Shown: positions 1 through 64,000 of the stretch, in pieces
How the letters are laid out: the number at the start of each line of letters is the position of its first letter
Position numbering within the stretch: the stretch's first letter is position 1
Assembly (NCBI GenBank): GCA_024280375.1
Contig: JAJRQF010000035.1
Location: 1-64,000, forward strand
Direction: 5' to 3'
Length of the DNA: 64,000 nucleotides
From: Alphaproteobacteria bacterium
Lineage (GTDB): Bacteria > Pseudomonadota > Alphaproteobacteria > Rhizobiales > Rhizobiaceae
Program-made: the position numbers and the translations under genes
Notes under the pieces: model-generated
Told to the model about the DNA's origin: nothing
The model's input: the letters and a program-made list of their open reading frames with translations, nothing else
Database searches by the model: none

Positions 1-345
1 CAAACAAGTCATATTGATAAAACGATAGGGGCATTCTCAACCGGAATTGTGAATCTAATTTTACCTTTCCTGTTTACAGTCTGTTTACCTGTTTTCTTGG
101 TAAGGAAAGGGTTCATCAACGCAGTTAATCAAAGGTTTTTATGCAGATAATCGCATTAACCATGACTGATCTGGTGAAGTTTTTAGTGATCAGAAATGCA
201 CAGCTAATAATTAATTTGTAGCCAAAGCCGCCCGTTGCCAAGCCTGCCCGTTGCCAAAGCTGCCTGTTGCCAAGCCCGTCAGTGAAAGTGTAGGCTGGCT
301 TGCAAGGCGACAGTAGTGAAACATTATTGTAATTTGGAGGCTTAA
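1..345. other. Gene-free left edge with a short tandem repeat
   Basis: No convincing coding region is seen before the first gene. Positions 227-273 hold three near-copies of a 15-17 base unit ending in GTTGCCAA (227-241, 242-258, 259-273). This looks like local slippage rather than a CRISPR array, because the units abut with no unique spacers. A GGAGG ribosome site at 336-340 serves the gene at 346. Confidence 0.5.
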
Positions 346-1125
346 ATGACCCAAACTCGCCGTCAATTTCTAAATACGTCAGCAATGGCAATTGGTACGA
401 TCACCCTTTTGCCCTATTCGGCCCGCGCCGCAAGCCATTCCAATGATATTTTCATGTCAGGTGATGGTGAAATCAAGGTGCACCCGGTAAGCCACGCATC
501 ATTTGTAATGCAAACGCCGGTTGGTACAATTTATTCAGATCCGGTTGGTGATGTTGCCGCCTATGCTGGTTTTTCGCGCCCGGATCTTATTTTGATAACC
601 CACCATCATGGCGATCACTTTAAGGTTGAAACCCTGGAAGGGCTGGTTGGCGATAATACCCAGATAATTGTCAATCCAACTGTATATGACAAATTGCCGG
701 ATGGCCTGAAAGCCAAATCGAAGCAAATAGCCAATGGTGAGGGCGCGGCTTTCAAAAAGCTGACCATTGATGCGATCCCTGCATATAATCTTACCGAAGG
801 CCGGGAGAAATTCCATCCAAAGGGTCGCGATAATGGCTATGTGCTCGGGTTCAATGGTTTTCGTGTGTACATTTCCGGCGATACGGAAGACATTCCAGAT
901 ATGCGGGCGCTGAAGGACATTGATGTTGCATTTATCTGCATGAACCTGCCATTTACCATGGATGTGGCCGCCGCCGCATCAGCGGTTGCCGAGTTCAAAC
1001 CAAAATATGTCTACCCCTATCATTATCGAGGTCGCGATGGCGGAACCCAGGATCCGGCAGAGTTTGCAAAGCTGATTACTGAGGCTACAAAAGTTCGGCT
1101 GGCCCAGTGGTATGGCACGGCTTAA
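346..1125 (+). CDS. Tat-exported MBL-fold metal-dependent hydrolase
   Basis: The 259-residue product starts with a twin-arginine signal (TRRQFL at residues 4-9, then a hydrophobic stretch and an ARAA cleavage region near residue 29), so folded export to the periplasm is expected. The metallo-beta-lactamase signature THHHGDH lies near residue 86. Further likely ligands are the Asp in YISGDTED and the His in YPYHYRGR. This places it in the UlaG-like/COG2220 branch of MBL hydrolases, whose substrates vary. A GGAGG site six bases before the ATG supports the start. The gene stands alone, followed by a hairpin and the convergent hisG. Fold and export are well supported; the substrate is unknown. 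Confidence 0.85.
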   Translation: MTQTRRQFLNTSAMAIGTITLLPYSARAASHSNDIFMSGDGEIKVHPVSHASFVMQTPVGTIYSDPVGDVAAYAGFSRPDLILITHHHGDHFKVETLEGLVGDNTQIIVNPTVYDKLPDGLKAKSKQIANGEGAAFKKLTIDAIPAYNLTEGREKFHPKGRDNGYVLGFNGFRVYISGDTEDIPDMRALKDIDVAFICMNLPFTMDVAAAASAVAEFKPKYVYPYHYRGRDGGTQDPAEFAKLITEATKVRLAQWYGTA

Positions 1126-1137
1126 GTTGCATGTTGA

Positions 1138-1156
1138 CCCCGGATCTGATCCGGGG
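1138..1156. terminator. GC-rich perfect hairpin between convergent genes
   Basis: CCCCGGATC-T-GATCCGGGG is a perfect 9-bp inverted repeat around one base, located between the ends of the MBL gene and hisG. There is no U-run, so it is either a factor-assisted bidirectional terminator or a copy of the small GGATC palindromes common in alphaproteobacterial intergenic DNA. Confidence 0.4.
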
Positions 1157-1201
1157 AAAATGCAAAACTTGAGCCATCAGAAAAAGCCTAAGAGCCACGC
1201 T

Positions 1202-1900
1202 CTAAAGGCTGGTCCTGACCGCCTCAATAATTTTGGCTTCCAGCGAGTAAGCATTGTCATCTCGTACCGCTGTTTTTGATGAAACCAGATTGGCCTGTGA
1301 TTTTAGCAAAACGCCGTCTTCGGGTACTTTCAGTTGGTTTGCCTTCAGTGTCGAGCCGGTTGAGGTGATATCGACAATAATGTCGGCTTGCCCTGCCGCC
1401 GGCGCGCCTTCGGTCGCCCCAAGGCTTGCGATAATCCGGTAGGTGGCAATGCCGTGCCTGGCAAAAAAACCTTGCGTCAATCGCCAGTATTTGGTGGCAA
1501 TTCGCAAACGGCGACCATGGCGCAGGCGAAATTCGGCCGCCACATCATCAAGATCAGCCATTGTTTCCACATCAATCCAGGCTTCCGGCAAGCCTACAAC
1601 CACATCCGCATGGCCAAAACCAAGTGCTGCAACCAATTCAACCTTGTCCTCAAAATGAGGAATATTTTCACGCACAAGGTCCTCGCCGGTAATACCAAGA
1701 TGGATTTTACCATTGGCCAGTTCACCGGCAATTTCTGAAGCGGAAAGCAAGGCCACTTCCACACCTTGATGTTTCTCGATGCGGCCTCGGTAATTGCGCG
1801 CGTCACTCGAAAGCGTAATCGGCAACCCGGCATTTTCAAAAATACCAAGCGCCTTATCTTTCAATCGCCCTTTGGAGGGAATGCCAATAATCAAAGTCAT
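1202..1900 (-). CDS. hisG: ATP phosphoribosyltransferase catalytic subunit, short form
   Basis: HisG joins ATP and PRPP in the first step of histidine synthesis. The 232-residue product opens with [12 protein letters not shown] and carries the PRPP-binding loop [13 protein letters not shown] near residue 175. It lacks the C-terminal regulatory domain of long HisG, so it needs HisZ, which lies immediately upstream. The chosen ATG at 1900 overlaps the hisZ stop in an ATGA, indicating translational coupling. A longer frame back to 1936 would add 12 residues with no family match. The order is hisS-hisZ-hisG on the minus strand, a common alphaproteobacterial arrangement. Confidence 0.95.
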
Positions 1901-3009
1901 TGCACATCCCCCGCATTCTCCAGCCGTTCCGGCCAAATGGAAAACCCGACCGCCGGAATGGGTGTCGCGCTGCCAAGCAGGGTCATTAAGCGGTCATATC
2001 GCCCGCCACCAATGACCGGTTGGGTGCTTTCACCCACATAGATTTCGAACAAAATTCCGGAATAATAATCAAGTCTGCGCCCGAATGATGCCTTGTAGCG
2101 AAATGACTCAAGCGGCAGGCCGCGGATTTTTAAAAGCTCGAGCCGTTCCAAAAGGCCCGATTTTGCAGGACCCAAATCCAGTGCATGATCGCGCTCAAAT
2201 TTGGTCAGCGCCTCATCCGCATCAATGCCGGTTACATTAATCGCCAGAAAATCACTCAATGCCGCCGCCTGCGCCTTATCCAACCTAGTGTTGGCCAGCC
2301 GGGTTTTGACGATTGCCCGCCGGGCAATTTCCACGGCCGTGCGCCCGCCCTGTTGTGGCAGGCCAGCCTCGCTCATTTTAGCAACAACCGCTTGCTCCAC
2401 CCGGTCCATATCGCCATTCGTGATAAGCTGCAAAAGCTCATGTTCAATAGAGCTATCATTGCGTGCAGGTCCATCGGTTAATCGCGCCACATAGGCGGCC
2501 AATTGTTGGTCATCGCCAAAGGCACGAATAAGCCGTGTCTGCCACCCCTGCGGCAGGCCAAGGGCTGCAACAATGGCTTCAAATATCGCCTGATCGCCAA
2601 AGATGGTGCGGGTTTGGTCAACGCCACAGGCGGCAAGTGCTGCATGGGCATCGGCCAAACAGTCGACATCGGCTGCGACTACATCACTTCGGCCAAAATC
2701 TTCTATGCCGGCTTGTAAAAATTCCACCGTACCTTCCCGGTGTTGACGAAATACCGTGCCGCAATAGGAATATCGCCGTGGCAGTTTTTCCGGGCTGGCA
2801 AGATGATGCAGGCACGCGGGAATGGTGAATTCAGGCCGCAGGCACAGAGCATCACCCACCTCATTCTCGGTGATGAAAACCCGGCGGCGCAAATCTTCAC
2901 CGGCGGTTTCCAAAAAGGGGTCAGCCGGTTGCAAAATGGCAATTTCAGGCGCGACGCAACCGCGCTCAGCGAAAAAGGTTTCGAGTTTTGAAGTGATATT
3001 AGACGACAT
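1897..3009 (-). CDS. hisZ: ATP phosphoribosyltransferase regulatory subunit
   Basis: HisZ is a catalytically inactive histidyl-tRNA-synthetase paralogue that forms the active hetero-octamer with short HisG and mediates histidine feedback. The product (about 370 residues) shows class II synthetase-like elements such as [14 protein letters not shown] and [12 protein letters not shown], and a C-terminal [13 protein letters not shown]. The ATG at 3009 ([13 protein letters not shown]) is chosen because the frame upstream to 3144 only translates an intergenic repeat. The 3' end overlaps hisG by four bases. A 278-base gap filled by a palindromic repeat separates it from hisS. Confidence 0.93.
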
Positions 3010-3049
3010 TGAAAGCAGCCTCCGGAATCGCCGGTGTCTGGGGTTTTTT

Positions 3050-3201
3050 CCTCTCCCCTTGTGGGAGAGGGATACGAAGACCCGGCGAAGCAAAGCTGAG
3101 CCGCCGGTCGAAGTTGGGTGAGGGGTGTACGAAATGCCTATCACCCCTCATCCGACCATCGCTACGCGATGCCCACCTTCTCCCACAAGGGGAGAAGAAA
3201 A
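3050..3201. repeat. Rhizobial-type palindromic intergenic repeat, two inverted units
   Basis: Unit one begins CCTCTCCC-CTTGT-GGGAGAGG (a perfect 8-bp hairpin at 3050-3070) and ends in GGGTGAGGGGT. Unit two begins ACCCCTCATCC and ends CTCCCACAAGGGGAGAAG, so the two face each other. Similar 'tctcccacaagggga' elements are widespread between genes in Rhizobiales. Here the element separates hisZ from hisS, where it could fold in the mRNA and reduce readthrough. Small open frames across it are artefacts. Confidence 0.75.
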
Positions 3202-3287
3202 AGCCTGCCGCGTTTTCCATTTGCAATTCATCTCCTCCAAAAAGGAGAGGCTGGTTGCGGCAATCATCAATCAGACCAGCAACCACC

Positions 3288-4973
3288 TCAGCCATCGTTC
3301 TTTTGCTTTTCTGCAGCTTTATCATTTGCCTGCAATTCAAGCCGTTTGCGCACCGCATCAACCAAATCATCCTCTTTCACTGAAAATTGTGCCGGGCGCT
3401 CAGCTCGCCATGCCTCATTATCAGTGATGTTTTCAGAAAGGCGCTTGCCCTCAAACAGGTCTTTTATTTGTACTTCGCCTGCTTCGCGCTCATCTGAACC
3501 CTGAATGATGGCGATGCCGGAGCCGCGCCTGTCTGCATATTGCAGCTGCTTGCCAAATTGTTTCGGATTGCCCTGATACATCTCGGCACGAATGTTCGCA
3601 TTGCGCAATTTTTGCGTCATTGCCTGATAGCGCCCAAGGCTCTCGATGTCTCTATCCATGACGCAGACAATCACCGGTGCAACAAGCGGGGTGGTATCAA
3701 GTTTGCCGAGATTTTTAAGCGCGGTCATAAGGCGGGAAACACCAATGGAAAATCCGGTGGCGGGAACCGGTTCACCGCGAAAACGTGAGACCAGCCCGTC
3801 ATAACGTCCACCGCCACCAACCGAACCAAACTGAACCTTTTGGCCCTTTTCATTGGTCACATCGAACAAAAGCTCGGCTTCGTAGACAGGCCCGGTATAA
3901 TATTCGAGACCACGGACCACGGAGGGGTCGATACGAATACGGTCTTCACCGTATCCAGAACTACGAACAACCCCCAAAATGCCTGCTAACTCATTAACAC
4001 CTGCAACTGCTGTTTGGTTACCCCCCGCAAGCGAATTAGCAAGAAGAAGCGAAATTAAGCTCGGGTTATCTTGTGGGGTACCAGATACATTCCCTATGGT
4101 TTGTTTTGCCCATTCCTTGATGACGGCACTCCAACTATCAATCGACAGGTGTTTATTAAATTCATTTTCTGGAACAGCGACCAACTCACCATTAATCGGG
4201 ACCTGCAGAAAGCCATCTTCGAATTTAGTAAATATTCGCACTAAGTCAGTTGCAATATCTGCATGGAGACCAACACCAACTGTATAGTCTCCACTTTCAT
4301 CCTTTCTGCCTGTCGTTAGACGTTCAAGAACACCTTTGATGCCAAGCCTATCAAACGCATCTAAACAACGCAAAACCTCGACTCTTCTAGATTCATTTTC
4401 AATTCCGCCTAATCCGAATGAATCAAGAAGTCCATCCAGCACTTTGCGATTGTTTACCCGGATCACATATTCACCGCGCGCAATGCCCAGCGCTTCCATG
4501 GTGTCAGCCATCATCATGCACATTTCAGCATCGGCTGAAACATTCGGTGCACCGACAATATCGGCATCAAACTGCATGAACTGGCGAAAACGACCCGGCC
4601 CGGGTTTTTCATTGCGAAACACCCAACCGGCGCGATAGGTGCGATAGGGCGTTTGAATATCATTGAAATTCTCAGCGAAATGCCTGGCCAGCGGCGCGGT
4701 CAAATCATAACGCAGGCTCATCCATTGCTCATCATCGTCCTGCAGCGAAAACACGCCTTCGTTTGGCCGGTCGCTATCGGGCAGAAATTTGCCCAGCGCA
4801 TCGGTATATTCAAACATCGGGGTCTCAACCGGGTCAAAACCGTAGCGCTCATAGACGGCTCGAATTTTACCCATCATTTCTTCTGTGGCACGAATATCGC
4901 TGGCCGAGCGATCACCAAAACCGCGCGGCAGCCGGGCCTTCAACTTGTGTTTTTTATTCTTCTTGTTGGCCAT
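3288..4973 (-). CDS. hisS: Histidyl-tRNA synthetase, alpha-type with internal extension
   Basis: This class II aminoacyl-tRNA synthetase charges tRNA-His. The 561-residue product has motif 2 [16 protein letters not shown] near residues 119-134, a histidine-binding [18 protein letters not shown] near 351-368, motif 3 GGGGRYDGL and a C-terminal anticodon-binding domain. The motif 2 loop matches the form known in alphaproteobacteria whose tRNA-His lacks G-1. It is longer than relatives of about 500 residues: residues roughly 240-315 form an unusual stretch, with a locally more AT-rich DNA sequence near 3990-4270. The N-terminus is lysine-rich ([21 protein letters not shown]). Frame and start are clear. 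Confidence 0.95.
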
Positions 4974-5125
4974 GGTGCCGGTCCGTTATTTTGATCAGAT
5001 AAATTTCAGGAAATCGCGGTGTTCCTAACCCATCGGTAGCAAGGCGGCAAGTTTTATCCCTCCAGGTTTTATCCCCCGGACAGCCCCCATTGACCCATTG
5101 GCGATGAGCCCCTACATTCTTAGCC

Positions 5126-5180
5126 TGTGGTGATTTGGCCGGTCGGCTTGCAGCCACGTTAAAGAAGTCGCTAAAAGGGC
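5126..5180 (+). promoter_or_regulatory. SAM-II riboswitch
   Basis: The stretch contains the conserved SAM-II core: GGTGATTTGG, a short helix, CTTGCAGCCACGTTAAA, then AAGTCGCTAAAA. These blocks form the two-stem pseudoknot that binds S-adenosylmethionine. It lies about 60 bases before metA on the same strand, the classical position in alphaproteobacteria. High SAM should lower metA expression. Confidence 0.92.
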
Positions 5181-5194
5181 CGTCTGAGATTTAG

Positions 5195-5223
5195 GCCGGT
5201 GGTGATTTCACGACCGGCTTTTT
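5195..5223 (+). terminator. Intrinsic terminator or attenuator in the metA leader
   Basis: GCCGGT (5195-5200) pairs with ACCGGC (5213-5218), with an inner GTG/CAC extension around ATTT, followed by five T (5219-5223). It sits between the riboswitch and the metA ATG at 5243. It could therefore act as the transcriptional output of the SAM-II element. Confidence 0.75.
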
Positions 5224-5242
5224 GTTTGAGAGAATTAAGTTA

Positions 5243-6160
5243 ATGCCGATAAAAATACCCAACAAACTGCCAGCCCGCCAAACCCTGGAGCATGAGGGCG
5301 TAAAGGTGATGTCGGAGCGAGAGGCAATCCGCCAGGACATCAGGCCACTGCAGGTTGGTTTGTTAAATCTTATGCCGGATAAAATTCGCACAGAAACCCA
5401 GATTGCCCGGCTTGTCGGCGCGTCTCCATTGCAGGTGGAATTGACGCTGGTGCGGATTGGCGAACATAAATCGAAGAACACATCGCATGAGCATTTGATC
5501 GATTTTTATCACACCTGGGAAGATATAGCAGACCGAAAGTTTGATGGCTTCATCATTACCGGCGCGCCAATTGAGCTGTTGCCATTTGAGGAAGTGACCT
5601 ATTGGGCCAAGTTGCAGAAAATTTTGGACTGGACCGAAACCAATGTTCATTCGAGCTTTAATATCTGCTGGGGTGCGATGGCGGCCATTTACCATTTTCA
5701 TGGGGTGCCGAAATATGATCTGGAAGAAAAGGCCTTTGGGGTTTTTCGCCATCAAAACAACAATCCAACATCTCCGTATTTAAGTGGCTTTTCCGACGAT
5801 TTTTCAATTCCTGTTTCCCGCTGGACCGAGGTTCGCAATGGTGACATAAACAAGCATTCGGAGTTGCAAATATTAATGGATAGCGGTGAAACCGGGCCCT
5901 GTCTCATCCATGAAAATACCGGTAATCGGCTGTATATTTTCAATCATATTGAATATGATTCAGGTTCCCTTGCTGATGAATTTTTTCGCGATCAAAATGC
6001 AGGCAAAGAAATCGCCGTGCCGGTGGATTATTTTCCCAATGACGACCCGGCAGAACCACCGCAAAATCGCTGGCGCTCGCACGCGCATTTGTTATTTGGC
6101 AACTGGATCAATACAATTTACCAAACCACGCCGTTTGATATGGACAAGATTGGAAATTGA
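5243..6160 (+). CDS. metA: Homoserine O-acyltransferase, probably acetyltransferase
   Basis: MetA activates homoserine for methionine synthesis. The 305-residue protein shows the start [28 protein letters not shown], the nucleophile region [10 protein letters not shown] and the catalytic His/Glu region [10 protein letters not shown]. In the acyl-CoA pocket the sequence reads [12 protein letters not shown]. Glu occupies the position where the E. coli succinyltransferase has Gly, which in this family indicates acetyl-CoA use. The ATG at 5243 is preferred over an in-frame TTG at 5222 that lies inside the terminator tail. The gene is controlled by the SAM-II leader. Residue-based specificity is an inference. 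Confidence 0.93.
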
Positions 6161-6165
6161 CATTT

Positions 6166-6180
6166 TAGCTAAATTAGCTA
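6166..6180 (+). promoter_or_regulatory. Palindromic operator upstream of the phd-doc pair
   Basis: TAGCTAA-A-TTAGCTA is a perfect 15-base palindrome, followed by direct repeats TAGCTATTTTGG and TAGTTATTTTGG at 6175-6203. Phd/YefM antitoxins repress their own operon by binding such palindromes, and this one lies 33 bases before the antitoxin ATG. The function is inferred from position and symmetry. Confidence 0.6.
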
Positions 6181-6213
6181 TTTTGGCTTTAATAGTTATT
6201 TTGGAGCGCCATT

Positions 6214-6444
6214 ATGAAAACCTTCAATGCAACACAGGCGAAAAATCAATTCGGCCAACTGCTTGATGATGCTCAGGCGGAGCCCGTCATCATTCAAAAG
6301 AACGGTCGCGATGTGGCTGTTCTGGTTTCAATGTCAGAGTTTCAATCCAAGATGCAAAATAATTCTTCGGACAACTTGATTCAGAAATACCTTGAAGAGA
6401 GCATGACCCGCTATGATGATCTCTATACTGAACTAGCCAAATAG
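6214..6444 (+). CDS. phd: Phd/YefM-family antitoxin
   Basis: The 76-residue protein begins MKTFNATQAKNQFGQLLDDA, the typical Phd/YefM DNA-binding fold, continues PVIIQKNGRDVAVLVSMSEF, and ends in a polar tail that would wrap the toxin. It should neutralise the Doc toxin encoded 15 bases downstream and repress the operon through the palindrome just upstream. A GGAG at 6203-6206 supports the start. The pair lies between metA and a VWA gene. Confidence 0.9.
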   Translation: MKTFNATQAKNQFGQLLDDAQAEPVIIQKNGRDVAVLVSMSEFQSKMQNNSSDNLIQKYLEESMTRYDDLYTELAK

Positions 6445-6459
6445 TGAAAGAGACGCATC

Positions 6460-6846
6460 TTGGATACTCGTTATCTATCATTGGAAAACTTGGTTAGTAT
6501 TCATAAGCAGCAAATCGATAAATACGGTGGCATGCCCGGCATCCGGGATGCTGGCTTGATCGAAGCAGCGCTTCTGCGTCCGCAAACAGGCTATTATCAT
6601 GATATTCTTGAAGAGGCGGCAGCACTTTGGGAAAGTCTAACCATGAATCATGGCTTTGTGGATGGCAATAAACGCATTGGATTTGCAGCAGCCTATATTT
6701 TCCTTCGTTTAAATGGTTATTGGCTGACTGCCAGTTCCAGCGAAGCCACTAAATTTATTTTGAACTCATTGCAAAACGGTTCCTTCACCAAGGACAATCT
6801 GGATAAATGGCTGCGCGTTAATGTAATTGAAAAACGGATTGATTGA
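6460..6846 (+). CDS. doc: Doc-type Fic-domain toxin
   Basis: The 128-residue protein carries the Doc/Fic core HGFVDGNKRIGFAAAY near residues 66-81, matching HxFxDGNKR, and the N-terminal GGMPGIRDAGLIEAALLRPQ typical of the Doc group. Doc kinases inactivate elongation factor Tu by phosphorylation; here this rests on family membership. Translation appears to start at TTG (6460), since no earlier in-frame ATG exists. The stop TGA at 6844-6846 shares one base with the next ATG (TGATG), so toxin translation is coupled to the VWA gene, which is unusual. Confidence 0.9.
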   Translation: MDTRYLSLENLVSIHKQQIDKYGGMPGIRDAGLIEAALLRPQTGYYHDILEEAAALWESLTMNHGFVDGNKRIGFAAAYIFLRLNGYWLTASSSEATKFILNSLQNGSFTKDNLDKWLRVNVIEKRID

Positions 6847-8030
6847 TGTTCACACAGCTATTTTACGGCCTGAAAGACGCAAAAATTCCCGTATCTCTGC
6901 GAGAATATTTAACCTTGCTTGAGGCAATGGAAAAGCAGTTGGTGATGTATGATGTGGAGGGCTTTTACTATCTTGCCCGTACCTCACTGATAAAAGACGA
7001 GCGCAATCTCGACCGTTTTGATCAGGTGTTTTCTACTGTGTTCAAAGGGCTTGAAAGTCTTGCCGATGGCGACAACCCGGAAGCACAGGAACTACCTGAG
7101 GAATGGCTGCGCCGTATGGCTGAAAAACACTTGAGTGCAGAAGAAAAAGCAGAGATTGAAGCGGCTGGCGGCTTTGAAAAACTGATGGAAACCTTAAAAA
7201 AGCGCCTTGAAGAACAGGAAAAGCGTCATCAGGGTGGCAATAAATGGATAGGCACTGCTGGCACCTCGCCATTTGGCGCCTATGGCTATAATCCCGAAGG
7301 CATTCGCATTGGCCAAAAGGAATCACGTCACCGCCGGGCAGTGAAGGTATGGGACAAACGTGCCTTCAAAAACCTCGATGACACTATAGAATTGGGCACG
7401 CGCAATATTAAAGTTGCGCTCAAGCGCCTGCGCCGATGGGCGCGCGAAGGGGCCGATGACGAATTTGATTTAAACGGCACCATTCGGGCAACCGCCGAAA
7501 ATGGCTATCTTGATGTTAAAACCCGCCCCGAACGGCGCAATGCGGTCAAATTGCTGCTGTTTCTCGATGTCGGCGGTTCAATGGATGGCTATATCCGCGT
7601 GGTAGAAGAATTGTTTTCCGCGGCACGGGCCGAGTTTAAACATATGGAATATTTCTATTTCCATAACTGCCTTTATGAGGGCGTGTGGAAAGACAATCAT
7701 CGTCGCTATGGCGCGCAAACGCCCACAATGGATGTGCTGCATAAATTCGGGCCGGATTATAAGGTAATCTTTGTTGGTGATGCGGCGATGTCTCCCTACG
7801 AAATTGCCCATCCGGGCGGTGCTGTCGAGCATTGGAACAAGGAGGCAGGTGATGTGTGGTTGCGCCGGGTGCTGGATCAATGGCCCAACACCGTTTGGCT
7901 AAACCCTGTACCACGTAAGGCTTGGGACTATACCCATTCAACCGACATGATACGTCAGATATTTTCAGACCGCATGTACCCGCTCAACCTTGCCGGTATT
8001 GATGAAGCGATGAAGGAGCTTGGTCGATGA
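6846..8030 (+). CDS. VWA (CoxE-like) domain protein
   Basis: The roughly 394-residue cytoplasmic protein has a VWA/CoxE-like C-terminal half with the metal-site motif FLDVGGSMDGYI near residue 240 (a DxGGS variant of MIDAS) and VIFVGDAAMSPYEI. The N-terminal half is helical and charged, including a KKRLEEQEKRHQGG stretch. This matches the COG3825 group, whose members usually partner a MoxR-type AAA ATPase; no such ATPase is adjacent here. It is coupled to doc (TGATG) upstream and overlaps the hydrolase gene by ATGA downstream. The exact role is unknown. Confidence 0.85.
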   Translation: MFTQLFYGLKDAKIPVSLREYLTLLEAMEKQLVMYDVEGFYYLARTSLIKDERNLDRFDQVFSTVFKGLESLADGDNPEAQELPEEWLRRMAEKHLSAEEKAEIEAAGGFEKLMETLKKRLEEQEKRHQGGNKWIGTAGTSPFGAYGYNPEGIRIGQKESRHRRAVKVWDKRAFKNLDDTIELGTRNIKVALKRLRRWAREGADDEFDLNGTIRATAENGYLDVKTRPERRNAVKLLLFLDVGGSMDGYIRVVEELFSAARAEFKHMEYFYFHNCLYEGVWKDNHRRYGAQTPTMDVLHKFGPDYKVIFVGDAAMSPYEIAHPGGAVEHWNKEAGDVWLRRVLDQWPNTVWLNPVPRKAWDYTHSTDMIRQIFSDRMYPLNLAGIDEAMKELGR

Positions 8031-8911
8031 GAGCTGTTCACTGGTTGATATACTCTCTGGCGCTAATGGTCGGTAGCAATGCATTTGCCGAACCGCTGCA
8101 ATTGCCACCCTTTAAGGACAAGCTGTTTCAATATCCGGGCATATTAGAGACCGGCTTTAAGGGTGATTTTGTTAAGGTAAAGTATGACAAGTTTATCGAT
8201 ATTCACAAGCGCGATGTCATTCTTGAGCGCGAGGTGAAACGCAAATATGTATCGGAAAAACCGCGCTGGTCTAAAAATGCCATGCGACTGAAAGTTGATA
8301 ATTATCTGATGAAATATTTTGCCGTCGGTAATATCAAAAAACCAGCCAAATTCATTGTGGTCTATGTGCACGGTTCTGGTGGCAGCCGGTTTCAGGGGGT
8401 TAATAACTGGACATTTGGTGGCAATTTTAACCGAATTCAAAACCTGGCAATCCGCAATGGCGGTCTTTATTTATCGCCCGATTTTTCTGACTATGGCAAT
8501 AAGGGCACCAACCAGATCAAGCAGATGATCCTGCGCCATGCGCGAACGTCTCCCGGTGCGCCAGTGTTCGTTGCCTGCGGTTCAAAGGGTGGCTTTATCT
8601 GCTGGCGCCTAACCCGCGACCGCGAGATTTTATCTAAAATGGGGGGCATGCTTTTATTCGGTTCCACCTGGGATGATGATTTTTACAAGTCAGCTGCAAT
8701 CAAACGCCGCTTACCAATTTATTTTGGTCACGGCACATGGGATACAGTTTTACCCTGGGAAAAACAGTTTGCATTTTTCAAACGGATAAAGAAAACGGTC
8801 TCCAATTATCCGACAAAATTTTCACTTTTTGACACAGGCACCCACGGCACCCCCATTCGCATGACCGATTGGCGACTAATCCTCAACTGGATGTTTAAGC
8901 TGCGGGGGTAA
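8027..8911 (+). CDS. Secreted alpha/beta-hydrolase-fold protein
   Basis: The 294-residue protein has a signal peptide (RAVHWLIYSLALMVGSNAFA) and an alpha/beta hydrolase core. The oxyanion region is VYVHGSGGSR, the nucleophile elbow is CGSKGGF, a candidate acid is in GHGTWDTVLPW, and a candidate His is in DTGTHGTPIR. The substrate is unknown; ester or lipid hydrolysis in the periplasm is plausible. It overlaps the VWA gene by four bases, so the two are probably translated together. It ends convergently with polA. Confidence 0.75.
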   Translation: MRAVHWLIYSLALMVGSNAFAEPLQLPPFKDKLFQYPGILETGFKGDFVKVKYDKFIDIHKRDVILEREVKRKYVSEKPRWSKNAMRLKVDNYLMKYFAVGNIKKPAKFIVVYVHGSGGSRFQGVNNWTFGGNFNRIQNLAIRNGGLYLSPDFSDYGNKGTNQIKQMILRHARTSPGAPVFVACGSKGGFICWRLTRDREILSKMGGMLLFGSTWDDDFYKSAAIKRRLPIYFGHGTWDTVLPWEKQFAFFKRIKKTVSNYPTKFSLFDTGTHGTPIRMTDWRLILNWMFKLRG

Positions 8912-8969
8912 TATTTTACCTGTGGCCAATTATTATCAATGCTGCTGTGATGGCGAGCGAATAGCAAGC

Positions 8970-9014
8970 CGCCGTTTATACGGCGCGCCTCGCAGGCCCA
9001 ATGCCACGCATTGG
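8970..9014. terminator. Paired hairpins between convergent genes
   Basis: Two perfect stem-loops lie between the hydrolase gene and polA: CGCCGT-TTAT-ACGGCG (8970-8985) and CCAATGC-CAC-GCATTGG (8998-9014). Neither has a U-run. Their position suggests transcription ends here in both directions. Confidence 0.4.
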
Positions 9015-9030
9015 ATCAGCCGTGAGAGTG

Positions 9031-11970
9031 TCAATGTGCCTCATCCCAATTGTCAGCCGCACGCGCATCAACAACCAATGGCACATTGAGCGAAAGTGCC
9101 GGCATCGGTGCATTGACCATGATTTTTTTGACCACCGAAATTGTTTGATCAATCTCGTCTTCGGGCAGTTCGAATATCAACTCATCATGCACCTGCAGCA
9201 ACATGCGAGCGGACAAATTAGCATTACTAAGTGCCGCATCCATTTTGATCATAGCGCGGCGGATAATATCAGCCGCAGAGCCTTGAATGGGCGCATTAAT
9301 CGCCGCACGTTCGTTAAATGCGCGGTGCTGCGGATTTTTTGAATTGATCTCCGGGTAGTGCGCCCGGCGGCCAAATATGGTTTCCACATAGCCTTTGTCG
9401 CGACAATAGGCCTTGGTATCCTCCATATAATCCTTGATGCCGGGAAACCGCTCGAAATACATTTTGATATAGTCGGATGCTTCACCGCGTGAAATGCCCA
9501 ACTGGGCCGCAAGACCGAAGGCGGAAATTCCGTAAATTATGCCAAAATTGATCGCCTTGGCCTGACGGCGCACCATTGGGTCCATACCTTCAACTGGTGT
9601 GTCGAACATTTCACTTGCCGTCATCGCATGAATATCGACCCCATCAGCAAAAGCCTGTTTTAACTGGCCAATATCAGCCACATGGGCAAGCACCCGCAAT
9701 TCGATCTGGCTGTAATCGGCAGATAAGAGCTTGTTGCCTTGTTCGGCCACAAAGGCAGTACGGATTTTGCGGCCTGCCTCACTGCGGATCGGGATATTCT
9801 GCAAATTTGGATCGGAAGAAGAAAGCCTGCCGGTCGATGTGGAGGCCATCGCGTAGGATGTATGCACCCGTTTGGTCGTCGGGTTAATGAACTCAGGCAG
9901 CGCGTCCGTATAGGTGGATTTCAGCTTGGTCAATTGCCGCCATTCTACGATTCTATTTGGCAGGTCGTGGCCCTCGGCCGCCAGGCTTTCCAGCACGCCA
10001 ACAGCAGTGGAATATTGTCCGGATTTGGTTTTCTTACCGCCCGGCAGACCGAGCTTATCAAACAATATTTCGCCAAGTTGTTTGGGTGATCCGATATTAA
10101 ACCGCACGCCTGCATTCTCATAAATTTCAGCCTCAAGCCGGGCCGCACCTTGGCCCAATTCGCCGGAAAGGCGGGAGAGAATTTGCCTGTCCACGACAAT
10201 TCCGCGGGCTTCCATTTTGCAAATTACGTCGACCAAGGGCCGCTCCAACCGCTCATAAATGGTCGTCATGCCTTCCGCTACCAGCCGTGGCTTTAATATC
10301 TGCCACAGCCGTAAGGTGACATCGGCATCTTCGGCCGCATAGGCGGTTGCCACATCCAGCTCGACCATATCGAAGGTGATTTTGGATTTTCCAGAACCGG
10401 TAATATCCTTGTAATGAATGGTCTCATGGCCAAGCCAGGTACGGCAAAGCTCGTCCATATTATGGCGCCTGCGCCCCGCGTCGAGCACATAAGAAAGCAG
10501 CATTGTATCGTCGAAAGGAGCGATTTTGATTCCGCGTCTTGATAGTAGCAACCAGTCATATTTCATGTTCTGGGCAATTTTCAAAACGGATGGATTTTCC
10601 AACATTGGCTTTAGTCTGGCCAATGCCTCATTTTCAGAAATTTGATCTTCAACAAACCCACCACCCAAAAGGTCTCCCTGACCTGATTTATGCGCCACAG
10701 GAATATAGCAAGCCTGAATTTTGCCATCCTCACCCTCAACGGCAAGCGACAGACCAACCAGTTCAGCCTGCATCGCGTCCAATGATGTGGTTTCCGTATC
10801 TACAGCAACTGTGCCTGCACTAATCGCCATTTCGATCCAGCGATCTAACGCCTCTAGAGTGCGAACGCATTCATAGCTATCGGTTTTTATCTCGGCAGAT
10901 ATTCCGGCTTTTTGCCGGGCCGCTGCAAGTTCTTCGGGGGAGAAATGCGCATCCCCCGGCTGTTGTTCCTGCGGCGCTGGGCGGCCAATCGTGCTGCCAG
11001 TGCCCGCATCAAGGTCCGGCCCGCGCTGGGCATCATACCCATCAACCTCAATCGTTACCGGCTCAATCTGCTCGGCGTCCGTATCAGTTTCTGCTGCCAC
11101 CCGTCGGGTCAGCGAATTAAGCTCCATCGCCTTTAGATAGGAAATCAGTTTTGGGCCATTGGGCTCGTGCAAAGAAAGCGCATCAAGCCCAACATCCAGA
11201 GGTACATGCTGATCTAACTCCACCAGTCTTTTGGAAATTCTAGCCTGATCGGCAAATTCGATCAGGTTTTCGCGGCGCTTGTTTTGTTTTATTTCACCGG
11301 CGCGGGAAAGCAGGGTTTCGAGATCACCAAATTCGTTCAACAACAGCGCGGCGGTTTTTGGTCCAATACCCGGAATACCTGGAACATTATCAGTTGAATC
11401 TCCGGCCAAAGCTTGAAGATCAATCATCTTTTCCGGCCCGACACCAAATTTTTCAACCACCTCATCGGGGCCAACCCGGCGATCTTTCATCGTGTCATAC
11501 ATGATGACCTGTGGCCCAACCAATTGCATCAAATCCTTGTCAGATGAAACAATGGTGCAATCAGCGCCAACCGCTGCGGCTTCCCTTGCATAAGTGGCGA
11601 TAATGTCATCGGCCTCAAATCCGGCCTTTTCGATGGAAGGCACATTAAAAGCCTCGGTTGCCTGACGGATCAGTCCGAATTGGGGGCGCAGATCTTCCGG
11701 TGGCGCATCACGATTGGCCTTGTATTCTGGATATATTTCGTTTCGAAAGGTTTTTGAAGAATGATCAAAAATCACTGCAAAATGAGTTGGTACAACGCCG
11801 ACATTAGTATCGCGCGCCTCTTGCAACAATTTCCAAAGCATATTGCAATACCCGGATACGGCCCCCATTGGCAGCCCGTCAGATTTGCGCGTTAGCGGTG
11901 GCAAAGCATGATAGGCTCGAAAAATATATGCTGAACCGTCAACCAGAAACAGATGATCACCTTTTTTCAT
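9031..11970 (-). CDS. polA: DNA polymerase I
   Basis: The 979-residue enzyme fills gaps and removes primers during replication and repair. The N-terminal 5'-3' nuclease domain spans about residues 1-290 (LFLVDGSAYIFRAYHALPPL, GFEADDIIATYA, GDSTDNVPGIPGIGPKTA). The 3'-5' proofreading domain is intact (VAVDTETTSLDAMQ near residue 391). The polymerase domain follows (LSADYSQIELRVLAHV, RRQAKAINFGIIYGISAFG, LLQVHDELIFE). The ATG at 11970 is the only sensible start. It is a stand-alone gene in this window. Confidence 0.97.
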   Translation of the reverse strand: MKKGDHLFLVDGSAYIFRAYHALPPLTRKSDGLPMGAVSGYCNMLWKLLQEARDTNVGVVPTHFAVIFDHSSKTFRNEIYPEYKANRDAPPEDLRPQFGLIRQATEAFNVPSIEKAGFEADDIIATYAREAAAVGADCTIVSSDKDLMQLVGPQVIMYDTMKDRRVGPDEVVEKFGVGPEKMIDLQALAGDSTDNVPGIPGIGPKTAALLLNEFGDLETLLSRAGEIKQNKRRENLIEFADQARISKRLVELDQHVPLDVGLDALSLHEPNGPKLISYLKAMELNSLTRRVAAETDTDAEQIEPVTIEVDGYDAQRGPDLDAGTGSTIGRPAPQEQQPGDAHFSPEELAAARQKAGISAEIKTDSYECVRTLEALDRWIEMAISAGTVAVDTETTSLDAMQAELVGLSLAVEGEDGKIQACYIPVAHKSGQGDLLGGGFVEDQISENEALARLKPMLENPSVLKIAQNMKYDWLLLSRRGIKIAPFDDTMLLSYVLDAGRRRHNMDELCRTWLGHETIHYKDITGSGKSKITFDMVELDVATAYAAEDADVTLRLWQILKPRLVAEGMTTIYERLERPLVDVICKMEARGIVVDRQILSRLSGELGQGAARLEAEIYENAGVRFNIGSPKQLGEILFDKLGLPGGKKTKSGQYSTAVGVLESLAAEGHDLPNRIVEWRQLTKLKSTYTDALPEFINPTTKRVHTSYAMASTSTGRLSSSDPNLQNIPIRSEAGRKIRTAFVAEQGNKLLSADYSQIELRVLAHVADIGQLKQAFADGVDIHAMTASEMFDTPVEGMDPMVRRQAKAINFGIIYGISAFGLAAQLGISRGEASDYIKMYFERFPGIKDYMEDTKAYCRDKGYVETIFGRRAHYPEINSKNPQHRAFNERAAINAPIQGSAADIIRRAMIKMDAALSNANLSARMLLQVHDELIFELPEDEIDQTISVVKKIMVNAPMPALSLNVPLVVDARAADNWDEAH

Positions 11971-12497
11971 ATTCCAGACCTTTTCCAGCCGCTTATAAAA
12001 TTTGACGTTTGCAATGAGAACGTCGCGAAGATGACGGAGGTCAGTATCGAATGCAAGTAATCAACATTAAGACCACAGTTCTTTGTTGTGTCCTCCCTCC
12101 GTGGCAGGGCAAGATTTGGTTTATCCAAATTGCCAGCCCGTGAACGGCAGTCGGGCCGGATGGCGCGACGGAAAACAAAATGCGCTCACTAATAATAATT
12201 TAATCACGACACTGTGTTGGGCCGTGTCTTGAAGCCATTAATATTAAACCCCAAATTATTGGTATTCCGGAAGTGTTCCGGTGGTTTTGGCCAGATATCC
12301 CCCAATTGGCTAAAACCAGAAACACCCGCTCTCTCCTTGGGTGTTTTCAAATGGCGTAACGGCTGTCGTGGATTTGCCCTCATTTTTCCACGGCAGTCAC
12401 CCTTTGCATGCGCTCACTTATACTTTTTCAATTGCGGTTCGAGCCCGTTATGATAGGATTTGGACCAAACTCCCACTTCCAAATGAAAAGCATTTTG
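11971..12497. other. Intergenic region between divergent polA and M20 peptidase genes
   Basis: No gene is seen in these 527 bases. There is a strong hairpin AAACACCC-(11 nt)-GGGTGTTT at 12320-12346 followed by TTC. A longer imperfect stem at about 12361-12398 pairs GGCTGTCGTGGA with TCCACGGCAGTC. They could be a leader or terminator structure ahead of the peptidase gene. Confidence 0.4.
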
Positions 12498-13883
12498 ATG
12501 TCAGATATTTCGCCCGTACTCGCCCGCATTGATAATCAGCTACCTGAGGCTCTTGATCGACTTTTTGAGCTATTGCGCATTCAAAGTATTTCAACAGACC
12601 CGGCTTTTAAGGAAGAGTGTCGGAAGGCGGGCTCCTGGCTGGTTGATCAGTTAATCGAGATCGGTTTTGAGGCAAGCCTTCGAGATACCAATGGGCACCC
12701 CATGGTTGTTGCCCATCATGATGGGCCGGAGGGTGCGCCACATCTGCTTTTTTATGGTCATTATGATGTTCAGCCGGTCGACCCGCTGGAACTGTGGCAT
12801 CAGCCACCCTTTGAACCGGTAATGAAGGAGCTGGAAGGTGGCCAAAAGCAAATTCACGCAAGGGGGGCTGCTGACGACAAGGGCCAGCTAATGACCTTCG
12901 TTGAAGCCTGTCGCGCCTGGAAACAGGAAACCGGTGGCCTGCCTTGTAAAATTACCATTTTATTTGAGGGCGAGGAAGAGTCCGGCTCACCAAGTCTGCT
13001 ACCGTTTTTTGAAGCAAATGGCGAAGAACTTACCTGCGATCTGGCGCTGGTGTGTGATACGGGCATGTGGGATATTGAAACGCCTGCGGTCAATATTGCC
13101 CTGCGCGGTATGGTGACCGAAGACTTTGTTATTCGTGCCGCAAGCCGTGACCTTCATTCTGGCCATTATGGTGGGGCGGCAGCCAATCCAATTCATATAT
13201 TATCGAAAATCCTTGCCGATATGCATGACGAGTCCGGTCGAATTACCCTTGAAGGTTTTTATGACGATGTCGAGGATGTGTCTGAAAACATACGAAAACA
13301 ATGGGACGGGCTTGGCTTCAGCGCCAGTGACTTTTTAGGCGAAATCGGGCTTTCCATGCCGGCTGGCGAAGCAAATCGACCTGTGCTGGAACAAATCTGG
13401 TCACGCCCAACCGCAGAAGTCAATGGCATTATTGGCGGCTATACGGGCGATGGATTCAAGACCGTTATTGCAGCAGAAGCCTCCGCAAAAGTTTCATTTC
13501 GTCTGGTAAGTAATATGGACCCTGAAAAGGTCCATGCAGCATTCGTCAAACATGTGAAATCGCGTTTGCCAGAGGATTGTACGGTTGAATTCAAACACCA
13601 TGAAGGATCACCGGCAATTCAACTTGATCATACTTTACCACAGTTAAATAAAGCTGCGGCAGTGTTGGAAGAGGAATGGGGCAAACCAGCCGCGATGATC
13701 GCCATGGGTGGTTCGGTTCCAATTGTTGGCGAGTTCAAGCGCATGCTTGGCATGGATTCTTTGATGGTCGGATTTGGTCTGGATAATGATTGTATTCATT
13801 CACCCAACGAGAAATACGAACTCTCCAGCTTTCATAAAGGCACCCGCTCCTGGGCGCGAATTTTGGCCGCGTTGGCTGAATAA
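12498..13883 (+). CDS. M20-family metallopeptidase (dipeptidase-like)
   Basis: This di-zinc exopeptidase, about 461 residues long, shows the full ligand series in order: YGHYDVQPVDP, GAADDKGQLM with the bridging Asp, FEGEEESGSPS with the catalytic Glu pair, CDTGMWD, and the C-terminal CIHSPNEKYEL. The dimerisation lid occupies the middle. The layout fits cytosolic dipeptidases related to CNDP and DapE-like enzymes. The ATG at 12498 (MSDISPVLARID) is chosen; an ATG at 12483 would add five residues. It converges with the acyltransferase gene across 21 bases. Confidence 0.9.
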   Translation: MSDISPVLARIDNQLPEALDRLFELLRIQSISTDPAFKEECRKAGSWLVDQLIEIGFEASLRDTNGHPMVVAHHDGPEGAPHLLFYGHYDVQPVDPLELWHQPPFEPVMKELEGGQKQIHARGAADDKGQLMTFVEACRAWKQETGGLPCKITILFEGEEESGSPSLLPFFEANGEELTCDLALVCDTGMWDIETPAVNIALRGMVTEDFVIRAASRDLHSGHYGGAAANPIHILSKILADMHDESGRITLEGFYDDVEDVSENIRKQWDGLGFSASDFLGEIGLSMPAGEANRPVLEQIWSRPTAEVNGIIGGYTGDGFKTVIAAEASAKVSFRLVSNMDPEKVHAAFVKHVKSRLPEDCTVEFKHHEGSPAIQLDHTLPQLNKAAAVLEEEWGKPAAMIAMGGSVPIVGEFKRMLGMDSLMVGFGLDNDCIHSPNEKYELSSFHKGTRSWARILAALAE

Positions 13884-13904
13884 TTCATGGGCTGCAATCT
13901 ATGT

Positions 13905-14987
13905 TTACTCAGCCGGGTGAAGCATTGCCTTTGGTTTAGGTTCTGTTGATTTCAGATAGGCCCAGTTGGGCCGTGTGAACAGAAACTTGCCAAGGCCTGT
14001 AAACTGAATGGTTTTATACATGATAACCGGCACCAGCACGCCAAAGAACGTGACAATGGCTGACATTGTACCGATGTCCAGATCCGGCCAGAAACGAGCT
14101 AGCGATAGACGAAGTATCCCCATCGGTAAAAAGAATGCCAGATAGATCACAATTGAATTTTCTCCCAGGTAACGCAGAAATTTCATAAAGTTCAATCGTG
14201 ATAAAAGGCAAGATGCCAATACGACAGCACAGGCACCCAATGCACCAAGCATGAGCGAGATTATTGGTAAATCGCCATATCCGTTAAACACCAGCACTCC
14301 ATTGAGCAATGCCCATCCGATTAGTCCAAAAACAGACCAGCTGATATTGTTGATCGCCCAGGAGGCAAAGCGGAAAATTTGCGGCGCAAACAGATAGCCT
14401 GCAACAAAATATACATAGCGACTGGCAAATTCATCAATTGTTACCCAGCCCGTATGAATTGGTAAAATCTGCAATAATGCAGCTCCGCCAATCAGAACAT
14501 ACCAGGGTTGTTTTCTAAGGACTTTGGTAATCACAAAGAAGACCGGCAACAGATAAATAAACCACAAGGTGCCAAATGGTTGCACGAATGTTAGCGCCCA
14601 GGAACTGGCAACATGGCCAACAGTATGACCGTCAGCGATGGAAAACGGAGCTTTAAAAACAAATTGAATGGCGACCCAAAGAATGTAGAAATAGAAGAAA
14701 TGGACGACTTTTCGGTCCAGATATAACCGCCAATCCCGATCAATTACATTAGCCAGAAACAGCCCTGAAATCAGAAAGAAATCCGGCATCCTGAAAGGAC
14801 GGGCAAATTCAACTACATAATGCAACCATCCTGTGCCATTCATGGTTTCACCCATCCGCAATGTCGAATGCATCATGACCACAAGAATGATACAAAACCC
14901 CTTTGCATAGTCGACCCAATCAATACGCGAGTGCGTTGAGCGATCCGTCGTGTTTTTCAATTCCTGGGCTGATTTTACGTGTTCCAT
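13905..14987 (-). CDS. Acyltransferase 3-family membrane protein
   Basis: The 360-residue protein is integral to the inner membrane with about ten hydrophobic segments. It opens RIDWVDYAKGFCIILVVMMH, the family hallmark containing the catalytic His region, and has RPFRMPDFFLISGLFLA. This group (COG1835/COG4763, OpgC-related) O-acylates glycans or exopolysaccharides. The ATG at 14987 has AGGA five bases upstream; one at 14993 is equally in frame. No glycan genes are adjacent, so the acceptor is unknown. Confidence 0.85.
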   Translation of the reverse strand: MEHVKSAQELKNTTDRSTHSRIDWVDYAKGFCIILVVMMHSTLRMGETMNGTGWLHYVVEFARPFRMPDFFLISGLFLANVIDRDWRLYLDRKVVHFFYFYILWVAIQFVFKAPFSIADGHTVGHVASSWALTFVQPFGTLWFIYLLPVFFVITKVLRKQPWYVLIGGAALLQILPIHTGWVTIDEFASRYVYFVAGYLFAPQIFRFASWAINNISWSVFGLIGWALLNGVLVFNGYGDLPIISLMLGALGACAVVLASCLLSRLNFMKFLRYLGENSIVIYLAFFLPMGILRLSLARFWPDLDIGTMSAIVTFFGVLVPVIMYKTIQFTGLGKFLFTRPNWAYLKSTEPKPKAMLHPAE

Positions 14988-14993
14988 GGTCAT

Positions 14994-15426
14994 CCTACCT
15001 GTCGGCGTTTAATTTTAGCCAATATCTTCAATTGGAGTTTTGACGTTGAAATACTGTATCAAATTTAGCGCTAATATGGATTAACGGCTAAGGTTAACGG
15101 CAATCACGAAGTTGAGAATGCGGAGTTTACGAGCGGAATATTATAACTATGGTTAATCTCAGAACCCAAATTTTAACGAAATCGTCAATGAATGATTGCA
15201 TAAATGAGTATGGTCATCTGAGAATACGCTGAATTTTCATACCTTTAGGTTGATAGCAAGCAGGACCAATAGATAATTGTGGCTCTCAATCGTCGCCCGG
15301 GCAAAAAATCTGCGTGGGAAAAAGTTTACCTCGTTTTAAATTGTCCGAGTTATTTTTCACTCAAGGCTAAAGGCATTCTCAGCAGCTGACGAAAATCCGT
15401 TTCTCGTAACATTTTGGTCTTAAACG
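14994..15426. other. Gene-free region between divergent genes
   Basis: These 433 AT-rich bases separate the divergent acyltransferase and penicillin-binding-protein genes and must hold both promoters. No clear sigma-70 pair, hairpin or small gene could be singled out. Confidence 0.3.
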
Positions 15427-17550
15427 TTGGCAAAAAAATCAACTTATCAGCGGATTGAACCGAGATTCGATAAATCGAATGCGAGGGGTAAAAAGAGCGG
15501 GTCAAAAACGCGCCGAAAAAACAAAAAACAAACATCAAAACGATCAAATTCTAAAGGCGAGCTATTCTCAAAGCTAGGCTCACTTGCCTATTGGTGTTTT
15601 GTTATGGGATTATGGGGCGGCATCGCCAGCATTGCCATCATCGGGTTTTATGCAGTCCAACTACCACAAAGTTCTTCCTGGTCAGTACCTAAGCGCCCGC
15701 CTAATGTGAGGATTGTTTCGGTCAATGGAAAACTGCTTGCAAATCGCGGAGTAACGGGTGGCGAGTCTGTCGCTCTTGCTCACATGTCTCCCTATATTCC
15801 AAAAGCACTAATCGCGATCGAAGACCGACGTTTTCATAGCCACTTTGGCGTTGACCCATTTGGGCTTGTTCGGGCGAGTGTTAAGAATTTTTTCGCCGGA
15901 CGTGTGGTTCAGGGCGGATCAACAATTACGCAACAATTGGCGAAAAACCTCTTTTTAAAGCCTGAGCGCACTTTCAAGCGGAAAATTCAAGAGGTCATCT
16001 TATCGTTTTGGCTCGAGGCAAAGTTCACTAAAAATGAAATACTGGAGCTCTACTTAAACAGGGTCTATTTCGGGTCCGGTTCGTATGGGGTGGATGCAGC
16101 GTCCAGACGCTATTTTTCAAAACCATCTCGAGATGTAAATCTTGCGGAAGCCGCATTGCTGGCGGGGCTGTTGAAGGCTCCTTCCAGGTTATCTCCGGCC
16201 CGGAATCCAATAAAAGCAGAAAAACGGGCGCAGGTTGTATTATCTGCGATGCGGCGCGCCAATTTTATCACTGACAGGGAAGCCGCCAAAGCACTTTCAA
16301 TGCCATCGACAAAAGCCAGGAGCTATTGGTCCGGCGCAGAAAATTATGTTGCCGACTGGATTATGAATGATCTTGAAAAGCTTGTTGGGCCGATTACAGA
16401 AAATATTATAATCGAAACCACGCTGGATCTTGGCTTGCAGAAATCGGCGGAAGCCGAAATTCGGGCCGCACTGAACAAAGCTGGCAAGTCGATGCAGGTA
16501 TCGCAGGCTGCATTGGTTTCGCTCGACGGTACCGGCGCCATTCGCGCCATGGTTGGTGGACGTGATTATGCCACCAGCCAGTTCAACCGGGCATTAGATG
16601 CCAAGCGCCAACCGGGTTCCGCTTTCAAACCGATAGTATATCTTGCAGCCCTTGAAAATGGCAACACGCCGTCATCTATCCGGCAGGATATGCCGATCAG
16701 GATAGGAAAATGGCGCCCAAAGAATTACGACAACAAGTATCGCGGTGCGGTGACACTTAAAACCGCCCTATCGAAATCGCTTAATACAATCGCCGCCCAA
16801 CTGACAATGGAGGTTGGGCCGCGCAATGTAGTAAATCTGGCCCACCGACTGGGCATTAAATCCAAGTTGCTAGCCAATGCTTCTATTGCGCTTGGAACTT
16901 CTGAGGTGTCATTGCTTGAGCTTACCAGCGCTTACGCACCCTTATCTAATGGCGGCTATTTGGCGCGCCCATACGTAATCAACCGGATAAAAACCAAACG
17001 GGGCAGGGTGCTTTACCGACACAAATCTGGTGAAAGCCGCCGTGTTATTTTAGCCAAACATATTGGACCAATGAACGCGATGATGATTGATGTCGTTCGC
17101 AATGGTACGGGCAAGGCAGCACGGCTTAAAGGGTGGCCCGTTGGCGGTAAAACCGGTACAAGCCAGGATTTTCGTGACGGGTGGTTTATCGGCTATACGA
17201 CTAACCTCACCACCGGTGTTTGGTTTGGTAACGATGATGGCCAGCCAACAAAAAAGCTTACGGGCGGTTCATTGCCTGCCAAAACCTGGGCGAGATTTAT
17301 GAATATTGCGCACAATAGTGTACCAGTTGTCGATTTGCCCGGTAGCTATCAACGAAATGTTGTGCTTCCACTGGTTGTGGCAATTCCGAAAAAGCGGCCA
17401 CCAGTTTCTACAAGTCGCTTGGTTCGAATGGTTAGCAATCGCAGGGTGAAAACCAGCCGCGATGACCATCCCGTTCCTTCTGTTGGCATTGGTCAACGTC
17501 GAAAACCCATCGAAAAAAGGTCAATCATGGATCTGATCTTTGGTGGCTAG
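15427..17550 (+). CDS. Class A penicillin-binding protein (1A family)
   Basis: The 707-residue bifunctional peptidoglycan synthase has a very basic cytoplasmic tail (residues 1-45), one membrane anchor (about 52-76), a GT51 glycosyltransferase domain and a transpeptidase domain. The GT51 motifs are AIEDRRFHSHFGVD, GGSTITQQLAKN and LELYLNRVYFG. The transpeptidase motifs are SAFK near residue 398, SLN and KTGTS near 575. A TTG at 15427 appears to be the start, because the preceding in-frame codons include a stop and the next Met lies inside the membrane segment. The C-terminal tail is basic. Confidence 0.93.
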   Translation: MAKKSTYQRIEPRFDKSNARGKKSGSKTRRKNKKQTSKRSNSKGELFSKLGSLAYWCFVMGLWGGIASIAIIGFYAVQLPQSSSWSVPKRPPNVRIVSVNGKLLANRGVTGGESVALAHMSPYIPKALIAIEDRRFHSHFGVDPFGLVRASVKNFFAGRVVQGGSTITQQLAKNLFLKPERTFKRKIQEVILSFWLEAKFTKNEILELYLNRVYFGSGSYGVDAASRRYFSKPSRDVNLAEAALLAGLLKAPSRLSPARNPIKAEKRAQVVLSAMRRANFITDREAAKALSMPSTKARSYWSGAENYVADWIMNDLEKLVGPITENIIIETTLDLGLQKSAEAEIRAALNKAGKSMQVSQAALVSLDGTGAIRAMVGGRDYATSQFNRALDAKRQPGSAFKPIVYLAALENGNTPSSIRQDMPIRIGKWRPKNYDNKYRGAVTLKTALSKSLNTIAAQLTMEVGPRNVVNLAHRLGIKSKLLANASIALGTSEVSLLELTSAYAPLSNGGYLARPYVINRIKTKRGRVLYRHKSGESRRVILAKHIGPMNAMMIDVVRNGTGKAARLKGWPVGGKTGTSQDFRDGWFIGYTTNLTTGVWFGNDDGQPTKKLTGGSLPAKTWARFMNIAHNSVPVVDLPGSYQRNVVLPLVVAIPKKRPPVSTSRLVRMVSNRRVKTSRDDHPVPSVGIGQRRKPIEKRSIMDLIFGG

Positions 17551-17722
17551 AATTTTCATATTCGTACAAAACCAGCCAAAATTAATAATATCGGAGAAAG
17601 ACAAATTCTTGCAATAATTGAACCCGTATCCATAAAAACAGCTCAATTTTCGCAATAACGGTTAAAAACCGGGCCGCAGGCCGAAATTATTCAAATTTAT
17701 TGCCCTTATCCCGGAAATAGTT

Positions 17723-17751
17723 TTGACACATATACTCAACCCGGGTAATTG
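17723..17751 (+). promoter_or_regulatory. Possible promoter for the TIGR02300 gene
   Basis: TTGACA at 17723-17728 is followed 17 bases later by TAATTG. The -35 match is perfect and the spacing is ideal, but the -10 match is poor. It lies about 75 bases before the gene. Confidence 0.3.
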
Positions 17752-17825
17752 GAGCGCAATTAGTGTATTTGCTGTAAATTGCATTTGGTTTGACTGAGCA
17801 TGTTGGACCAAACAAACAAGAGGCT

Positions 17826-18239
17826 ATGAAGTTGGCTAGACCAGAGCTTGGTGAAAAAAGGCGTTGCCTTTCCTGTGAATTGAAATTTTACGATCTGAAC
17901 AATGATCCGGCAATTTGCCCGAAATGCGGTGTCGTATTTGAACAGCAGACACCGGAAAAAGTTGAACCTGTGGTAGAACCGGTTGCACCGAAGAAACCGA
18001 AAGATGACGATGTAACCGTTTTGAGCACCGATCCTGATACTGTTTCACTTGAAGATGCCGACGATGATGACGGCGATACGGTTGACGGTGAAGATATTCC
18101 AGAGGATATTCCTGAAATCGCAGGCGATGATGAAGAGACCAACTCTGAAGTCGATGATGCATTCCTGGATGAAGACGAAGAAAACGATGATATGTCTGGA
18201 TTGGTAAACGTTACCAAAGATGATGGTGACGAAAACTAG
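17826..18239 (+). CDS. TIGR02300-family protein
   Basis: This small protein has an N-terminal treble-clef-like zinc site, RRCLSCELKFYDLNNDPAICPKCG style (C-x2-C then C-x2-C; key residues at about 13-35), followed by a long acidic tail rich in Asp and Glu. That is the layout of the alphaproteobacterial TIGR02300 family, of unknown function. Relatives begin MAKPELGTKR, so a TTG at 17832 (giving ARPELGEKR), eight bases after AAGAGG, may be the true start rather than the ATG at 17826. It precedes tRNA-Ala. Confidence 0.85.
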   Translation: MKLARPELGEKRRCLSCELKFYDLNNDPAICPKCGVVFEQQTPEKVEPVVEPVAPKKPKDDDVTVLSTDPDTVSLEDADDDDGDTVDGEDIPEDIPEIAGDDEETNSEVDDAFLDEDEENDDMSGLVNVTKDDGDEN

Positions 18240-18410
18240 CCGACAAATTGTTGTATTTAATATTGATTGGTCACAAAGTTTGCACATCCCTATTATTTGT
18301 CTTGTATTGTGCTGTGATGCTTATTAGAACGTCCGGCATTCACCTTACGGATGAAAATCAATATGTAGTACTGCCGATATACGAAACGTAATTATATATC
18401 GTGAATAAAT

Positions 18411-18490
<80 letters not shown>

Positions 18491-18520
18491 CCATATCTCA
18501 CGGCAGTTCACTTCGTTCAC

Positions 18521-18538
18521 GCCTGCGATGGCGCAGGC
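18521..18538 (+). terminator. Hairpin after tRNA-Ala
   Basis: GCCTGCG-ATGG-CGCAGGC is a perfect 7-bp stem 35 bases after the tRNA. It lacks a U-run and may aid termination or processing. Confidence 0.35.
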
Positions 18539-18593
18539 AGTTCGCCTGGCAGCACTTGTGCTGCTGTTGTGGTTCGAGGTTTCTCCTTCCATA

Positions 18594-18835
18594 CCCACCA
18601 TTCAGTCTTCTGCAAACTATATGAATTTCAAAGCTTGCCGGAAGTGTCCGTGTTTACGGGGGCTTAACCTCATATCGTGCATCGCATTAAGGCATGTGGT
18701 GGCGCAGAGAGAGGGGAATTTGCGGATATCTGCCGTTGTTCTCTGCAGCGCAGACAACTGGTCCTCTACAGCTTTCAATGATGCACCAAGATGTTGACTG
18801 ATGGTTGGCGTAAACATGAGGAAACTCGCCCAGTT
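18594..18835 (-). repeat. Dispersed repeat copy 1 with a small reading frame
   Basis: This segment is roughly 80% identical to 33079-33330. Both copies lie just past the 3' end of a serine-recombinase C-terminal remnant and keep an open minus-strand frame. In copy 1 the frame runs 18817-18617, ending MHDMRLSPRKHGHFRQALKF. It may be a conserved small gene of the recombinase module or non-coding DNA. No family is recognised. Confidence 0.55.
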
Positions 18836-18892
18836 ACAAGTATGCCAATGGCGGGAAACTTTATTCAGAATAATTTGAAGTGAAGCGGGTTA

Positions 18893-19200
18893 GATAAATC
18901 CCAGCAATTTCTGCTGTTCCTGCCAATTGACTGGAAAAATAGGAAGCCGGAGCAATCGCTCTGCGGTCAGTCCTTGCGGCTCGCGACCCTGAAAGATGGT
19001 TTCAACAATGTCAGGAGCCAGGAATGCAAGCCTGATGGTGCGGGCCACATGGCGTTGGTCAACATTGGTTTGCTCGCCTATTTCTTTGAATGATTTCCCA
19101 GCCTTGAGAAATTCAAACCAGATATAAGCCTGGGCAATAGCTTTGAGAAGCGCAGGATCTGCTTTGCCATTCTTACTCTTGTCCGATCCAATTCAGCAAG
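18893..19200 (-). pseudogene. Serine recombinase C-terminal remnant, fused by deletion
   Basis: Reading the minus strand gives DKSKNGKADPALLKAIAQAY and later ARTIRLAFLAPDIVETIFQG, ending WQEQQKLLGF. This is the C-terminal tail of large alphaproteobacterial serine recombinases and is closely similar to the copy at 33371-33667. The catalytic and zinc-ribbon domains are absent. An ATG overlapping the DUF3489 stop starts MSDALAELD, and this runs at an ATTGGA into the recombinase tail. A deletion therefore seems to have joined the start of the next module gene to the recombinase end. Confidence 0.7.
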
Positions 19201-19208
19201 AGCGTCAC

Positions 19209-19553
19209 TCATTCGCTCGCACCGTGTTCAGCAGATTGGGAAACACAATAGATACAACCACGTTTTGATATATCCTCATATGATACAACCAGCCCCAATT
19301 TTATTCTCAAGATGCCGCTAATGGCGCCACGCACTGAATGAGCTTGCCAGCCTGTGGCTTTTTGTAACTCAGCGAGAGTTGCTCCTCTCTGACGTTTAAT
19401 AAGTTTTAACAGGGTTTCAGTTTTGGTGGCTGGTTTGGCCGCTTCAATCTGCTGATAAAGACGCTTCAGCAGCTTAATCCGCTTCCTTGCCAATGCGATA
19501 ATGGGTTGGCGTGGTGATGTAGTGGTTAGTGTAAGTTTTGATTGATCGGACAT
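19209..19553 (-). CDS. DUF3489-family protein
   Basis: The 114-residue protein ends with a winged-helix-like segment ATLAELQKATGWQAHSVRGA followed by SGILRIKLGL and YEDISKRGCIYCV, the DUF3489 signature. In alphaproteobacteria DUF3489 genes typically precede a DUF2924 gene and a large serine recombinase. Here only the recombinase tail remains downstream. The ATG at 19553 has a partial AGG upstream. The gene itself is intact, but its module is broken. Confidence 0.8.
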   Translation of the reverse strand: MSDQSKLTLTTTSPRQPIIALARKRIKLLKRLYQQIEAAKPATKTETLLKLIKRQRGATLAELQKATGWQAHSVRGAISGILRIKLGLVVSYEDISKRGCIYCVSQSAEHGASE

Positions 19554-19896
19554 TCGATGACCTGCATTATTTAGCTGAGGTCATGAACGGTTAAAGCCAT
19601 CCAACATCAATTGCGACCGTTTTTTTAGTGCAGAGTGAATGGTTGGGGGTATTCAGTTGCAGAAAACATCCGCAAATCGAATAGCAATATGCACCAGACA
19701 AATTCAGCCCGACGTAAAAACTTTCTTGCCACAAGAAAGATTCAAAAATTTCGCCACGAAAGTTTAAGAGGGAGCGGTAGGTACAGCAGAGCCAAATGCA
19801 AAAATGCAGTTTTCTAAAATTTAACATCGAAACCAATAGACTATAGTAAGTTTGGGGTAGTTCAATAATTCAAATATCGTTGGATTTTGGTGTATT
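19554..19896. other. Gene-free stretch before the IS630 remnant
   Basis: These 343 AT-rich bases contain only short chance frames. No RNA gene or strong hairpin is seen. Confidence 0.3.
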
Positions 19897-21082
19897 ATAC
19901 CAACGGCAATATTTACTGACCTGCATGAGCCCAATCTCGCATTCCGATTGATTTGATAGTTTCAGGTTGTGCAAAGAGTTTGTTCCAAGCATCGTATCCT
20001 GCATCAATGATAGCGTCATAGTCCTCGAAGTTACGGTTGGAGAGCCAGTTCTGGCGCAGATATTGCCCGATTTTTTCAACTGGGTTGAGTTCTGGTGACC
20101 GCGACGGCAGCAGGATTAAGGTGATGTTTCCTGGAACATTGAGATTACCGGCTGTATGCCAACCACGCCCAATCCATGAGAATAACGGCGTGAGCCTTGC
20201 GCGCAACATGGCGAGCGATCTCGTCGAGATGCATCTGCATTGTCTCGGTGTTGGACCATGGCAACATAAGAGTAGCGCCTATACCATGGGCCGGGCATAT
20301 AGCGCCGAACAGATATGCATTTTTGTATCGCTGGTCAACAGGCATGCGGGGACGAGTACCTTTCTTTGTCCATATGCGTGTTTGTCCGTTCTTCTGGCCC
20401 AGCCGCGCTTCATCCTGCCACCAGATTTCAACTGGAGTATCTTCAGGCAGATCGGCTATGTGTGCTGCAAGCGTTTTGGCGAAGTTTTTTTGAAAGCCTC
20501 GATCACCCGTTCATCTTACTTTGGATGTTGCGGGCGGGTACTCATGCAGGAAAAGCCAAGAACCGCAAGGAGTTCTGTTATCGAGCGCTCGCTGTAGACG
20601 GCACCAAAACATCACCCGCTTCAGATCAACTCGCCGCCAGCGCACAACACCACCCACTACCATCCACTGCGGATCAGGACCGGTTCTCACAATCTCAGAC
20701 AGTTCTTTCATTTGATCATCGTTCAAAAGCCGTGGTCGTCCGGCTCCCGGGCGGTTGGTCAGACCATCCGGCCCTTCTGCATTATCTCAAAACTCTCCTG
20801 AGCACTGCCGAAGGGCTCGCAGGGTCTAACGATCCATCCCCGCCAACTTTGGCGGCATCCAAACGGCTCATGCCGTCATAAACGGCTGCAAGCGCCAATA
20901 AACGGCGCACTTGTCTTGTGTCACTGCTTCGCTGTGAAAACTGGCGAAGCGTGGGGGCATCAAAATCTCTTCGAAGTATAAGTCCTGTTGATGGCATGGC
21001 ATATCTCCTTCGCCAACCATTGAATCGGAACATCAGTGATTTGGGAATCCCAAACGAGTCAGAAAATTATGCTGTTGGTATT
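19897..21082 (-). mobile_element. IS630-family insertion sequence, decayed
   Basis: The ends form an inverted repeat: ATACCAACGGCA from 19897, and AATACCAACAGCA read on the minus strand from 21082. The element length (about 1.19 kb) fits IS630/Tc1-type elements. The transposase inside is frameshifted, so the element is unlikely to move by itself. Confidence 0.75.
19913..20997 (-). pseudogene. IS630-type transposase, multiply frameshifted
   Basis: The start is well placed (GGAGAT before ATG). The N-terminal helix-turn-helix region reads DARQ-like TRQVRRLLALAAVYDGMSRL. Later frames give ATLMLPWSNTETMQMHLDEI and the C-terminal LLPSRSPELNPVEKIGQYLR, with the DDE-domain glutamate in NPVE. These pieces lie in different minus-strand frames, so several indels have broken the gene. 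The remnant sits directly before the CHASE2-cyclase operon's 3' end. Confidence 0.8.
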
Positions 21083-21113
21083 AAACAGGGCAATCAAAAT
21101 CTGAGTATACAGT

Positions 21114-23375
21114 TTATTTGGACGTGGCAGTATAGATCCCAGTCCAGTTTTGACCAGGAGGATTGGCACGAAATTCTGAGATTCGAGATTCGTATAGAAA
21201 CAGATATTCTTCCAAATCGAATTTCATACGCTCCGCCAGTTTGGCGCACAACTCTACAGCCTCATATGCTGATGCCCAATCTTGAGTTCGATAGGAAGCC
21301 AGCATACTACGATTAAGCGCTTTTAAAGCAATAAAATCTTTGTCCATTGCAAGATCTTTGCCGCCCATTAACGCGAAAATTCGTTCTGGTTCCTTCTTTC
21401 CCTTTACTCGAATTAAATCGACTTCCAATGTAGCAACCATCTCTCCCGTATTTGTGGCTGTTACCTCACCAATTATTGTTGGAATACCGTAAGTTTTACT
21501 TTGTCCTTCAAGGCGTGATGCAAGGTTGACCGTATCGCCAAGCGCCGTATAGTCAAACCGCATATCTGTGCCCATATTTCCGACCACACTGGTTCCTGTA
21601 TTAATTCCAATACCGATAGAAAGTTCAATTTGTTCAGTTCCGGTTATTCTGGCGGCCTCTTGTAATTCCTCATTTAATAGCGCCACTTCCTCTATCATCG
21701 CAATTGCAGCCATACAGGCATTTTCCGCATGTTGCTCATCATCCAGCGGTGCATTCCAAAATGCCATAATCGCGTCGCCCATATATTTGTCTATGGTGCC
21801 TTTCCGACCAACAATGGCATTGGAAAGTGGGGTTAAAAGCTTATTGATCAACCGGGTTAATCCCTGCGGGTCATCTTTCATCGATTCTGATATTGCAGTG
21901 AAGCCTCGAACGTCAGTAAAGAGAACAGAGATTGTTCGTGTCTGGCCTCCCAATATCAACTGGCTTGGGTCATGCGCAAGTTGTTCTACCAGTGCTGGGG
22001 CAATGTACTGGCCAAAAGCATTGCGAATAAACCGACCTTCATTTTCGGTAAGAAACAAACGGGCAGCAGAAGCACCCCCAAACACCAGAAAAGAAACGCT
22101 TGCGGGCAGTAACGGACTTAACAACAAACGATATTCACGAAAGGCCATCCAGCAAAACACAAATATTGACATTATAACCAACAGCGAGAGCAATCCGGCA
22201 GACAACGGTCTGAACCATGGAAGTCCGGCTAATATTATCAACGGGAGTATAATCGCTGCAGATAACTCGAGACCGAAGGACCAGTCAGGTCTGCTTAAAT
22301 ACGTACCCGACATAATTTGATCGGTAAGTTCTGCATGTACAACTACTCCAGGCATCACCGCTTGCATTGGCGTTGCAACAATATCGCGTAGACCAATCGC
22401 AGAAGTTCCCACAAATACAATGTGGCCGGCTATTTTTTCAGCTAATCGCTGGTCGGGATTTTCATAGGTAAGTCGGTGAGCAGCAATCGTGGTGAAATTG
22501 CTATTTTTCGTATAGTAGACTCTGGTAAATCCATCCGGTTCTACCGGGATTTTAAAACTACCAACCTTGATAGCCACCATGGCCGGATTGCCGGTATCAA
22601 GTTCACCGCTTGCCCCCGTACTTTTGATCGAGATACTGGGTACACCCTGCGCCACCCGTAAAGCCTCGATTGACAGGGTTGGCAACAATATCTTTCCTGA
22701 ACGGGAGAATAACGGTATTCGTCGTACAAGTCCGTCTGACGCCGGATTGAAGCTGAATACGCCGATCCCTTTTGCTCCTGAATCAAGCATTGGGATATTC
22801 GATATACTACCGGAGTATTGCGGCAGATAAGACACATCAGCTGGCCCGATGAAGTTGAAACTGGACTTTGCATTAGGCGGTATGTTTTTGTTGAAAGGCG
22901 TCATTGCCAAGCCTGTTATTACAGGATGTCGCGCGATGGTTTCGGAAAAAAGTTTGTCAGTATTAAATACTTTGCTTTCGTCCAGTATTTTCAGATCTAC
23001 ACCTTTGCGTAGCAACTGTGGAATTATCCTGTGCGGCGATGTTCGATCGGGTTCGGAAAATACGATATCAAATACAATCGCTGCTGCTCCGAGCTGGCCA
23101 AGATTATCAACGATTTTTGCGATGATTGTTCGCGGCCAAGGCCATTGACCCAAACGTGCCAGCGAGCCTTCGTCAATATCAACAATAGCAATCGGGTTGT
23201 CTGTTGCCGCACGCGGTAATATCCGCTGATAGCTGTCAAATACAAGGTCATTGAAACGATCAATTTGGCTAACGGGCGAAATTGCATAAACAATACACCC
23301 CGCAAGCACGATCAATCCGGATGCCCAAATTGATAAATATTTATGATTGTTGGCGAGCGTAATCAGGCGTTCCAT
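21114..23375 (-). CDS. CHASE2-domain adenylate cyclase
   Basis: The 753-residue inner-membrane protein has an N-terminal membrane helix (about 14-35), a periplasmic CHASE2 sensor (about 38-370, with IVDIDEGSLARLGQWPWPR), three more helices (about 378-450) and a class III cyclase domain (about 480-690). The catalytic set is complete: the metal Asp residues in VLFTDVRGFTAISE and DKYMGDAIMAF, the Lys in TIDKYMGD, the Asp in YTALGDTVN, and the Arg in NLASRLEG, which fits adenylate cyclase. It is the last gene of the operon with the FecR-domain and Slam-like genes, 86 bases after the former. Confidence 0.92.
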   Translation of the reverse strand: MERLITLANNHKYLSIWASGLIVLAGCIVYAISPVSQIDRFNDLVFDSYQRILPRAATDNPIAIVDIDEGSLARLGQWPWPRTIIAKIVDNLGQLGAAAIVFDIVFSEPDRTSPHRIIPQLLRKGVDLKILDESKVFNTDKLFSETIARHPVITGLAMTPFNKNIPPNAKSSFNFIGPADVSYLPQYSGSISNIPMLDSGAKGIGVFSFNPASDGLVRRIPLFSRSGKILLPTLSIEALRVAQGVPSISIKSTGASGELDTGNPAMVAIKVGSFKIPVEPDGFTRVYYTKNSNFTTIAAHRLTYENPDQRLAEKIAGHIVFVGTSAIGLRDIVATPMQAVMPGVVVHAELTDQIMSGTYLSRPDWSFGLELSAAIILPLIILAGLPWFRPLSAGLLSLLVIMSIFVFCWMAFREYRLLLSPLLPASVSFLVFGGASAARLFLTENEGRFIRNAFGQYIAPALVEQLAHDPSQLILGGQTRTISVLFTDVRGFTAISESMKDDPQGLTRLINKLLTPLSNAIVGRKGTIDKYMGDAIMAFWNAPLDDEQHAENACMAAIAMIEEVALLNEELQEAARITGTEQIELSIGIGINTGTSVVGNMGTDMRFDYTALGDTVNLASRLEGQSKTYGIPTIIGEVTATNTGEMVATLEVDLIRVKGKKEPERIFALMGGKDLAMDKDFIALKALNRSMLASYRTQDWASAYEAVELCAKLAERMKFDLEEYLFLYESRISEFRANPPGQNWTGIYTATSK

Positions 23376-23461
23376 AATCCGGATACACTACCCCTCATTG
23401 TCGCAATGAGACAATTTATAATTCCGGATACAAATAAAAATCGTAATAAACCAGAGGTGCA

Positions 23462-26293
23462 CTATTTTTTACCCACAAATGTACCTGCTGCCTTGATTGC
23501 GGTGCCATTTGAAAATTCAAATTGTCCGATGACCCCTTTTGCCTTGACGGAACCATTGTTAACAAATGCACCTGCAGCGGAACCTGTAAGACCTGTACCG
23601 GTTAGTGTGCCATCAAATAGAGATTGGGTGAGTGAACTAGTATCAGTGACAGCGCCGGCAACACTCATGCCGTCAAAATTTGAAATGTTTAAATTACCGG
23701 TGCGGGAACTAAAATTCCAGTTTAGTGCCATGTCGCCCTTGGCAAGATATTGCTGAATATTATTCGTACCGAGATTGCGAGCTACTGTTCCCAATGCGGT
23801 ACCATTATATATTGCAGAGCCGGTCAATGGCATGTCAACCGGACTGGTTATATCGCCGGCTACCCAAGTGCCCAGGTGGACATGTTCGCTTCGATTTCCA
23901 TATGTAGTTGCAGTTGTTCCAGGATCATCAACCCGTACTCTAGTACCCCACCAACCCCAATCAGCAAATGTGCAAGAAGTGCAATGTTGGTATCCCGCGA
24001 TTGGAGCTGCTCTGCCAGAGACTATATATGAACCGGCACTGGTTCCATTAATTTGATTTGCGGTGGTGCCGGTGGCGTAGTTAATTTGCGTATTTGACTT
24101 TGCTCTATTATGAACCCCGCCAAAAGTATTATTATCTACAAATGTATTGCCGCCGCCCACCCCGTTCCATGCACCGAAAGTCAACAGCATACTGACAACA
24201 TCCGGCTCAACATTGGCAACATCGGTAACCAGCCCCTGTGCACCAAAACTATTATTGGTTGCGTTTGTGAACATGATAAAATTGGGAGCACCCAAAACAC
24301 CGCCAACAACAAATGGATTTTTTGCTCGGGGAGTGCCGCCAGTGGGAGCATATGCTTGCTCATTTATACCAACCAAAAAGCCGCTGGCCTGGCGGCTGGC
24401 GCGTGTAAAAGTCGATTGCGGCGTTTCAGCAACCAGCGAAGCCACATGCAGTGTTCCGGAATATCCATCATCTGTAAATCCAGTGAAATTACCGGTATAA
24501 TTGAACAATCCAGGTCCGGCTGCGCCATCAAAATAGGTATCATTTTCAATCAACACCTGCCCAATAACGAAATGTTCTGCATTAGCACCAAATAAATGGG
24601 TACCACCTGCTCCAGGGGTCGTACCTAATCCACCGCGTAAAGCAATCGACGGCGCATTGGCATTAACGCGATAACTTCCTCTTCTTGAAGCCCAAATACG
24701 CTCCGCACCGGAACTATCAGTATAAAATGCATCGGCCAGAACATGAACCGCGCTTTTTTGACTTGCGCCACTGCCATTAATATCGATCCAGGTTGAAAAC
24801 ACTTCGACCTCACCTGAACTCGACTGATTGGGCTCAACCACAAAAAGATTAGTGGAATTAAAGTTGCTTACTGGGCCGTATAGATCGGTAACAAAATAAG
24901 GAACTGGCTGGTTTTGAATTGGATCACGGGTTAATTCATATTGTCGAATATCGGTACCTGTGTCGAAATCAATCAGTTGAGGAACATTGGTCTCAGTACC
25001 ATAAAATACATAAAACGGGTCTGTCGCAACGCCGTTGGTACCCAGCATGTAGGCGACGAAATCATCTCGCCCTGCATAGGCTATACCGGTAAGATTACCC
25101 ACTGGTGACGTGCCATCAGTCACATTAAATGCTGATGTTGTTGTATCGCCGGCGGTTCCGGTAAAATCGGGAAGGTTGATCTCTCCGGCATTTGTTGTTC
25201 CGATTAATCGCCCGTTGACTGACGTGAATCTAATAATGCGGTTTGTTTCCGGTGTTCCCCCCACTAGGCTGCGTGGACCATTATTATTTAGCTGATCGCC
25301 ATTAAAAGAGTGGGTGAACAGAAACGGGTTCATTACGACCCGTGTCAACAGACCAGTTGGAGTAAGGGGAGTCTGAATGACCGTAGCCGGAGTTTCAGTA
25401 GTTGAACTCTCTTCTACCACATCTACCACAATTTCCTGGGTCGCTACTTTAATACCAGCCAAGTCTTCTTCAGCTGTTTCGATAGAGGTCGACAAAATTG
25501 TTGAAGGTCGGGGGGAGGGAGTGGTAACAGAATCAGGCGCGCCTGAATTTACGTCTACCACTTCGCTGTTGCTTACCACGCCGTTTGTTGGTTTAATTTT
25601 TGCACCGCCAGAGGTGCCTCTTCTACCGGCAAGCGCGGATTGAAAAACCCCTGAATCGCCAAGCGTGCGGCGACGAACTTTGGCAACTCCATTAGAGCCA
25701 TTGATATCCATTGTATAACCGGCCCGGTAAATTCTTGCCTTACCACCGTTATTGCCTTCATAATTGACCTCTGTACCAAAAATCATGGAAAACAGCGTTT
25801 TACCGCCATTGCCATTTACCAGTCCGTCAACCATTCCGCCGCGAATTCCGATAGTTCCTGTGGGTGTGTGGATTGTAGCACCACCCTTTGTACGACTGGC
25901 GCGCCCACCAACAAACCGAAAGGCTCCCTTGGTGACTGTTGCCACCAATTTCGCCGTACCGGAATTTGGGTCATAAACAAACTCATCAATAACCAATATG
26001 CTATTGGGGCCTACTGTAAATGTAGTCCCGTCAGCCAACAATACCTGTACCAACCCGGACCCTTTGGTCTCAATCCGTTCGTTAAAAACCAGATTGCTGC
26101 CAAGGGACAATATTCGAGGGGCTTTTCCAGGTGCAGTGCCCTTTGCATCCTGATTAACCGCCGCTGTTACACCGATCCTTGCAGCGGCCAATTCACCCAT
26201 ATTGAATGATAAAGCTAAAATTGCCGTAGCCAATGTTGTAAACAAAGCGGTAGATCTATTTAAGAACGTATATTTGAAATCGCTTCCGGTCAT
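23462..26293 (-). CDS. Exported FecR-domain protein with TbpB-like C-terminal barrel
   Basis: The roughly 943-residue protein begins at ATG 26293, giving a signal peptide that ends near SFNMGELAAA. A longer frame to 26434 overlaps the upstream gene and adds no signal. A FecR-like domain occupies about residues 60-170 (LLADGTTFTVGPNSILVIDE, IHTPTGTIGIRGG). A long repetitive Gly/Asn/Thr-rich middle follows. The last 140 residues read like a TbpB-type lipoprotein barrel: GDMALNWNFSSRTGNL, GSAAGAFVNNGSVKAKGVIG, ending AAGTFVGKK. It starts four bases after the Slam-like gene, so it may be that protein's export cargo. Barrel and cargo assignments are inference. Confidence 0.8.
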   Translation of the reverse strand: MTGSDFKYTFLNRSTALFTTLATAILALSFNMGELAAARIGVTAAVNQDAKGTAPGKAPRILSLGSNLVFNERIETKGSGLVQVLLADGTTFTVGPNSILVIDEFVYDPNSGTAKLVATVTKGAFRFVGGRASRTKGGATIHTPTGTIGIRGGMVDGLVNGNGGKTLFSMIFGTEVNYEGNNGGKARIYRAGYTMDINGSNGVAKVRRRTLGDSGVFQSALAGRRGTSGGAKIKPTNGVVSNSEVVDVNSGAPDSVTTPSPRPSTILSTSIETAEEDLAGIKVATQEIVVDVVEESSTTETPATVIQTPLTPTGLLTRVVMNPFLFTHSFNGDQLNNNGPRSLVGGTPETNRIIRFTSVNGRLIGTTNAGEINLPDFTGTAGDTTTSAFNVTDGTSPVGNLTGIAYAGRDDFVAYMLGTNGVATDPFYVFYGTETNVPQLIDFDTGTDIRQYELTRDPIQNQPVPYFVTDLYGPVSNFNSTNLFVVEPNQSSSGEVEVFSTWIDINGSGASQKSAVHVLADAFYTDSSGAERIWASRRGSYRVNANAPSIALRGGLGTTPGAGGTHLFGANAEHFVIGQVLIENDTYFDGAAGPGLFNYTGNFTGFTDDGYSGTLHVASLVAETPQSTFTRASRQASGFLVGINEQAYAPTGGTPRAKNPFVVGGVLGAPNFIMFTNATNNSFGAQGLVTDVANVEPDVVSMLLTFGAWNGVGGGNTFVDNNTFGGVHNRAKSNTQINYATGTTANQINGTSAGSYIVSGRAAPIAGYQHCTSCTFADWGWWGTRVRVDDPGTTATTYGNRSEHVHLGTWVAGDITSPVDMPLTGSAIYNGTALGTVARNLGTNNIQQYLAKGDMALNWNFSSRTGNLNISNFDGMSVAGAVTDTSSLTQSLFDGTLTGTGLTGSAAGAFVNNGSVKAKGVIGQFEFSNGTAIKAAGTFVGKK

Positions 26294-26297
26294 AGTT

Positions 26298-27686
26298 TTA
26301 CCAATTTTTTGAGATGCTGAAAGATGCTGTGAAATTATTGTGCTCGCGAATATCGTAGTTGGAATTAACCATTCTGTATTCAGTGTCCAACAATGCGGCC
26401 CATCCTTCCTTGATTGGAATTGTAAGTCCTGCACTTACATAGGCCTCACGATCGCGCTGCTTTCGAGCAGCATTGATTGTAACATCAGGGTTGTCATAGT
26501 TGCGAATAGCGCCGCCGATAGATAGCCTACCTATCCAGTCCGGTTGATCCTCACCCAACGGCGATTGAAATGAAAAACCAGGCCCAACATTAAACGTAAC
26601 CTCAGTGTAACTCAGATGTCCTGCATCCGCCCATGTACGCTGCACCTGACCAGTAGCTTGAACTGTCAGTTTTGGGCTGATTATATGGCGATAAAAAGCC
26701 TGAGCCCGTGCCTCATGACCATCTCGATTGGTCGCATTCGGTGCGCTTGTGCTGTTATAATACAACCGCCTGCGATATTCGGTTTTAAATGAAAACAGAT
26801 CGGCGGCATTGGGTCGAATGACCAGTCTTTTACCAATTCCAAATCCAGAGGAATAATAAGCATCACCAAGAAAAACGCCCGAAACAATACCGTAGACTCC
26901 AAGAGCAGCATTATCAATTTCAAAGCGACCAAGATCAAAAGATGGTCCAATGGTCAGTTCAGCTTGCAACAGGTCAATTTCGTTTCGCTTAAACTGTTTT
27001 GAACCATATACCAATAAATCTGCTTCAATAGCATCTCCCTGCGATTCAAGGTCATAACGCCAATGGAATATTCCCGCCGCGTAGGCGTTGAAGTCTGCTT
27101 CGCCGGTCGAACCCGGATTGAGAGTAAACACATTGCCGTTGAGAGTAATATTTGAGTTTGTGGTGACGCGATTGGCATTGGTTTGATAACGCAATCCGGC
27201 GCGAATTTGACCACTGAAAGTACTTGGTGTATCTGCTGAAGCGATGCCGGCTAAATATTGTTCGACCTTTTTGCGTACTTCTTCCGGCACATCGGGAGAA
27301 GAGATGGCAGCCTCAAAATAACTGCGAGCTGTCTGAAATGCTGAAACCCGGTAGTATAAGAGCCCAAGCTCCAATTGCAGGCGAGGCAATCCTGGAGCAA
27401 AAATCAACATTCTTTCAAGTGTCGATATGGCCGCTTCCACGTCGCCAACCTGAATTGACAAAGCTGCATATTTAAACGCCACATCCAGGTCGGAAGGACT
27501 TGAAAACATTATTTCAAACAACGCTTTACGTCGCGCTTCGATCGCATCAAGGCTTTGAGTGCCGATATTGGGTGATATGATTTGTTTCGGCGGAACCTTT
27601 GTCGCTGCAAAGCTCGTAGAAAAGAATACAGTTATACTCAAAAACAAACTGAACACCGACAAGACAAATTTTGTATATGTCTTCAT
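26298..27686 (-). CDS. TPR plus outer-membrane beta-barrel protein, Slam (type XI secretion)-like
   Basis: The 462-residue protein has a signal peptide (about 1-28). Tetratricopeptide repeats span about 60-150 (FKYAALSIQVGDVEAAISTL, LELGLLYYRVSAFQTARSYF). The C-terminal 290 residues are rich in alternating aromatic strands and start GLRYQTNANRV. The protein ends SFSISKNW with an aromatic terminal residue, as in outer-membrane barrels. TPR followed by a DUF560-type barrel is the architecture of Slam proteins, which move TbpB-like cargo across the outer membrane. It is first in an operon with the FecR/TbpB-like protein and the CHASE2 cyclase. Confidence 0.75.
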   Translation of the reverse strand: MKTYTKFVLSVFSLFLSITVFFSTSFAATKVPPKQIISPNIGTQSLDAIEARRKALFEIMFSSPSDLDVAFKYAALSIQVGDVEAAISTLERMLIFAPGLPRLQLELGLLYYRVSAFQTARSYFEAAISSPDVPEEVRKKVEQYLAGIASADTPSTFSGQIRAGLRYQTNANRVTTNSNITLNGNVFTLNPGSTGEADFNAYAAGIFHWRYDLESQGDAIEADLLVYGSKQFKRNEIDLLQAELTIGPSFDLGRFEIDNAALGVYGIVSGVFLGDAYYSSGFGIGKRLVIRPNAADLFSFKTEYRRRLYYNSTSAPNATNRDGHEARAQAFYRHIISPKLTVQATGQVQRTWADAGHLSYTEVTFNVGPGFSFQSPLGEDQPDWIGRLSIGGAIRNYDNPDVTINAARKQRDREAYVSAGLTIPIKEGWAALLDTEYRMVNSNYDIREHNNFTASFSISKNW

Positions 27687-27970
27687 GAAACCACCCCATT
27701 TAAACTTAAAATATGCGTACTCTAATAATACCTAAAAATATCTCATTGAATTTGCTACTGTTTTCAAATTTAACTATATATTATCTATTTGGTCAAATCA
27801 CTTTTAGATGTTATTTAAAACAATAGTGTTCGTAGTCAGGGTATTTGAGACTAGCGGTCGTTTAATTTAAGAGAGACTTTGGCTCATCTGTTGTTGTTAT
27901 TATGCGGCAGTTTTGCGATATTGCAAGCGCCGTAGATCGACTGTCTTTCGTTTGATCCTTTCTCTTTGAT

Positions 27971-28793
27971 TTAGAATGGCTTGCCCCGTCCGAAGTAGAC
28001 GTCTGCAGGCGTTAGATTTTTCAAGCTCTCGTGATATCTGCTGTGATTGTAATGTTCGATGAAGTCTTCAATTTGCTGAGATAAATCGCCTAGCAGAAAG
28101 TAATTCTCCAGCAGGATGCGGTTTTTCAGGGTTTGATGCCAGCGTTCAATCTTGCCTTGAGTTTGCGGATGATATGGAGCGCCGCGAACATGGCTCATAC
28201 CTTTCCAATCTAGCCACTCGGCCAAGTCACTGGATATATAACAAGGGCCATTATCTGACAACAATCGAGGTTTGTGTGCAACTTTGATTTTATCACAACC
28301 AGAAGCCTGAAGCGCCATTTCCAATGTATCGGTCACATCTCAAGTTTTCCGGCGACGTACTCATGGTAGTGCACAGTTTCCACGAGATAGTGTAGCGCGA
28401 ATAACCATCCAGAATTGTTGATAGATAAAACCAGCCCCAGCCGATGACCTTCAGATAAGTGAAGTCTGTTTGCCATAGCTGATTGATGACGGTTATTTTA
28501 TCTCTGAACTTACTGGAGGCCTTCATGGCAATGAACGCTGGGCTGATGATCAGATCAAGGGCCAAATCAATAATCTGAGCACGCACTTCATTCGGCACAC
28601 GGTTCCAGGCCCTGTTGGCGCCGGAACGTATATCTTCCAATCCTTGTTCCCCAAACCGCTGATACAAAAATCATATCAGCGACAAAAAGGTCGGTCGTGA
28701 GACACCCAGCTTTTCAAGCGTCACCTTTGTTGGCAGGTGCGATCGCTCAACAATACGGATGATTTCTAACTTCTCTGGTGCTGGGTACCTCAT
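27971..28793 (-). pseudogene. IS3-family transposase OrfB, broken
   Basis: The frame starts at ATG 28793, overlapping the OrfA stop (ATGA), and reads MRYPAPEKLEIIRIVERSHL. It then meets an in-frame TGA near 28675, where relatives continue into YQRFGEQGLEDI. A frameshift near 28337 separates YTISWKLCTTM from DTLEMALQASGCDKI. All three catalytic residues survive in the pieces (WQTDFTYLK, LLSDNGPCY, GKIERWHQT). The gene should give no full transposase. Confidence 0.85.
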
Positions 28794-29164
28794 TCTTCGT
28801 CGACCCCATCCTCGATCATGCTTTTTTTGAGCAGACGGTTTTCCAAGGTGAGATCAGCCACACATTCTTTCAGATCACGTGCTTCGCGGCGCAGGCCTTT
28901 AACCTCGTCAGTGGACGCCTCACGCACTATATCAACAGACAGACGCTTTTTACCCGCCTCCAGAAACTCTTTCGACCATTTGTAATACATGCTTTTGGAA
29001 AGGCCCTCACGGCGGCAGAGCTCAGCATTGCTGTCTTCGCCGCGCAGACCATCAAGCACAATGCGTATCTTTTCCTCAGCTGAATATTGGCGTCGGGTCT
29101 TCCGTTTGATTGTCCAGATCAATTTCTCTGAGCCGGATCCACGGGTTCCTGATTTATGTCTCAT
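28790..29164 (-). CDS. IS3-family transposase OrfA (helix-turn-helix)
   Basis: The 124-residue protein contains the OrfA helix-turn-helix SNAELCRREGLSKSMYYKWS, followed by a leucine-zipper-like EARDLKECVADLTLENRLLK. It would bind the IS ends together with OrfB, but its OrfB is inactivated. Its stop overlaps the OrfB start in an ATGA. Confidence 0.85.
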   Translation of the reverse strand: MRHKSGTRGSGSEKLIWTIKRKTRRQYSAEEKIRIVLDGLRGEDSNAELCRREGLSKSMYYKWSKEFLEAGKKRLSVDIVREASTDEVKGLRREARDLKECVADLTLENRLLKKSMIEDGVDEE

Positions 29165-29255
29165 CTTCGCTCCTTAGGAGCTTTGATGAACTAAAAATCA
29201 TCTCTTAGGTAAACTTACATGGACTTGCCTTGATAAAGTGGACAGCACCTATCTC

Positions 29256-30113
29256 TTAAGCAGCTAGTTTTTCATAGGCTGCCGGACTGATATTTCCAAG
29301 GGCAGAGTGTCTGCGCCTTGGGTTGTAGAAGTCATTTATGTATCCAAATATTTTCCTTTCTGCATCATTGCGTGTTTCAAATTTCATGCGCCAGATGAGT
29401 TCGGCCTTGATGGTTTTGAAGAATGATTCAACTGGAGCATTATCATAACAATTTCCCTTGCCTGACATTGAAGCAACCATTCCATGACGTTTCAACAGCA
29501 TTTGATACTGTGTCGAACAGTATTGGCTGCCGCGATCTGAGTGGTGAATGAGCCCGGGTTCTGGTTGGCGCAATGTGATCGCCATTTGCAAAGCTCTCAG
29601 GGCCAGGTCTCGTTTCATCCTGTCACTGACCGCCCACCCGACAATACGTCTTGAATGAAGGTCCAGCACCACAGCCAGATAAAGCCAGCCCTGGCGAGTC
29701 TGGATATAGGATATATCGACAGACCATTTCTCATTGGGTTTTGATGCTACGAAGTTCTGTTCCAGAATGTTGGGTGCAAAGCCATAGGAGTGGTTTGAGT
29801 TGGTCGTGCGCTTGAACTTGCGGGTTCGTACAGCTTTGATGCCATTCTCGCGCATTAATTGCCCTATCCGCGTGTGCCCGACCTTGAAGCCAAGCTCACG
29901 CAGCTCTTCAACCATGCGTGGGCGACCGTAAGAACGATGGCTGGCTTCAAATTCTGTTTGGATATGATCGAGCAACACAATATCTTCACGGGCTCGTTTG
30001 CTGGCTGGACGTGACCGCCATGCATAAAACCCTGACCGGGAGATGCCAAACAACTTACACAGGCGAGCCGTATTGTTCCTGGCCCTCTCCGCATTGATGA
30101 ACTTGCACCTCAT
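29256..30113 (-). CDS. IS3-family transposase OrfB (DDE integrase)
   Basis: The 285-residue catalytic subunit has an HTH_21 region (HRSYGRPRMVEELRELGFKV) and a complete rve-type DDE core: Asp in KWSVDISYIQTRQGW, Asp in LIHHSDRGSQYCS, Glu in YDNAPVESFFKTIKAEL. It ends with the usual NPRRRHSALGNISPAAYE. The ATG at 30113 overlaps the OrfA stop, but the natural product is probably an OrfAB fusion made by -1 frameshifting. No disrupting mutation is seen. Confidence 0.92.
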   Translation of the reverse strand: MRCKFINAERARNNTARLCKLFGISRSGFYAWRSRPASKRAREDIVLLDHIQTEFEASHRSYGRPRMVEELRELGFKVGHTRIGQLMRENGIKAVRTRKFKRTTNSNHSYGFAPNILEQNFVASKPNEKWSVDISYIQTRQGWLYLAVVLDLHSRRIVGWAVSDRMKRDLALRALQMAITLRQPEPGLIHHSDRGSQYCSTQYQMLLKRHGMVASMSGKGNCYDNAPVESFFKTIKAELIWRMKFETRNDAERKIFGYINDFYNPRRRHSALGNISPAAYEKLAA

Positions 30114-30388
30114 CACTTTTGGCTCGCGAAGAAGGCTGTTGCTTTTTTTAGGATATCGCGTTCCTCACGCAATATCTTGTTCTCTTTGCGAAGGCGGGCC
30201 AATTCCTTTTGCAGGTCATCGTGTGGTCCGGCCATCAAATCATCATCGCGATAAGCTGATATCCACTTGCCCAGTGTTGAATGTCCAACCCCGAGGTCAT
30301 CGGCCACCTGATGGCGTGAAAGGTCACTGTTCAAAGCAAGCTGAACGGCCTCTTTGCGAAAGTCTTCTGTAAAATGTTTGCGTGTCAT
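30113..30388 (-). CDS. IS3-family transposase OrfA
   Basis: The protein reads TRKHFTEDFRKEAVQLALNS, then the helix-turn-helix SRHQVADDLGVGHSTLGKWI, and a coiled coil LQKELARLRKENKILREERD ending near the frameshift signal. The ATG at 30388 is preferred because GGAGG lies five bases upstream. Together with OrfB it forms the active transposase. Confidence 0.92.
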   Translation of the reverse strand: MTRKHFTEDFRKEAVQLALNSDLSRHQVADDLGVGHSTLGKWISAYRDDDLMAGPHDDLQKELARLRKENKILREERDILKKATAFFASQK

Positions 30389-30452
30389 GGGTTCCTCCAA
30401 GATTATCATTCAAAATCTCAAAGGCACTGTCTACTTTTTTACAGCAAGTCCA

Positions 30453-30751
30453 ATCTTGCCCGACATGCTTTTTCCGAACATAAAGGAATCTCCAATCAAC
30501 GCGATCTTTGCCCCCTTCAATTTAGAAAAATATTTGGCCTTTAATTGAAACTGTGCGTTATTTCGGAATTCCACTGGAGAGGATAATGTTCCCGGTAAGC
30601 CGGATTGTGATCCCAGCCAAACCCAGATAAAACCGATAGTCAAAAGCAAGGAAATCATCAGAACAGATATAATCGAAACGGCACAGATGAATCGAAATCC
30701 CTTTTCTTGGAGATCGATGCCATGACCTAGGTCTTTAGAATTGTTCGCCAT
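30453..30751 (-). pseudogene. 5' part of an SGNH-like membrane protein gene, cut by IS B
   Basis: About 100 native residues remain: a short cytoplasmic start (MANNSKDLG), one membrane helix (FICAVSIISVLMISLLLTIG), then AKYFSKLKGAKIALIGDSFM with the GDSx motif of SGNH hydrolases such as alginate or glycan O-acetyl-handling enzymes. The frame then runs into the IS end, where the terminal GLAVKK is IS-derived. The remaining gene is not found on the other side of the insertion. The start could also be 12 codons earlier. Confidence 0.65.
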
Positions 30752-30970
30752 TAACCGCCCTAATTTGATACAATACTCATACATCATAACCTAATCCAGC
30801 GTTTTAAAGATAGCTACTAGAGCTTGTTATCTTAAAGTTGAAATATTTAAGCATCCATATTTGGTGAATTGGCAAGGTGAAGAGCTCGTCTTTGTCTGAT
30901 CACGTGAGACAGCCGCAATGCTGATTGAAGCCAAAAAATTTGCTGAAATAGTTGTTATTTTTCAATGGAT

Positions 30971-31255
30971 TCAGCAATTTATTAAAGAACGAATCTGCAT
31001 GCTCATCTCGGCATACATGCGAATCAAACGACGGCATTCTTCCGCTATCGACTTCATCTCAACCATCATTGAAGCATCCATGCTGCCAAACTTGGAACGC
31101 CATTTGTAAAAACTGGCATTACTCATTCCGTGCTCACGGCAAAGTTCTGTAACCGGCATACTGCTTTCGGCTTGCCGCAAGATACCCATGATCCTGGCTT
31201 CGCTAAACCTACTCAGATTAGTATGCTGAGAAAATTCTACTTTAAACGCCTTCAA
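30971..31255 (-). pseudogene. IS3-family (IS407-like) OrfA fragment
   Basis: The core RFSEARIMGILRQAESSMPV, ELCREHGMSNASFYKWRSKF and GSMDASMMVEMKSIAEECRR is typical of this OrfA group. Both ends look aberrant: the first 15 residues do not match, and the sequence diverges after MYAEMSMQ, before the conserved C-terminus and any OrfB. It is a stranded remnant between the cut SGNH-like gene and the VOC-family gene. Confidence 0.8.
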
Positions 31256-31283
31256 TTTTAAGGAGGACTACCAGTGTATCGGT

Positions 31284-31745
31284 TCAATTTAATTGCAAAG
31301 GGTCTGGTAGGTTTGTATCCGCGATCGAACGACTCATAAATTCTAATATAAGTCCAGATTTAAGATAAACAAATGCGATTTCTCGATTCCATACACACCC
31401 AATAGTTGGTTTAACTAATACAATCGAACCTTTCGCTGCTGATTCGTCCGCAGCCAATTTGACATCGTCAACAAATCGGCAAACATGATCCAAACCTCCC
31501 CCCTTTCTTAATCGGGAATCCAAAGGGGAATTACCTATGCCGGTAGGGGCGACTAACTCAATTGGCAGACAGTTTTGAAAAATAAAGAATGTACAAATCA
31601 CATTCTGGATTGGGTCAATTGTTGGCTCTATCACCATTTGCACATCTTGATCGCGCCACTGATGTAAAGATTTCTCCATATTTGGCACTACAAAACCAAA
31701 ATGGCAAAAGTCTTCACCAGCAGAAAGTTCATCGCGATAATACAC
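31284..31745 (-). CDS. VOC-superfamily (glyoxalase-like) protein
   Basis: The protein of about 153 residues has two beta-alpha-beta-beta-beta modules with candidate metal ligands in CHFGFVVPNMEKSL, PIELVAP, GGGLDHVCRFVDD and LILEFMSR, resembling methylmalonyl-CoA epimerase-like VOC proteins. A GTG at 31745, five bases after the methyltransferase stop, is chosen. A TTG at 31778 would overlap that gene by 28 bases. Co-transcription with the methyltransferase suggests a shared pathway, possibly surface-glycan or secondary-metabolite modification. Confidence 0.7.
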   Translation of the reverse strand: MYYRDELSAGEDFCHFGFVVPNMEKSLHQWRDQDVQMVIEPTIDPIQNVICTFFIFQNCLPIELVAPTGIGNSPLDSRLRKGGGLDHVCRFVDDVKLAADESAAKGSIVLVKPTIGCVWNREIAFVYLKSGLILEFMSRSIADTNLPDPLQLN

Positions 31746-31750
31746 TAAAT

Positions 31751-32620
31751 TCAGGCTTTCTGAGCAATAAAACCACAAGATACAGTCAGCTTTAGATCGA
31801 CTGCTTTTTCTAAATTATAATTCGTTAGAGGCGCGTAAAACGTATCTACAATTCTGAGCCCATGTTGCTCAACAAACTTGCGCATGGAATCTGGGTCTGG
31901 CTGATTAAACAGATGATCTGGCGCTGGAGAATTTATTGGCACGTGAATAAAAAGGCGGCCATGATCGCTTAAGCAATTGCGCAACACTTCCAGAGCCTTG
32001 CCAGGATGCTCCATGTGTTCCAGCACTTCCGAAAATACGACAGAATCAAATGGGCGCGGAATGGCGTCAAACATATCCACCAATTCCAATAACGGCATGC
32101 GTGAAACACCGAGTGCACGGAGCGCTTCTCGAGTGGACTGTATGGATGCAGGACTGATATCCCAAGCGGTAATATTGCCAGATCTATTATCGTTGCATAC
32201 CATTGCAAGTAGCTTTCCATGACCTGGGCCAATTTCTAAGTGAGAATAATTGTCAACATTGCCAACAAGAAAATTTTCCCGATAGAATGACAGCATTTTG
32301 GTATGGTTTGCCCACCAAATTTGAGTCATTAGAAGGCCATTCATGTAAGATGTCATGAATGGTTTATCGCTATAGACTTGCTTTACTGCTTCTTCAAATG
32401 TTGACAATCTATACGTGTTGTTATTTCTTCGAAAATGGTATTCTTCCTTTGTCTGCAATTCACAAATAAATGTGTAATCCCTAATGAATTGATCAATTCG
32501 ATTTCCAGTCAGGTCGAATATCTGTTTCGCAATATACTCGAGATTTCGAACCTCCATTTCATCAAGATTGGAAAACCTTCTTCTAATGAATTTGGTATGG
32601 GCTGAATTTTCAGCCAGCAA
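31751..32620 (-). CDS. Class I SAM-dependent methyltransferase
   Basis: The protein has the SAM-binding motif I HLEIGPGHGKLLAMVC near residues 126-141, ITAWDISPASIQ (motif II) and FDSVVFSEVLEHMEHPGKAL (motif IV/post), giving a complete Rossmann core. A helical N-terminal region of about 110 residues may bind the substrate. The start is unclear. TTG at 32620 is the first standard codon, but the frame stays open upstream to a good AAAGGAG site whose best-spaced codon is ATT. A frameshifted or truncated 5' end is possible. The flanking DNA is AT-rich and IS-laden. Confidence 0.75.
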   Translation of the reverse strand: MLAENSAHTKFIRRRFSNLDEMEVRNLEYIAKQIFDLTGNRIDQFIRDYTFICELQTKEEYHFRRNNNTYRLSTFEEAVKQVYSDKPFMTSYMNGLLMTQIWWANHTKMLSFYRENFLVGNVDNYSHLEIGPGHGKLLAMVCNDNRSGNITAWDISPASIQSTREALRALGVSRMPLLELVDMFDAIPRPFDSVVFSEVLEHMEHPGKALEVLRNCLSDHGRLFIHVPINSPAPDHLFNQPDPDSMRKFVEQHGLRIVDTFYAPLTNYNLEKAVDLKLTVSCGFIAQKA

Positions 32621-33078
32621 CAGCGAGTTGAGTTTCGCCCAAAGTAGACAAATCTTGATTCTCCTTTTCCAATCAATCTTAGTTTCAGACTTAAGATGTC
32701 GTTAAATAGGTGATAATCATTTCCCCGCTATCGCGACCTTGGGCGCTATTAATAGAAGAGGCCTCACGTTTTCTTCTTGAACTGCTTTGAAATGGATGAA
32801 CCAAGGGTAGTGAAAATAAATCGGTCCAATCTGTTAAGGCATATTGCCAAATCAGCCTTATTTTCCGCATTCCCTGTTGTTTGGAGATTGTTCGCTGTTA
32901 TGCAAATTGAATTCCCTGATAATAATCCTAGGGAAGTCTCTTGTAAGATGCTGTATGTTAACATCTTTTTCGTGTAAAAATTTCCTCAAATTATGCAGAA
33001 ACAGTCAAATTTCCCTGTAATTTCCCGTATTACAGCGAATTTCCTGCAGAGACTGGTTCACGCAAGACTGCGAACACC
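32621..33078. other. AT-rich stretch without a supported gene
   Basis: Only short overlapping frames on both strands are present, none with family resemblance. The region may contain the lost 5' context of the methyltransferase operon. Confidence 0.3.
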
Positions 33079-33330
33079 ACCATTCAGTCTTCTGCAAACT
33101 ACACGAATTTTATAGCTTGCCAGAAGCGTCCGTGTTTACGGGTGCTTAGCCTCATATCGTGCATCGCATTAAGGGCTGCGGTGGAGCAGAAAGAAGGGAA
33201 TTTGCGGATATCTGTCACCATTCTCTGCGGGCTAATAAACTGGTCCTCTACAGATTTCAATGATGCACCTTGATACTGGCGGATGGTTGCCGCAATCAAG
33301 CAAAGCACGTACCGTTGCAGAAATGCCAAT
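33079..33330 (-). repeat. Dispersed repeat copy 2 with a small reading frame
   Basis: It matches 18594-18835 at roughly 80%. The minus-strand frame (33329-33099, TTG start) gives 76 residues, ending MHDMRLSTRKHGRFWQAIKF, and shares most of its second half with copy 1. As in copy 1 it follows the recombinase tail by about 40 bases. Confidence 0.55.
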
Positions 33331-33370
33331 TTTAGATGCGTCCATTCAAAATTAGCAGGAAAAAAGTGGG

Positions 33371-34508
33371 CTAGTTAAACCCCAGCAATGTTTGCTGTTC
33401 CTGCCAATTGACTGGAAAAACAGGGAGTCGAAGCAATCGCTCTGCGGTCAGTCCTTGCGGCTCGCGACCCTGAATGATGGCCTTGATTATATCGGGAGCC
33501 AGGAATGCAAGCCTGATGGTGCGGGCCACATGGTGTTGATCGATTTTGTATTGTGCGGCAATGTTTTTGTATGATTGACCTGACTTGAGATCTTCAAACC
33601 AGATATGAGCCTGGGCAATAGCTTTGAGAAGCGCAGGATCTACTTTGCCATTCTTGCTCTTGTCCAATCGAAGGATAATCCTTTTCCCCTGGCCAGAGCG
33701 TTTTAGATTGGCGGCGCAGGTTATGATGTGTGTGTTATCGTCTTGCGCACTAGTCTTTTCAAGTCGGATCGATTTGGATTGGCTTTCAGTTTGGTCGCCA
33801 ATTTAGCTGAGTTGGCCAACATGGCTGTTAGTTCGGATGCATTCTCATGTTGCAGTATGCTGGCCAATGATGACTGATTGCCAAGGAATGCGGTGATTTC
33901 GCCAATCACCAGCGCTTCGATCTGATGCGCTGGCAGCGATGTGTCTGAGCCGACATAGTAGCGATAACGCTTGCCCTGTTTGTTACAGTGGCTTGGTTTG
34001 AGCTTGGTGCCTTGTACATCTTCCAACAACCCCGCCAGTAGGCTTGTTGATCTGGCATTGGTAGAATTTGCCCGCTCAACGCGATTGTTCTTCAATTGTG
34101 TCTGAACACTTTCCCAAAGAGACTGTCGAATAATCCCGTCGTGCAAGCCCTCGTGGATCAAGTCTTTGTGGCGGATCTTGCCGATATAGATCGGGTTTCG
34201 AAGTAGGGAGTACAACGCTCCTCTTGTGAATGAATTGCCGCCAGATTTCTTGCCCGCCTGTGTGACCCAGCATTTGCTGTATATCCGTTGCCGCTTGAGT
34301 TCCTGCATCAGTTTTAACACCGATCCCAGCACGAGATACCGTTCAAATATGTGGTTGGCCTGTTTGGCTTCCTTTCCATTTATAATCAGGCCTCTATCTT
34401 TGATGTCATATCCAAGCGGTGGGTGTCCGCCCATCCACATGCCCTTTTCCTTTGAAGCCCTAAATTTGTCTCGAATACGCTCAGCAGTAACTTCCCGTTC
34501 AAACTAAG
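33371..34508 (-). pseudogene. Large serine recombinase, N-terminus lost and frameshifted
   Basis: The readable part starts with FEREVTAERIRDKFRASKEK, then MWMGGHPPLGYDI, the recombinase domain (RGALYSLLRNPIYIGKIRHK) and the zinc-ribbon-like region. The frame breaks in an ACACACAC run near 33728. The other frame continues THIITCAANLKRSGQGKRII into the C-terminal tail (DKSKNGKVDPALLKAIAQAH to WQEQQTLLGF). The catalytic serine domain before residue FERE is missing because a stop lies immediately upstream. The gene is dead. Confidence 0.88.
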
Positions 34509-34563
34509 CAAAGGATACTCAAGAAATTAACAATCCGGTTCATGCTAGTTCGGAGGCCAAGAG

Positions 34564-34686
34564 GTGACTGTTGATACTGATGAATTCTTTGATGGTGTTA
34601 ATATCGAATTGACAACCAATATTGATACGGTGCAAACATTTCTGCGAATGACGGGAAACTTCTCAGCCTTGGAGCCAGGACAATAA
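34564..34686 (+). CDS. Possible 40-residue peptide or gene fragment
   Basis: A GTG-initiated frame reads VTVDTDEFFDGVNIELTTNI and ends SALEPGQ. It has a GGAGG-like stretch (CGGAGGCCAAGAG) before it, but may be the tail of a lost gene whose upstream part was deleted with the recombinase N-terminus. No family is recognised. Confidence 0.3.
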   Translation: MTVDTDEFFDGVNIELTTNIDTVQTFLRMTGNFSALEPGQ

Positions 34687-34781
34687 TCATCTTAGAGTTT
34701 ATTGCACACGCTTGGATGGAACCGCGTATGTGATGTTATCAAGAGAACGGCTGAAAGACCAAATATGCAGAAGTGAAAAAT

Positions 34782-36221
34782 ATGAGCAGTAAAAATCAAG
34801 ATCATATATCACTAACCCCTGCAAGTAATGAGATATTTGATATTGTGGTGATTGGTGCCGGCGTGGTCGGTTGCGCCATTGCACGAGGCTTCGTGCTGGA
34901 AGGCGCCCATGTTGCGATTGTGGAAAAAGCCAGTGATATTCTAGATGGCGCAAGCAAAGCCAACAGCGCCATCCTTCATACGGGTTTTGATGCCCCGTCC
35001 GGCTCGCTGGAACTTGATTGTATTCGTGATGGATATCAGGAATATATGGAAATACATCAAGAACTGGGTTTGCCCCTGGAAAAAACCGGTGCCCATGTGG
35101 TTGCCTGGAATGATGAGGAGGTGGCAAGGTTAGATTCCATTCTGTCCCAGGCTCATGCAAACGGTGTTGCGGATGTTGCTTTAATAGGGAAGAAAGAATT
35201 ACAGACCTTGGAGCCCAACCTTTCTGGCAATGCGCTGGCGGCCATATCGGTGCCGGGTGAGGCAATTATCGACCCATGGTCTGCGCCTTACAGCTACCTA
35301 CGTCAGGCATTGTTAAACGGCGCAGAAGCATTCTTCACCTGTGAAGTTGAAGCGGGTACTTTCGACAATGGGGTTTGGCAATTGCAAACCTCCAGAGGCA
35401 CTCTAAAATCCCGCCATGTTATCAATTGTGCAGGTCTCTACGGCGATCAGATAAATGAGAAGTTGTTGGGTCGATCTACATTCGGCATCATGCCTCGCAA
35501 GGGTCAATTTGTAGTATTCGACAAAGCCGCACATTCACTTGTAAATTCTGTCATTTTGCCAGTGCCGAGCGAACGAACAAAAGGCATTGTGATCTTCCAA
35601 ACAGTGTTTGGCAATCTTGCCGTTGGCCCCACCGCTGAAGACCAAATAAGCCGTAGAGATGTCTCAACTGACAAAGATACCCTGCAAAGCCTGATCAATG
35701 CCGGTATTGATAAAATTCCGGCACTTAAACATATGCCAGTAACAGCCGTTTATGCAGGTTTGCGCCCGGCAACCGAAAATAAAGATTACCAGATTGAGCT
35801 GGATGAAACTCAAAACTGGATTACCGTTGGTGGCATCCGCTCAACCGGATTGAGCGGTGCGCTGGGCATCTCAAAATATGTCTACAAGCTGTATTCTCAA
35901 ACGGGCAACAAGCATAAGCCGGTCAAAAACCCGCAATTGCCAAAGAGTCCGGTTTTGATTGAGGCCAGCACACAAGGGCTGCGACGAGACTGGCAGAAAA
36001 GCGATCACGAAGAGGTTGTCTGTCATTGCGAGCTGGTGACCAAAAGGGAAATTGAGCAAGCGCTGGAAGGCTCGCTTGCAGCCCGTTCGCTGGCCGGTTT
36101 AAAACGACAGACCAGGGTAACCATGGGTCGCTGTCAGGGGTTTTATTGCACCGCCCGTTTGGCTGAACTCACTGATGGGCATTTTAGTAATCCGATAGCA
36201 AAGAAAATCAATAATGGTTGA
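34782..36221 (+). CDS. GlpA-like FAD-dependent glycerol-3-phosphate dehydrogenase with [2Fe-2S] tail
   Basis: The roughly 479-residue flavoprotein has the Rossmann FAD motif DIVVIGAGVVGCAIARGFVL, a DAO-type domain to about residue 380 (ILHTGFDAPSGSLE, GGIRSTGLSGALGISKYV) and a BFD-like iron-sulfur domain at the C-terminus (VVCHCELVTKREIEQAL, then MGRCQGFYC). This layout matches anaerobic GlpA-type dehydrogenases and their relatives. An ATG at 34782 or a GTG at 34773 may start translation. It overlaps the next gene by eight bases. With the neighbouring phosphodiesterase it points to glycerophosphate oxidation. Confidence 0.88.
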   Translation: MSSKNQDHISLTPASNEIFDIVVIGAGVVGCAIARGFVLEGAHVAIVEKASDILDGASKANSAILHTGFDAPSGSLELDCIRDGYQEYMEIHQELGLPLEKTGAHVVAWNDEEVARLDSILSQAHANGVADVALIGKKELQTLEPNLSGNALAAISVPGEAIIDPWSAPYSYLRQALLNGAEAFFTCEVEAGTFDNGVWQLQTSRGTLKSRHVINCAGLYGDQINEKLLGRSTFGIMPRKGQFVVFDKAAHSLVNSVILPVPSERTKGIVIFQTVFGNLAVGPTAEDQISRRDVSTDKDTLQSLINAGIDKIPALKHMPVTAVYAGLRPATENKDYQIELDETQNWITVGGIRSTGLSGALGISKYVYKLYSQTGNKHKPVKNPQLPKSPVLIEASTQGLRRDWQKSDHEEVVCHCELVTKREIEQALEGSLAARSLAGLKRQTRVTMGRCQGFYCTARLAELTDGHFSNPIAKKINNG

Positions 36222-37524
36222 TCGCGCGGTAGAAAAATCATCGCTGGGGAGCGACATTCCAATAGATGTAGCTATCATTGGTGGCGGACCCTCGGGCCTA
36301 TCAGCTGCAATCGAATTGAAACGGTGTGGGGTTTCACGAGTTGTTGTTCTGGAACGCGAAAGTGAAGCGGGTGGCATTCCTCGACATTGCGGTCATCCGC
36401 CTTTTGGAATGCGGGAATTCAAGCGGATTTTAACCGGCCCGAACTATGCGAAAAAACTGGTAGCGCTCGCTTCCGCAGTTGAGGTCGAAATTCATACCAT
36501 GACGACAGTGGTAGAGGCGCGTCCGGACGGAGAATTGCTGATTACAACTAATTTTGGGGCGGAAGTAATCAATGCAGGCAGAGTCATCTATGCAACCGGG
36601 GTCCGTGAAATGCCACGTTCAGCACGGTTGATTTCAGGCAAAAGAAATTCAGGCATTGTCAATTCTGGCGCGCTGCAATCAATGGTCTATTTGAAGCACC
36701 GCATGCCGTTCAAACGGCCAATTATTATCGGGACTGAACTGGTCTCATTCTCGACCATTATGACCTGCCATCATGCCGGAATTAAACCCGTTACAATGAT
36801 TGGAGAGCACGATGAAATTACTGCCCGTTGGCCATATTCGGTTTTTCCAGGTTTAATCGATATTCCGTTTCGAACTGGATTGCGGATTTTCCCACGGATA
36901 ATGGGCATCCCGCTTCATCTTGGCGCGAGATTGATAGCAATTGATGGGGATGACAATGTCAGCTCGGTGCAAATAGAGCTGGCAAACGGTATACGGCAAA
37001 CTGTTGAATGCGATGGCGTGATTTTGACCGGCAAATTTACACCGGAAGCAACCCTTGCCCTCAGTGGTCATCTCGATATTGACCCTGCTACCGGAGGCCC
37101 GGTTGTTGATCAATATGGACGGTGTTCAGACCCTGTATATTGTGCCACCGGAAATCTGCTCAGGCCGGGGGAAACCGCCGGCTGGTGCTGGAATGAGGGG
37201 CGTCAGGCAGGGCGCCTTGTGGCCGACGATTTAAAAAACAAATTGCCAGAATTTGATCGCCGCATACAAATTTATTTATCTGATACATTGATAAAATATG
37301 CCATGCCGAAATTTGTCGGTTTACCGCTTTCAGCTGGCATGGAAGATCTTCAACTCCGTTTTAAAAACAGCGCTAAAGGCTATATTATCGGCACTTCAGG
37401 TGAGGAAACCGTCTATCGACGCAAGGTGTCCGTCCACCCGGAACACCGGGTTATTATCGCGCTGGACAAGCTTACAAACAAATGTAGTGAGGGAAATATT
37501 CAGCTGACATTTGAGGAGCGATAA
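36214..37524 (+). CDS. NAD(P)/FAD-dependent oxidoreductase, partner flavoprotein
   Basis: The 436-residue protein has the FAD site DVAIIGGGPSGLSAAIELKR near residue 18, a second nucleotide motif near IIIGTELVSFSTI and ATGNLLRPGETAGWCWNEGR near the C-terminus. In known operons this type of flavoprotein accompanies the GlpA-like protein, often with a DUF1667 protein, which is absent here. It probably passes electrons from the [2Fe-2S] protein to NAD(P) or quinone; that is inference. The start codon lies inside the end of the upstream gene, so translation is coupled. Confidence 0.85.
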   Translation: MVDRAVEKSSLGSDIPIDVAIIGGGPSGLSAAIELKRCGVSRVVVLERESEAGGIPRHCGHPPFGMREFKRILTGPNYAKKLVALASAVEVEIHTMTTVVEARPDGELLITTNFGAEVINAGRVIYATGVREMPRSARLISGKRNSGIVNSGALQSMVYLKHRMPFKRPIIIGTELVSFSTIMTCHHAGIKPVTMIGEHDEITARWPYSVFPGLIDIPFRTGLRIFPRIMGIPLHLGARLIAIDGDDNVSSVQIELANGIRQTVECDGVILTGKFTPEATLALSGHLDIDPATGGPVVDQYGRCSDPVYCATGNLLRPGETAGWCWNEGRQAGRLVADDLKNKLPEFDRRIQIYLSDTLIKYAMPKFVGLPLSAGMEDLQLRFKNSAKGYIIGTSGEETVYRRKVSVHPEHRVIIALDKLTNKCSEGNIQLTFEER

Positions 37525-37528
37525 TAGC

Positions 37529-38332
37529 ATGCTGATTGCACAAATAAGCGATGCTCATATTGTTAAAAGAGGTAGCAAAACCTTTGGCGTGGCGCCGATG
37601 GAGACCAATCTGGCGCTGGTGATTGCCCACATTAATCAGTTTGAACCAAAACCCGATTTGGTTTTGCTGACCGGCGATGTCACGGATCATGGCAGTAAAG
37701 CGGAAGTAGCGAATGCCGCCCGGCTACTTGGTAATCTCAATTACCCTTATTACATTATTCCCGGCAATCACGATGATCGCAGCAATCTGTGGTCTGAATT
37801 TGCGAATTCTGCCTGCCCCTCAAGAACCAGTGAATTCATTAATTATGTGATCGACGGCTTTGATGTCCGCTTGATTGGCATGGACACCACGATTGAAAAT
37901 GCTCACGGCGGTGAATTGTGCGATGTCAAATTGGCGTGGCTAGATAAGCAACTTTCTGAGCAACCAGACCGGCCAACCATTATTTTTATGCACCATCCAC
38001 CCATCAAGTGTGGCGTTATAGAAACCGATGTGGATGGCTTTATCGGATCGGAAATGCTTGGTGAAATTGTTAAAAAATACTCTTGTATCGAGCGCATTCT
38101 TTGCGGCCATATTCATCTGCCAACCCATTCAAGGTTCCACGGTACGATTGTCAGTACCGCGCCTAGCATCGGCATGCGGCTTAGACTTGATTTGACCATG
38201 ACAAAGGAAAGCGAATTTTATTTAGACACGCCAGGATATCAGCTTCACCACTGGACCAAACACAACACCTTAATAACGCATACAATCCAAATCAACGAAT
38301 TAGATGGGCCTTACCCGTTTGAAGAGCAGTAA
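37529..38332 (+). CDS. GpdQ/CpdA-like metallophosphodiesterase
   Basis: The 267-residue enzyme has the full class III dimetal set: ISDAHIVK, LLTGDVTDHG, IIPGNHDDR, FMHHPPIKCG and CGHIHLPTH. Members hydrolyse glycerophosphodiesters (GpdQ) or cyclic nucleotides (CpdA). Next to a glycerol-3-phosphate dehydrogenase-like pair, a glycerophosphodiesterase role is favoured. The ATG at 37529 has GAGGAG ten bases upstream and lies four bases after the preceding stop, so the three genes form one operon. Confidence 0.88.
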   Translation: MLIAQISDAHIVKRGSKTFGVAPMETNLALVIAHINQFEPKPDLVLLTGDVTDHGSKAEVANAARLLGNLNYPYYIIPGNHDDRSNLWSEFANSACPSRTSEFINYVIDGFDVRLIGMDTTIENAHGGELCDVKLAWLDKQLSEQPDRPTIIFMHHPPIKCGVIETDVDGFIGSEMLGEIVKKYSCIERILCGHIHLPTHSRFHGTIVSTAPSIGMRLRLDLTMTKESEFYLDTPGYQLHHWTKHNTLITHTIQINELDGPYPFEEQ

Positions 38333-38394
38333 AGCCGCAATGGTTCTCCGCACTGGAGCATTATTGCGCTCTATAGTTGGAAGGCCTGGAAAGC

Positions 38395-38504
38395 GGCTTG
38401 AATGCATCAATCTTGAATCCATCTGTAAATCGTGGCTTGCCCATGCTGTTCTCCTTGTCCTCATTTTTAGAGTACAAGGTGTCTACAATTCTAGGGGCTA
38501 TTCA
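38395..38504 (-). mobile_element. IS3-family left-end fragment
   Basis: On the minus strand the IS end TGAATAGCCCCTAGAATTGT (from 38504) is followed by AAGGAG and an ATG starting GKPRFTDGFKIDAFK, the start of an IS3-type OrfA. The match ends after about 15 residues. Confidence 0.65.
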
Positions 38505-38505
38505 C

Positions 38506-38598
38506 AAACATGCTAATAACGGGTTGCTGTCGCCTGTTGACTTTGAAAGACTGCAACAAATGAAACCACAGAGTGTCTAGAAAACACGGGGCTATTCA
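38506..38598 (+). mobile_element. IS3-family right-end fragment
   Basis: On the plus strand the last residues of an OrfB (NGLLSPVDFERLQQMKPQSV, stop at 38578-38580) overlap an IS end reading TGTCTAGAAAACACGGGGCT (38574-38598). That end matches the neighbouring fragment's terminal repeat at 38480-38504. The two fragments lie back to back and in opposite orientation. Confidence 0.65.
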
Positions 38599-38740
38599 GT
38601 CTATGTATGGCAGACGTGAAGTCATTGCCACGCAAGTTTGCATGGCGTTTACAAGTGCAAAACAAGCACAATTCTTCTGTATTAGAAAAGTAACACAGGT
38701 GTTTTTTAATCATGCATGGATATCGAAACGGGACATGGCG

Positions 38741-39652
38741 ATGGAACTAAAATGGCTAGAGGATTTCCTGGAACTGAGCACAGCAGGCAATTTCCGGATC
38801 GCAGCCCAGCAACGCTGTGTCTCGCAACCTGCATTCAGCCGCCGTATTCAAGCGCTTGAAGCATGGGTCGAAGCCCCTTTGATCGACAGGACTTGCCAGC
38901 CTTCGCAATTAACGAACGCTGGAAAATTATTTCTACCTGTGGCACAAAACATTCTTGATTGCGCCTTGGCAGGAAAAAAAGATGTTCAAATTTTACTTAA
39001 AGAAGACAGGGGAAAAATGCGGTTTTCCACGCACACATCCCTAGCGCATATTTTTATGCCAGCCTGGCTGAAAAGCCTTCAGCATCTCATCGAAGCAAAT
39101 CAGTTTGTGGTAAAAACCAACTACAGTACTATTGATGATTATTTTGATGCTCTGGCAGATAATTCTGTAGATTTTTTTATCTGCTATGAGAGCCCGCAAT
39201 ATGGTTTTCAAGATAGCAAAGAGATTTTTTCGTCTTTGAAATTGGGTGAGGAATCGCTCGTTGCTGTCGTCAGCCCGGATGAAAATGGTGCTCCGCGCTA
39301 TTGGTTGCCAGATGCGCCTAAAGAGCCAATAGCCTGCCTGCACACTTTGCCAAAGAGTTCTCCTTCGCCAATACGCCATCATATGGAAAATAAATATAGC
39401 AATCTTGTTTTCAAATCTGTTTATGATTCCTCGATATCGCCAACTATAAAAGCAATGGCAGTTGAGGGATTTGGGTTGGCGTGGATACCTATTGGGTATA
39501 TCGCGGATGAGCTGGAAAAAGGACGGCTTGTGCGTGCCGCCGAGCCCAAAGATGATATTTTCGTTGACATCAAAATATATCGCAGCTCAAAATACAATGA
39601 CCCTCGGGTGGAAAATTTTTGGCAAGTTTTGCTCGAACTCTCGGTATCTTGA
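38741..39652 (+). CDS. LysR-type transcriptional regulator
   Basis: The 303-residue protein has an N-terminal winged helix-turn-helix (WLEDFLELSTAGNFRIAAQQ, SQPAFSRRIQALEAWV) and a periplasmic-binding-protein-like effector domain (about 90-300) containing AVEGFGLAWIPIGYI. The ATG at 38741 has GGGA seven bases upstream. An open frame back to 38573 only translates IS remnant DNA. It sits between the phosphodiesterase operon and the transporter operon, both on the same strand, and is the likely regulator of one or both. Confidence 0.9.
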   Translation: MELKWLEDFLELSTAGNFRIAAQQRCVSQPAFSRRIQALEAWVEAPLIDRTCQPSQLTNAGKLFLPVAQNILDCALAGKKDVQILLKEDRGKMRFSTHTSLAHIFMPAWLKSLQHLIEANQFVVKTNYSTIDDYFDALADNSVDFFICYESPQYGFQDSKEIFSSLKLGEESLVAVVSPDENGAPRYWLPDAPKEPIACLHTLPKSSPSPIRHHMENKYSNLVFKSVYDSSISPTIKAMAVEGFGLAWIPIGYIADELEKGRLVRAAEPKDDIFVDIKIYRSSKYNDPRVENFWQVLLELSVS

Positions 39653-39878
39653 TACATTTTTTGCAACAAATTTCCCTGTCATGCATTTTTTGCATGAAAA
39701 TAACTGGAAAACGCATTGGACCACAGATTTTATTCACCCTACTCTTTTGGCGGGAGAATAGGAGGGGCAATAGTTGGCCAGGTTTATGTAATGCATTGAG
39801 AGCATTAGAACATTCGCCAAGAGTTGATTCGCCTACCAAAAACAAAAATAACTATTTCGTCAAAGGGAGAACTATCAA

Positions 39879-40919
39879 ATGAAATTAACAACATTACTAA
39901 CTTCGGTTGCTGCGGTTGCAGCAATGGCATTTGCCGGAGTGGCTTCAGCATCCGCTGAAAGCACACTGGAAATAGTCAAGAAACGCGGTCACGTGCGTTG
40001 TCAGGTTGGACCTGCATCACCGGGCTATTATTTCCTTGATTCCAAGGGTGAATGGCAAGGTCTTGATGTTGCAAACTGCCATGCAGTTGCAGCGGCTATA
40101 TTTGGTGATATTTCCAAATTGGAAATTCAATCAGTCAGCACCCAGGCCCGATTTACTTCTTTAGCCAATGGCGATTCTGATTTGTTGTCACGTACAGCAA
40201 CTTGGACCATGTCTCGCGATACACAGCTAGGCATCGACTTTTTAACCCCGACATTTTATGATGGGCAGGGATTCACGGTACCTAAAGACAGCGGCATCAA
40301 AACCGGCATGGATCTGAAAGGCGCCAAAGTATGCGTGACGTCTGGTACAACCACAGAATCAAATCTCAATGATTTCAGCCGCACCAACAATCTCAATATC
40401 AGCGCTGTTACATTTGAAGACTTTAATGTGCGTGATGAAACTTACCTGCAAGGTGGTTGTGATGCGGTGACCGGCGACAAATCATCAATGGCCGGTAATA
40501 TTTCTGCGTTTCCTGTCCCGGGTGATCATCTGATCTTGCCTGATACGCTTTCCAAGGAGCCTTTGGCTCCAGCAGTTCGCCACGGTGATAACCAGTGGGC
40601 TGACATTGTCCGGTGGGCGCAGTTCGCTATGATCAATGCCGAAGAATTGGGCATCACCAGCGCTAATGTGGATGACTTGAAAGCAAACTCGAAAAATCCT
40701 TCGATCCGGCGTATGCTGGGTGTTGAAGGTGATTTGCATAAAGGGCTTGGGCTGGAAAAAGACTGGGCTTACAATATTATCAAGCAGGTCGGTAACTATG
40801 GCGAAAACTATGATCGCTATATGGGCAATGGCCCACAAGGCATTGGTATCCCAAGAGAAGGATCTTCCAACGCTCTTTGGACCAAAGGTGGCCTAATGTA
40901 CTCACCTCCAATGCGCTAA
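39879..40919 (+). CDS. aapJ: AapJ-like amino-acid ABC transporter binding protein
   Basis: The 346-residue periplasmic protein has a signal peptide cleaved near ASASA-ES (residue 26). It follows the AapJ pattern closely: IVKKRGHVRCQVG, LSRTATWTMSRDTQLGIDF, PTFYDGQGFTV, CVTSGTTTESNLNDF, LILPDTLSKEPLAPAVRHGD and NALWTKGGLMYSPPMR. AapJ binds a broad range of L-amino acids. Ligand contacts may differ here because the gene belongs to a catabolic cluster. AAAGGGAGA precedes the ATG. It opens an operon with two permeases and an ATPase. Confidence 0.93.
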   Translation: MKLTTLLTSVAAVAAMAFAGVASASAESTLEIVKKRGHVRCQVGPASPGYYFLDSKGEWQGLDVANCHAVAAAIFGDISKLEIQSVSTQARFTSLANGDSDLLSRTATWTMSRDTQLGIDFLTPTFYDGQGFTVPKDSGIKTGMDLKGAKVCVTSGTTTESNLNDFSRTNNLNISAVTFEDFNVRDETYLQGGCDAVTGDKSSMAGNISAFPVPGDHLILPDTLSKEPLAPAVRHGDNQWADIVRWAQFAMINAEELGITSANVDDLKANSKNPSIRRMLGVEGDLHKGLGLEKDWAYNIIKQVGNYGENYDRYMGNGPQGIGIPREGSSNALWTKGGLMYSPPMR

Positions 40920-41039
40920 ACTGACATTCAACGATATTTTTCGTTGGTGTTGACAGCTGGTGCCAGATCAAATTGCAGTCTGGTTTGGCACCGGTATCAT
41001 GCGTTACAAACTGATTATCTATTATTCCGGGAGGGAATT

Positions 41040-42257
41040 GTGGCAACTGGTGTCAGCGGAAGCGAAGCTGTGCGCGTCAAACCGCAAGAAAAGTTTAACT
41101 TTTTTCAAGACGAGCGGGTTCGTTCAGTCTTTTTTCAAATTTTAACGGTTGCGATTGTTGGTTGGCTTGCATGGTTTTTGGCATCCAATACGGCGCAAAA
41201 CCTGGATAAACGCGGCTTGAGTTTTGGTTTCGAGTTTCTTGATTTGGTCGCCCCCTTTGATCCGGATTTTAAATTAATTTCCTTCACGGCTGGGGTTGAT
41301 ACTTACTGGCGCATCTTCATAATCGGAATTCTCAACACGCTTTATATATCGTTCCTTGCAATTATTGGCATGAGTTTTCTGGGATTCTCTCTAGGTATTA
41401 TGAGATTGTCCAATAATTGGCTGATTTCCAAAGTTGCTTTGGCTTATGTTGAAATTGCGCGCAATGTTCCTTTATTGATCCAGATCATATTCTGGTATTC
41501 AGTGATTTATGCTGTTCTGCCAAGGCTGAAACAAAGCCTTGATCTTTCATTTGGTGCAGAACTGGCTTTCTTGAATATTCGTGGATTATATGTCCCCTGG
41601 CCAGTTCTCGGTGATTTACTCTGGATGACTTTTTTAGCATTGGCGATTGCTGCCATTGCGACGTATTTATTTCGGCGCTGGGTTCAAAAACGACAGGATC
41701 TAACGGGCAAGAGTTTTCCTCTGCTTTTACCGTCAGCAGCAATATTGATAATTTTCCCCGGGCTGGTTTTTCTGTTGACAGGTTCACCTTTATCCTGGGA
41801 TATTCCGGAACTAAAAGGCTTTAATTTTGTCGGCGGGGCTTCGCTGCCGCGCGCCTTTATTGCCTTGTTGATTGCCTTGATATTCTATCATTCTGCATAT
41901 TTGGCCGAAGCTGTTCGGGCTGGCATATTGTCGGTTAACAAGGGACAGGGTGAAGCTGCAATGGCCATTGGTTTGCGCCCGAACAAAGTGTTCTCACTGG
42001 TAACAATACCCCAGGCAATGCCGGCTATTGTGCCGCCAATGATCAGTCTGTGGATGAATGTGGTTAAGAATTCATCTTTGGCAACTGCGATTGGTTATGC
42101 TGATCTTGTAGCGGTTTACATGCAGACATCTTTGAATACGGCAGGGCACGCGATTGAAATTGTTGGCATGACCATGGGCTTTTACATGATCACCAGTTTG
42201 ACGATTTCAGGACTGCTTAATATTTATAATAAACGTGTTCAACTGGTGGAGCGTTAA
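41040..42257 (+). CDS. aapQ: AapQ-like amino-acid ABC permease
   Basis: The 405-residue inner-membrane protein has about eight hydrophobic segments and the coupling (EAA) loop HSAYLAEAVRAGILSVNKGQ followed by GEAAMAIGLRPNKV. The fold matches the HisQM/GltK group with the large insert typical of AapQ. A GTG at 41040, five bases after GGGAGGG, is the best start. The open frame before it, from 40944, is leader sequence. The stop lies two bases before the next gene. Confidence 0.92.
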   Translation: MATGVSGSEAVRVKPQEKFNFFQDERVRSVFFQILTVAIVGWLAWFLASNTAQNLDKRGLSFGFEFLDLVAPFDPDFKLISFTAGVDTYWRIFIIGILNTLYISFLAIIGMSFLGFSLGIMRLSNNWLISKVALAYVEIARNVPLLIQIIFWYSVIYAVLPRLKQSLDLSFGAELAFLNIRGLYVPWPVLGDLLWMTFLALAIAAIATYLFRRWVQKRQDLTGKSFPLLLPSAAILIIFPGLVFLLTGSPLSWDIPELKGFNFVGGASLPRAFIALLIALIFYHSAYLAEAVRAGILSVNKGQGEAAMAIGLRPNKVFSLVTIPQAMPAIVPPMISLWMNVVKNSSLATAIGYADLVAVYMQTSLNTAGHAIEIVGMTMGFYMITSLTISGLLNIYNKRVQLVER

Positions 42258-42259
42258 TC

Positions 42260-43585
42260 ATGGCATATGTAAGTACAAAATCCACCCCGTCGAGAAAGCC
42301 GCCGCTCAATGAAAGCACACCGCTTGGCTGGGTGAAAGTGAATATGTTCAGCACATTATTTAGCAGTGTTTTGAGCATTTTCGTGTTGATTGCAATCTTT
42401 TTCACTCTCAAGTCATTGTTAACCTGGGGAATTTTTGACGGTGTTTGGATTGCTGATTCACGGCGTGAATGTTTTTCAATCAGTATTGATGGAGCGTGCT
42501 GGGCCGGGATTATCGCCTGGTTTGACAGTATTTTCTATGGCCTGTACCCGCGTGATGAAATATGGCGGATCAATCTTGGTGGCATCCTTTTGGTAATCTG
42601 GATGGTGCCACTGTGGTTGCCCAGGGTTCAGGGTAAAGTCTTTATCGGATTTTCCGCCGTTGCTTTGTATCCGTTTCTTGCCGGCTATCTGTTTTCCGGT
42701 GGTGACAAGGGAATTTTCGTTCAAGTTATGATCTCCGGCGCAATTGTTTGCATAGCCGCGTTGACGATCAATGCAGCCATTGGCTATTTCAAAAATGATA
42801 ATCTGGCGAACTTCATTATTCAACGACTTGGGAAAAATGACGCAACTGAAAAACAGCAGCGAAATATACTACTTGGAATTCTGGCTGCCTGTGTGGTTGC
42901 CGTATTTATCTGGCAATTGAGCTGGATAGAAAAAAGCATCAGCTGGACCAGATGGGGCGGTTTATTTTTAACATTCGTTATTGCCGGCGTTGGTATTGCC
43001 TCAGCTTTGCCCGGCGGTATTCTTTTGGCTCTTGGACGTCGTTCAAAACTCAAAGCTGTGAGTATTCTCAGTATCGGATTCATAGAAATATTTCGTTCGG
43101 TGCCATTGATTACAGTGTTGTTTATGGCAACCACCATGTTTCCGCTATTTATGCCCGAAGGCATAGTTCTGAACAAACTGGTTCAGGTCATTATTGCGGT
43201 CTGCCTGTTTAATGCCTGCTATATGGCTGAAACTGTGCGGGCCGGTTTGCAGGCAATCCCCAAAGGGCAATTTGAGGGTGCCCATACGATTGGATTAGGA
43301 TACTGGGGAACCATGGGGTTAATTATTATGCCTCAGGCGCTTAAACATATGATCCCCAACATTGTTGGCACTTTCATAGGTTTGCTGAAAGATACGACAC
43401 TGGTATCAATTATTGGCCTGTTTGATCTCTTGAACATTCTACGCACAATCAGCCGCGACAAACCGTGGTTGGGATTGCACCAGGAAACACTTGTGTTTGG
43501 CGCGTTGATATTTTTCATCTTATGCTTTGCAATGTCAAAATACAGCCGCCATCTGGAAGAAAAACTTTCAACCAGCCACAAATAG
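42260..43585 (+). CDS. aapM: AapM-like amino-acid ABC permease
   Basis: The 441-residue second permease has an extended N-terminal half as in AapM and BztC. The conserved coupling loop is CYMAETVRAGLQAIPKGQFE followed by GAHTIGLGYWGTMG, and it has RSVPLITVLFMATTMFPLF. It should pair with AapQ to form the heterodimeric channel. The ATG is preceded by GGAG and follows the AapQ stop directly. Confidence 0.92.
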   Translation: MAYVSTKSTPSRKPPLNESTPLGWVKVNMFSTLFSSVLSIFVLIAIFFTLKSLLTWGIFDGVWIADSRRECFSISIDGACWAGIIAWFDSIFYGLYPRDEIWRINLGGILLVIWMVPLWLPRVQGKVFIGFSAVALYPFLAGYLFSGGDKGIFVQVMISGAIVCIAALTINAAIGYFKNDNLANFIIQRLGKNDATEKQQRNILLGILAACVVAVFIWQLSWIEKSISWTRWGGLFLTFVIAGVGIASALPGGILLALGRRSKLKAVSILSIGFIEIFRSVPLITVLFMATTMFPLFMPEGIVLNKLVQVIIAVCLFNACYMAETVRAGLQAIPKGQFEGAHTIGLGYWGTMGLIIMPQALKHMIPNIVGTFIGLLKDTTLVSIIGLFDLLNILRTISRDKPWLGLHQETLVFGALIFFILCFAMSKYSRHLEEKLSTSHK

Positions 43586-43612
43586 TAACCGGTAATTCGT
43601 TAGGAAATAAAA

Positions 43613-44407
43613 ATGTCAAATTCAAAGACACAACAAGATCAGAATACGCCGGATAAACTGTCCTCAGCCATTTCCAGCGAAATCATGATTGAGCTCGGCA
43701 CAGTTAACAAATGGTATGGTGCTTTTCATGTCCTCAAGGACATAAATCTTGTTGTTCACAAGGGTGAAAGAATTGTTGTCTGCGGACCATCAGGCTCGGG
43801 CAAATCCACCCTCATTCGGTGCATCAACCACCTTGAGGAGCATCAGGAAGGCAGCATTGTTGTTGATGGCATTACATTGGATAAAAACCTCAAAAACCTT
43901 GATCATATTCGCACCGAGGTCGGAATGGTTTTCCAAAGTTTCAACCTGTTCCCTCATCTCACCATATTGGAGAACCTGACACTTGGTCCGATCTGGGTTC
44001 GAAAGATGCCGAAAGCCGAAGCCAATGCCAATGCAATGAAGTATCTAGAACGGGTTAAAATTCCCGATCAGGCCGATAAATTTCCTGGTCAACTCTCCGG
44101 TGGACAGCAGCAACGCGTGGCCATCGCCCGTTCCTTGTGTATGAACCCAAAAATCATGCTGTTTGACGAGCCGACCTCGGCTCTCGATCCGGAAATGATC
44201 AAGGAAGTGCTCGATGTTATGGTTGAGCTGGCCGATACCGGTATGACAATGATTGTGGTGACCCACGAGATGGGCTTTGCCAAAACCATTGCCGACCGGG
44301 TAATCTTTATGGATCAGGGCGATATCGTTGAGGAAAACGAACCCAACGAGTTTTTTGGCAATCCGCAGCATGAGCGAACCCAACTGTTCCTCAGCCAGAT
44401 ATTGTAA
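43613..44407 (+). CDS. aapP: AapP-like amino-acid ABC transporter ATPase
   Basis: The 264-residue cytoplasmic ATPase shows Walker [14 protein letters not shown], the Q-loop [13 protein letters not shown], signature [15 protein letters not shown], Walker [15 protein letters not shown] and the switch His in VVTHEMGFA. It energises the AapQM channel. The ATG follows a TAGGAAA site, 27 bases after aapM. Confidence 0.95.
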
Positions 44408-44448
44408 ACTCTTTTCACGCGAAAATTGCGGATCAGCGGGTAAGATAA

Positions 44449-45042
44449 ATGATTGAAGTAATTGAACGCGAATTTCCTGCTGACTTGGTAGAGTTTGTCG
44501 AGACTGATTGCTTGTTACTCAACCCGCTAGAAACCGATGACTGGCGCATCCGACGCATTGTCCGTGACAAGGTCATCGCATGTTCTCAGACTTTACCCGA
44601 TGGGCTGTGCCTGATGGTATTCGAGGCATTCCGATCACGGGCGCGCCAGTGGGATTTATGGAACCCGGTTAAAGCCAGCATTACTAAAAACAACCCTAAC
44701 TGGAGCGAGGCCCGGATCTACGCTGAATCTTCGCGTTGGGTATCCCCACCCGACGGCTTTGGCAGCGGCCATCAGGCGGGAGCGGCAGTTGATGTGAAAC
44801 TGGCCCGCACAGATCGTACTGAACTGGATTTCGGCGGATTGATGAAGGGCCTTTCAGGAATGGCACCAACCAATTGGCCTGTCTCGATTGAAATACGCAA
44901 TAACCGCGATATGCTTGTTGCAGCGATGCAGCGCGTCGGGATGATAAACTACCCTGATGAATGGTGGCACTTTTCTTACGGCGATCGGCTGTGGGCAGAA
45001 ATTACCAAACGGGACGAAGCCTTTTTTGCGCCAATTGATTAA
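44449..45042 (+). CDS. ddpX: D-alanyl-D-alanine dipeptidase (VanX/DdpX-like, M15D)
   Basis: The 197-residue zinc peptidase carries SGHQAGAAVDVKLAR (His and Asp zinc ligands, near residue 106), the catalytic DEWWHFSYGDR near 172, and MVFEAFRSRARQ with the transition-state Arg. No signal peptide is present, so it should act in the cytoplasm on imported dipeptide, as DdpX does beside the Ddp transporter. It follows the AapJQMP-type operon by 41 bases, which suggests the transporter brings in its substrate. Close relatives may cleave other dipeptides. Confidence 0.88.
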   Translation: MIEVIEREFPADLVEFVETDCLLLNPLETDDWRIRRIVRDKVIACSQTLPDGLCLMVFEAFRSRARQWDLWNPVKASITKNNPNWSEARIYAESSRWVSPPDGFGSGHQAGAAVDVKLARTDRTELDFGGLMKGLSGMAPTNWPVSIEIRNNRDMLVAAMQRVGMINYPDEWWHFSYGDRLWAEITKRDEAFFAPID

Positions 45043-45121
45043 CCGGATATGAAAGGCGCTGGCAAATTTAGCTCACTTCAAGATGAAACATTCTCACCCA
45101 ACCTGATCACTCATAAAACAA

Positions 45122-46063
45122 ATGGAAGCCTTCACTGTGTCTACAAATATATTTACCACACCCGGCAAATTTTATCGAGGAAATTTGCATACTCACTCAA
45201 CCCGCTCAGACGGCGCCCTTGATCCGCAAGAGGTCTGTCGCCGTTATCGCGCCGAAGGCTATGATTTCATTGCAGTAACGGATCATTTTGTCGGGTTGTT
45301 TGATTATCCAATTACAGATACATCCAACTATCGCGAGGAAGGATTTTCGACCATCCTGGGAGCTGAGCTGCATACGGGCGTGATGGAAAACGGCCATATT
45401 TGGCATATCCTTGCTGTGGGGCTCCCGAGTAATTTCACCCCGCCGAATGCTCCCAATTTCCGCTCAATTAAAAATTCTGAATCGGCTGCAAATATTGCGC
45501 TACGAGCTCGTGATGCGGGCGCATTTGTGACCATCGCCCACCCGCATTGGTCTGGCTTGACTGAGGCCGATGCCCGCAGCATTACGGCTGCCCATGCGGT
45601 GGAAATCTACAATCACGGCTGCGCCGTTGATAATGATCGCGGCGAAGGATTTTTAACCCTTGAACATCTGCTGAATGAAGGTCGCCCCCTCAACCTTATC
45701 GCCACTGACGATGCCCATTTCAATACGCCTGATTATTTCGGCGGCTGGGTTATGGTCAAGGCGGAAGAAAACATCCCAGAAGCACTGCTTGAGGCTTTGA
45801 AAGCAGGTTCATTCTATTCCTCAACCGGCCCGGAAATTCATGATATCCGGATCACCAAAGACAGTGTTGAGGTTGACTGCACTGCGGCTGTCAATATTCT
45901 CGTTCAAGGCAAGGGTTCACCTATGGCAAAATTGCGGGGGGAAGCAATGACCAAGGCACAGATTTCGTTGGAGCGTTTGACCGGTTCACCGTGGATACGC
46001 ATCACGGTGATTGACCGAGCGGGTAAACGGGCCTGGTCAAACCCTATTTGGGTTGATGGTTAG
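45122..46063 (+). CDS. PHP-domain metallo-phosphoesterase
   Basis: The 313-residue protein has the PHP metal-binding motifs in order: GNLHTHSTRSDGAL, DFIAVTDHF, GAELHTG, TIAHPHWSG and ATDDAHF. This group includes phosphoesterases such as histidinol-phosphate phosphatase and nucleotide or phosphodiester hydrolases. It closes the catabolic cluster, 79 bases after the dipeptidase. A GTG at 45137 is an alternative start with GGAAG nearby. The substrate is unknown; a small phosphate ester fits the neighbours. Confidence 0.82.
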   Translation: MEAFTVSTNIFTTPGKFYRGNLHTHSTRSDGALDPQEVCRRYRAEGYDFIAVTDHFVGLFDYPITDTSNYREEGFSTILGAELHTGVMENGHIWHILAVGLPSNFTPPNAPNFRSIKNSESAANIALRARDAGAFVTIAHPHWSGLTEADARSITAAHAVEIYNHGCAVDNDRGEGFLTLEHLLNEGRPLNLIATDDAHFNTPDYFGGWVMVKAEENIPEALLEALKAGSFYSSTGPEIHDIRITKDSVEVDCTAAVNILVQGKGSPMAKLRGEAMTKAQISLERLTGSPWIRITVIDRAGKRAWSNPIWVDG

Positions 46064-46243
46064 AACTGGTTTCCTCCGGAGTCTTTACAAAAAGTAGTTT
46101 GCTCGTCACAAGATGAATGATCACAAATGGCGATCACGTTTCGGATGCCATTCGCTCAGACAACAAGTGCTGAATATACCCGCTCGAACCTGAATATTGC
46201 GAGTTCGGCTGAATGTTCACCCATTATCCGACCGGAGAGATAG

Positions 46244-46953
46244 GTGACGATTACAGACTTTGCCAGTCGATATCTGATCACTTGTGAGGCGTTATCATCC
46301 ACCAAAGAAGCTTTTGCATTTAATGGCTTTGAGCGCGCCTTTCGTGACTTTGGCATGCCCAGGGCAATCCGCACTGACAACCGCGTACCCTTCTCAAGCC
46401 CCATGTCGCTGTTCAATCTATCAAAGCTTTCCGTATGGTGGCTGCGCCTCGGCATTGCGATCGAACGCATCAAACCGGGCAATCCACAGCAGAATGGAAG
46501 ACACGAGCGTATGCATTTGTCCCTCAAGCAGGAAGCCACAAAACCTGCTGGTGACAATATGCAGCAGCAGCAAGGTAAATTTGATGACTTCATCGAGATT
46601 TACAATAACGAACGCCCGCACCAGGGCATCGATATGAAAGTGCCTGCTGACCTATATGCCCGCTCACCGCGTGAATATCGTAGTTTACAAGAACTCAACC
46701 ACCCATTCCATGACAAAACAATCACCGTCAGAGCCTCTGGCCGAATTTGTATGGGAAAGATGAAAATCCACCTCTCAACCGTATTCGCCGGACAGAATGT
46801 CGGCGTTAAACAAGTCGAGGAAAACATCTGGCCAAATTCGCAATTGGCAGATTCATGAACTACGATCTGGCATTTTTTGATCATCAAACCAAAAAAATCG
46901 AACCGATACCTGACCCGTTCAATCAAAATGTGTTACCTATGTGTCAGGAATAA
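46244..46953 (+). pseudogene. IS481-like transposase remnant
   Basis: The DDE-core portion survives (TITDFASRYLITCEAL, AIRTDNRVPFSSP, GNPQQNGRHERMHLSLKQEA), followed by YNNERPHQGIDMKVPADLYA. The N-terminal DNA-binding part is missing before 46244. Near 46840 the frame shifts: the first frame ends QLADS, while another continues MNYDLAFFDHQTKKIEPIPD to a stop at 46953. The IS-end-like GTGTCAGGAATAAACTATAC follows. The remnant marks the right edge of the catabolic island. Confidence 0.85.
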
Positions 46954-46989
46954 ACTATACCCATGTGTCCGGTATGGACCCGGTGTCAG

Positions 46990-47066
<77 letters not shown>

Positions 47067-47386
47067 TCAATTGAAGCGTTACAAGGTTGCTCAGATGAGC
47101 TTTTATGTAACAATCAGAGCTGTCGTATAGACCTATTGTTTTTAAACTTAAAGAGCAAATTGAAATTAAAATGAAATTTATTGGGCAAATTGTTTTGGAA
47201 TTATTCAATATAAATATGCCTGGTCAGTTTAGTCGTTTTTACTTTAGTTGAGTGCTCGCAATTACACAGCTAATTTCATCAATACATGAATAAATTCAAA
47301 AAGTTAACACGAAATTTAACTTTTAAGAATGGCGACTTACATTGAGGAAGCCACCAAAATTCTTACAAACAAATATTTTGGTGCGT
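47067..47386. other. AT-rich gap between tRNA-fMet and the transpeptidase gene
   Basis: No gene, promoter pair or strong terminator could be defined in these 320 bases. The tRNA promoter must lie in its left part. Confidence 0.3.
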
Positions 47387-48442
47387 TCACCCTTGTTTTA
47401 CAATTATCTTTGCCCCAGGGCGTACTCGTTCATAAAGGTCAATAATGTCCTGGTTGATCAATCGAATGCATCCCGACGATGCGGCAGTCCCAATAGAGGC
47501 CCATTCTGGTGAACCGTGCAGGCGGTATAATGTATCTTTACCATTTTGGAATATGTAAAGTGCGCGAGCCCCAAGTGGGTTCTTTGGACCGCCTTTCATA
47601 CCATTTTCACCGCCATATTTTGCAAGTTTAGGTTTGCGGTCAATCATCTCCTGTGGAGGAGTCCATTTAGGCCATTCTTGCTTCCAGGCAACAGTGGCTT
47701 CACCAGCCCATTCAAACCCCGATTTGCCAACACCGATACCATAGCGCATCGCTTTGCCGCCGCCTTCGATCAAATAAAGGTAACGGTTTTTGGTATCAAC
47801 AATCAGAGTACCGCGCTTTTCCCAGCTTCGGTATTTTACTTCTTGCCTCAGGAATTGTTTTTTCATTTTCTTGACAGGAATTGCAGGTAATTTAAATCCG
47901 CCATCTTTGCGGGATTTATAGTCCGAATATTCAATTGGACCAGAGCGAGATAATGCAAATAGCGATCCAGAAGACTCTTTCTCGCTATTGATTCTGGCTT
48001 TTTCAAGCTTGGCTTGCCTCGCATCAAATGCCATTTTTCGTTTTTCTGCTTTGATTGCTTTGCGCTCGGCACGAACAAGTTTTTTATCTGCTTTGAGGGA
48101 AGCTCTCTCTGCCTTTATCAAGGATTTCTTAGAAACCTTAATCTCAAATCGATACTTGGTTATTGCATTTGTAAGTTTTTTGCGCTGCTTAATCGCCTTG
48201 CGTTTTCCAAGCCGTGTATATTTTCGTTCAGAACGCTTTAGCAAACGCTCAGACCGTTTGATTCTTTTCTGGAGCGTCAGAACGGCGTTTTTTGCTTTTG
48301 TTGCGTCAACATTTGCATTGTCTCGGCTCGAGTATGATGCAGATACAGCGCTTCCATAACTGCTTTCTCCTGAAGAGGTGCAACTGGCTACCCCAAGGGT
48401 AGTGAACAACACGATAGCAAAAAATATTTTACTTAATTTCAT
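47387..48442 (-). CDS. L,D-transpeptidase (YkuD) lipoprotein with lysine-rich coiled coil
   Basis: The roughly 351-residue protein starts at ATG 48442 with a lipoprotein signal (FFAIVLFTTLGVASC, lipobox VASC). Residues about 45-150 are extremely Lys/Arg/Ala-rich and predicted helical (KRIKRSERLLKRSERKYTRL, KAERASLKADKKLVRAERKA). The C-terminal YkuD domain has RLHGSPEWASIGTAASSGCI with the catalytic Cys. Such enzymes form 3-3 peptidoglycan cross-links or attach proteins to peptidoglycan. The basic coiled coil may span or bind the peptidoglycan layer. The frame upstream to 48499 adds no function. Confidence 0.9.
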   Translation of the reverse strand: MKLSKIFFAIVLFTTLGVASCTSSGESSYGSAVSASYSSRDNANVDATKAKNAVLTLQKRIKRSERLLKRSERKYTRLGKRKAIKQRKKLTNAITKYRFEIKVSKKSLIKAERASLKADKKLVRAERKAIKAEKRKMAFDARQAKLEKARINSEKESSGSLFALSRSGPIEYSDYKSRKDGGFKLPAIPVKKMKKQFLRQEVKYRSWEKRGTLIVDTKNRYLYLIEGGGKAMRYGIGVGKSGFEWAGEATVAWKQEWPKWTPPQEMIDRKPKLAKYGGENGMKGGPKNPLGARALYIFQNGKDTLYRLHGSPEWASIGTAASSGCIRLINQDIIDLYERVRPGAKIIVKQG

Positions 48443-48699
48443 TTCAAAGCCCGTAAAATTAGATAGCCATCTGCAAAAATAGCCCGTTAAGTTCTGCAAT
48501 AAATTTCATTGTTTTATCGATTTGATTCGAATAGTAGAATCGCTATAATGTCCCAAACCAGTAAATTGACTATAAACAGTATTTATTGGGACACCTCCAA
48601 CAACAAATTGCTTCCGTGAGGGAATATCTATAAATTTGTTGCGAGTGCGATATTTTTGCATCACAAATTCGACGCTGAAAATGCATATGAGTTACTAAA

Positions 48700-49206
48700 T
48701 TGCCAATTATTGAACCGAATTCACCAAACCCCTTTGTTGATGGGCGTCAATCTCCCAATGCATTGATGGTTCGACAAGGTGTTGAACGCCGGATGCTGAA
48801 GTTGGGTTATTCTTGCTTGCCAGAACTTACTTTGGCTTCTGGCAGGCGGTGCGATCTGATATGTATTTCTGCAAAAGGAAATATAATTATTGTAGAGATT
48901 AAATCTTCTGTGGAAGACTTCCGGGTCGACCAAAAGTGGCCCGAATATCAAAAATATTGTGACGCATTCTATTTTGCTACTCATGCTGGGGTCTCACTGG
49001 GAATTTTCCCAGGAGATGAGGGGCTGATCTTGGCAGATGCATACGACGCAGAAATTATTCAGCAGCCTAATGAAAACAGTATTTCTGCCGCAACACGGAA
49101 ATCGATGTTACTGCGTTTTGCAAAAGTGGCTAGCCAGAGGTTGAGAATCGCTTCTGATTACGCGGAAAAAGCTGGAATAGTTATAGATTATAACGACGTA
49201 GAATAA
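48700..49206 (+). CDS. mmcB: MmcB-family DNA repair protein
   Basis: The 168-residue protein is a DUF1052/MmcB member with a PD-(D/E)xK nuclease-like core: GRRCDLICISAKGNIIIVEI then KSSVEDFRVD (Asp, Glu and Lys of the motif near residues 52-68). In Caulobacter, mmcB is SOS-induced and acts in repair with the ImuABC system; that role is carried over by homology. A TTG at 48700 is the only usable start, since the ATG at 48681 is in another frame and stops quickly. It converges with regA across 10 bases. Confidence 0.85.
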   Translation: MPIIEPNSPNPFVDGRQSPNALMVRQGVERRMLKLGYSCLPELTLASGRRCDLICISAKGNIIIVEIKSSVEDFRVDQKWPEYQKYCDAFYFATHAGVSLGIFPGDEGLILADAYDAEIIQQPNENSISAATRKSMLLRFAKVASQRLRIASDYAEKAGIVIDYNDVE

Positions 49207-49216
49207 TTATTACAGC

Positions 49217-49780
49217 TTAGCGCGGCGCTCGCTTTGCTAAAATACGCTGCAAGGTACGGCGATGCATGTTAAGCCTGCGCGCAGTTTCTGAAACATTACG
49301 ATCGCACAATTCATATACCCGTTGAATATGTTCCCACCTTACCCGGTCTGCAGACATCGGGTTTTCTGGCGGTGAAGCTTTATCGTCTGGGTTACGCATT
49401 AGGGCTGCAAATACATCATCTGCATCAGCTGGTTTCGCAAGATAGTCAATTGCTCCAAGTTTTACAGCAGTAACGGCAGTTGCAATATTTCCATAACCAG
49501 TAAGCACAACAATTCGAGCATCCGGCTTTGTTGCCTTTATTGCTTCAACCACATTTAATCCATTTCCGTCATTCAAACGCATATCTATGACGGCAAAATC
49601 AGGAGCCGAGCTTCGTACCAATGCAAGACCGCTTGCAACCGATTCAGCCGTTCGAACCACAAACCCGCGGCCTTCCATTGCTCTACCTAGGCGTTGCAAA
49701 AACGGGCGGTCATCATCAACCAACAGCAAGTTGTTGCTATCTTTTTCATCCAGCTTTACTGGTTCGGCATTAGAAGACAT
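49217..49780 (-). CDS. regA: RegA/ActR/PrrA redox response regulator
   Basis: The 187-residue regulator has a receiver domain with the phospho-acceptor in FAVIDMRLNDGNGLNVVEAI, LTGYGNIATAVTAVKLGAID and the invariant KPADADD. A short linker is followed by a Fis-type helix-turn-helix (WEHIQRVYELCDRNVSETAR, RRLNMHRRTLQRILAKR). RegA homologues control aerobic/anaerobic and energy metabolism genes. An upstream TTG (49786) is an alternative start. It is transcribed after or with regB, 85 bases away. Confidence 0.95.
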   Translation of the reverse strand: MSSNAEPVKLDEKDSNNLLLVDDDRPFLQRLGRAMEGRGFVVRTAESVASGLALVRSSAPDFAVIDMRLNDGNGLNVVEAIKATKPDARIVVLTGYGNIATAVTAVKLGAIDYLAKPADADDVFAALMRNPDDKASPPENPMSADRVRWEHIQRVYELCDRNVSETARRLNMHRRTLQRILAKRAPR

Positions 49781-49865
49781 TGGCAAGCTAACTCCTGTTT
49801 GGTAAAATATATTGAAGCCTGATTACCGCAATATACATATATATTCAAAAAATTGAAAGTGTAGG

Positions 49866-51209
49866 CTAAATTTGATTATTCGAGGCGTAGTTCTTACCAG
49901 CATTAATGCCTTGCGCAAATTGATCAAATTTTTCCCTGGGCCAGCAAATTTCAACATTTGCACCTACGTCCTTTGTCGTAAAATTAGAAAATTCCAGCAC
50001 AGCCCCGCTTCTCTCCAATAGGGTTTTTGCGATGAACAGACCCAAACCCAACCCACCTGCATTTGGGTTTGCAGATTGACGACGAGAGGTCACAAATGGC
50101 TCGCCGATACGACTTATGATTTCGTTTGAAAATCCGGGGCCATTATCAGAAATAGTGATGGTTACCGTATCCTTTCCCCAGCTAGCGCTTATTTTCACGC
50201 GGCTATGCGCAAAATCGACGGCATTTTCGATAAGATTACCCAGACCATACAATACACCGGGATTGCGTTTGCTTACTGGTTCACTAGTATTCCCATCGAT
50301 TACTATTTCAATTGCGATCCCAAAATCCCGATGGGGTGCAACAACTTCTTCGATTAGTGAAGTCATAGGCAATCTGCCAATGTGATCTTCTCCATCTTCT
50401 GAAAGCGATGTCAATTTTTGCAGGATGTCATGGCACCTTCGTGCCTGCGAGCGTAGCAATTTTGCGTCTTCACTTAAGGGGTGGTTTTCCCCTAGTTCAC
50501 GCTGCATTTCTTTAGATACAAGTGCAATGGTGGCAAGGGGAGTGCCAAGCTCATGGGCGGCAGCCGCCGCAAGTCCATCCAAGGCAGAGAGATGTTGCTC
50601 ACGTTGTAACACAAGTTCTGTAGCGCTTAAGGCATCTGCAAGACGTCTCGCCTCTTCTGCAACTCTAAATGTATAAATGGCTGTAAACAATAAGCTTGAT
50701 ACAATCGCACCCCATGTTCCGGTCACATACAATTGAGGCGTGACGGGTCGGATTCCTGGTGTCCAGGGGAGCGGTTCGTGATAAAATAATAATATTGATG
50801 CGATTACGACAACCAGCAATCCCAATAAAAGGCTGCGCCATTGGGAATGTGATGTAGCAGAGATTACTACTGGCACAATCAGTAATATTGAGAATGGGTT
50901 TTGGAGGCCTCCTGTTAAATACAGGAGCAATCCTAATTGTACAATGTCATAGGCGAGAAGTAGCAATGCCGCATCATCTGAAGGTCGGTAGCTGGTTGGA
51001 TAGCGCAATGTTAGAAAAACATTGAGCCATATTGATGAAGCAATTAATGCGCCGCAAAGCAGGCTGGGGAACTCAAACTTCAAGCCAAATGCAACAAATA
51101 TCACCGCCAGCGATTGGCCAGCGATTGCCAACCATCTCAGTTTTATGGAAGTTTGCAGCAATAAAAGCTGGCGATCGTCGCGCTGATCAAAATGTATTTC
51201 TTGAACCAT
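49866..51209 (-). CDS. regB: RegB/ActS/PrrB redox sensor histidine kinase
   Basis: The 447-residue sensor has six membrane segments in its first 180 residues, with the quinone-binding heptad-like GGLQNPF near residue 100. The H-box is AAHELGTPLATIALVS with the phospho-acceptor His near 219. The redox-active Cys lies in RRCHDILQKL near 259, and the ATPase boxes are ENAVDFAHS and GGLGLGLFIAK. All RegB redox features are present, so it should sense quinone-pool and disulfide state and phosphorylate RegA, encoded just downstream. Confidence 0.95.
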   Translation of the reverse strand: MVQEIHFDQRDDRQLLLLQTSIKLRWLAIAGQSLAVIFVAFGLKFEFPSLLCGALIASSIWLNVFLTLRYPTSYRPSDDAALLLLAYDIVQLGLLLYLTGGLQNPFSILLIVPVVISATSHSQWRSLLLGLLVVVIASILLFYHEPLPWTPGIRPVTPQLYVTGTWGAIVSSLLFTAIYTFRVAEEARRLADALSATELVLQREQHLSALDGLAAAAAHELGTPLATIALVSKEMQRELGENHPLSEDAKLLRSQARRCHDILQKLTSLSEDGEDHIGRLPMTSLIEEVVAPHRDFGIAIEIVIDGNTSEPVSKRNPGVLYGLGNLIENAVDFAHSRVKISASWGKDTVTITISDNGPGFSNEIISRIGEPFVTSRRQSANPNAGGLGLGLFIAKTLLERSGAVLEFSNFTTKDVGANVEICWPREKFDQFAQGINAGKNYASNNQI

Positions 51210-51297
51210 ATGCGAGTATAACCAAGGCTGATGCCTGTTGTGAATATGAAATCAACGTTCGTTACCCAAGCATCGATTAAATTTCGTATATATTGTG

Positions 51298-51837
51298 CTA
51301 ATTATCAAAAACTTCTTCTGGATAAACACCCCAAATTTTTGGTTTTGGTAGATAACCGATGAATTTACCTTTTGTAACTTTGCACCAGGTTTCATCACAG
51401 CTCTCGATACTAACCACTAGGCCCGGTTGCAATATGCCGGCAACCGAAGCATTTGAAGAGTTGTTTTGGTATGCTCTGGCAAAGCTGTCTTCGTTGCTGG
51501 ACTTGGTCGACAATTCCTTATCCCAAGGGGCGATAATAGCTGTTCTTTTTCCCGATAGAAGTGAGTGAAAAACCCAGCCTTCTGTACCTTCAGAGTCTCT
51601 TATTTGTCGCCATTGGTCATATTCTTGAATAACTTCTACTGGCAATCCTGGGTTTAAATATAACCATTGTACAGAAAATTTTCTGCCAGGGCCGACCCGC
51701 AAATTCACACGTTTTGATTTTAAACTTACAAACCGCGGAATCTGAAGCCCTGTAGCATTGCCCTTAAATTGAGCGAACGCATTGCCGGTTAGTGTTGCCC
51801 AAGCTAAAAGCAACGTTAATAGCATCAGTTTTCTCAC
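51298..51837 (-). CDS. Secreted bacterial SH3-domain protein
   Basis: The roughly 179-residue protein starts at GTG 51837, with GAAGGA nine bases upstream, and has a signal peptide (LMLLTLLLAWATLTGNAFA). Two SH3-like modules follow: KRVNLRVGPGRKFSVQWLYL to GWVFHSLLSGKR, and VAGILQPGLVVSIESCDETW to GYLPKPKIWG. Such proteins often bind the cell wall. The stop lies 88 bases before regB on the same strand. A frame from TTG 51870 is less likely. Confidence 0.82.
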   Translation of the reverse strand: MRKLMLLTLLLAWATLTGNAFAQFKGNATGLQIPRFVSLKSKRVNLRVGPGRKFSVQWLYLNPGLPVEVIQEYDQWRQIRDSEGTEGWVFHSLLSGKRTAIIAPWDKELSTKSSNEDSFARAYQNNSSNASVAGILQPGLVVSIESCDETWCKVTKGKFIGYLPKPKIWGVYPEEVFDN

Positions 51838-52018
51838 TTGGATTATTCCTTCTGTAGGCAATGATTGCAAGAAAATGTACCCAGATTCATGAAATTTGGA
51901 TTTTCTTTGTATTTCAGTTCGATTCTGATAGAAATCTGACCAATGTAGTTACTGTTTGAGTGTCGCTCTTTCTGGTTAATGAGCTCTCAACAATGATAGT
52001 TAAAAGGCAAATTTTAAT

Positions 52019-53017
52019 ATGCCCAATGAAAAACCACTGGTAATCATCACTCGAAAATTACCAGAAGTCGTCGAAACAAGAATGTATGAGTTGTTTAGTA
52101 CCAGATTAAATCTGGTTGACGAACCTTTTGACGAAAATCAGCTTTTGAAAGCTGTAAAAGAAGCAACTGTTCTGGTGCCGACGGTTACCGACAAAATTGA
52201 TGCCAATACGATTGCCCAAGCTGGTGATCAGTTGAAGTTAATTGCAAACTTCGGTAACGGCGTCGATAACATAGACATAAAAGCTGCTGCAGCTGCAGGC
52301 ATTACAGTTACCAATACACCCAGCGTGCTGACAGAAGACACGGCTGATATGACCATGGCATTGATTTTGGCTGTACCGCGTCGGCTGGTTGAGGGAGCAG
52401 AGATTTTAAATCAGTCTGAAAAATGGCATGGCTGGTCACCGACATGGATGCTGGGCCAACGCATTTATGGCAAACGATTGGGTATTCTGGGTATGGGCCG
52501 AATTGGAATGGCCGTTGCGCGCAGAGCAAAAGCATTCGGTCTGTCAATTCACTATCATAATCGTTCTCGTATACAGCGAGAAGTCGAAGAAGAGCTGGAG
52601 GCTACATATTGGGATAGCCTTGACCAAATGTTGGCCCGAATGGATATAATTTCGGTCAACTGCCCATCAACGCCGGCTACATACCATTTGCTATCAAAGC
52701 GCCGTTTAAAGTTGATGCGGCCAGGAGCATACATTGTTAATACGTCTCGTGGAGAAATAATTGACGAAGCAGCCTTGATAGAAGCGCTTGAAACGGGCGC
52801 ATTGGCTGGTGCCGCATTAGATGTTTTTGAATACGAACCTGCTGTGAATCCAAAATTGCTTGAATTAGCGAAAGAGGATCGAATCGTTCTATTGCCACAT
52901 ATGGGCTCGGCCACAATTGAGGGCAGAATCGAAATGGGAGAAAAAGTGATTATTAACATCAAAACCCATTTGGACGGGCATCGGCCACCAGACCGAGTTT
53001 TACCGAACATTAGCTAA
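52019..53017 (+). CDS. D-2-hydroxyacid dehydrogenase (glyoxylate/hydroxypyruvate reductase-like)
   Basis: The 332-residue enzyme has the D-isomer-specific catalytic set: Arg in IVNTSRGEIIDE, Glu in DVFEYEP and His in LLPHMGSAT. The nucleotide motif is LGILGMGRIGMAVARRAKAF. Arg-Ser after the second strand (HYHNRSR) suggests NADP(H) preference. GNGVDNIDIKAA is typical of glyoxylate/hydroxypyruvate reductases (GyaR/GhrB-like) of alphaproteobacteria. The start ATG is clear. It converges with the moeB gene. Confidence 0.88.
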   Translation: MPNEKPLVIITRKLPEVVETRMYELFSTRLNLVDEPFDENQLLKAVKEATVLVPTVTDKIDANTIAQAGDQLKLIANFGNGVDNIDIKAAAAAGITVTNTPSVLTEDTADMTMALILAVPRRLVEGAEILNQSEKWHGWSPTWMLGQRIYGKRLGILGMGRIGMAVARRAKAFGLSIHYHNRSRIQREVEEELEATYWDSLDQMLARMDIISVNCPSTPATYHLLSKRRLKLMRPGAYIVNTSRGEIIDEAALIEALETGALAGAALDVFEYEPAVNPKLLELAKEDRIVLLPHMGSATIEGRIEMGEKVIINIKTHLDGHRPPDRVLPNIS

Positions 53018-53043
53018 CTGCAACGATCAGGTGTAAAGAGATA

Positions 53044-53802
53044 TTATTTTTTGCGCCTGTATTTAATTTGCTCAAACCGCGTTGCAAGGGCATCGTATAA
53101 CACCAGTCGCCCGACCAGGCTTTCGCCTGTCCCAACGATTTCCTTAATAACTTCAAGTGCCTGCATTGAGCCAATTACTCCGGTTAAGGCGCCTAGAATT
53201 CCCGCTTCTGCACAGCTAGGTAACAAATCTGCCGGCGGTTGGTTAGGAAAAATATCGATATATCTTGGATTTTGTTCGCCCTCAGAATTTACAGAATACG
53301 GCTTTAAAGTGGTAATTGACCCATCAAATCTTCCAACGGCAGCAGTCACTAATGGGACGCGCAATTTTTCACAGGTTCTTGCCGTCAAATATCTGGTCTC
53401 AAAATTATCAGACCCGTCTGCAACAATGTCATAGGCACCAATAAGGCTTTCAGCATTGCTGTCGCCAAGTCTGGAATTGTGGATATTCACATTTACGGAC
53501 GGATTAATTCGCTTGATACTATTTGCACCACTTTCTGTTTTTAGATCACCAATAGATGAAGTGTCATGCGCAATCTGTCTTTGCAAATTAGACAAGGAAA
53601 CAACGTCGTCATCGATGATTCCAATTGTACCGACGCCTGCTGCAGCGAGGTAAAGTGCGACAGGGCTACCCAACCCTCCCACGCCGATGATCAATGCACG
53701 CGCGGCTTTCAATTTTTGTTGGCCAGCACCGCCTACCTCTGGCAGAATCAGATGGCGTGCATATCGCTCCAATTCATTTTCGTTGAGGGTAGGATTGTTC
53801 AT
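53044..53802 (-). CDS. moeB: MoeB/HesA/ThiF-family adenylyltransferase
   Basis: The 252-residue E1-like enzyme has the ATP site IIGVGGLGSPVALYLAAAGV, the Asp/Arg region IDDDVVSLSNLQRQI, DGSDNFETRYL and the crossover loop LLPSCAEAGILGALTGV with a candidate thioester Cys. It would activate the C-terminus of MoaD- or ThiS-type carriers. The second CxxC zinc pair of E. coli MoeB is not seen, so HesA-like is also possible. It overlaps recF by four bases (ATGA). Confidence 0.88.
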   Translation of the reverse strand: MNNPTLNENELERYARHLILPEVGGAGQQKLKAARALIIGVGGLGSPVALYLAAAGVGTIGIIDDDVVSLSNLQRQIAHDTSSIGDLKTESGANSIKRINPSVNVNIHNSRLGDSNAESLIGAYDIVADGSDNFETRYLTARTCEKLRVPLVTAAVGRFDGSITTLKPYSVNSEGEQNPRYIDIFPNQPPADLLPSCAEAGILGALTGVIGSMQALEVIKEIVGTGESLVGRLVLYDALATRFEQIKYRRKK

Positions 53803-54968
53803 GATGTGTCCTGAACCTGATTTATCTGGCTTACTTTGCCGTTTGATACTTCGATAAACTGCGCACGTTCACCTAAAGATGCGAACATTTCAAAATCGGT
53901 TCCTGTCATCCATGCCTGACAACCAAACGAGTCGAGCAAATTAAACAATCCGGCGCGTCTCTTTTCATCAAGATGTGCCGCAACTTCGTCCAATAACAAT
54001 ATAGGCGATAATTCACACATTTCTTCAACAAGAATGGCATGGGCAAGTACAATTCCTACCAAAAGTGCTTTTTGCTCACCGGTTGAGCAAAGCTTTGCGG
54101 CCATATCTTTCGGTCCGTGCGTCGTTACTAAATCTGTCCTGTGTGGCCCGATGAGCGTACGGCCGGCGGCCCTATCTAAACCGCGGCCGGAACGTAACAT
54201 GTCGCGATAACGATCTTCAAGATCAAGTGCAGATCCAAAATCAACCTCACTCTCCAATACGCCATCGAGTTCAAGTCGGGCATCTGGAAATGGTGTTTTA
54301 TCTTTTATGCCGCGTTCAATCATTCGGGCGAGAAGTTCAACAAGCTCCGCTCTTGCTATCGCGATCGCGGCACCATATTCAGCCAATTGGCCTTCGATGC
54401 CAGCAAGCCACAAAGGGTCAGCGGCATGGTCTTCCAATAGTCGATTGCGCGAACGCATAGCTTTTTCATAATTTGATACCCTCTTTCCATGCGCGGGATC
54501 GATCGCAAGAACCATACGATCCAGAAATCGTCGACGGTCTGATGTTGAACCCGTAAATAATCCATCCATACTGGGTGTGAGCCAAACAACCCGGCACAGA
54601 TCAAGCAGTTCGTCCGCTGATTTTACCGGAGTTTTGTTGATGCGAATTTTACGAGTGTTGTCCACGCCTGTTGGACCAAGGGTCAAGCCGGTGCCAATTG
54701 TCGAGACATCATCCGGGCCTGAAAGTTCAGCGTTAACTGCCCAGCTGCCGTCTCCTTTTGTATTTGCCACATCGCTGTATGTTGCCCGTCGCATTCCGCG
54801 ACCGGGTGAAAGAAATGAAACTGCTTCAAGCAGGTTGGTTTTTCCAGACCCATTTTCGCCGCAAAGCACTACGTGTCTCTGGTCAAATTGAAGTGAAATA
54901 TTTGAATAGTTTCTAAAATGGTTTAACCGTAGCGCCGCAATAAATATCTTGTTTGTATTATGGGTCAA
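53799..54968 (-). CDS. recF: DNA replication/repair protein RecF
   Basis: RecF loads RecA at single-strand gaps with RecOR. The 389-residue SMC-like ATPase has the opening LRLNHFRNYSNISLQF, Walker A CGENGSGKTNLLEAV, the signature region LCSTGEQKALLVGIVLAHA and Walker B SPILLLDEVAAHLDEKRR. It follows dnaN by 35 bases and overlaps moeB, within the conserved dnaA-dnaN-recF order. Confidence 0.96.
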   Translation of the reverse strand: MTHNTNKIFIAALRLNHFRNYSNISLQFDQRHVVLCGENGSGKTNLLEAVSFLSPGRGMRRATYSDVANTKGDGSWAVNAELSGPDDVSTIGTGLTLGPTGVDNTRKIRINKTPVKSADELLDLCRVVWLTPSMDGLFTGSTSDRRRFLDRMVLAIDPAHGKRVSNYEKAMRSRNRLLEDHAADPLWLAGIEGQLAEYGAAIAIARAELVELLARMIERGIKDKTPFPDARLELDGVLESEVDFGSALDLEDRYRDMLRSGRGLDRAAGRTLIGPHRTDLVTTHGPKDMAAKLCSTGEQKALLVGIVLAHAILVEEMCELSPILLLDEVAAHLDEKRRAGLFNLLDSFGCQAWMTGTDFEMFASLGERAQFIEVSNGKVSQINQVQDTS

Positions 54969-55003
54969 TGATTTGCTTGCAGAATGGGAGCTGATTACGC
55001 GAA

Positions 55004-56119
55004 TTAAACGCGCATCGGCATCAATACATAAATAGCACCATTATCAATCGAATCTTTGATTAATGTTGGTGACCCAGAATCCGCCAGCATAAAAATTGTT
55101 TCCTCACTGGTGAGTTGGCTGGTAATATCGAGTAAATATCGAGAGTTGAACCCAATTTCCATATTATCATCAGAGTAACCAACAGCAATCTCTTCTTCCG
55201 CACTGCCAGAATCTGGATTATTAACGCTAAGAACAAGGCTTTCATTGGAAAGTGAGAGCTTCACTGCGCGCCCCCGATCTGAAGAAATTGTTGAAACCCT
55301 GTCAACAGCAGCTGTAAATACGGTCCGTTCTAAGGACAGTTTTTTATCATTGCCGGCAGGAATTACTCTGTTGTAATCAGGGAAAGTGCCATCAATCAGC
55401 TTTGAGGTAAGCACCAGAGAATCCAGAGTCAATCTGATTTTTGTGTCTGATAATTCGACGGTTACCGAGCCATCCGGATCTTCCAGCAATCGTTGAATTT
55501 CTCCAACAGCTTTGCGCGGAATGATGATGCCCGGCATCCCATCACTGCCCACTGGTGCATCTATCTGCGCACGCGCAAGTCGGTGCCCGTCGGTCGCAAC
55601 AGCACGCAATACAAGTTCCCCGTCATCTTCAACGCTATGAAAATAAATGCCGTTTAAATAATAACGTGTTTCCTCGGTTGAAATTGCAAATTGTGTTCGA
55701 TCAATCAAACCTTTAAATGCAATGGCTTGAATTCTGAATGTATGGCTGAATTCACCGGCCGTTAAATCGGGGAAGTCAGTTTCAGGTAAAATTTGCAGTC
55801 GAAACTGGGATTTCCCCGAGGTGAAATTCAGCATTGTATCATCAGACTTGGACAGAATTACCTCAGCTCCATCCGGTAGCTTTCGCACAATGTCGTATAA
55901 CATATGTGCTGGAACTGTCGTCGCTCCAGGCTGTTCTACCATCGCGGAAACTGTTTCAGTAACCTCAAGATCTAGGTCGGTTGCTTTCAGCCGCAATATT
56001 CCGTCTTCTGCCTGCAAAAGAACATTCGACAAAATTGGTATAGTATTACGCCGCTCAACAACCCTTTGAACATGGTTTAGAGATTTTAAAAGGCTTGACC
56101 GCTCGAGAGTCACACGCAT
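55004..56119 (-). CDS. dnaN: DNA polymerase III beta clamp
   Basis: The 371-residue sliding clamp shows the three-domain pattern, opening RVTLERSSLLKSLNHVQRVV followed by ERRNTIPILSNVLL, with ATDGHRLARAQ in the second domain and the C-terminal IYVLMPMRV. Its length equals the usual alphaproteobacterial clamp. It lies 279 bases from dnaA and 35 from recF. Confidence 0.97.
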   Translation of the reverse strand: MRVTLERSSLLKSLNHVQRVVERRNTIPILSNVLLQAEDGILRLKATDLDLEVTETVSAMVEQPGATTVPAHMLYDIVRKLPDGAEVILSKSDDTMLNFTSGKSQFRLQILPETDFPDLTAGEFSHTFRIQAIAFKGLIDRTQFAISTEETRYYLNGIYFHSVEDDGELVLRAVATDGHRLARAQIDAPVGSDGMPGIIIPRKAVGEIQRLLEDPDGSVTVELSDTKIRLTLDSLVLTSKLIDGTFPDYNRVIPAGNDKKLSLERTVFTAAVDRVSTISSDRGRAVKLSLSNESLVLSVNNPDSGSAEEEIAVGYSDDNMEIGFNSRYLLDITSQLTSEETIFMLADSGSPTLIKDSIDNGAIYVLMPMRV

Positions 56120-56398
56120 GGCTTAAGATCCAATAGCTGAAATTATCAAGAAATAATGGGCTTTTGTTGCCTACCATTTATCCGACTATAATCAATAATC
56201 GGGCATCAGTAAAATGCGAAATAATGTTAATAAGTGCAAGGTTGGGAGCCTTGGCCGCCAAAATTAACGTGGATTAGCAGGGGATAAATTGATATCGGCT
56301 AATAAATCTACGATGGAAAAGGTAATCGAAATTTATTAGCCGACATTTAGTCAATGTTGGAAGCAGGAACCCACTAATGTTTCAACATGCTGCAGCAC
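56120..56398. other. dnaA-dnaN intergenic region
   Basis: The 279 bases contain no gene. The dnaN promoter is expected here. No clear intrinsic terminator for dnaA was found. Confidence 0.35.
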
Positions 56399-57982
56399 TT
56401 ATTCGTTGATCAGGCGTTTGAGTAATTCAATTTCGTGAGCAAGCTTGATGTCATCGCTAGACATCTTTTCAACCTTGCGGACCGCATGCAAAACAGTCGT
56501 GTGGTCTCGACCACCAAACCGGCGACCAATTTCTGGAAGCGAGCGAGGGGTAAGGTTTTTGGACAAATACATGGCAATTTGTCTTGGTCGAACAATCACT
56601 CTTGTGCGGCGGTTTGAAAGCAGGTCGTTTTTCGAAACATTAAAATGCCGTGCAACCACTTTCTGGATATCTTCAATGCGAACCCTTTTCTGCTCGCTGG
56701 ATTTGACCAAATGCTTCAGTAAAGTTTCTACTTTTTCGATCGTTAGCAAGCCATCAGAAAAACGATGCTGAACAAGTAGCTGATTAAAAGCACCTTCAAC
56801 GTCTCGGCCAGAAGTTGTTATGGTTCGAGCAACATACTCCAGAACTTCAGGAGGAATCTGAAGGTCCATCTCATCACGCATTGCTTCCTTATAACGGACA
56901 TCCAGCATTGCGCGCCGCATTTCCAGATCTGGAGCAGCAACCTCGAGTGCTACGCCGCCTTGAAGCCGTGATCTAACTCTGACATCGAGGGACTCAAGTT
57001 CGGAAGGCGGGCGATCAGCTGCGACGACAACCTGCTTGGCGCTGTCAATTAATGCATTCAACAGATGGCAAAACTCTTGCTGTATAGACTTACCCTGAAG
57101 AAATTGCATATCATCAATCAAAAGCAAGTCTATATCGCGCAATGATTCTTTAAACGACAGTGCTGATTGGTCACGAATTGCAGTTGCAAAGCGCCACATG
57201 AAGTATTCAGCTGTCAGATAAAGGACCTTTTTACCAGTTCCAGATCTTCGTGCTGACCAGGCTATAGCCTGAAGCAGATGGGTTTTTCCAAGCCCAACCG
57301 ATGCATGAATGAACAGCGGGTTGAAGCTCAATGCGCCAGCGTTTGATTCTGCCACAGAGCGAGCGGCAGCATAGGCCATTCGATTGGAGGCGCCTTCAAC
57401 AAACGAGGAAAATGTGTAACGTGGATCGAGTGGCGAGCCAGAAAACCCTTGCGTGTTTTCGCTTATCGAAAAAGTGCCGGATGCAAAAGCCGGTGGAGAG
57501 GTTATACCTGAGGGTATTGAAGAGTTTTTATTTCCATTCCCGTCAGATTTCTTAGATTGGTTCTGTATTGATCGTGAGCGAACAGCGCTGCGAACAATAA
57601 TATCCACACGCAATATATTCGACTGTTCATCCTGCCATAGCTGCAACAAAGTATCTGCATAATGGGTGTTTATCCAGGATTTCAAGAATGCAGTAGGAAC
57701 TGAATGTGAGATTATGCCAGTAGAGATAGTTTCAAGTTTAAGTCTGCCAAACCAGCTATTAAAAACTTCTGACCCAAGCTTGGAACGGAGTTTGGCTTGA
57801 ACGCGGTCCCACATTTGCAGCTCATCAGATGAAAACTTCTGCTCCATGAGTGCATTCCTGTTTTTGTTCCCGCGTTCTGACGGCGCCTTTTTTCGTGAAA
57901 CACTTCGTCGTTCTGATGTTGAGCAAAGTGTTTTGTGGTTGTTTTGCTCAAAAAGTCCGTCAATGCGATTTGCCGCTTGCAT
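56399..57982 (-). CDS. dnaA: Chromosomal replication initiator DnaA
   Basis: DnaA opens the origin and loads helicase. Domain I starts at [20 protein letters not shown], domain II is a Ser/Asn-rich linker, and domain III has Walker [16 protein letters not shown], Walker [15 protein letters not shown] and the AAA+ sensor motifs. Domain IV ends [20 protein letters not shown] followed by [16 protein letters not shown]. Two starts are possible: ATG 57982 (AGGGG upstream, 527 residues) or ATG 57847 (AGGA upstream). The extra 45 residues are polar and poorly conserved-looking. dnaN and recF follow. Confidence 0.96.
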
Positions 57983-57985
57983 CAA

Positions 57986-59066
57986 TTTGCCCCTAAAATT
58001 TTGCGCGTTAAATTAATTGCGCTTTGTTATATTTGCCTACATTTTTAGACCGCAAACTTTGCGGCAAGTAATCAAAACTATCAGGCCTAGATATTGGCAG
58101 CCTATTCAGATTGATACTAATTCGTCCCAGTAAATTGCCTACCTAATATTTACCAACTGCCATTGAATGACCGGGAAATAAATCTTGTTAAATCAACGGT
58201 TTAATAGCGTATGCATCGGCATACTGAATCAACAAACAACCCCTCAATACAGATACCAGGGCACAAACTCACCCATTTGTGAGTGGTATACCCAAACACA
58301 ACGCTATCAATATTAACTATTTGCAGAGAATGATCCGACAGCCGTCAAATCAAACCAGAACCCGATACAATAACTACTTAACGAAATTTCCATCGAACAA
58401 GTAGAGCCCGTGTAAATATAAGTATACGTATTTGCCTCATCAAAAAAAAGGTATGCACTGACTAAAATATTGTCTGGGGGCAACTTTCGTTGTTATTATT
58501 CTCATTCCCAGCCACATATTCACCAGCTGCATAACTCTCAGCCTTTGATATTCTGAACATACACAGGCTGTTCGATCTGAGCAATACAAAGAAGTTAATA
58601 ATCTGTAAAGACGCTGATAAAGCTGAAAAATAACGTCAATTTAAGATTTTTTTTACGCTGGAAAAGCGCTTGTGAATCAATCATATTCTGGGGAATCAGC
58701 TCCCACACTTAGTTGAATACGCCAGTGGGTAATAATTTTTTCGCAATTTGCCCTTGACTCCGGGGCAGGCAAATGGCCCACAAATAGAATGTATAATATG
58801 ATTCATAACCTGCCTGCAACATATTGTTTTAAAAGGATTTTTCTTGTCACTAATAATTCACATACAATTTGGTGAATAATGACTTTTTATTAGATTTCGC
58901 AATCACCCAACCTCATATATTTGATCTCGAAATAGCAGCAATATGTGCGAAGAACATACAAAGGCTTTACAATAATCCAATATATAGAAACTTGGCGGTC
59001 AGAACGCGTCACCAGGCTAAATGTTTGAGTTGGCAGTTTTGCGTTTTTAGAGTTCAAATATGATGG
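57986..59066. other. 1.1-kb gene-free AT-rich region upstream of dnaA
   Basis: No supported gene lies between dnaA and gpmA. Seen here: a perfect 15-base palindrome CCGCAAA-C-TTTGCGG (58050-58064) in the dnaA leader, a hairpin ACTCAC-CCATTT-GTGAGT (58267-58284), and three GANTC (CcrM-type) sites within 87 bases (58674, 58693, 58756). Perfect DnaA boxes (TTATCCACA) were not found. An origin role is therefore unproven; it may simply hold the dnaA promoter. Confidence 0.4.
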
Positions 59067-59708
59067 TTACGCAACTCGTGTAACCAGCTCAACGATTTCC
59101 TTCGAAGCAACGGTTGTATCCTGGTTGAGTTTATAGATCATCGGAACACCGGTCCCCAAGTTCAATTGTGTAACCTGTTCTTTGCTAAGACCATCCAAAA
59201 TCATGACCAGTGAGCGCAGGGAATTACCGTGGGCAGCAACAAGAACGGTTTCACCGGACATAACGCGTGGTAAAATGGTCTGCATGTAATATGGCCAAAC
59301 CCGTGCGCCTGTATCTTTAAGACTTTCACCTTCATCGCCTGGCGGGGGCGTATCATAGGAGCGCCGCCAAATATGTACTTGTTCTTCCCCCCATTTCACT
59401 CGGGCTTCATCTTTATTGAGCCCCGCAAGGTCACCATAATTGCGTTCATTCAATGCCTGATCGTGAATGGTTTGAAGGCCTGACTGTCCAATTCCATCAA
59501 GGATAATCTGGCAGGTCCGCTCTGCGCGTTTGAGAACGCTGGTAAACGCAATATCAAAGTGAAGTTTGCGTTGCGAAAGAAGTTCTCCAGCCTGAACAGC
59601 TTCATCAACACCTCTTTCTGTCAGGCCCGGATCTTTCCAGCCGGTAAACAGGTTTTTTAAATTCCATTCACTTTGTCCGTGACGTACAAGCACCAGCGTG
59701 CGTTCCAT
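59067..59708 (-). CDS. gpmA: 2,3-bisphosphoglycerate-dependent phosphoglycerate mutase
   Basis: The 213-residue glycolytic enzyme interconverts 3- and 2-phosphoglycerate. The phospho-histidine motif is [20 protein letters not shown]. The substrate loop is [20 protein letters not shown], and the second His lies in [15 protein letters not shown]. It is the short rhizobial form, lacking about 35 residues of E. coli GpmA. It follows dapB by 57 bases on the same strand. Confidence 0.95.
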
Positions 59709-59765
59709 GAGATTAATCCTTTTACATATCGTGGGGTGGTATTAATTCTGAATAATTGTGTGAAG

Positions 59766-60572
59766 TTAATTTAGTCCAAGTACATCAAGCATGGAATATA
59801 GCCCGGCGGGTTTGTCTTTCGCCCAAATCGCAGCTTTTACCGCCCCGGACGCAAATATAGATCGATCCGATGCGATATGCTTCAATTCAATTCTTTCGCC
59901 CTGTCCGGCAAGAATAACACTGTGTTCTCCGACAACCGATCCGCCGCGCAAAGTTGCAAATCCAATTGAGCCATCTTCTCGTGCTCCCGTATATCCATCG
60001 CGCACGCGAACCGAAGCCATCTCAAGGTCTACACTTCTGCCTAAAGCGGCCTGCTCTCCAAGCAGCAGCGCAGTTCCTGAGGGAGCGTCAACCTTGTGCT
60101 TGTGGTGCATTTCCACGATTTCAATATCAAAATCGCCAGGGTTGAGAGCTTTTGCTGCTTGTTGAACCAAAACACCCAACAGATTTACCCCAAGGCTCAT
60201 ATTCCCGGACTTCATGATCACGGCATTTAAGGCATATTCAGCAATCTTCCGCTCATCCTCAGCGCTACATCCGGTTGTGCCTATAATATGAACGATACCG
60301 CGTTGAGCGCATAATCTGGCGATCTCAACTGTTGATGATGGTGTTGTGAAATCCAGAACACCATCGGTTTGCGCAATAACGTCATTAAGGTCATCTGAGA
60401 TCACAATGCCATTGGTGGAAATTCCAGCTAGCAACCCTGAATCTTGCGTCAGATAAGGTGACTTTGATTGCTCGATCGCACCAGAAAGGACAACACCATC
60501 TGTCTGGTCAATTGCGCGAACCAGCGATCGCCCCATTCTGCCACCTGCGCCCATAACTAAAAGCTTCATCAT
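59766..60572 (-). CDS. dapB: 4-hydroxy-tetrahydrodipicolinate reductase
   Basis: DapB makes tetrahydrodipicolinate for lysine and diaminopimelate. The 268-residue enzyme has the nucleotide site [40 protein letters not shown] and the substrate motif [20 protein letters not shown] with catalytic His and Lys. AGGA seven bases before ATG 60572 supports this start. It lies 15 bases after the ABC exporter gene and before gpmA. Confidence 0.96.
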
Positions 60573-60587
60573 CTAAAGTTCCTGGCC

Positions 60588-62435
60588 CTATGTGTTTTCG
60601 TGTTGTTTGGTGGATGTATCAGGTGCCGGGTCGGTTGAGGCTCCATTCTTTTGCAAGTCTGGAACGCCGGTTGCCTGCAATGAATTATAATAGGCATATA
60701 TACCCGAATCGCGATCAATGAGATCAGAATGCGTGCCACTATCAACAACTTGACCATCATTGATCACATAGATCGTGTCTGCATTTGAAATTGTTGACAG
60801 TCTGTGCGCGATCACAATTGTTGTGCGGTCTTTCATGACTGTTTCAAGCGCAGATTGAACCAAAGCTTCAGACTCGTTGTCTAGAGCAGATGTGGCTTCA
60901 TCGAGGAGTAAAATCGGAGCATTCCTCAATAGTGCGCGGGCAATCGATAGCCGTTGACGCTGACCTCCAGAAAGTGTCACGCCATTTTCGCCAACTGGAC
61001 AGTCATAACCCTGAGGAGTGGCAACAATAAAATCATGTGCCTGAGCAAGTTTGGCCGCGTGTATGACTTCGTCCTGGGTGGCCTCAGGTCTGGCGTATTT
61101 GAGATTATCGGCAATTGTTCCTTCGAACAAAAAGGGTTGTTGAGATACATAAGCGATTTTTGAACGGAGAGACGCAATCTTGATGTCTCCAATATCTTGA
61201 CCATCAATCTTAATTGTTCCAATTTCTGGGTTATAAAATCGCTGTAAAAGAGAAAAAATAGTTGATTTACCACCACCCGATGGACCAACCAAAGCTGTGG
61301 TTTTGCCCGCATGGGCGATAAACGACAATTCCTTGATTACCGGCTCGGTTTCATCGGAGGAGCCGTCATAGAAAAAACTGACATCATCGAAGACAACTTC
61401 ACCGGCATCAATATTAAGCGGCTGTGCATCCGGCTTGTCTCGTTGATGTACTGGCGTATCCAACACTTCATAAATCATTCGCGCATCGACCAGGGAACGC
61501 TCCAGATTGACATTCAGTTTTGCAAGACGCTTTGCCGGTTCATAGGCCAAAAGCATAGCCGTTAGAAAAGACATCATATCGCCAGGCGATCCGCCAAGAA
61601 CAATCACATTATAACTGGAATACGCGACAACTCCCGCAACAGCTACTCCGCCGAGTGTCTCCATCAGTGGGCTCGTTCTGGCCGTAATCCGGGCCATTTT
61701 GTTTGCACGCTCTTCGGCTGCTGCTGCGAGGTTTCGTACTTTTTCACTAAGCTGCGATTCCATAGTGAATGCTTTTACAATTCGAATTCCCTGTGTTGCC
61801 TCTTGCATTGAAGACGCGACCCTGGAGTTTAGGTCAACACCTTGTCGAGCAATTCTTTTAACGCGCCGTTTGAAACGAGCAACCAGCACAATAATCGGGG
61901 GCGCGATCAACAGAGACATGGCCGATAAAATTGGATCCCGGTAAATCATCACAGCCAATAACGCAATTACGGATAATAAATCCCGTAAAACTACTGTAAT
62001 CAACATATTCAGCAAATTTCGTACGCCAGCAATATTTTGATTAATCTGTCCAACCAGATATGCGGATCGGGTTTTATGAAAATAGCTCAACCCCAGTCTG
62101 ATTAAGTGATCAAACAAGCGGGTTTGGTAACGAGCGACAATATTATTGGCAATTTTATTGAGCTGGACATCTTGAATATAGGTGGCCGCCCCTTTTATTA
62201 GGTAAACTGCAAAAACTGAGCCGGAAATAATATAGGCGGTTTTCAAATTATGATTGACGAACACGTCATCAACAAGGATTTGCATAATCCACGCACTGAA
62301 TGCCGTTGTTGTTGCAACAATAATCAGGCAGACACCGGCAAGAATATATCCGGAGATATGTCCTTTTGCATTTTCTTTCGCAACACGGGAGATTATGGAG
62401 AGAGTATCCGATGATCGAATGTATTTTTTTAGCAT
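60588..62435 (-). CDS. ABC exporter, MsbA-like half-transporter
   Basis: The roughly 615-residue protein has six membrane helices in its first 330 residues and an ATPase domain with Walker A ALVGPSGGGKSTIFSLLQRF, signature TLSGGQRQRLSIARALL, Walker B ILLLDEATSALDNES and the switch IVIAHRLSTISNAD. Homodimers of this type flip lipids or export drugs and glycans. The ATG at 62435 is preferred to a TTG three codons earlier. It is followed closely by dapB. The substrate cannot be read from sequence. Confidence 0.92.
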   Translation of the reverse strand: MLKKYIRSSDTLSIISRVAKENAKGHISGYILAGVCLIIVATTTAFSAWIMQILVDDVFVNHNLKTAYIISGSVFAVYLIKGAATYIQDVQLNKIANNIVARYQTRLFDHLIRLGLSYFHKTRSAYLVGQINQNIAGVRNLLNMLITVVLRDLLSVIALLAVMIYRDPILSAMSLLIAPPIIVLVARFKRRVKRIARQGVDLNSRVASSMQEATQGIRIVKAFTMESQLSEKVRNLAAAAEERANKMARITARTSPLMETLGGVAVAGVVAYSSYNVIVLGGSPGDMMSFLTAMLLAYEPAKRLAKLNVNLERSLVDARMIYEVLDTPVHQRDKPDAQPLNIDAGEVVFDDVSFFYDGSSDETEPVIKELSFIAHAGKTTALVGPSGGGKSTIFSLLQRFYNPEIGTIKIDGQDIGDIKIASLRSKIAYVSQQPFLFEGTIADNLKYARPEATQDEVIHAAKLAQAHDFIVATPQGYDCPVGENGVTLSGGQRQRLSIARALLRNAPILLLDEATSALDNESEALVQSALETVMKDRTTIVIAHRLSTISNADTIYVINDGQVVDSGTHSDLIDRDSGIYAYYNSLQATGVPDLQKNGASTDPAPDTSTKQHENT

Positions 62436-62548
62436 GCGGCGCAAGTGTGGTGAATCCGGTTATTGGTATTGATCACATACATATATAGCGGCCTTAACCA
62501 AAAATATCTATTGTGCATTTCACGCTTTAAATTGGTGAATGAGTATTT

Positions 62549-63565
62549 TCAAACGCGCCAATGGCGACCCTTTGTATCAATCCCAAAACTTGACTGATTT
62601 CTTGCGAATGCAGCCAAGCCTGATAATGCGGCATTTTCATGAATAATCAAATAAGTGGGAATTGAGCGCATCAGATCGGAATGGGGATGCTTGTTTTCAA
62701 ACTCAGAGCGAAATTGGCTTTCAGCCAGTATTGGCAAAATATGTTTCCCAATTCCGCCGGCGATATAAACGCCACCCCTCGCCAGGTAAGTTAATGCCAG
62801 GTCACCCGCGACCCTGCCAAGATAGCGGCAAAATAGTTCTATAGTTTTAACCGCCAAATCATCCTTGGCTTTAAGAGCGGCCGCTGTAATCGCTTCGGGG
62901 CTCGTTAGTTCCTGTTTGCGACCTCTTGCTAAAGAAACCGCATTGTAAATATTCACTATGCCTCGGCCGGAGATTATCTGTTCTGCTGATACTCGTCCTG
63001 AGCCGTTATCAAAATGTTGCCAGATGGAAAAGTCTTCCTTGCTTTGCGGCCCAGTACTCACATGCCCACCTTCACTTGGTACCGGTATCCAGGTGTTTTG
63101 GTTTGAAATTAGGCCGGAAACACCCAACCCGGTGCCTGGGCCAACAATAACTCTGTTGCTGTTATCGATTGGCTCGCCATTGCCTAGCTTGATTATATCT
63201 CCAGGTTTAAATGAAATTGTTGCCAACGCCTGAGCTTCAAAATCATTTAGCAGGGCGAGTTCTTCAATTTTCAATTTGTTCAGAAAACCGTCTGGTTTAA
63301 TTGTCCAGTTATGGTTTGTTAGATCAAGGCTTTGATTCTCAATGGGACCCGCTGCTGCAATTAAGGCCGCCTTCGGTTTAACTTCGGTCTTGTCCAGAAT
63401 TCCAGATTGGATTGCCTGTTCTATTGTTGGGTGATTAGCCGTGAGCAAGTTAGGGAATGAAATAGGCTCTGAAACACGATCCTTCAGGATTTGGAATCTT
63501 GCATTTGTGCCTCCTATATCTCCAATGAGGAGAGGAAAGGCGATTTGGGCGTCATCTGTGTTCAT
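62549..63565 (-). CDS. glk: Glucokinase
   Basis: The roughly 338-residue enzyme phosphorylates glucose with ATP. It shows the phosphate motif LLIGDIGGTNARFQ, LNDFEAQALA with the catalytic Asp, GPGTGLGVSG, PSEGGHVSTGP with the sugar-binding Glu, and GGVYIAGGIGKHILP. The family is bacterial Glk (COG0837). The ATG at 63565 is preferred. The frame before it lacks a ribosome site. Confidence 0.93.
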   Translation of the reverse strand: MNTDDAQIAFPLLIGDIGGTNARFQILKDRVSEPISFPNLLTANHPTIEQAIQSGILDKTEVKPKAALIAAAGPIENQSLDLTNHNWTIKPDGFLNKLKIEELALLNDFEAQALATISFKPGDIIKLGNGEPIDNSNRVIVGPGTGLGVSGLISNQNTWIPVPSEGGHVSTGPQSKEDFSIWQHFDNGSGRVSAEQIISGRGIVNIYNAVSLARGRKQELTSPEAITAAALKAKDDLAVKTIELFCRYLGRVAGDLALTYLARGGVYIAGGIGKHILPILAESQFRSEFENKHPHSDLMRSIPTYLIIHENAALSGLAAFARNQSSFGIDTKGRHWRV

Positions 63566-63674
63566 GCTTTTATAAATTCGCCTGTCTATGCAAGTTGGCA
63601 ACCCATATTGTCGTAAATTATATTTAGCATAGTGTTAACCAAAGTCAGATTGAAGCATCATTCGTTGGTCGACT

Positions 63675-64000
63675 TTATAGATCGTGAGCCGTTTGAAATA
63701 AATTGAGATGGAAATCTTCAAGTGGTGTTGGCTTGCGCGATTCCCGATCAACCAAAACGTGGACAAACCTGCCAAGGGCACATGCAGCGCTTGCATCATT
63801 GCGAAAAAGGGCAATATCGTAAGTTACCGACGAGTTGCCAATTTTTTCAACCTTAATTCCTGCGTAGACAACATCCGGAAAAATAATTTCTCCAAAATAT
63901 GTGCAATTGGTTTCCACAACTAGAAAAATCTTTTTCCCTGAAGCCATATCAATCAGATTATTTTCCAAATACCAACCGTTTACAGCAGTATCAAAGTAGC
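63675..64000 (-). CDS. Acyl-CoA thioesterase (4HBT family), partial at window edge
   Basis: The frame is open through the right edge. The visible part reads YFDTAVNGWYLENNLIDMAS and continues KKIFLVVETNCTYFGEIIFP, then VHVLVDRESRKPTPL near the end, matching the hot-dog fold of YbgC-like thioesterases. The N-terminal region with the catalytic Asp lies beyond the window. It is a single-domain protein on the same strand as glk, 110 bases away. Confidence 0.8.
   Translation of the reverse strand, partial: YFDTAVNGWYLENNLIDMASGKKIFLVVETNCTYFGEIIFPDVVYAGIKVEKIGNSSVTYDIALFRNDASAACALGRFVHVLVDRESRKPTPLEDFHLNLFQTAHDL

Follow-up and report, generated by a model that had tools for sequence, protein, structure and literature searches.

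A putative cAMP signalling unit across the cell envelope, based on a divergent type 11 secretion pair

Three minus-strand genes in the window (the whole stretch of DNA analysed, 64,000 nucleotides) appear to encode a cAMP signalling unit that spans the cell envelope and has at its core a divergent type 11 secretion (T11SS, Slam/DUF560-like) pair, a reading to which we assign a probability of about 0.55. The FecR/TPR/CHASE2-cyclase part has precedents in NsrA-CyaK of Sinorhizobium meliloti and in clusters of the Campylobacterota, as far as the consulted portions of those reports go; what would be new is to find such modules as part of a divergent type 11 secretion pair with a FecR signalling domain on its cargo. 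The preliminary description knew of no described T11SS-cargo-cyclase circuit. Among the papers listed in literature word searches, nothing contradicted this for the T11SS version, but FecR, TPR and CHASE2-cyclase clusters and NsrA-CyaK are published. The locus joins two fields that do not overlap in the literature word searches. Here the TbpB-fold cargo bears a FecR domain and is inherited together with the cyclase, which would give CHASE2 cyclases a concrete set of outer-membrane partners in an order that can be tested, and would offer a structural frame for NsrA-CyaK.

The open reading frames and their translations place the genes in the order 26298-27686, 23462-26293 and 21114-23375, and these coordinates bear out the tight arrangement first reported: the ATG of the 943-residue gene sits four bases past the stop of the 462-residue gene, the cyclase gene (753 residues) lies 86 bases past the next stop, and neither intergenic gap contains a terminator-like site. 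The length of 943 residues is counted from this ATG; the mechanical list of open reading frames uses an upstream GTG, which gives 990. The features are as follows.

26298..27686 (-) outer-membrane protein, 462 residues, divergent DUF560/T11SS-like (predicted): export signal, TPR, 14-stranded barrel
27234..27551 (-) helical TPR region, residues 46-151, expected to be periplasmic
26301..27224 (-) 14-stranded beta-barrel, residues 155-462 (predicted model)
23462..26293 (-) putative exported FecR-TbpB-like cargo, 943 residues, without a lipobox
25664..26179 (-) FecR domain, residues 39-210 (PF04773 and structure matches)
25358..25603 (-) disordered linker, residues ~231-312 (pLDDT mostly <50)
23465..25351 (-) beta-rich TbpB-like region, residues 315-943, C-lobe clear from ~631 (predicted structure)
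23468..23818 (-) C-terminal eight-stranded barrel, residues 826-942, T11SS-cargo type (predicted)
21114..23375 (-) CHASE2 class III nucleotide cyclase, 753 residues
22263..23282 (-) CHASE2 sensor, residues 32-371 (Pfam)
21384..21941 (-) cyclase catalytic domain, residues 479-664 (Pfam and conserved residues)

The TPR-barrel protein and the DUF560 family

The 462-residue protein carries a TPR region (Pfam TPR_9, 7.7e-9) and a predicted beta-barrel in one exported chain that ends in W, in agreement with the original account of TPR followed by a barrel with an aromatic last residue; the model has 14 strands and a mean pLDDT of 90.9. Fourteen strands is also the number given for the DUF560 family barrel in the consulted part of PMC8406197. 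Its further identification as Slam-like stands as family-level homology and strand number, and not as a Pfam assignment: a search for PF04575 (SlipAM/DUF560) gave no match to the protein at E<=1, which counts against the translocon reading, and 0 matches in the whole genome. Direct Pfam proof having failed, the assignment came by way of relatives and profile comparison. SlipAM is matched at E<=0.1 by 17 of the 46 aligned members of the barrel family (best 1.7e-8), and its cut-off is passed by six of ten barrels scanned singly, all six of which adjoin FecR and/or CHASE2-cyclase genes. When the family was compared by hhalign with six true DUF560 proteins, the alignment reached E 4.9e-45 over the whole protein and, for the barrel only, a probability of 99.8% (E 2.2e-29). 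A porin control gave 24%, and a BBP2_2 control, which is not clean, gave 93.5% (E 2e-7, 164 columns); true DUF560 proteins behave alike against BBP2_2 in profile comparison (95.4%).

Because the protein misses the Pfam cut-off, we name it a divergent DUF560 relative and not a PF04575 member; as a divergent Slam/DUF560-like barrel and predicted translocon it is well supported by sequence and model. Among the VIA matches of the barrel model are CymA and OmpG (Z ~20-22). Since the Foldseek and VIA matches listed include 14-stranded and other porins, FadL-type channels and TPR polysaccharide exporters, with no Slam entry among them, fold alone cannot separate a translocon from a porin. A sequence search of the PDB with the protein returned TPR matches only.

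The FecR-TbpB-like protein and the cyclase

The second gene encodes what sequence and models well support as a TbpB-fold, non-lipidated, putative T11SS cargo bearing FecR. Its FecR domain begins at about residue 39, right after the signal peptide, and the FecR-like N-terminus seen at the outset is secured by a Pfam match (6.7e-8, residues 73-173) and by VIA Z-scores of 15-16 for the predicted structure against 4m0n and 6ovk, a FecR-type periplasmic domain being shared with FecR/PupR cell-surface signalling. In FecR anti-sigma regulators, an anti-sigma domain and an inner-membrane helix come before FecR; here, unlike in FecR/PupR, the domain follows a signal peptide with no anti-sigma part ahead, and the likely output is the cyclase. 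The linker measures 47-84 residues (median 62) over the same columns of 31 aligned rows, which include two tail-less ones. The idea of a lipoprotein was dropped, a lipobox-like motif being found in one of the 31 aligned rows (L085) and not in the 943-residue protein.

The proposed resemblance of the C-terminus to TbpB is upheld by an NCBIfam slam_lipo match that lies below the cut-off (E 8.9e-5, residues 808-943) and by predicted structure, in which residues 826-942 fold, as expected, into an eight-stranded barrel of the TbpB type. In Foldseek the top match of the TbpB-like region is TbpB (2e-8), followed by fHbp, NHBA, HphA and LbpB; the TbpB match spans 755 columns but does not superpose as a single rigid body (rmsd 25, TM 0.15/0.25). 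The C-terminal region aligns with the TbpB C-lobe in VIA (Z ~14); the VIA rows cover mainly residues 631-943 and the FecR domain, so that the N-lobe part is only tentatively TbpB-like. Profile searches gave a divided answer on the suggested TbpB_B_D relationship: the tail itself scores 17.2 bits against PF01298 (cut-off 26) and the protein 28.8 bits against NF041636 (cut-off 80), neither of which is passed, whereas across the family 11 of 28 tails match PF01298, and 16 of 28 match NF041636, at E<=0.1. The tail profile reaches NHBA at 1e-8 in sequence searches and also retrieves TbpB_B_D proteins that adjoin DUF560 genes; the 943-residue gene adjoins a T11SS-type outer-membrane protein gene.

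The three-gene set has in common with T11SS (Slam/HrpB, DUF560/SlipAM PF04575) a barrel of 14 strands joined to TPR, with family-level profile homology along the entire barrel, and an adjoining cargo with a C-terminal eight-stranded barrel (TbpB_B_D). It differs in a barrel that lies below Pfam detection, in a cargo whose N-terminal part is FecR plus a linker, and in the CHASE2 cyclase that comes next; the words FecR and cyclase are absent from the text of the T11SS papers searched.

The FecR region is also matched, weakly, by the LapA retention module (best 1.8e-4, in L035) and by 5ix9, a domain that anchors proteins at the cell surface; this would suit a FecR domain that is mainly a LapA-type retention plug anchoring the tail in the pore, with signalling secondary or absent. 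These matches span only ~50-60 residues, the FecR matches are stronger (VIA Z 16) and the cyclase is left unexplained, and we regard such a plug as very improbable.

As first described, the third gene encodes a complete class III cyclase with a CHASE2 sensor; none of the catalytic residues is missing. The 753-residue protein matches CHASE2 at 3e-51 and Guanylate_cyc at 4e-19 in Pfam, and D488, K530, D534, D614, N617 and R621, which we take to be the metal, base and transition-state residues, are identical in 41 of 41 aligned cyclase rows.

Gene neighbourhoods and inheritance

The gene order, whose conservation the preliminary description proposed to check, is kept in relatives; the set occurs, for example, in Shinella sp. 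H4-D48 and Mesorhizobium sp. YM1C-6-2. Among 59 loci from other genomes, found through the barrel, a FecR gene is present in 57, directly downstream of the barrel in 56, and its association with the barrel is therefore not chance. The cyclase occurs in 42 of the 59; 52 had room to show one, and the ten of these without it count against coupling. Among 385 genomes, the barrel is present in 43 of the 45 with the tail (Fisher p 1e-25, for genomes not independent of one another). The tail profile was built from barrel-found loci, so this test favours tails of that kind; the outcome is the same with 104 barrel genomes (E<=1e-3, partial matches included), 88 (1e-10) or 83 (1e-20).

The barrel is not tied to the tail alone. 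Tail-less relatives keep barrel and FecR (for example L088, L091, L302 and L308), so the barrel is not solely a tail exporter; a role in tail export only is ruled out, and with FecR-tail genes lying apart from barrels, the original term 'dedicated translocon' proves too narrow. A common conserved C-terminal tip in the tail-less FecR proteins was also considered and rejected, cysteine-rich motifs being present in some and not general. Of 40 cyclase-first loci, just 12 show a match to the FecR profile, which counts against the signalling unit; the profile derives from this FecR-cargo family, and other FecR proteins may escape it.

That barrel, FecR and cyclase persist together without a tail in L088, and that the tail profile finds no match in seven of ten cyclase-first loci with barrel and FecR, would fit a system without export, in which the TPR-barrel is a surface receptor, the FecR protein a wholly periplasmic relay to CHASE2 and the tail a periplasmic binding or plug module. 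NsrA, a single chain that unites FecR, TPR and, in the consulted account, a barrel, offers a model for this arrangement. It has to contend with a tail that belongs to the T11SS-cargo fold and sequence family, with a barrel placed in the translocon family by profile comparison, and with the presence of the barrel in 35 of 35 genomes whose tail matches at E<=1e-10, and we judge it unlikely, if the most serious of the rival explanations.

Other loci bear on whether the cyclase reads the pair at all. In 12 of 53 tail-first loci, some of them cut by contig ends, the DNA retrieved holds FecR-tail but no barrel; FecR-tail genes occur away from any barrel in some genomes, and nine barrels (L312-L320), chosen for a tail that was missing or located elsewhere, stand in stretches with no FecR and no cyclase. 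Such lone barrels, FecR-tail genes without a nearby cyclase, and hits below the cut-off between the FecR region and profiles of the leptospiral surface proteins Lsa33 and LipL45 would agree with export of the whole FecR-TbpB-like protein as an adhesin or ligand binder, next to a co-transcribed cyclase that does not read it. Against this stand the cyclase in 42 of the 52 loci with room, the correlation of CHASE2 and barrel tree distances (0.97, descent not excluded), the clustering of FecR, TPR and CHASE2 cyclase in Campylobacterota too and the working of NsrA through CyaK, the last two as given in the consulted parts of the reports; an unrelated neighbour seems to us improbable.

Mean pairwise identity is highest in the parts expected to be periplasmic, namely TPR (57%, 46 members), FecR (56%) and CHASE2 (53%). 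It drops to 32% in the barrel and to 33 and 25% in the middle region, with 43% in the end barrel; this pattern favours the signalling unit. Tree-distance correlations among all parts are 0.75-0.97, as shared descent alone would give, and the partial correlations (CHASE2-barrel 0.77, TPR-FecR 0.40) are suggestive only.

Proposed mechanism and known signalling systems

In the signalling unit that we favour, the TPR-barrel protein would export the TbpB-like C-terminal part of the cargo and display it on the cell surface. The FecR domain would remain periplasmic, tethered by its linker and docked against the TPR. A ligand bound to the surface region or the barrel loops would alter the FecR domain, which would control the CHASE2 sensor of the cyclase and thereby cAMP; in tail-less relatives the barrel itself may act as the receptor. 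Surface signalling by the three genes is what we infer from these data, and the overall interpretation of the preliminary description is partly supported. Known T11SS cargo is exported as an entire protein, which counts against a FecR domain that stays inside; a periplasmic placement is favoured by NsrA of S. meliloti, where FecR, TPR and barrel precede CyaK in one chain.

We also tentatively consider a T11SS cargo stalled in its own translocon, with FecR inside, the TbpB-like ligand-binding lobes outside, the linker through or beside the pore, and CHASE2 reading this state into cAMP. What CHASE2 reads would then be the export state or ligand occupancy of the secreted protein, and the conserved relay in the periplasm would carry the TbpB-like tip as an exchangeable sensor head, one that tail-less relatives lack and that genome G431 has in several copies; if true, this would be a secretion system turned into a receptor.

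In NsrA-CyaK, which the consulted text reports as one signalling route, FecR, TPR and an outer-membrane barrel lie directly upstream of a CHASE2 class III cyclase, as here, and the signal responded to is a protein, uL2. NsrA is one fused chain of 1219 residues, whereas here FecR and the TPR-barrel are in two chains; it gave no match to the tail profile and none at 1e-3 to the barrel-family profile. The Campylobacterota clusters (PMC9239204), compared by description only, have FecR, TPR and CHASE2 cyclase and also hold a phosphodiesterase, with no secretion system or TbpB fold described in the consulted part of that paper.

In a second set of the genome studied here (L311), only the TPR half of a 429-residue protein was matched, and we therefore claim no barrel there.

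Gene layout and conservation of the three-gene unit

The open reading frames of the window confirm the coordinates, lengths and gene order that had been given in the preliminary description:

26298-27686, minus strand, barrel gene (TPR plus outer-membrane beta-barrel protein, 462 aa)
23462-26293, minus strand, FecR protein gene (exported FecR-domain protein with a TbpB-like C-terminal part, the tail; 943 aa)
21114-23375, minus strand, cyclase gene (CHASE2 class III, 753 aa)

The intergenic gaps measure 4 bases (barrel-FecR) and 86 bases (FecR-cyclase), and no terminator-like sites were found in either. Directly upstream of the set, at 27971-30116 of the window, lie transposase-like frames, several short and one of 286 aa, which we take from the sequence letters to be IS3-like.

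A barrel-based profile search of genome contigs returned 59 loci with record titles, most of which, judging from the names, presumably belong to Hyphomicrobiales and some to Rhodobacterales. Of the 59, 58 pass the barrel profile, 57 have FecR and 42 have the cyclase in the fetched flank; FecR and tail form a single reading frame in 51. FecR directly follows the barrel in 56 of the 57 loci that have it, the exception being L110, where the cyclase lies in between. Of the 42 loci with a cyclase, 40 have it downstream in the same orientation (exceptions L054 and L110). With six cyclase-less loci that reach a contig end (L056, L060, L067, L074, L095 and L103) and a non-member (L111) set aside, the cyclase is found in 42 of 52. 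The order proposed for the window is therefore kept in relatives, and the three-gene unit is real and conserved. A barrel match occurs in 22 of the 151 genomes from the window's family, in nine of them (own genome counted) below 1e-89, and the unit is also plasmid-borne in Shinella and Paracoccus. In two loci (L088 and L091) the FecR gene is intact and tail-less, its product measuring 285 and 305 aa, respectively. On plasmid p1 of Shinella sp. H4-D48 the set is flanked on one side by a C39-peptidase/ABC gene pair and on the other by genes for NHLP-type bacteriocin export. In Paracoccus cavernae the whole set is there, but each of its three genes is fragmented.

The window's own genome holds a second, tail-less set on another contig, C1 (fetched as 52000-68000; positions within this stretch):

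8447-9736, TPR protein (429 aa; family assigned for the TPR half only)
7493-8431, FecR protein (312 aa)
4723-6618, CHASE2 cyclase

One 259-aa gene lies between FecR and cyclase in this set. On a further contig (C95), a 345-aa protein at 8269-9306 of the fetched stretch matches the barrel half of the family only; the FecR and cyclase profiles have no match in the 17 kb fetched.

The barrel as probable translocon and the tail as probable cargo

The preliminary description had taken the barrel protein to be Slam/DUF560-like. In a Pfam scan of the window protein, TPR was the sole family over the cut-off. Among 46 aligned barrel proteins (45 relatives plus the window), SlipAM (PF04575, the DUF560 family) is matched by 17 at E<=0.1, with a best value of 1.7e-8 and the window protein not among them, and the Slam TPR model by eight. 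When ten barrels were scanned singly, six passed the SlipAM cut-off (L117, L119, L120, L123, L040 and L041), L036 and L050 matched under it, and those of L039 and L049 had no match at E<=0.1. Of the six, the L120 barrel has a FecR-tail protein from the window protein's family next in order (L222), the L117 barrel precedes FecR-tail and cyclase (L245), and the L123 barrel is flanked by FecR and a CHASE2 cyclase (L283). Alignment of the barrel family to six true DUF560 proteins with hhalign gave a probability of 100 (E 4.9e-45), and the barrel part alone 99.8 (E 2.2e-29, 279 columns), against 23.8 for the control Porin_2 and 93.5 for the control BBP2_2 (E 2.3e-7, 164 columns). The predicted structure has a helical TPR part and 14 long strands (mean pLDDT 90.9). 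The assignment thus stands at the family level, by SlipAM matches, hhalign and strand number, but not as a Pfam SlipAM match of the window protein itself, which is a divergent DUF560/T11SS relative and not a PF04575 member.

The FecR domain spans residues 73-173 by Pfam and about 39-210 in the predicted model (mean pLDDT 81.7), which continues with a low-confidence stretch (231-312); the remainder up to the C-terminus is beta-structured, with eight predicted strands at residues 826-942. Foldseek with this model placed TbpB first (3pqu, E 2e-8, 755 columns), although an rmsd of 25 and TM of 0.15/0.25 mean that this is not a single rigid fit; FecR-type anti-sigma domains, fHbp, NHBA, HphA and LbpB followed in that order. 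By VIA, the FecR domain matched 4m0n (Z 16.2) and the tail the TbpB C-lobe (Z about 14, rmsd about 4, 190-196 residues). A profile of 28 tails matched the sequences of solved structures of NHBA/GNA2132 (9.9e-9), fHbp (2.8e-5) and TbpB (6.9e-4); individually, 11 of these tails match TbpB_B_D and 14 FHBP_C at E<=0.1, and 16 match slam_lipo. Full-length scans of five further long FecR proteins gave no slam_lipo match at E<=1, so the tail is recognised weakly in any one protein but clearly by profile and fold. Model, fold and profile matches together support the TbpB-like C-terminus that had been proposed.

Co-occurrence of tail, barrel and cyclase

Across 385 genomes of the class, the tail occurs in 45, the barrel (E<=1e-3) in 104 and both in 43 (Fisher p 1e-25); where the tail matches at E<=1e-10, the barrel is also present in 35 of 35 genomes. 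The two tail genomes lacking a barrel match are G184, which carries a PF04575 gene, and G496. Among 53 fetched tail-first loci, FecR, tail and barrel stand together in 22, and six hold a tail protein without FecR plus a strong DUF560-profile protein; four such FecR-less proteins (L250, L252, L258 and L259) were tested, all passing the TbpB_B_D cut-off. Twelve have FecR and tail with no barrel in the stretch and 13 a tail match only; some loci in these two groups end at a contig edge. The cyclase-first set comprised 40 loci picked from the best rows of the cyclase search; FecR was found in 12, the barrel in 10 of these and the tail in three of the 10. By both sets of counts, the combination of barrel, FecR and cyclase is found repeatedly in tail-bearing and tail-less form, and the tail itself is associated with the barrel. 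Support at the level of translocon and cargo is better than the preliminary description could know.

In three genomes (G431, G310 and G509) the FecR-tail genes lie away from a lone barrel elsewhere in the genome. In total, nine barrels inspected because the tail was elsewhere or missing (L312-L320) have neither FecR nor cyclase in the fetched stretch, one being from a genome without a tail match (G307). In G431 the tail profile matches six times, each time on a different contig, and the one full barrel lies apart from them (L312). Five of its tail loci were fetched (L230, L234, L235, L237 and L238), all of them FecR-tail proteins among unrelated genes; in this genome one barrel may export more than one cargo. 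Outside the class, one stretch (L323, G724) packs two barrel and three FecR genes into about 8 kb, with no cyclase match.

Proposed working and the cyclase

In the parts of the T11SS literature searched, FecR and cyclase are nowhere mentioned. The openly licensed papers searched yielded no CHASE2 together with DUF560, no mention of FecR in connection with DUF560, T11SS or SlipAM, and no combination of FecR domain, adenylate cyclase and tetratricopeptide; among the matches listed, T11SS was never paired with a cyclase term, by which absence from print is not proven.

A close comparison is the receptor NsrA of Sinorhizobium meliloti. Read from pSymB, it combines FecR (2.3e-15) and TPR in one chain, and its gene and a CHASE2 cyclase gene overlap by a single base; no barrel family was assigned to it by Pfam. 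The pSymB record is unannotated and the same cyclase is named cyaK in other records, nsrA reportedly lying directly upstream of cyaK. The published account places a barrel at residues 600-1200 of NsrA and reports that NsrA and CyaK are both needed to perceive a protein signal (PMC7529298).

Among the envelope parts, those predicted to be periplasmic show the highest identity between species (TPR 57%, FecR core 56% and CHASE2 53%); the barrel has 32%, the linker 29%, the middle region 33 and 25% and the end barrel 43%. This pattern and the NsrA-CyaK parallel suggest that the FecR domain would stay inside, touching TPR and CHASE2, while the tail would go out through or with the barrel. We infer on good grounds, and with precedents, that the three proteins would form a signalling circuit, as had been proposed.

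The cytoplasmic catalytic domain of the cyclase is 64% identical between species. The third gene encodes, as described, a complete CHASE2 class III cyclase: Pfam assigns both domains, and the six catalytic positions, whose roles are known for class III cyclases and whose Lys-Asp pair points to ATP as substrate, are identical in 41 of 41 aligned rows (the window plus 40 relatives drawn from BLAST matches >300 bits).
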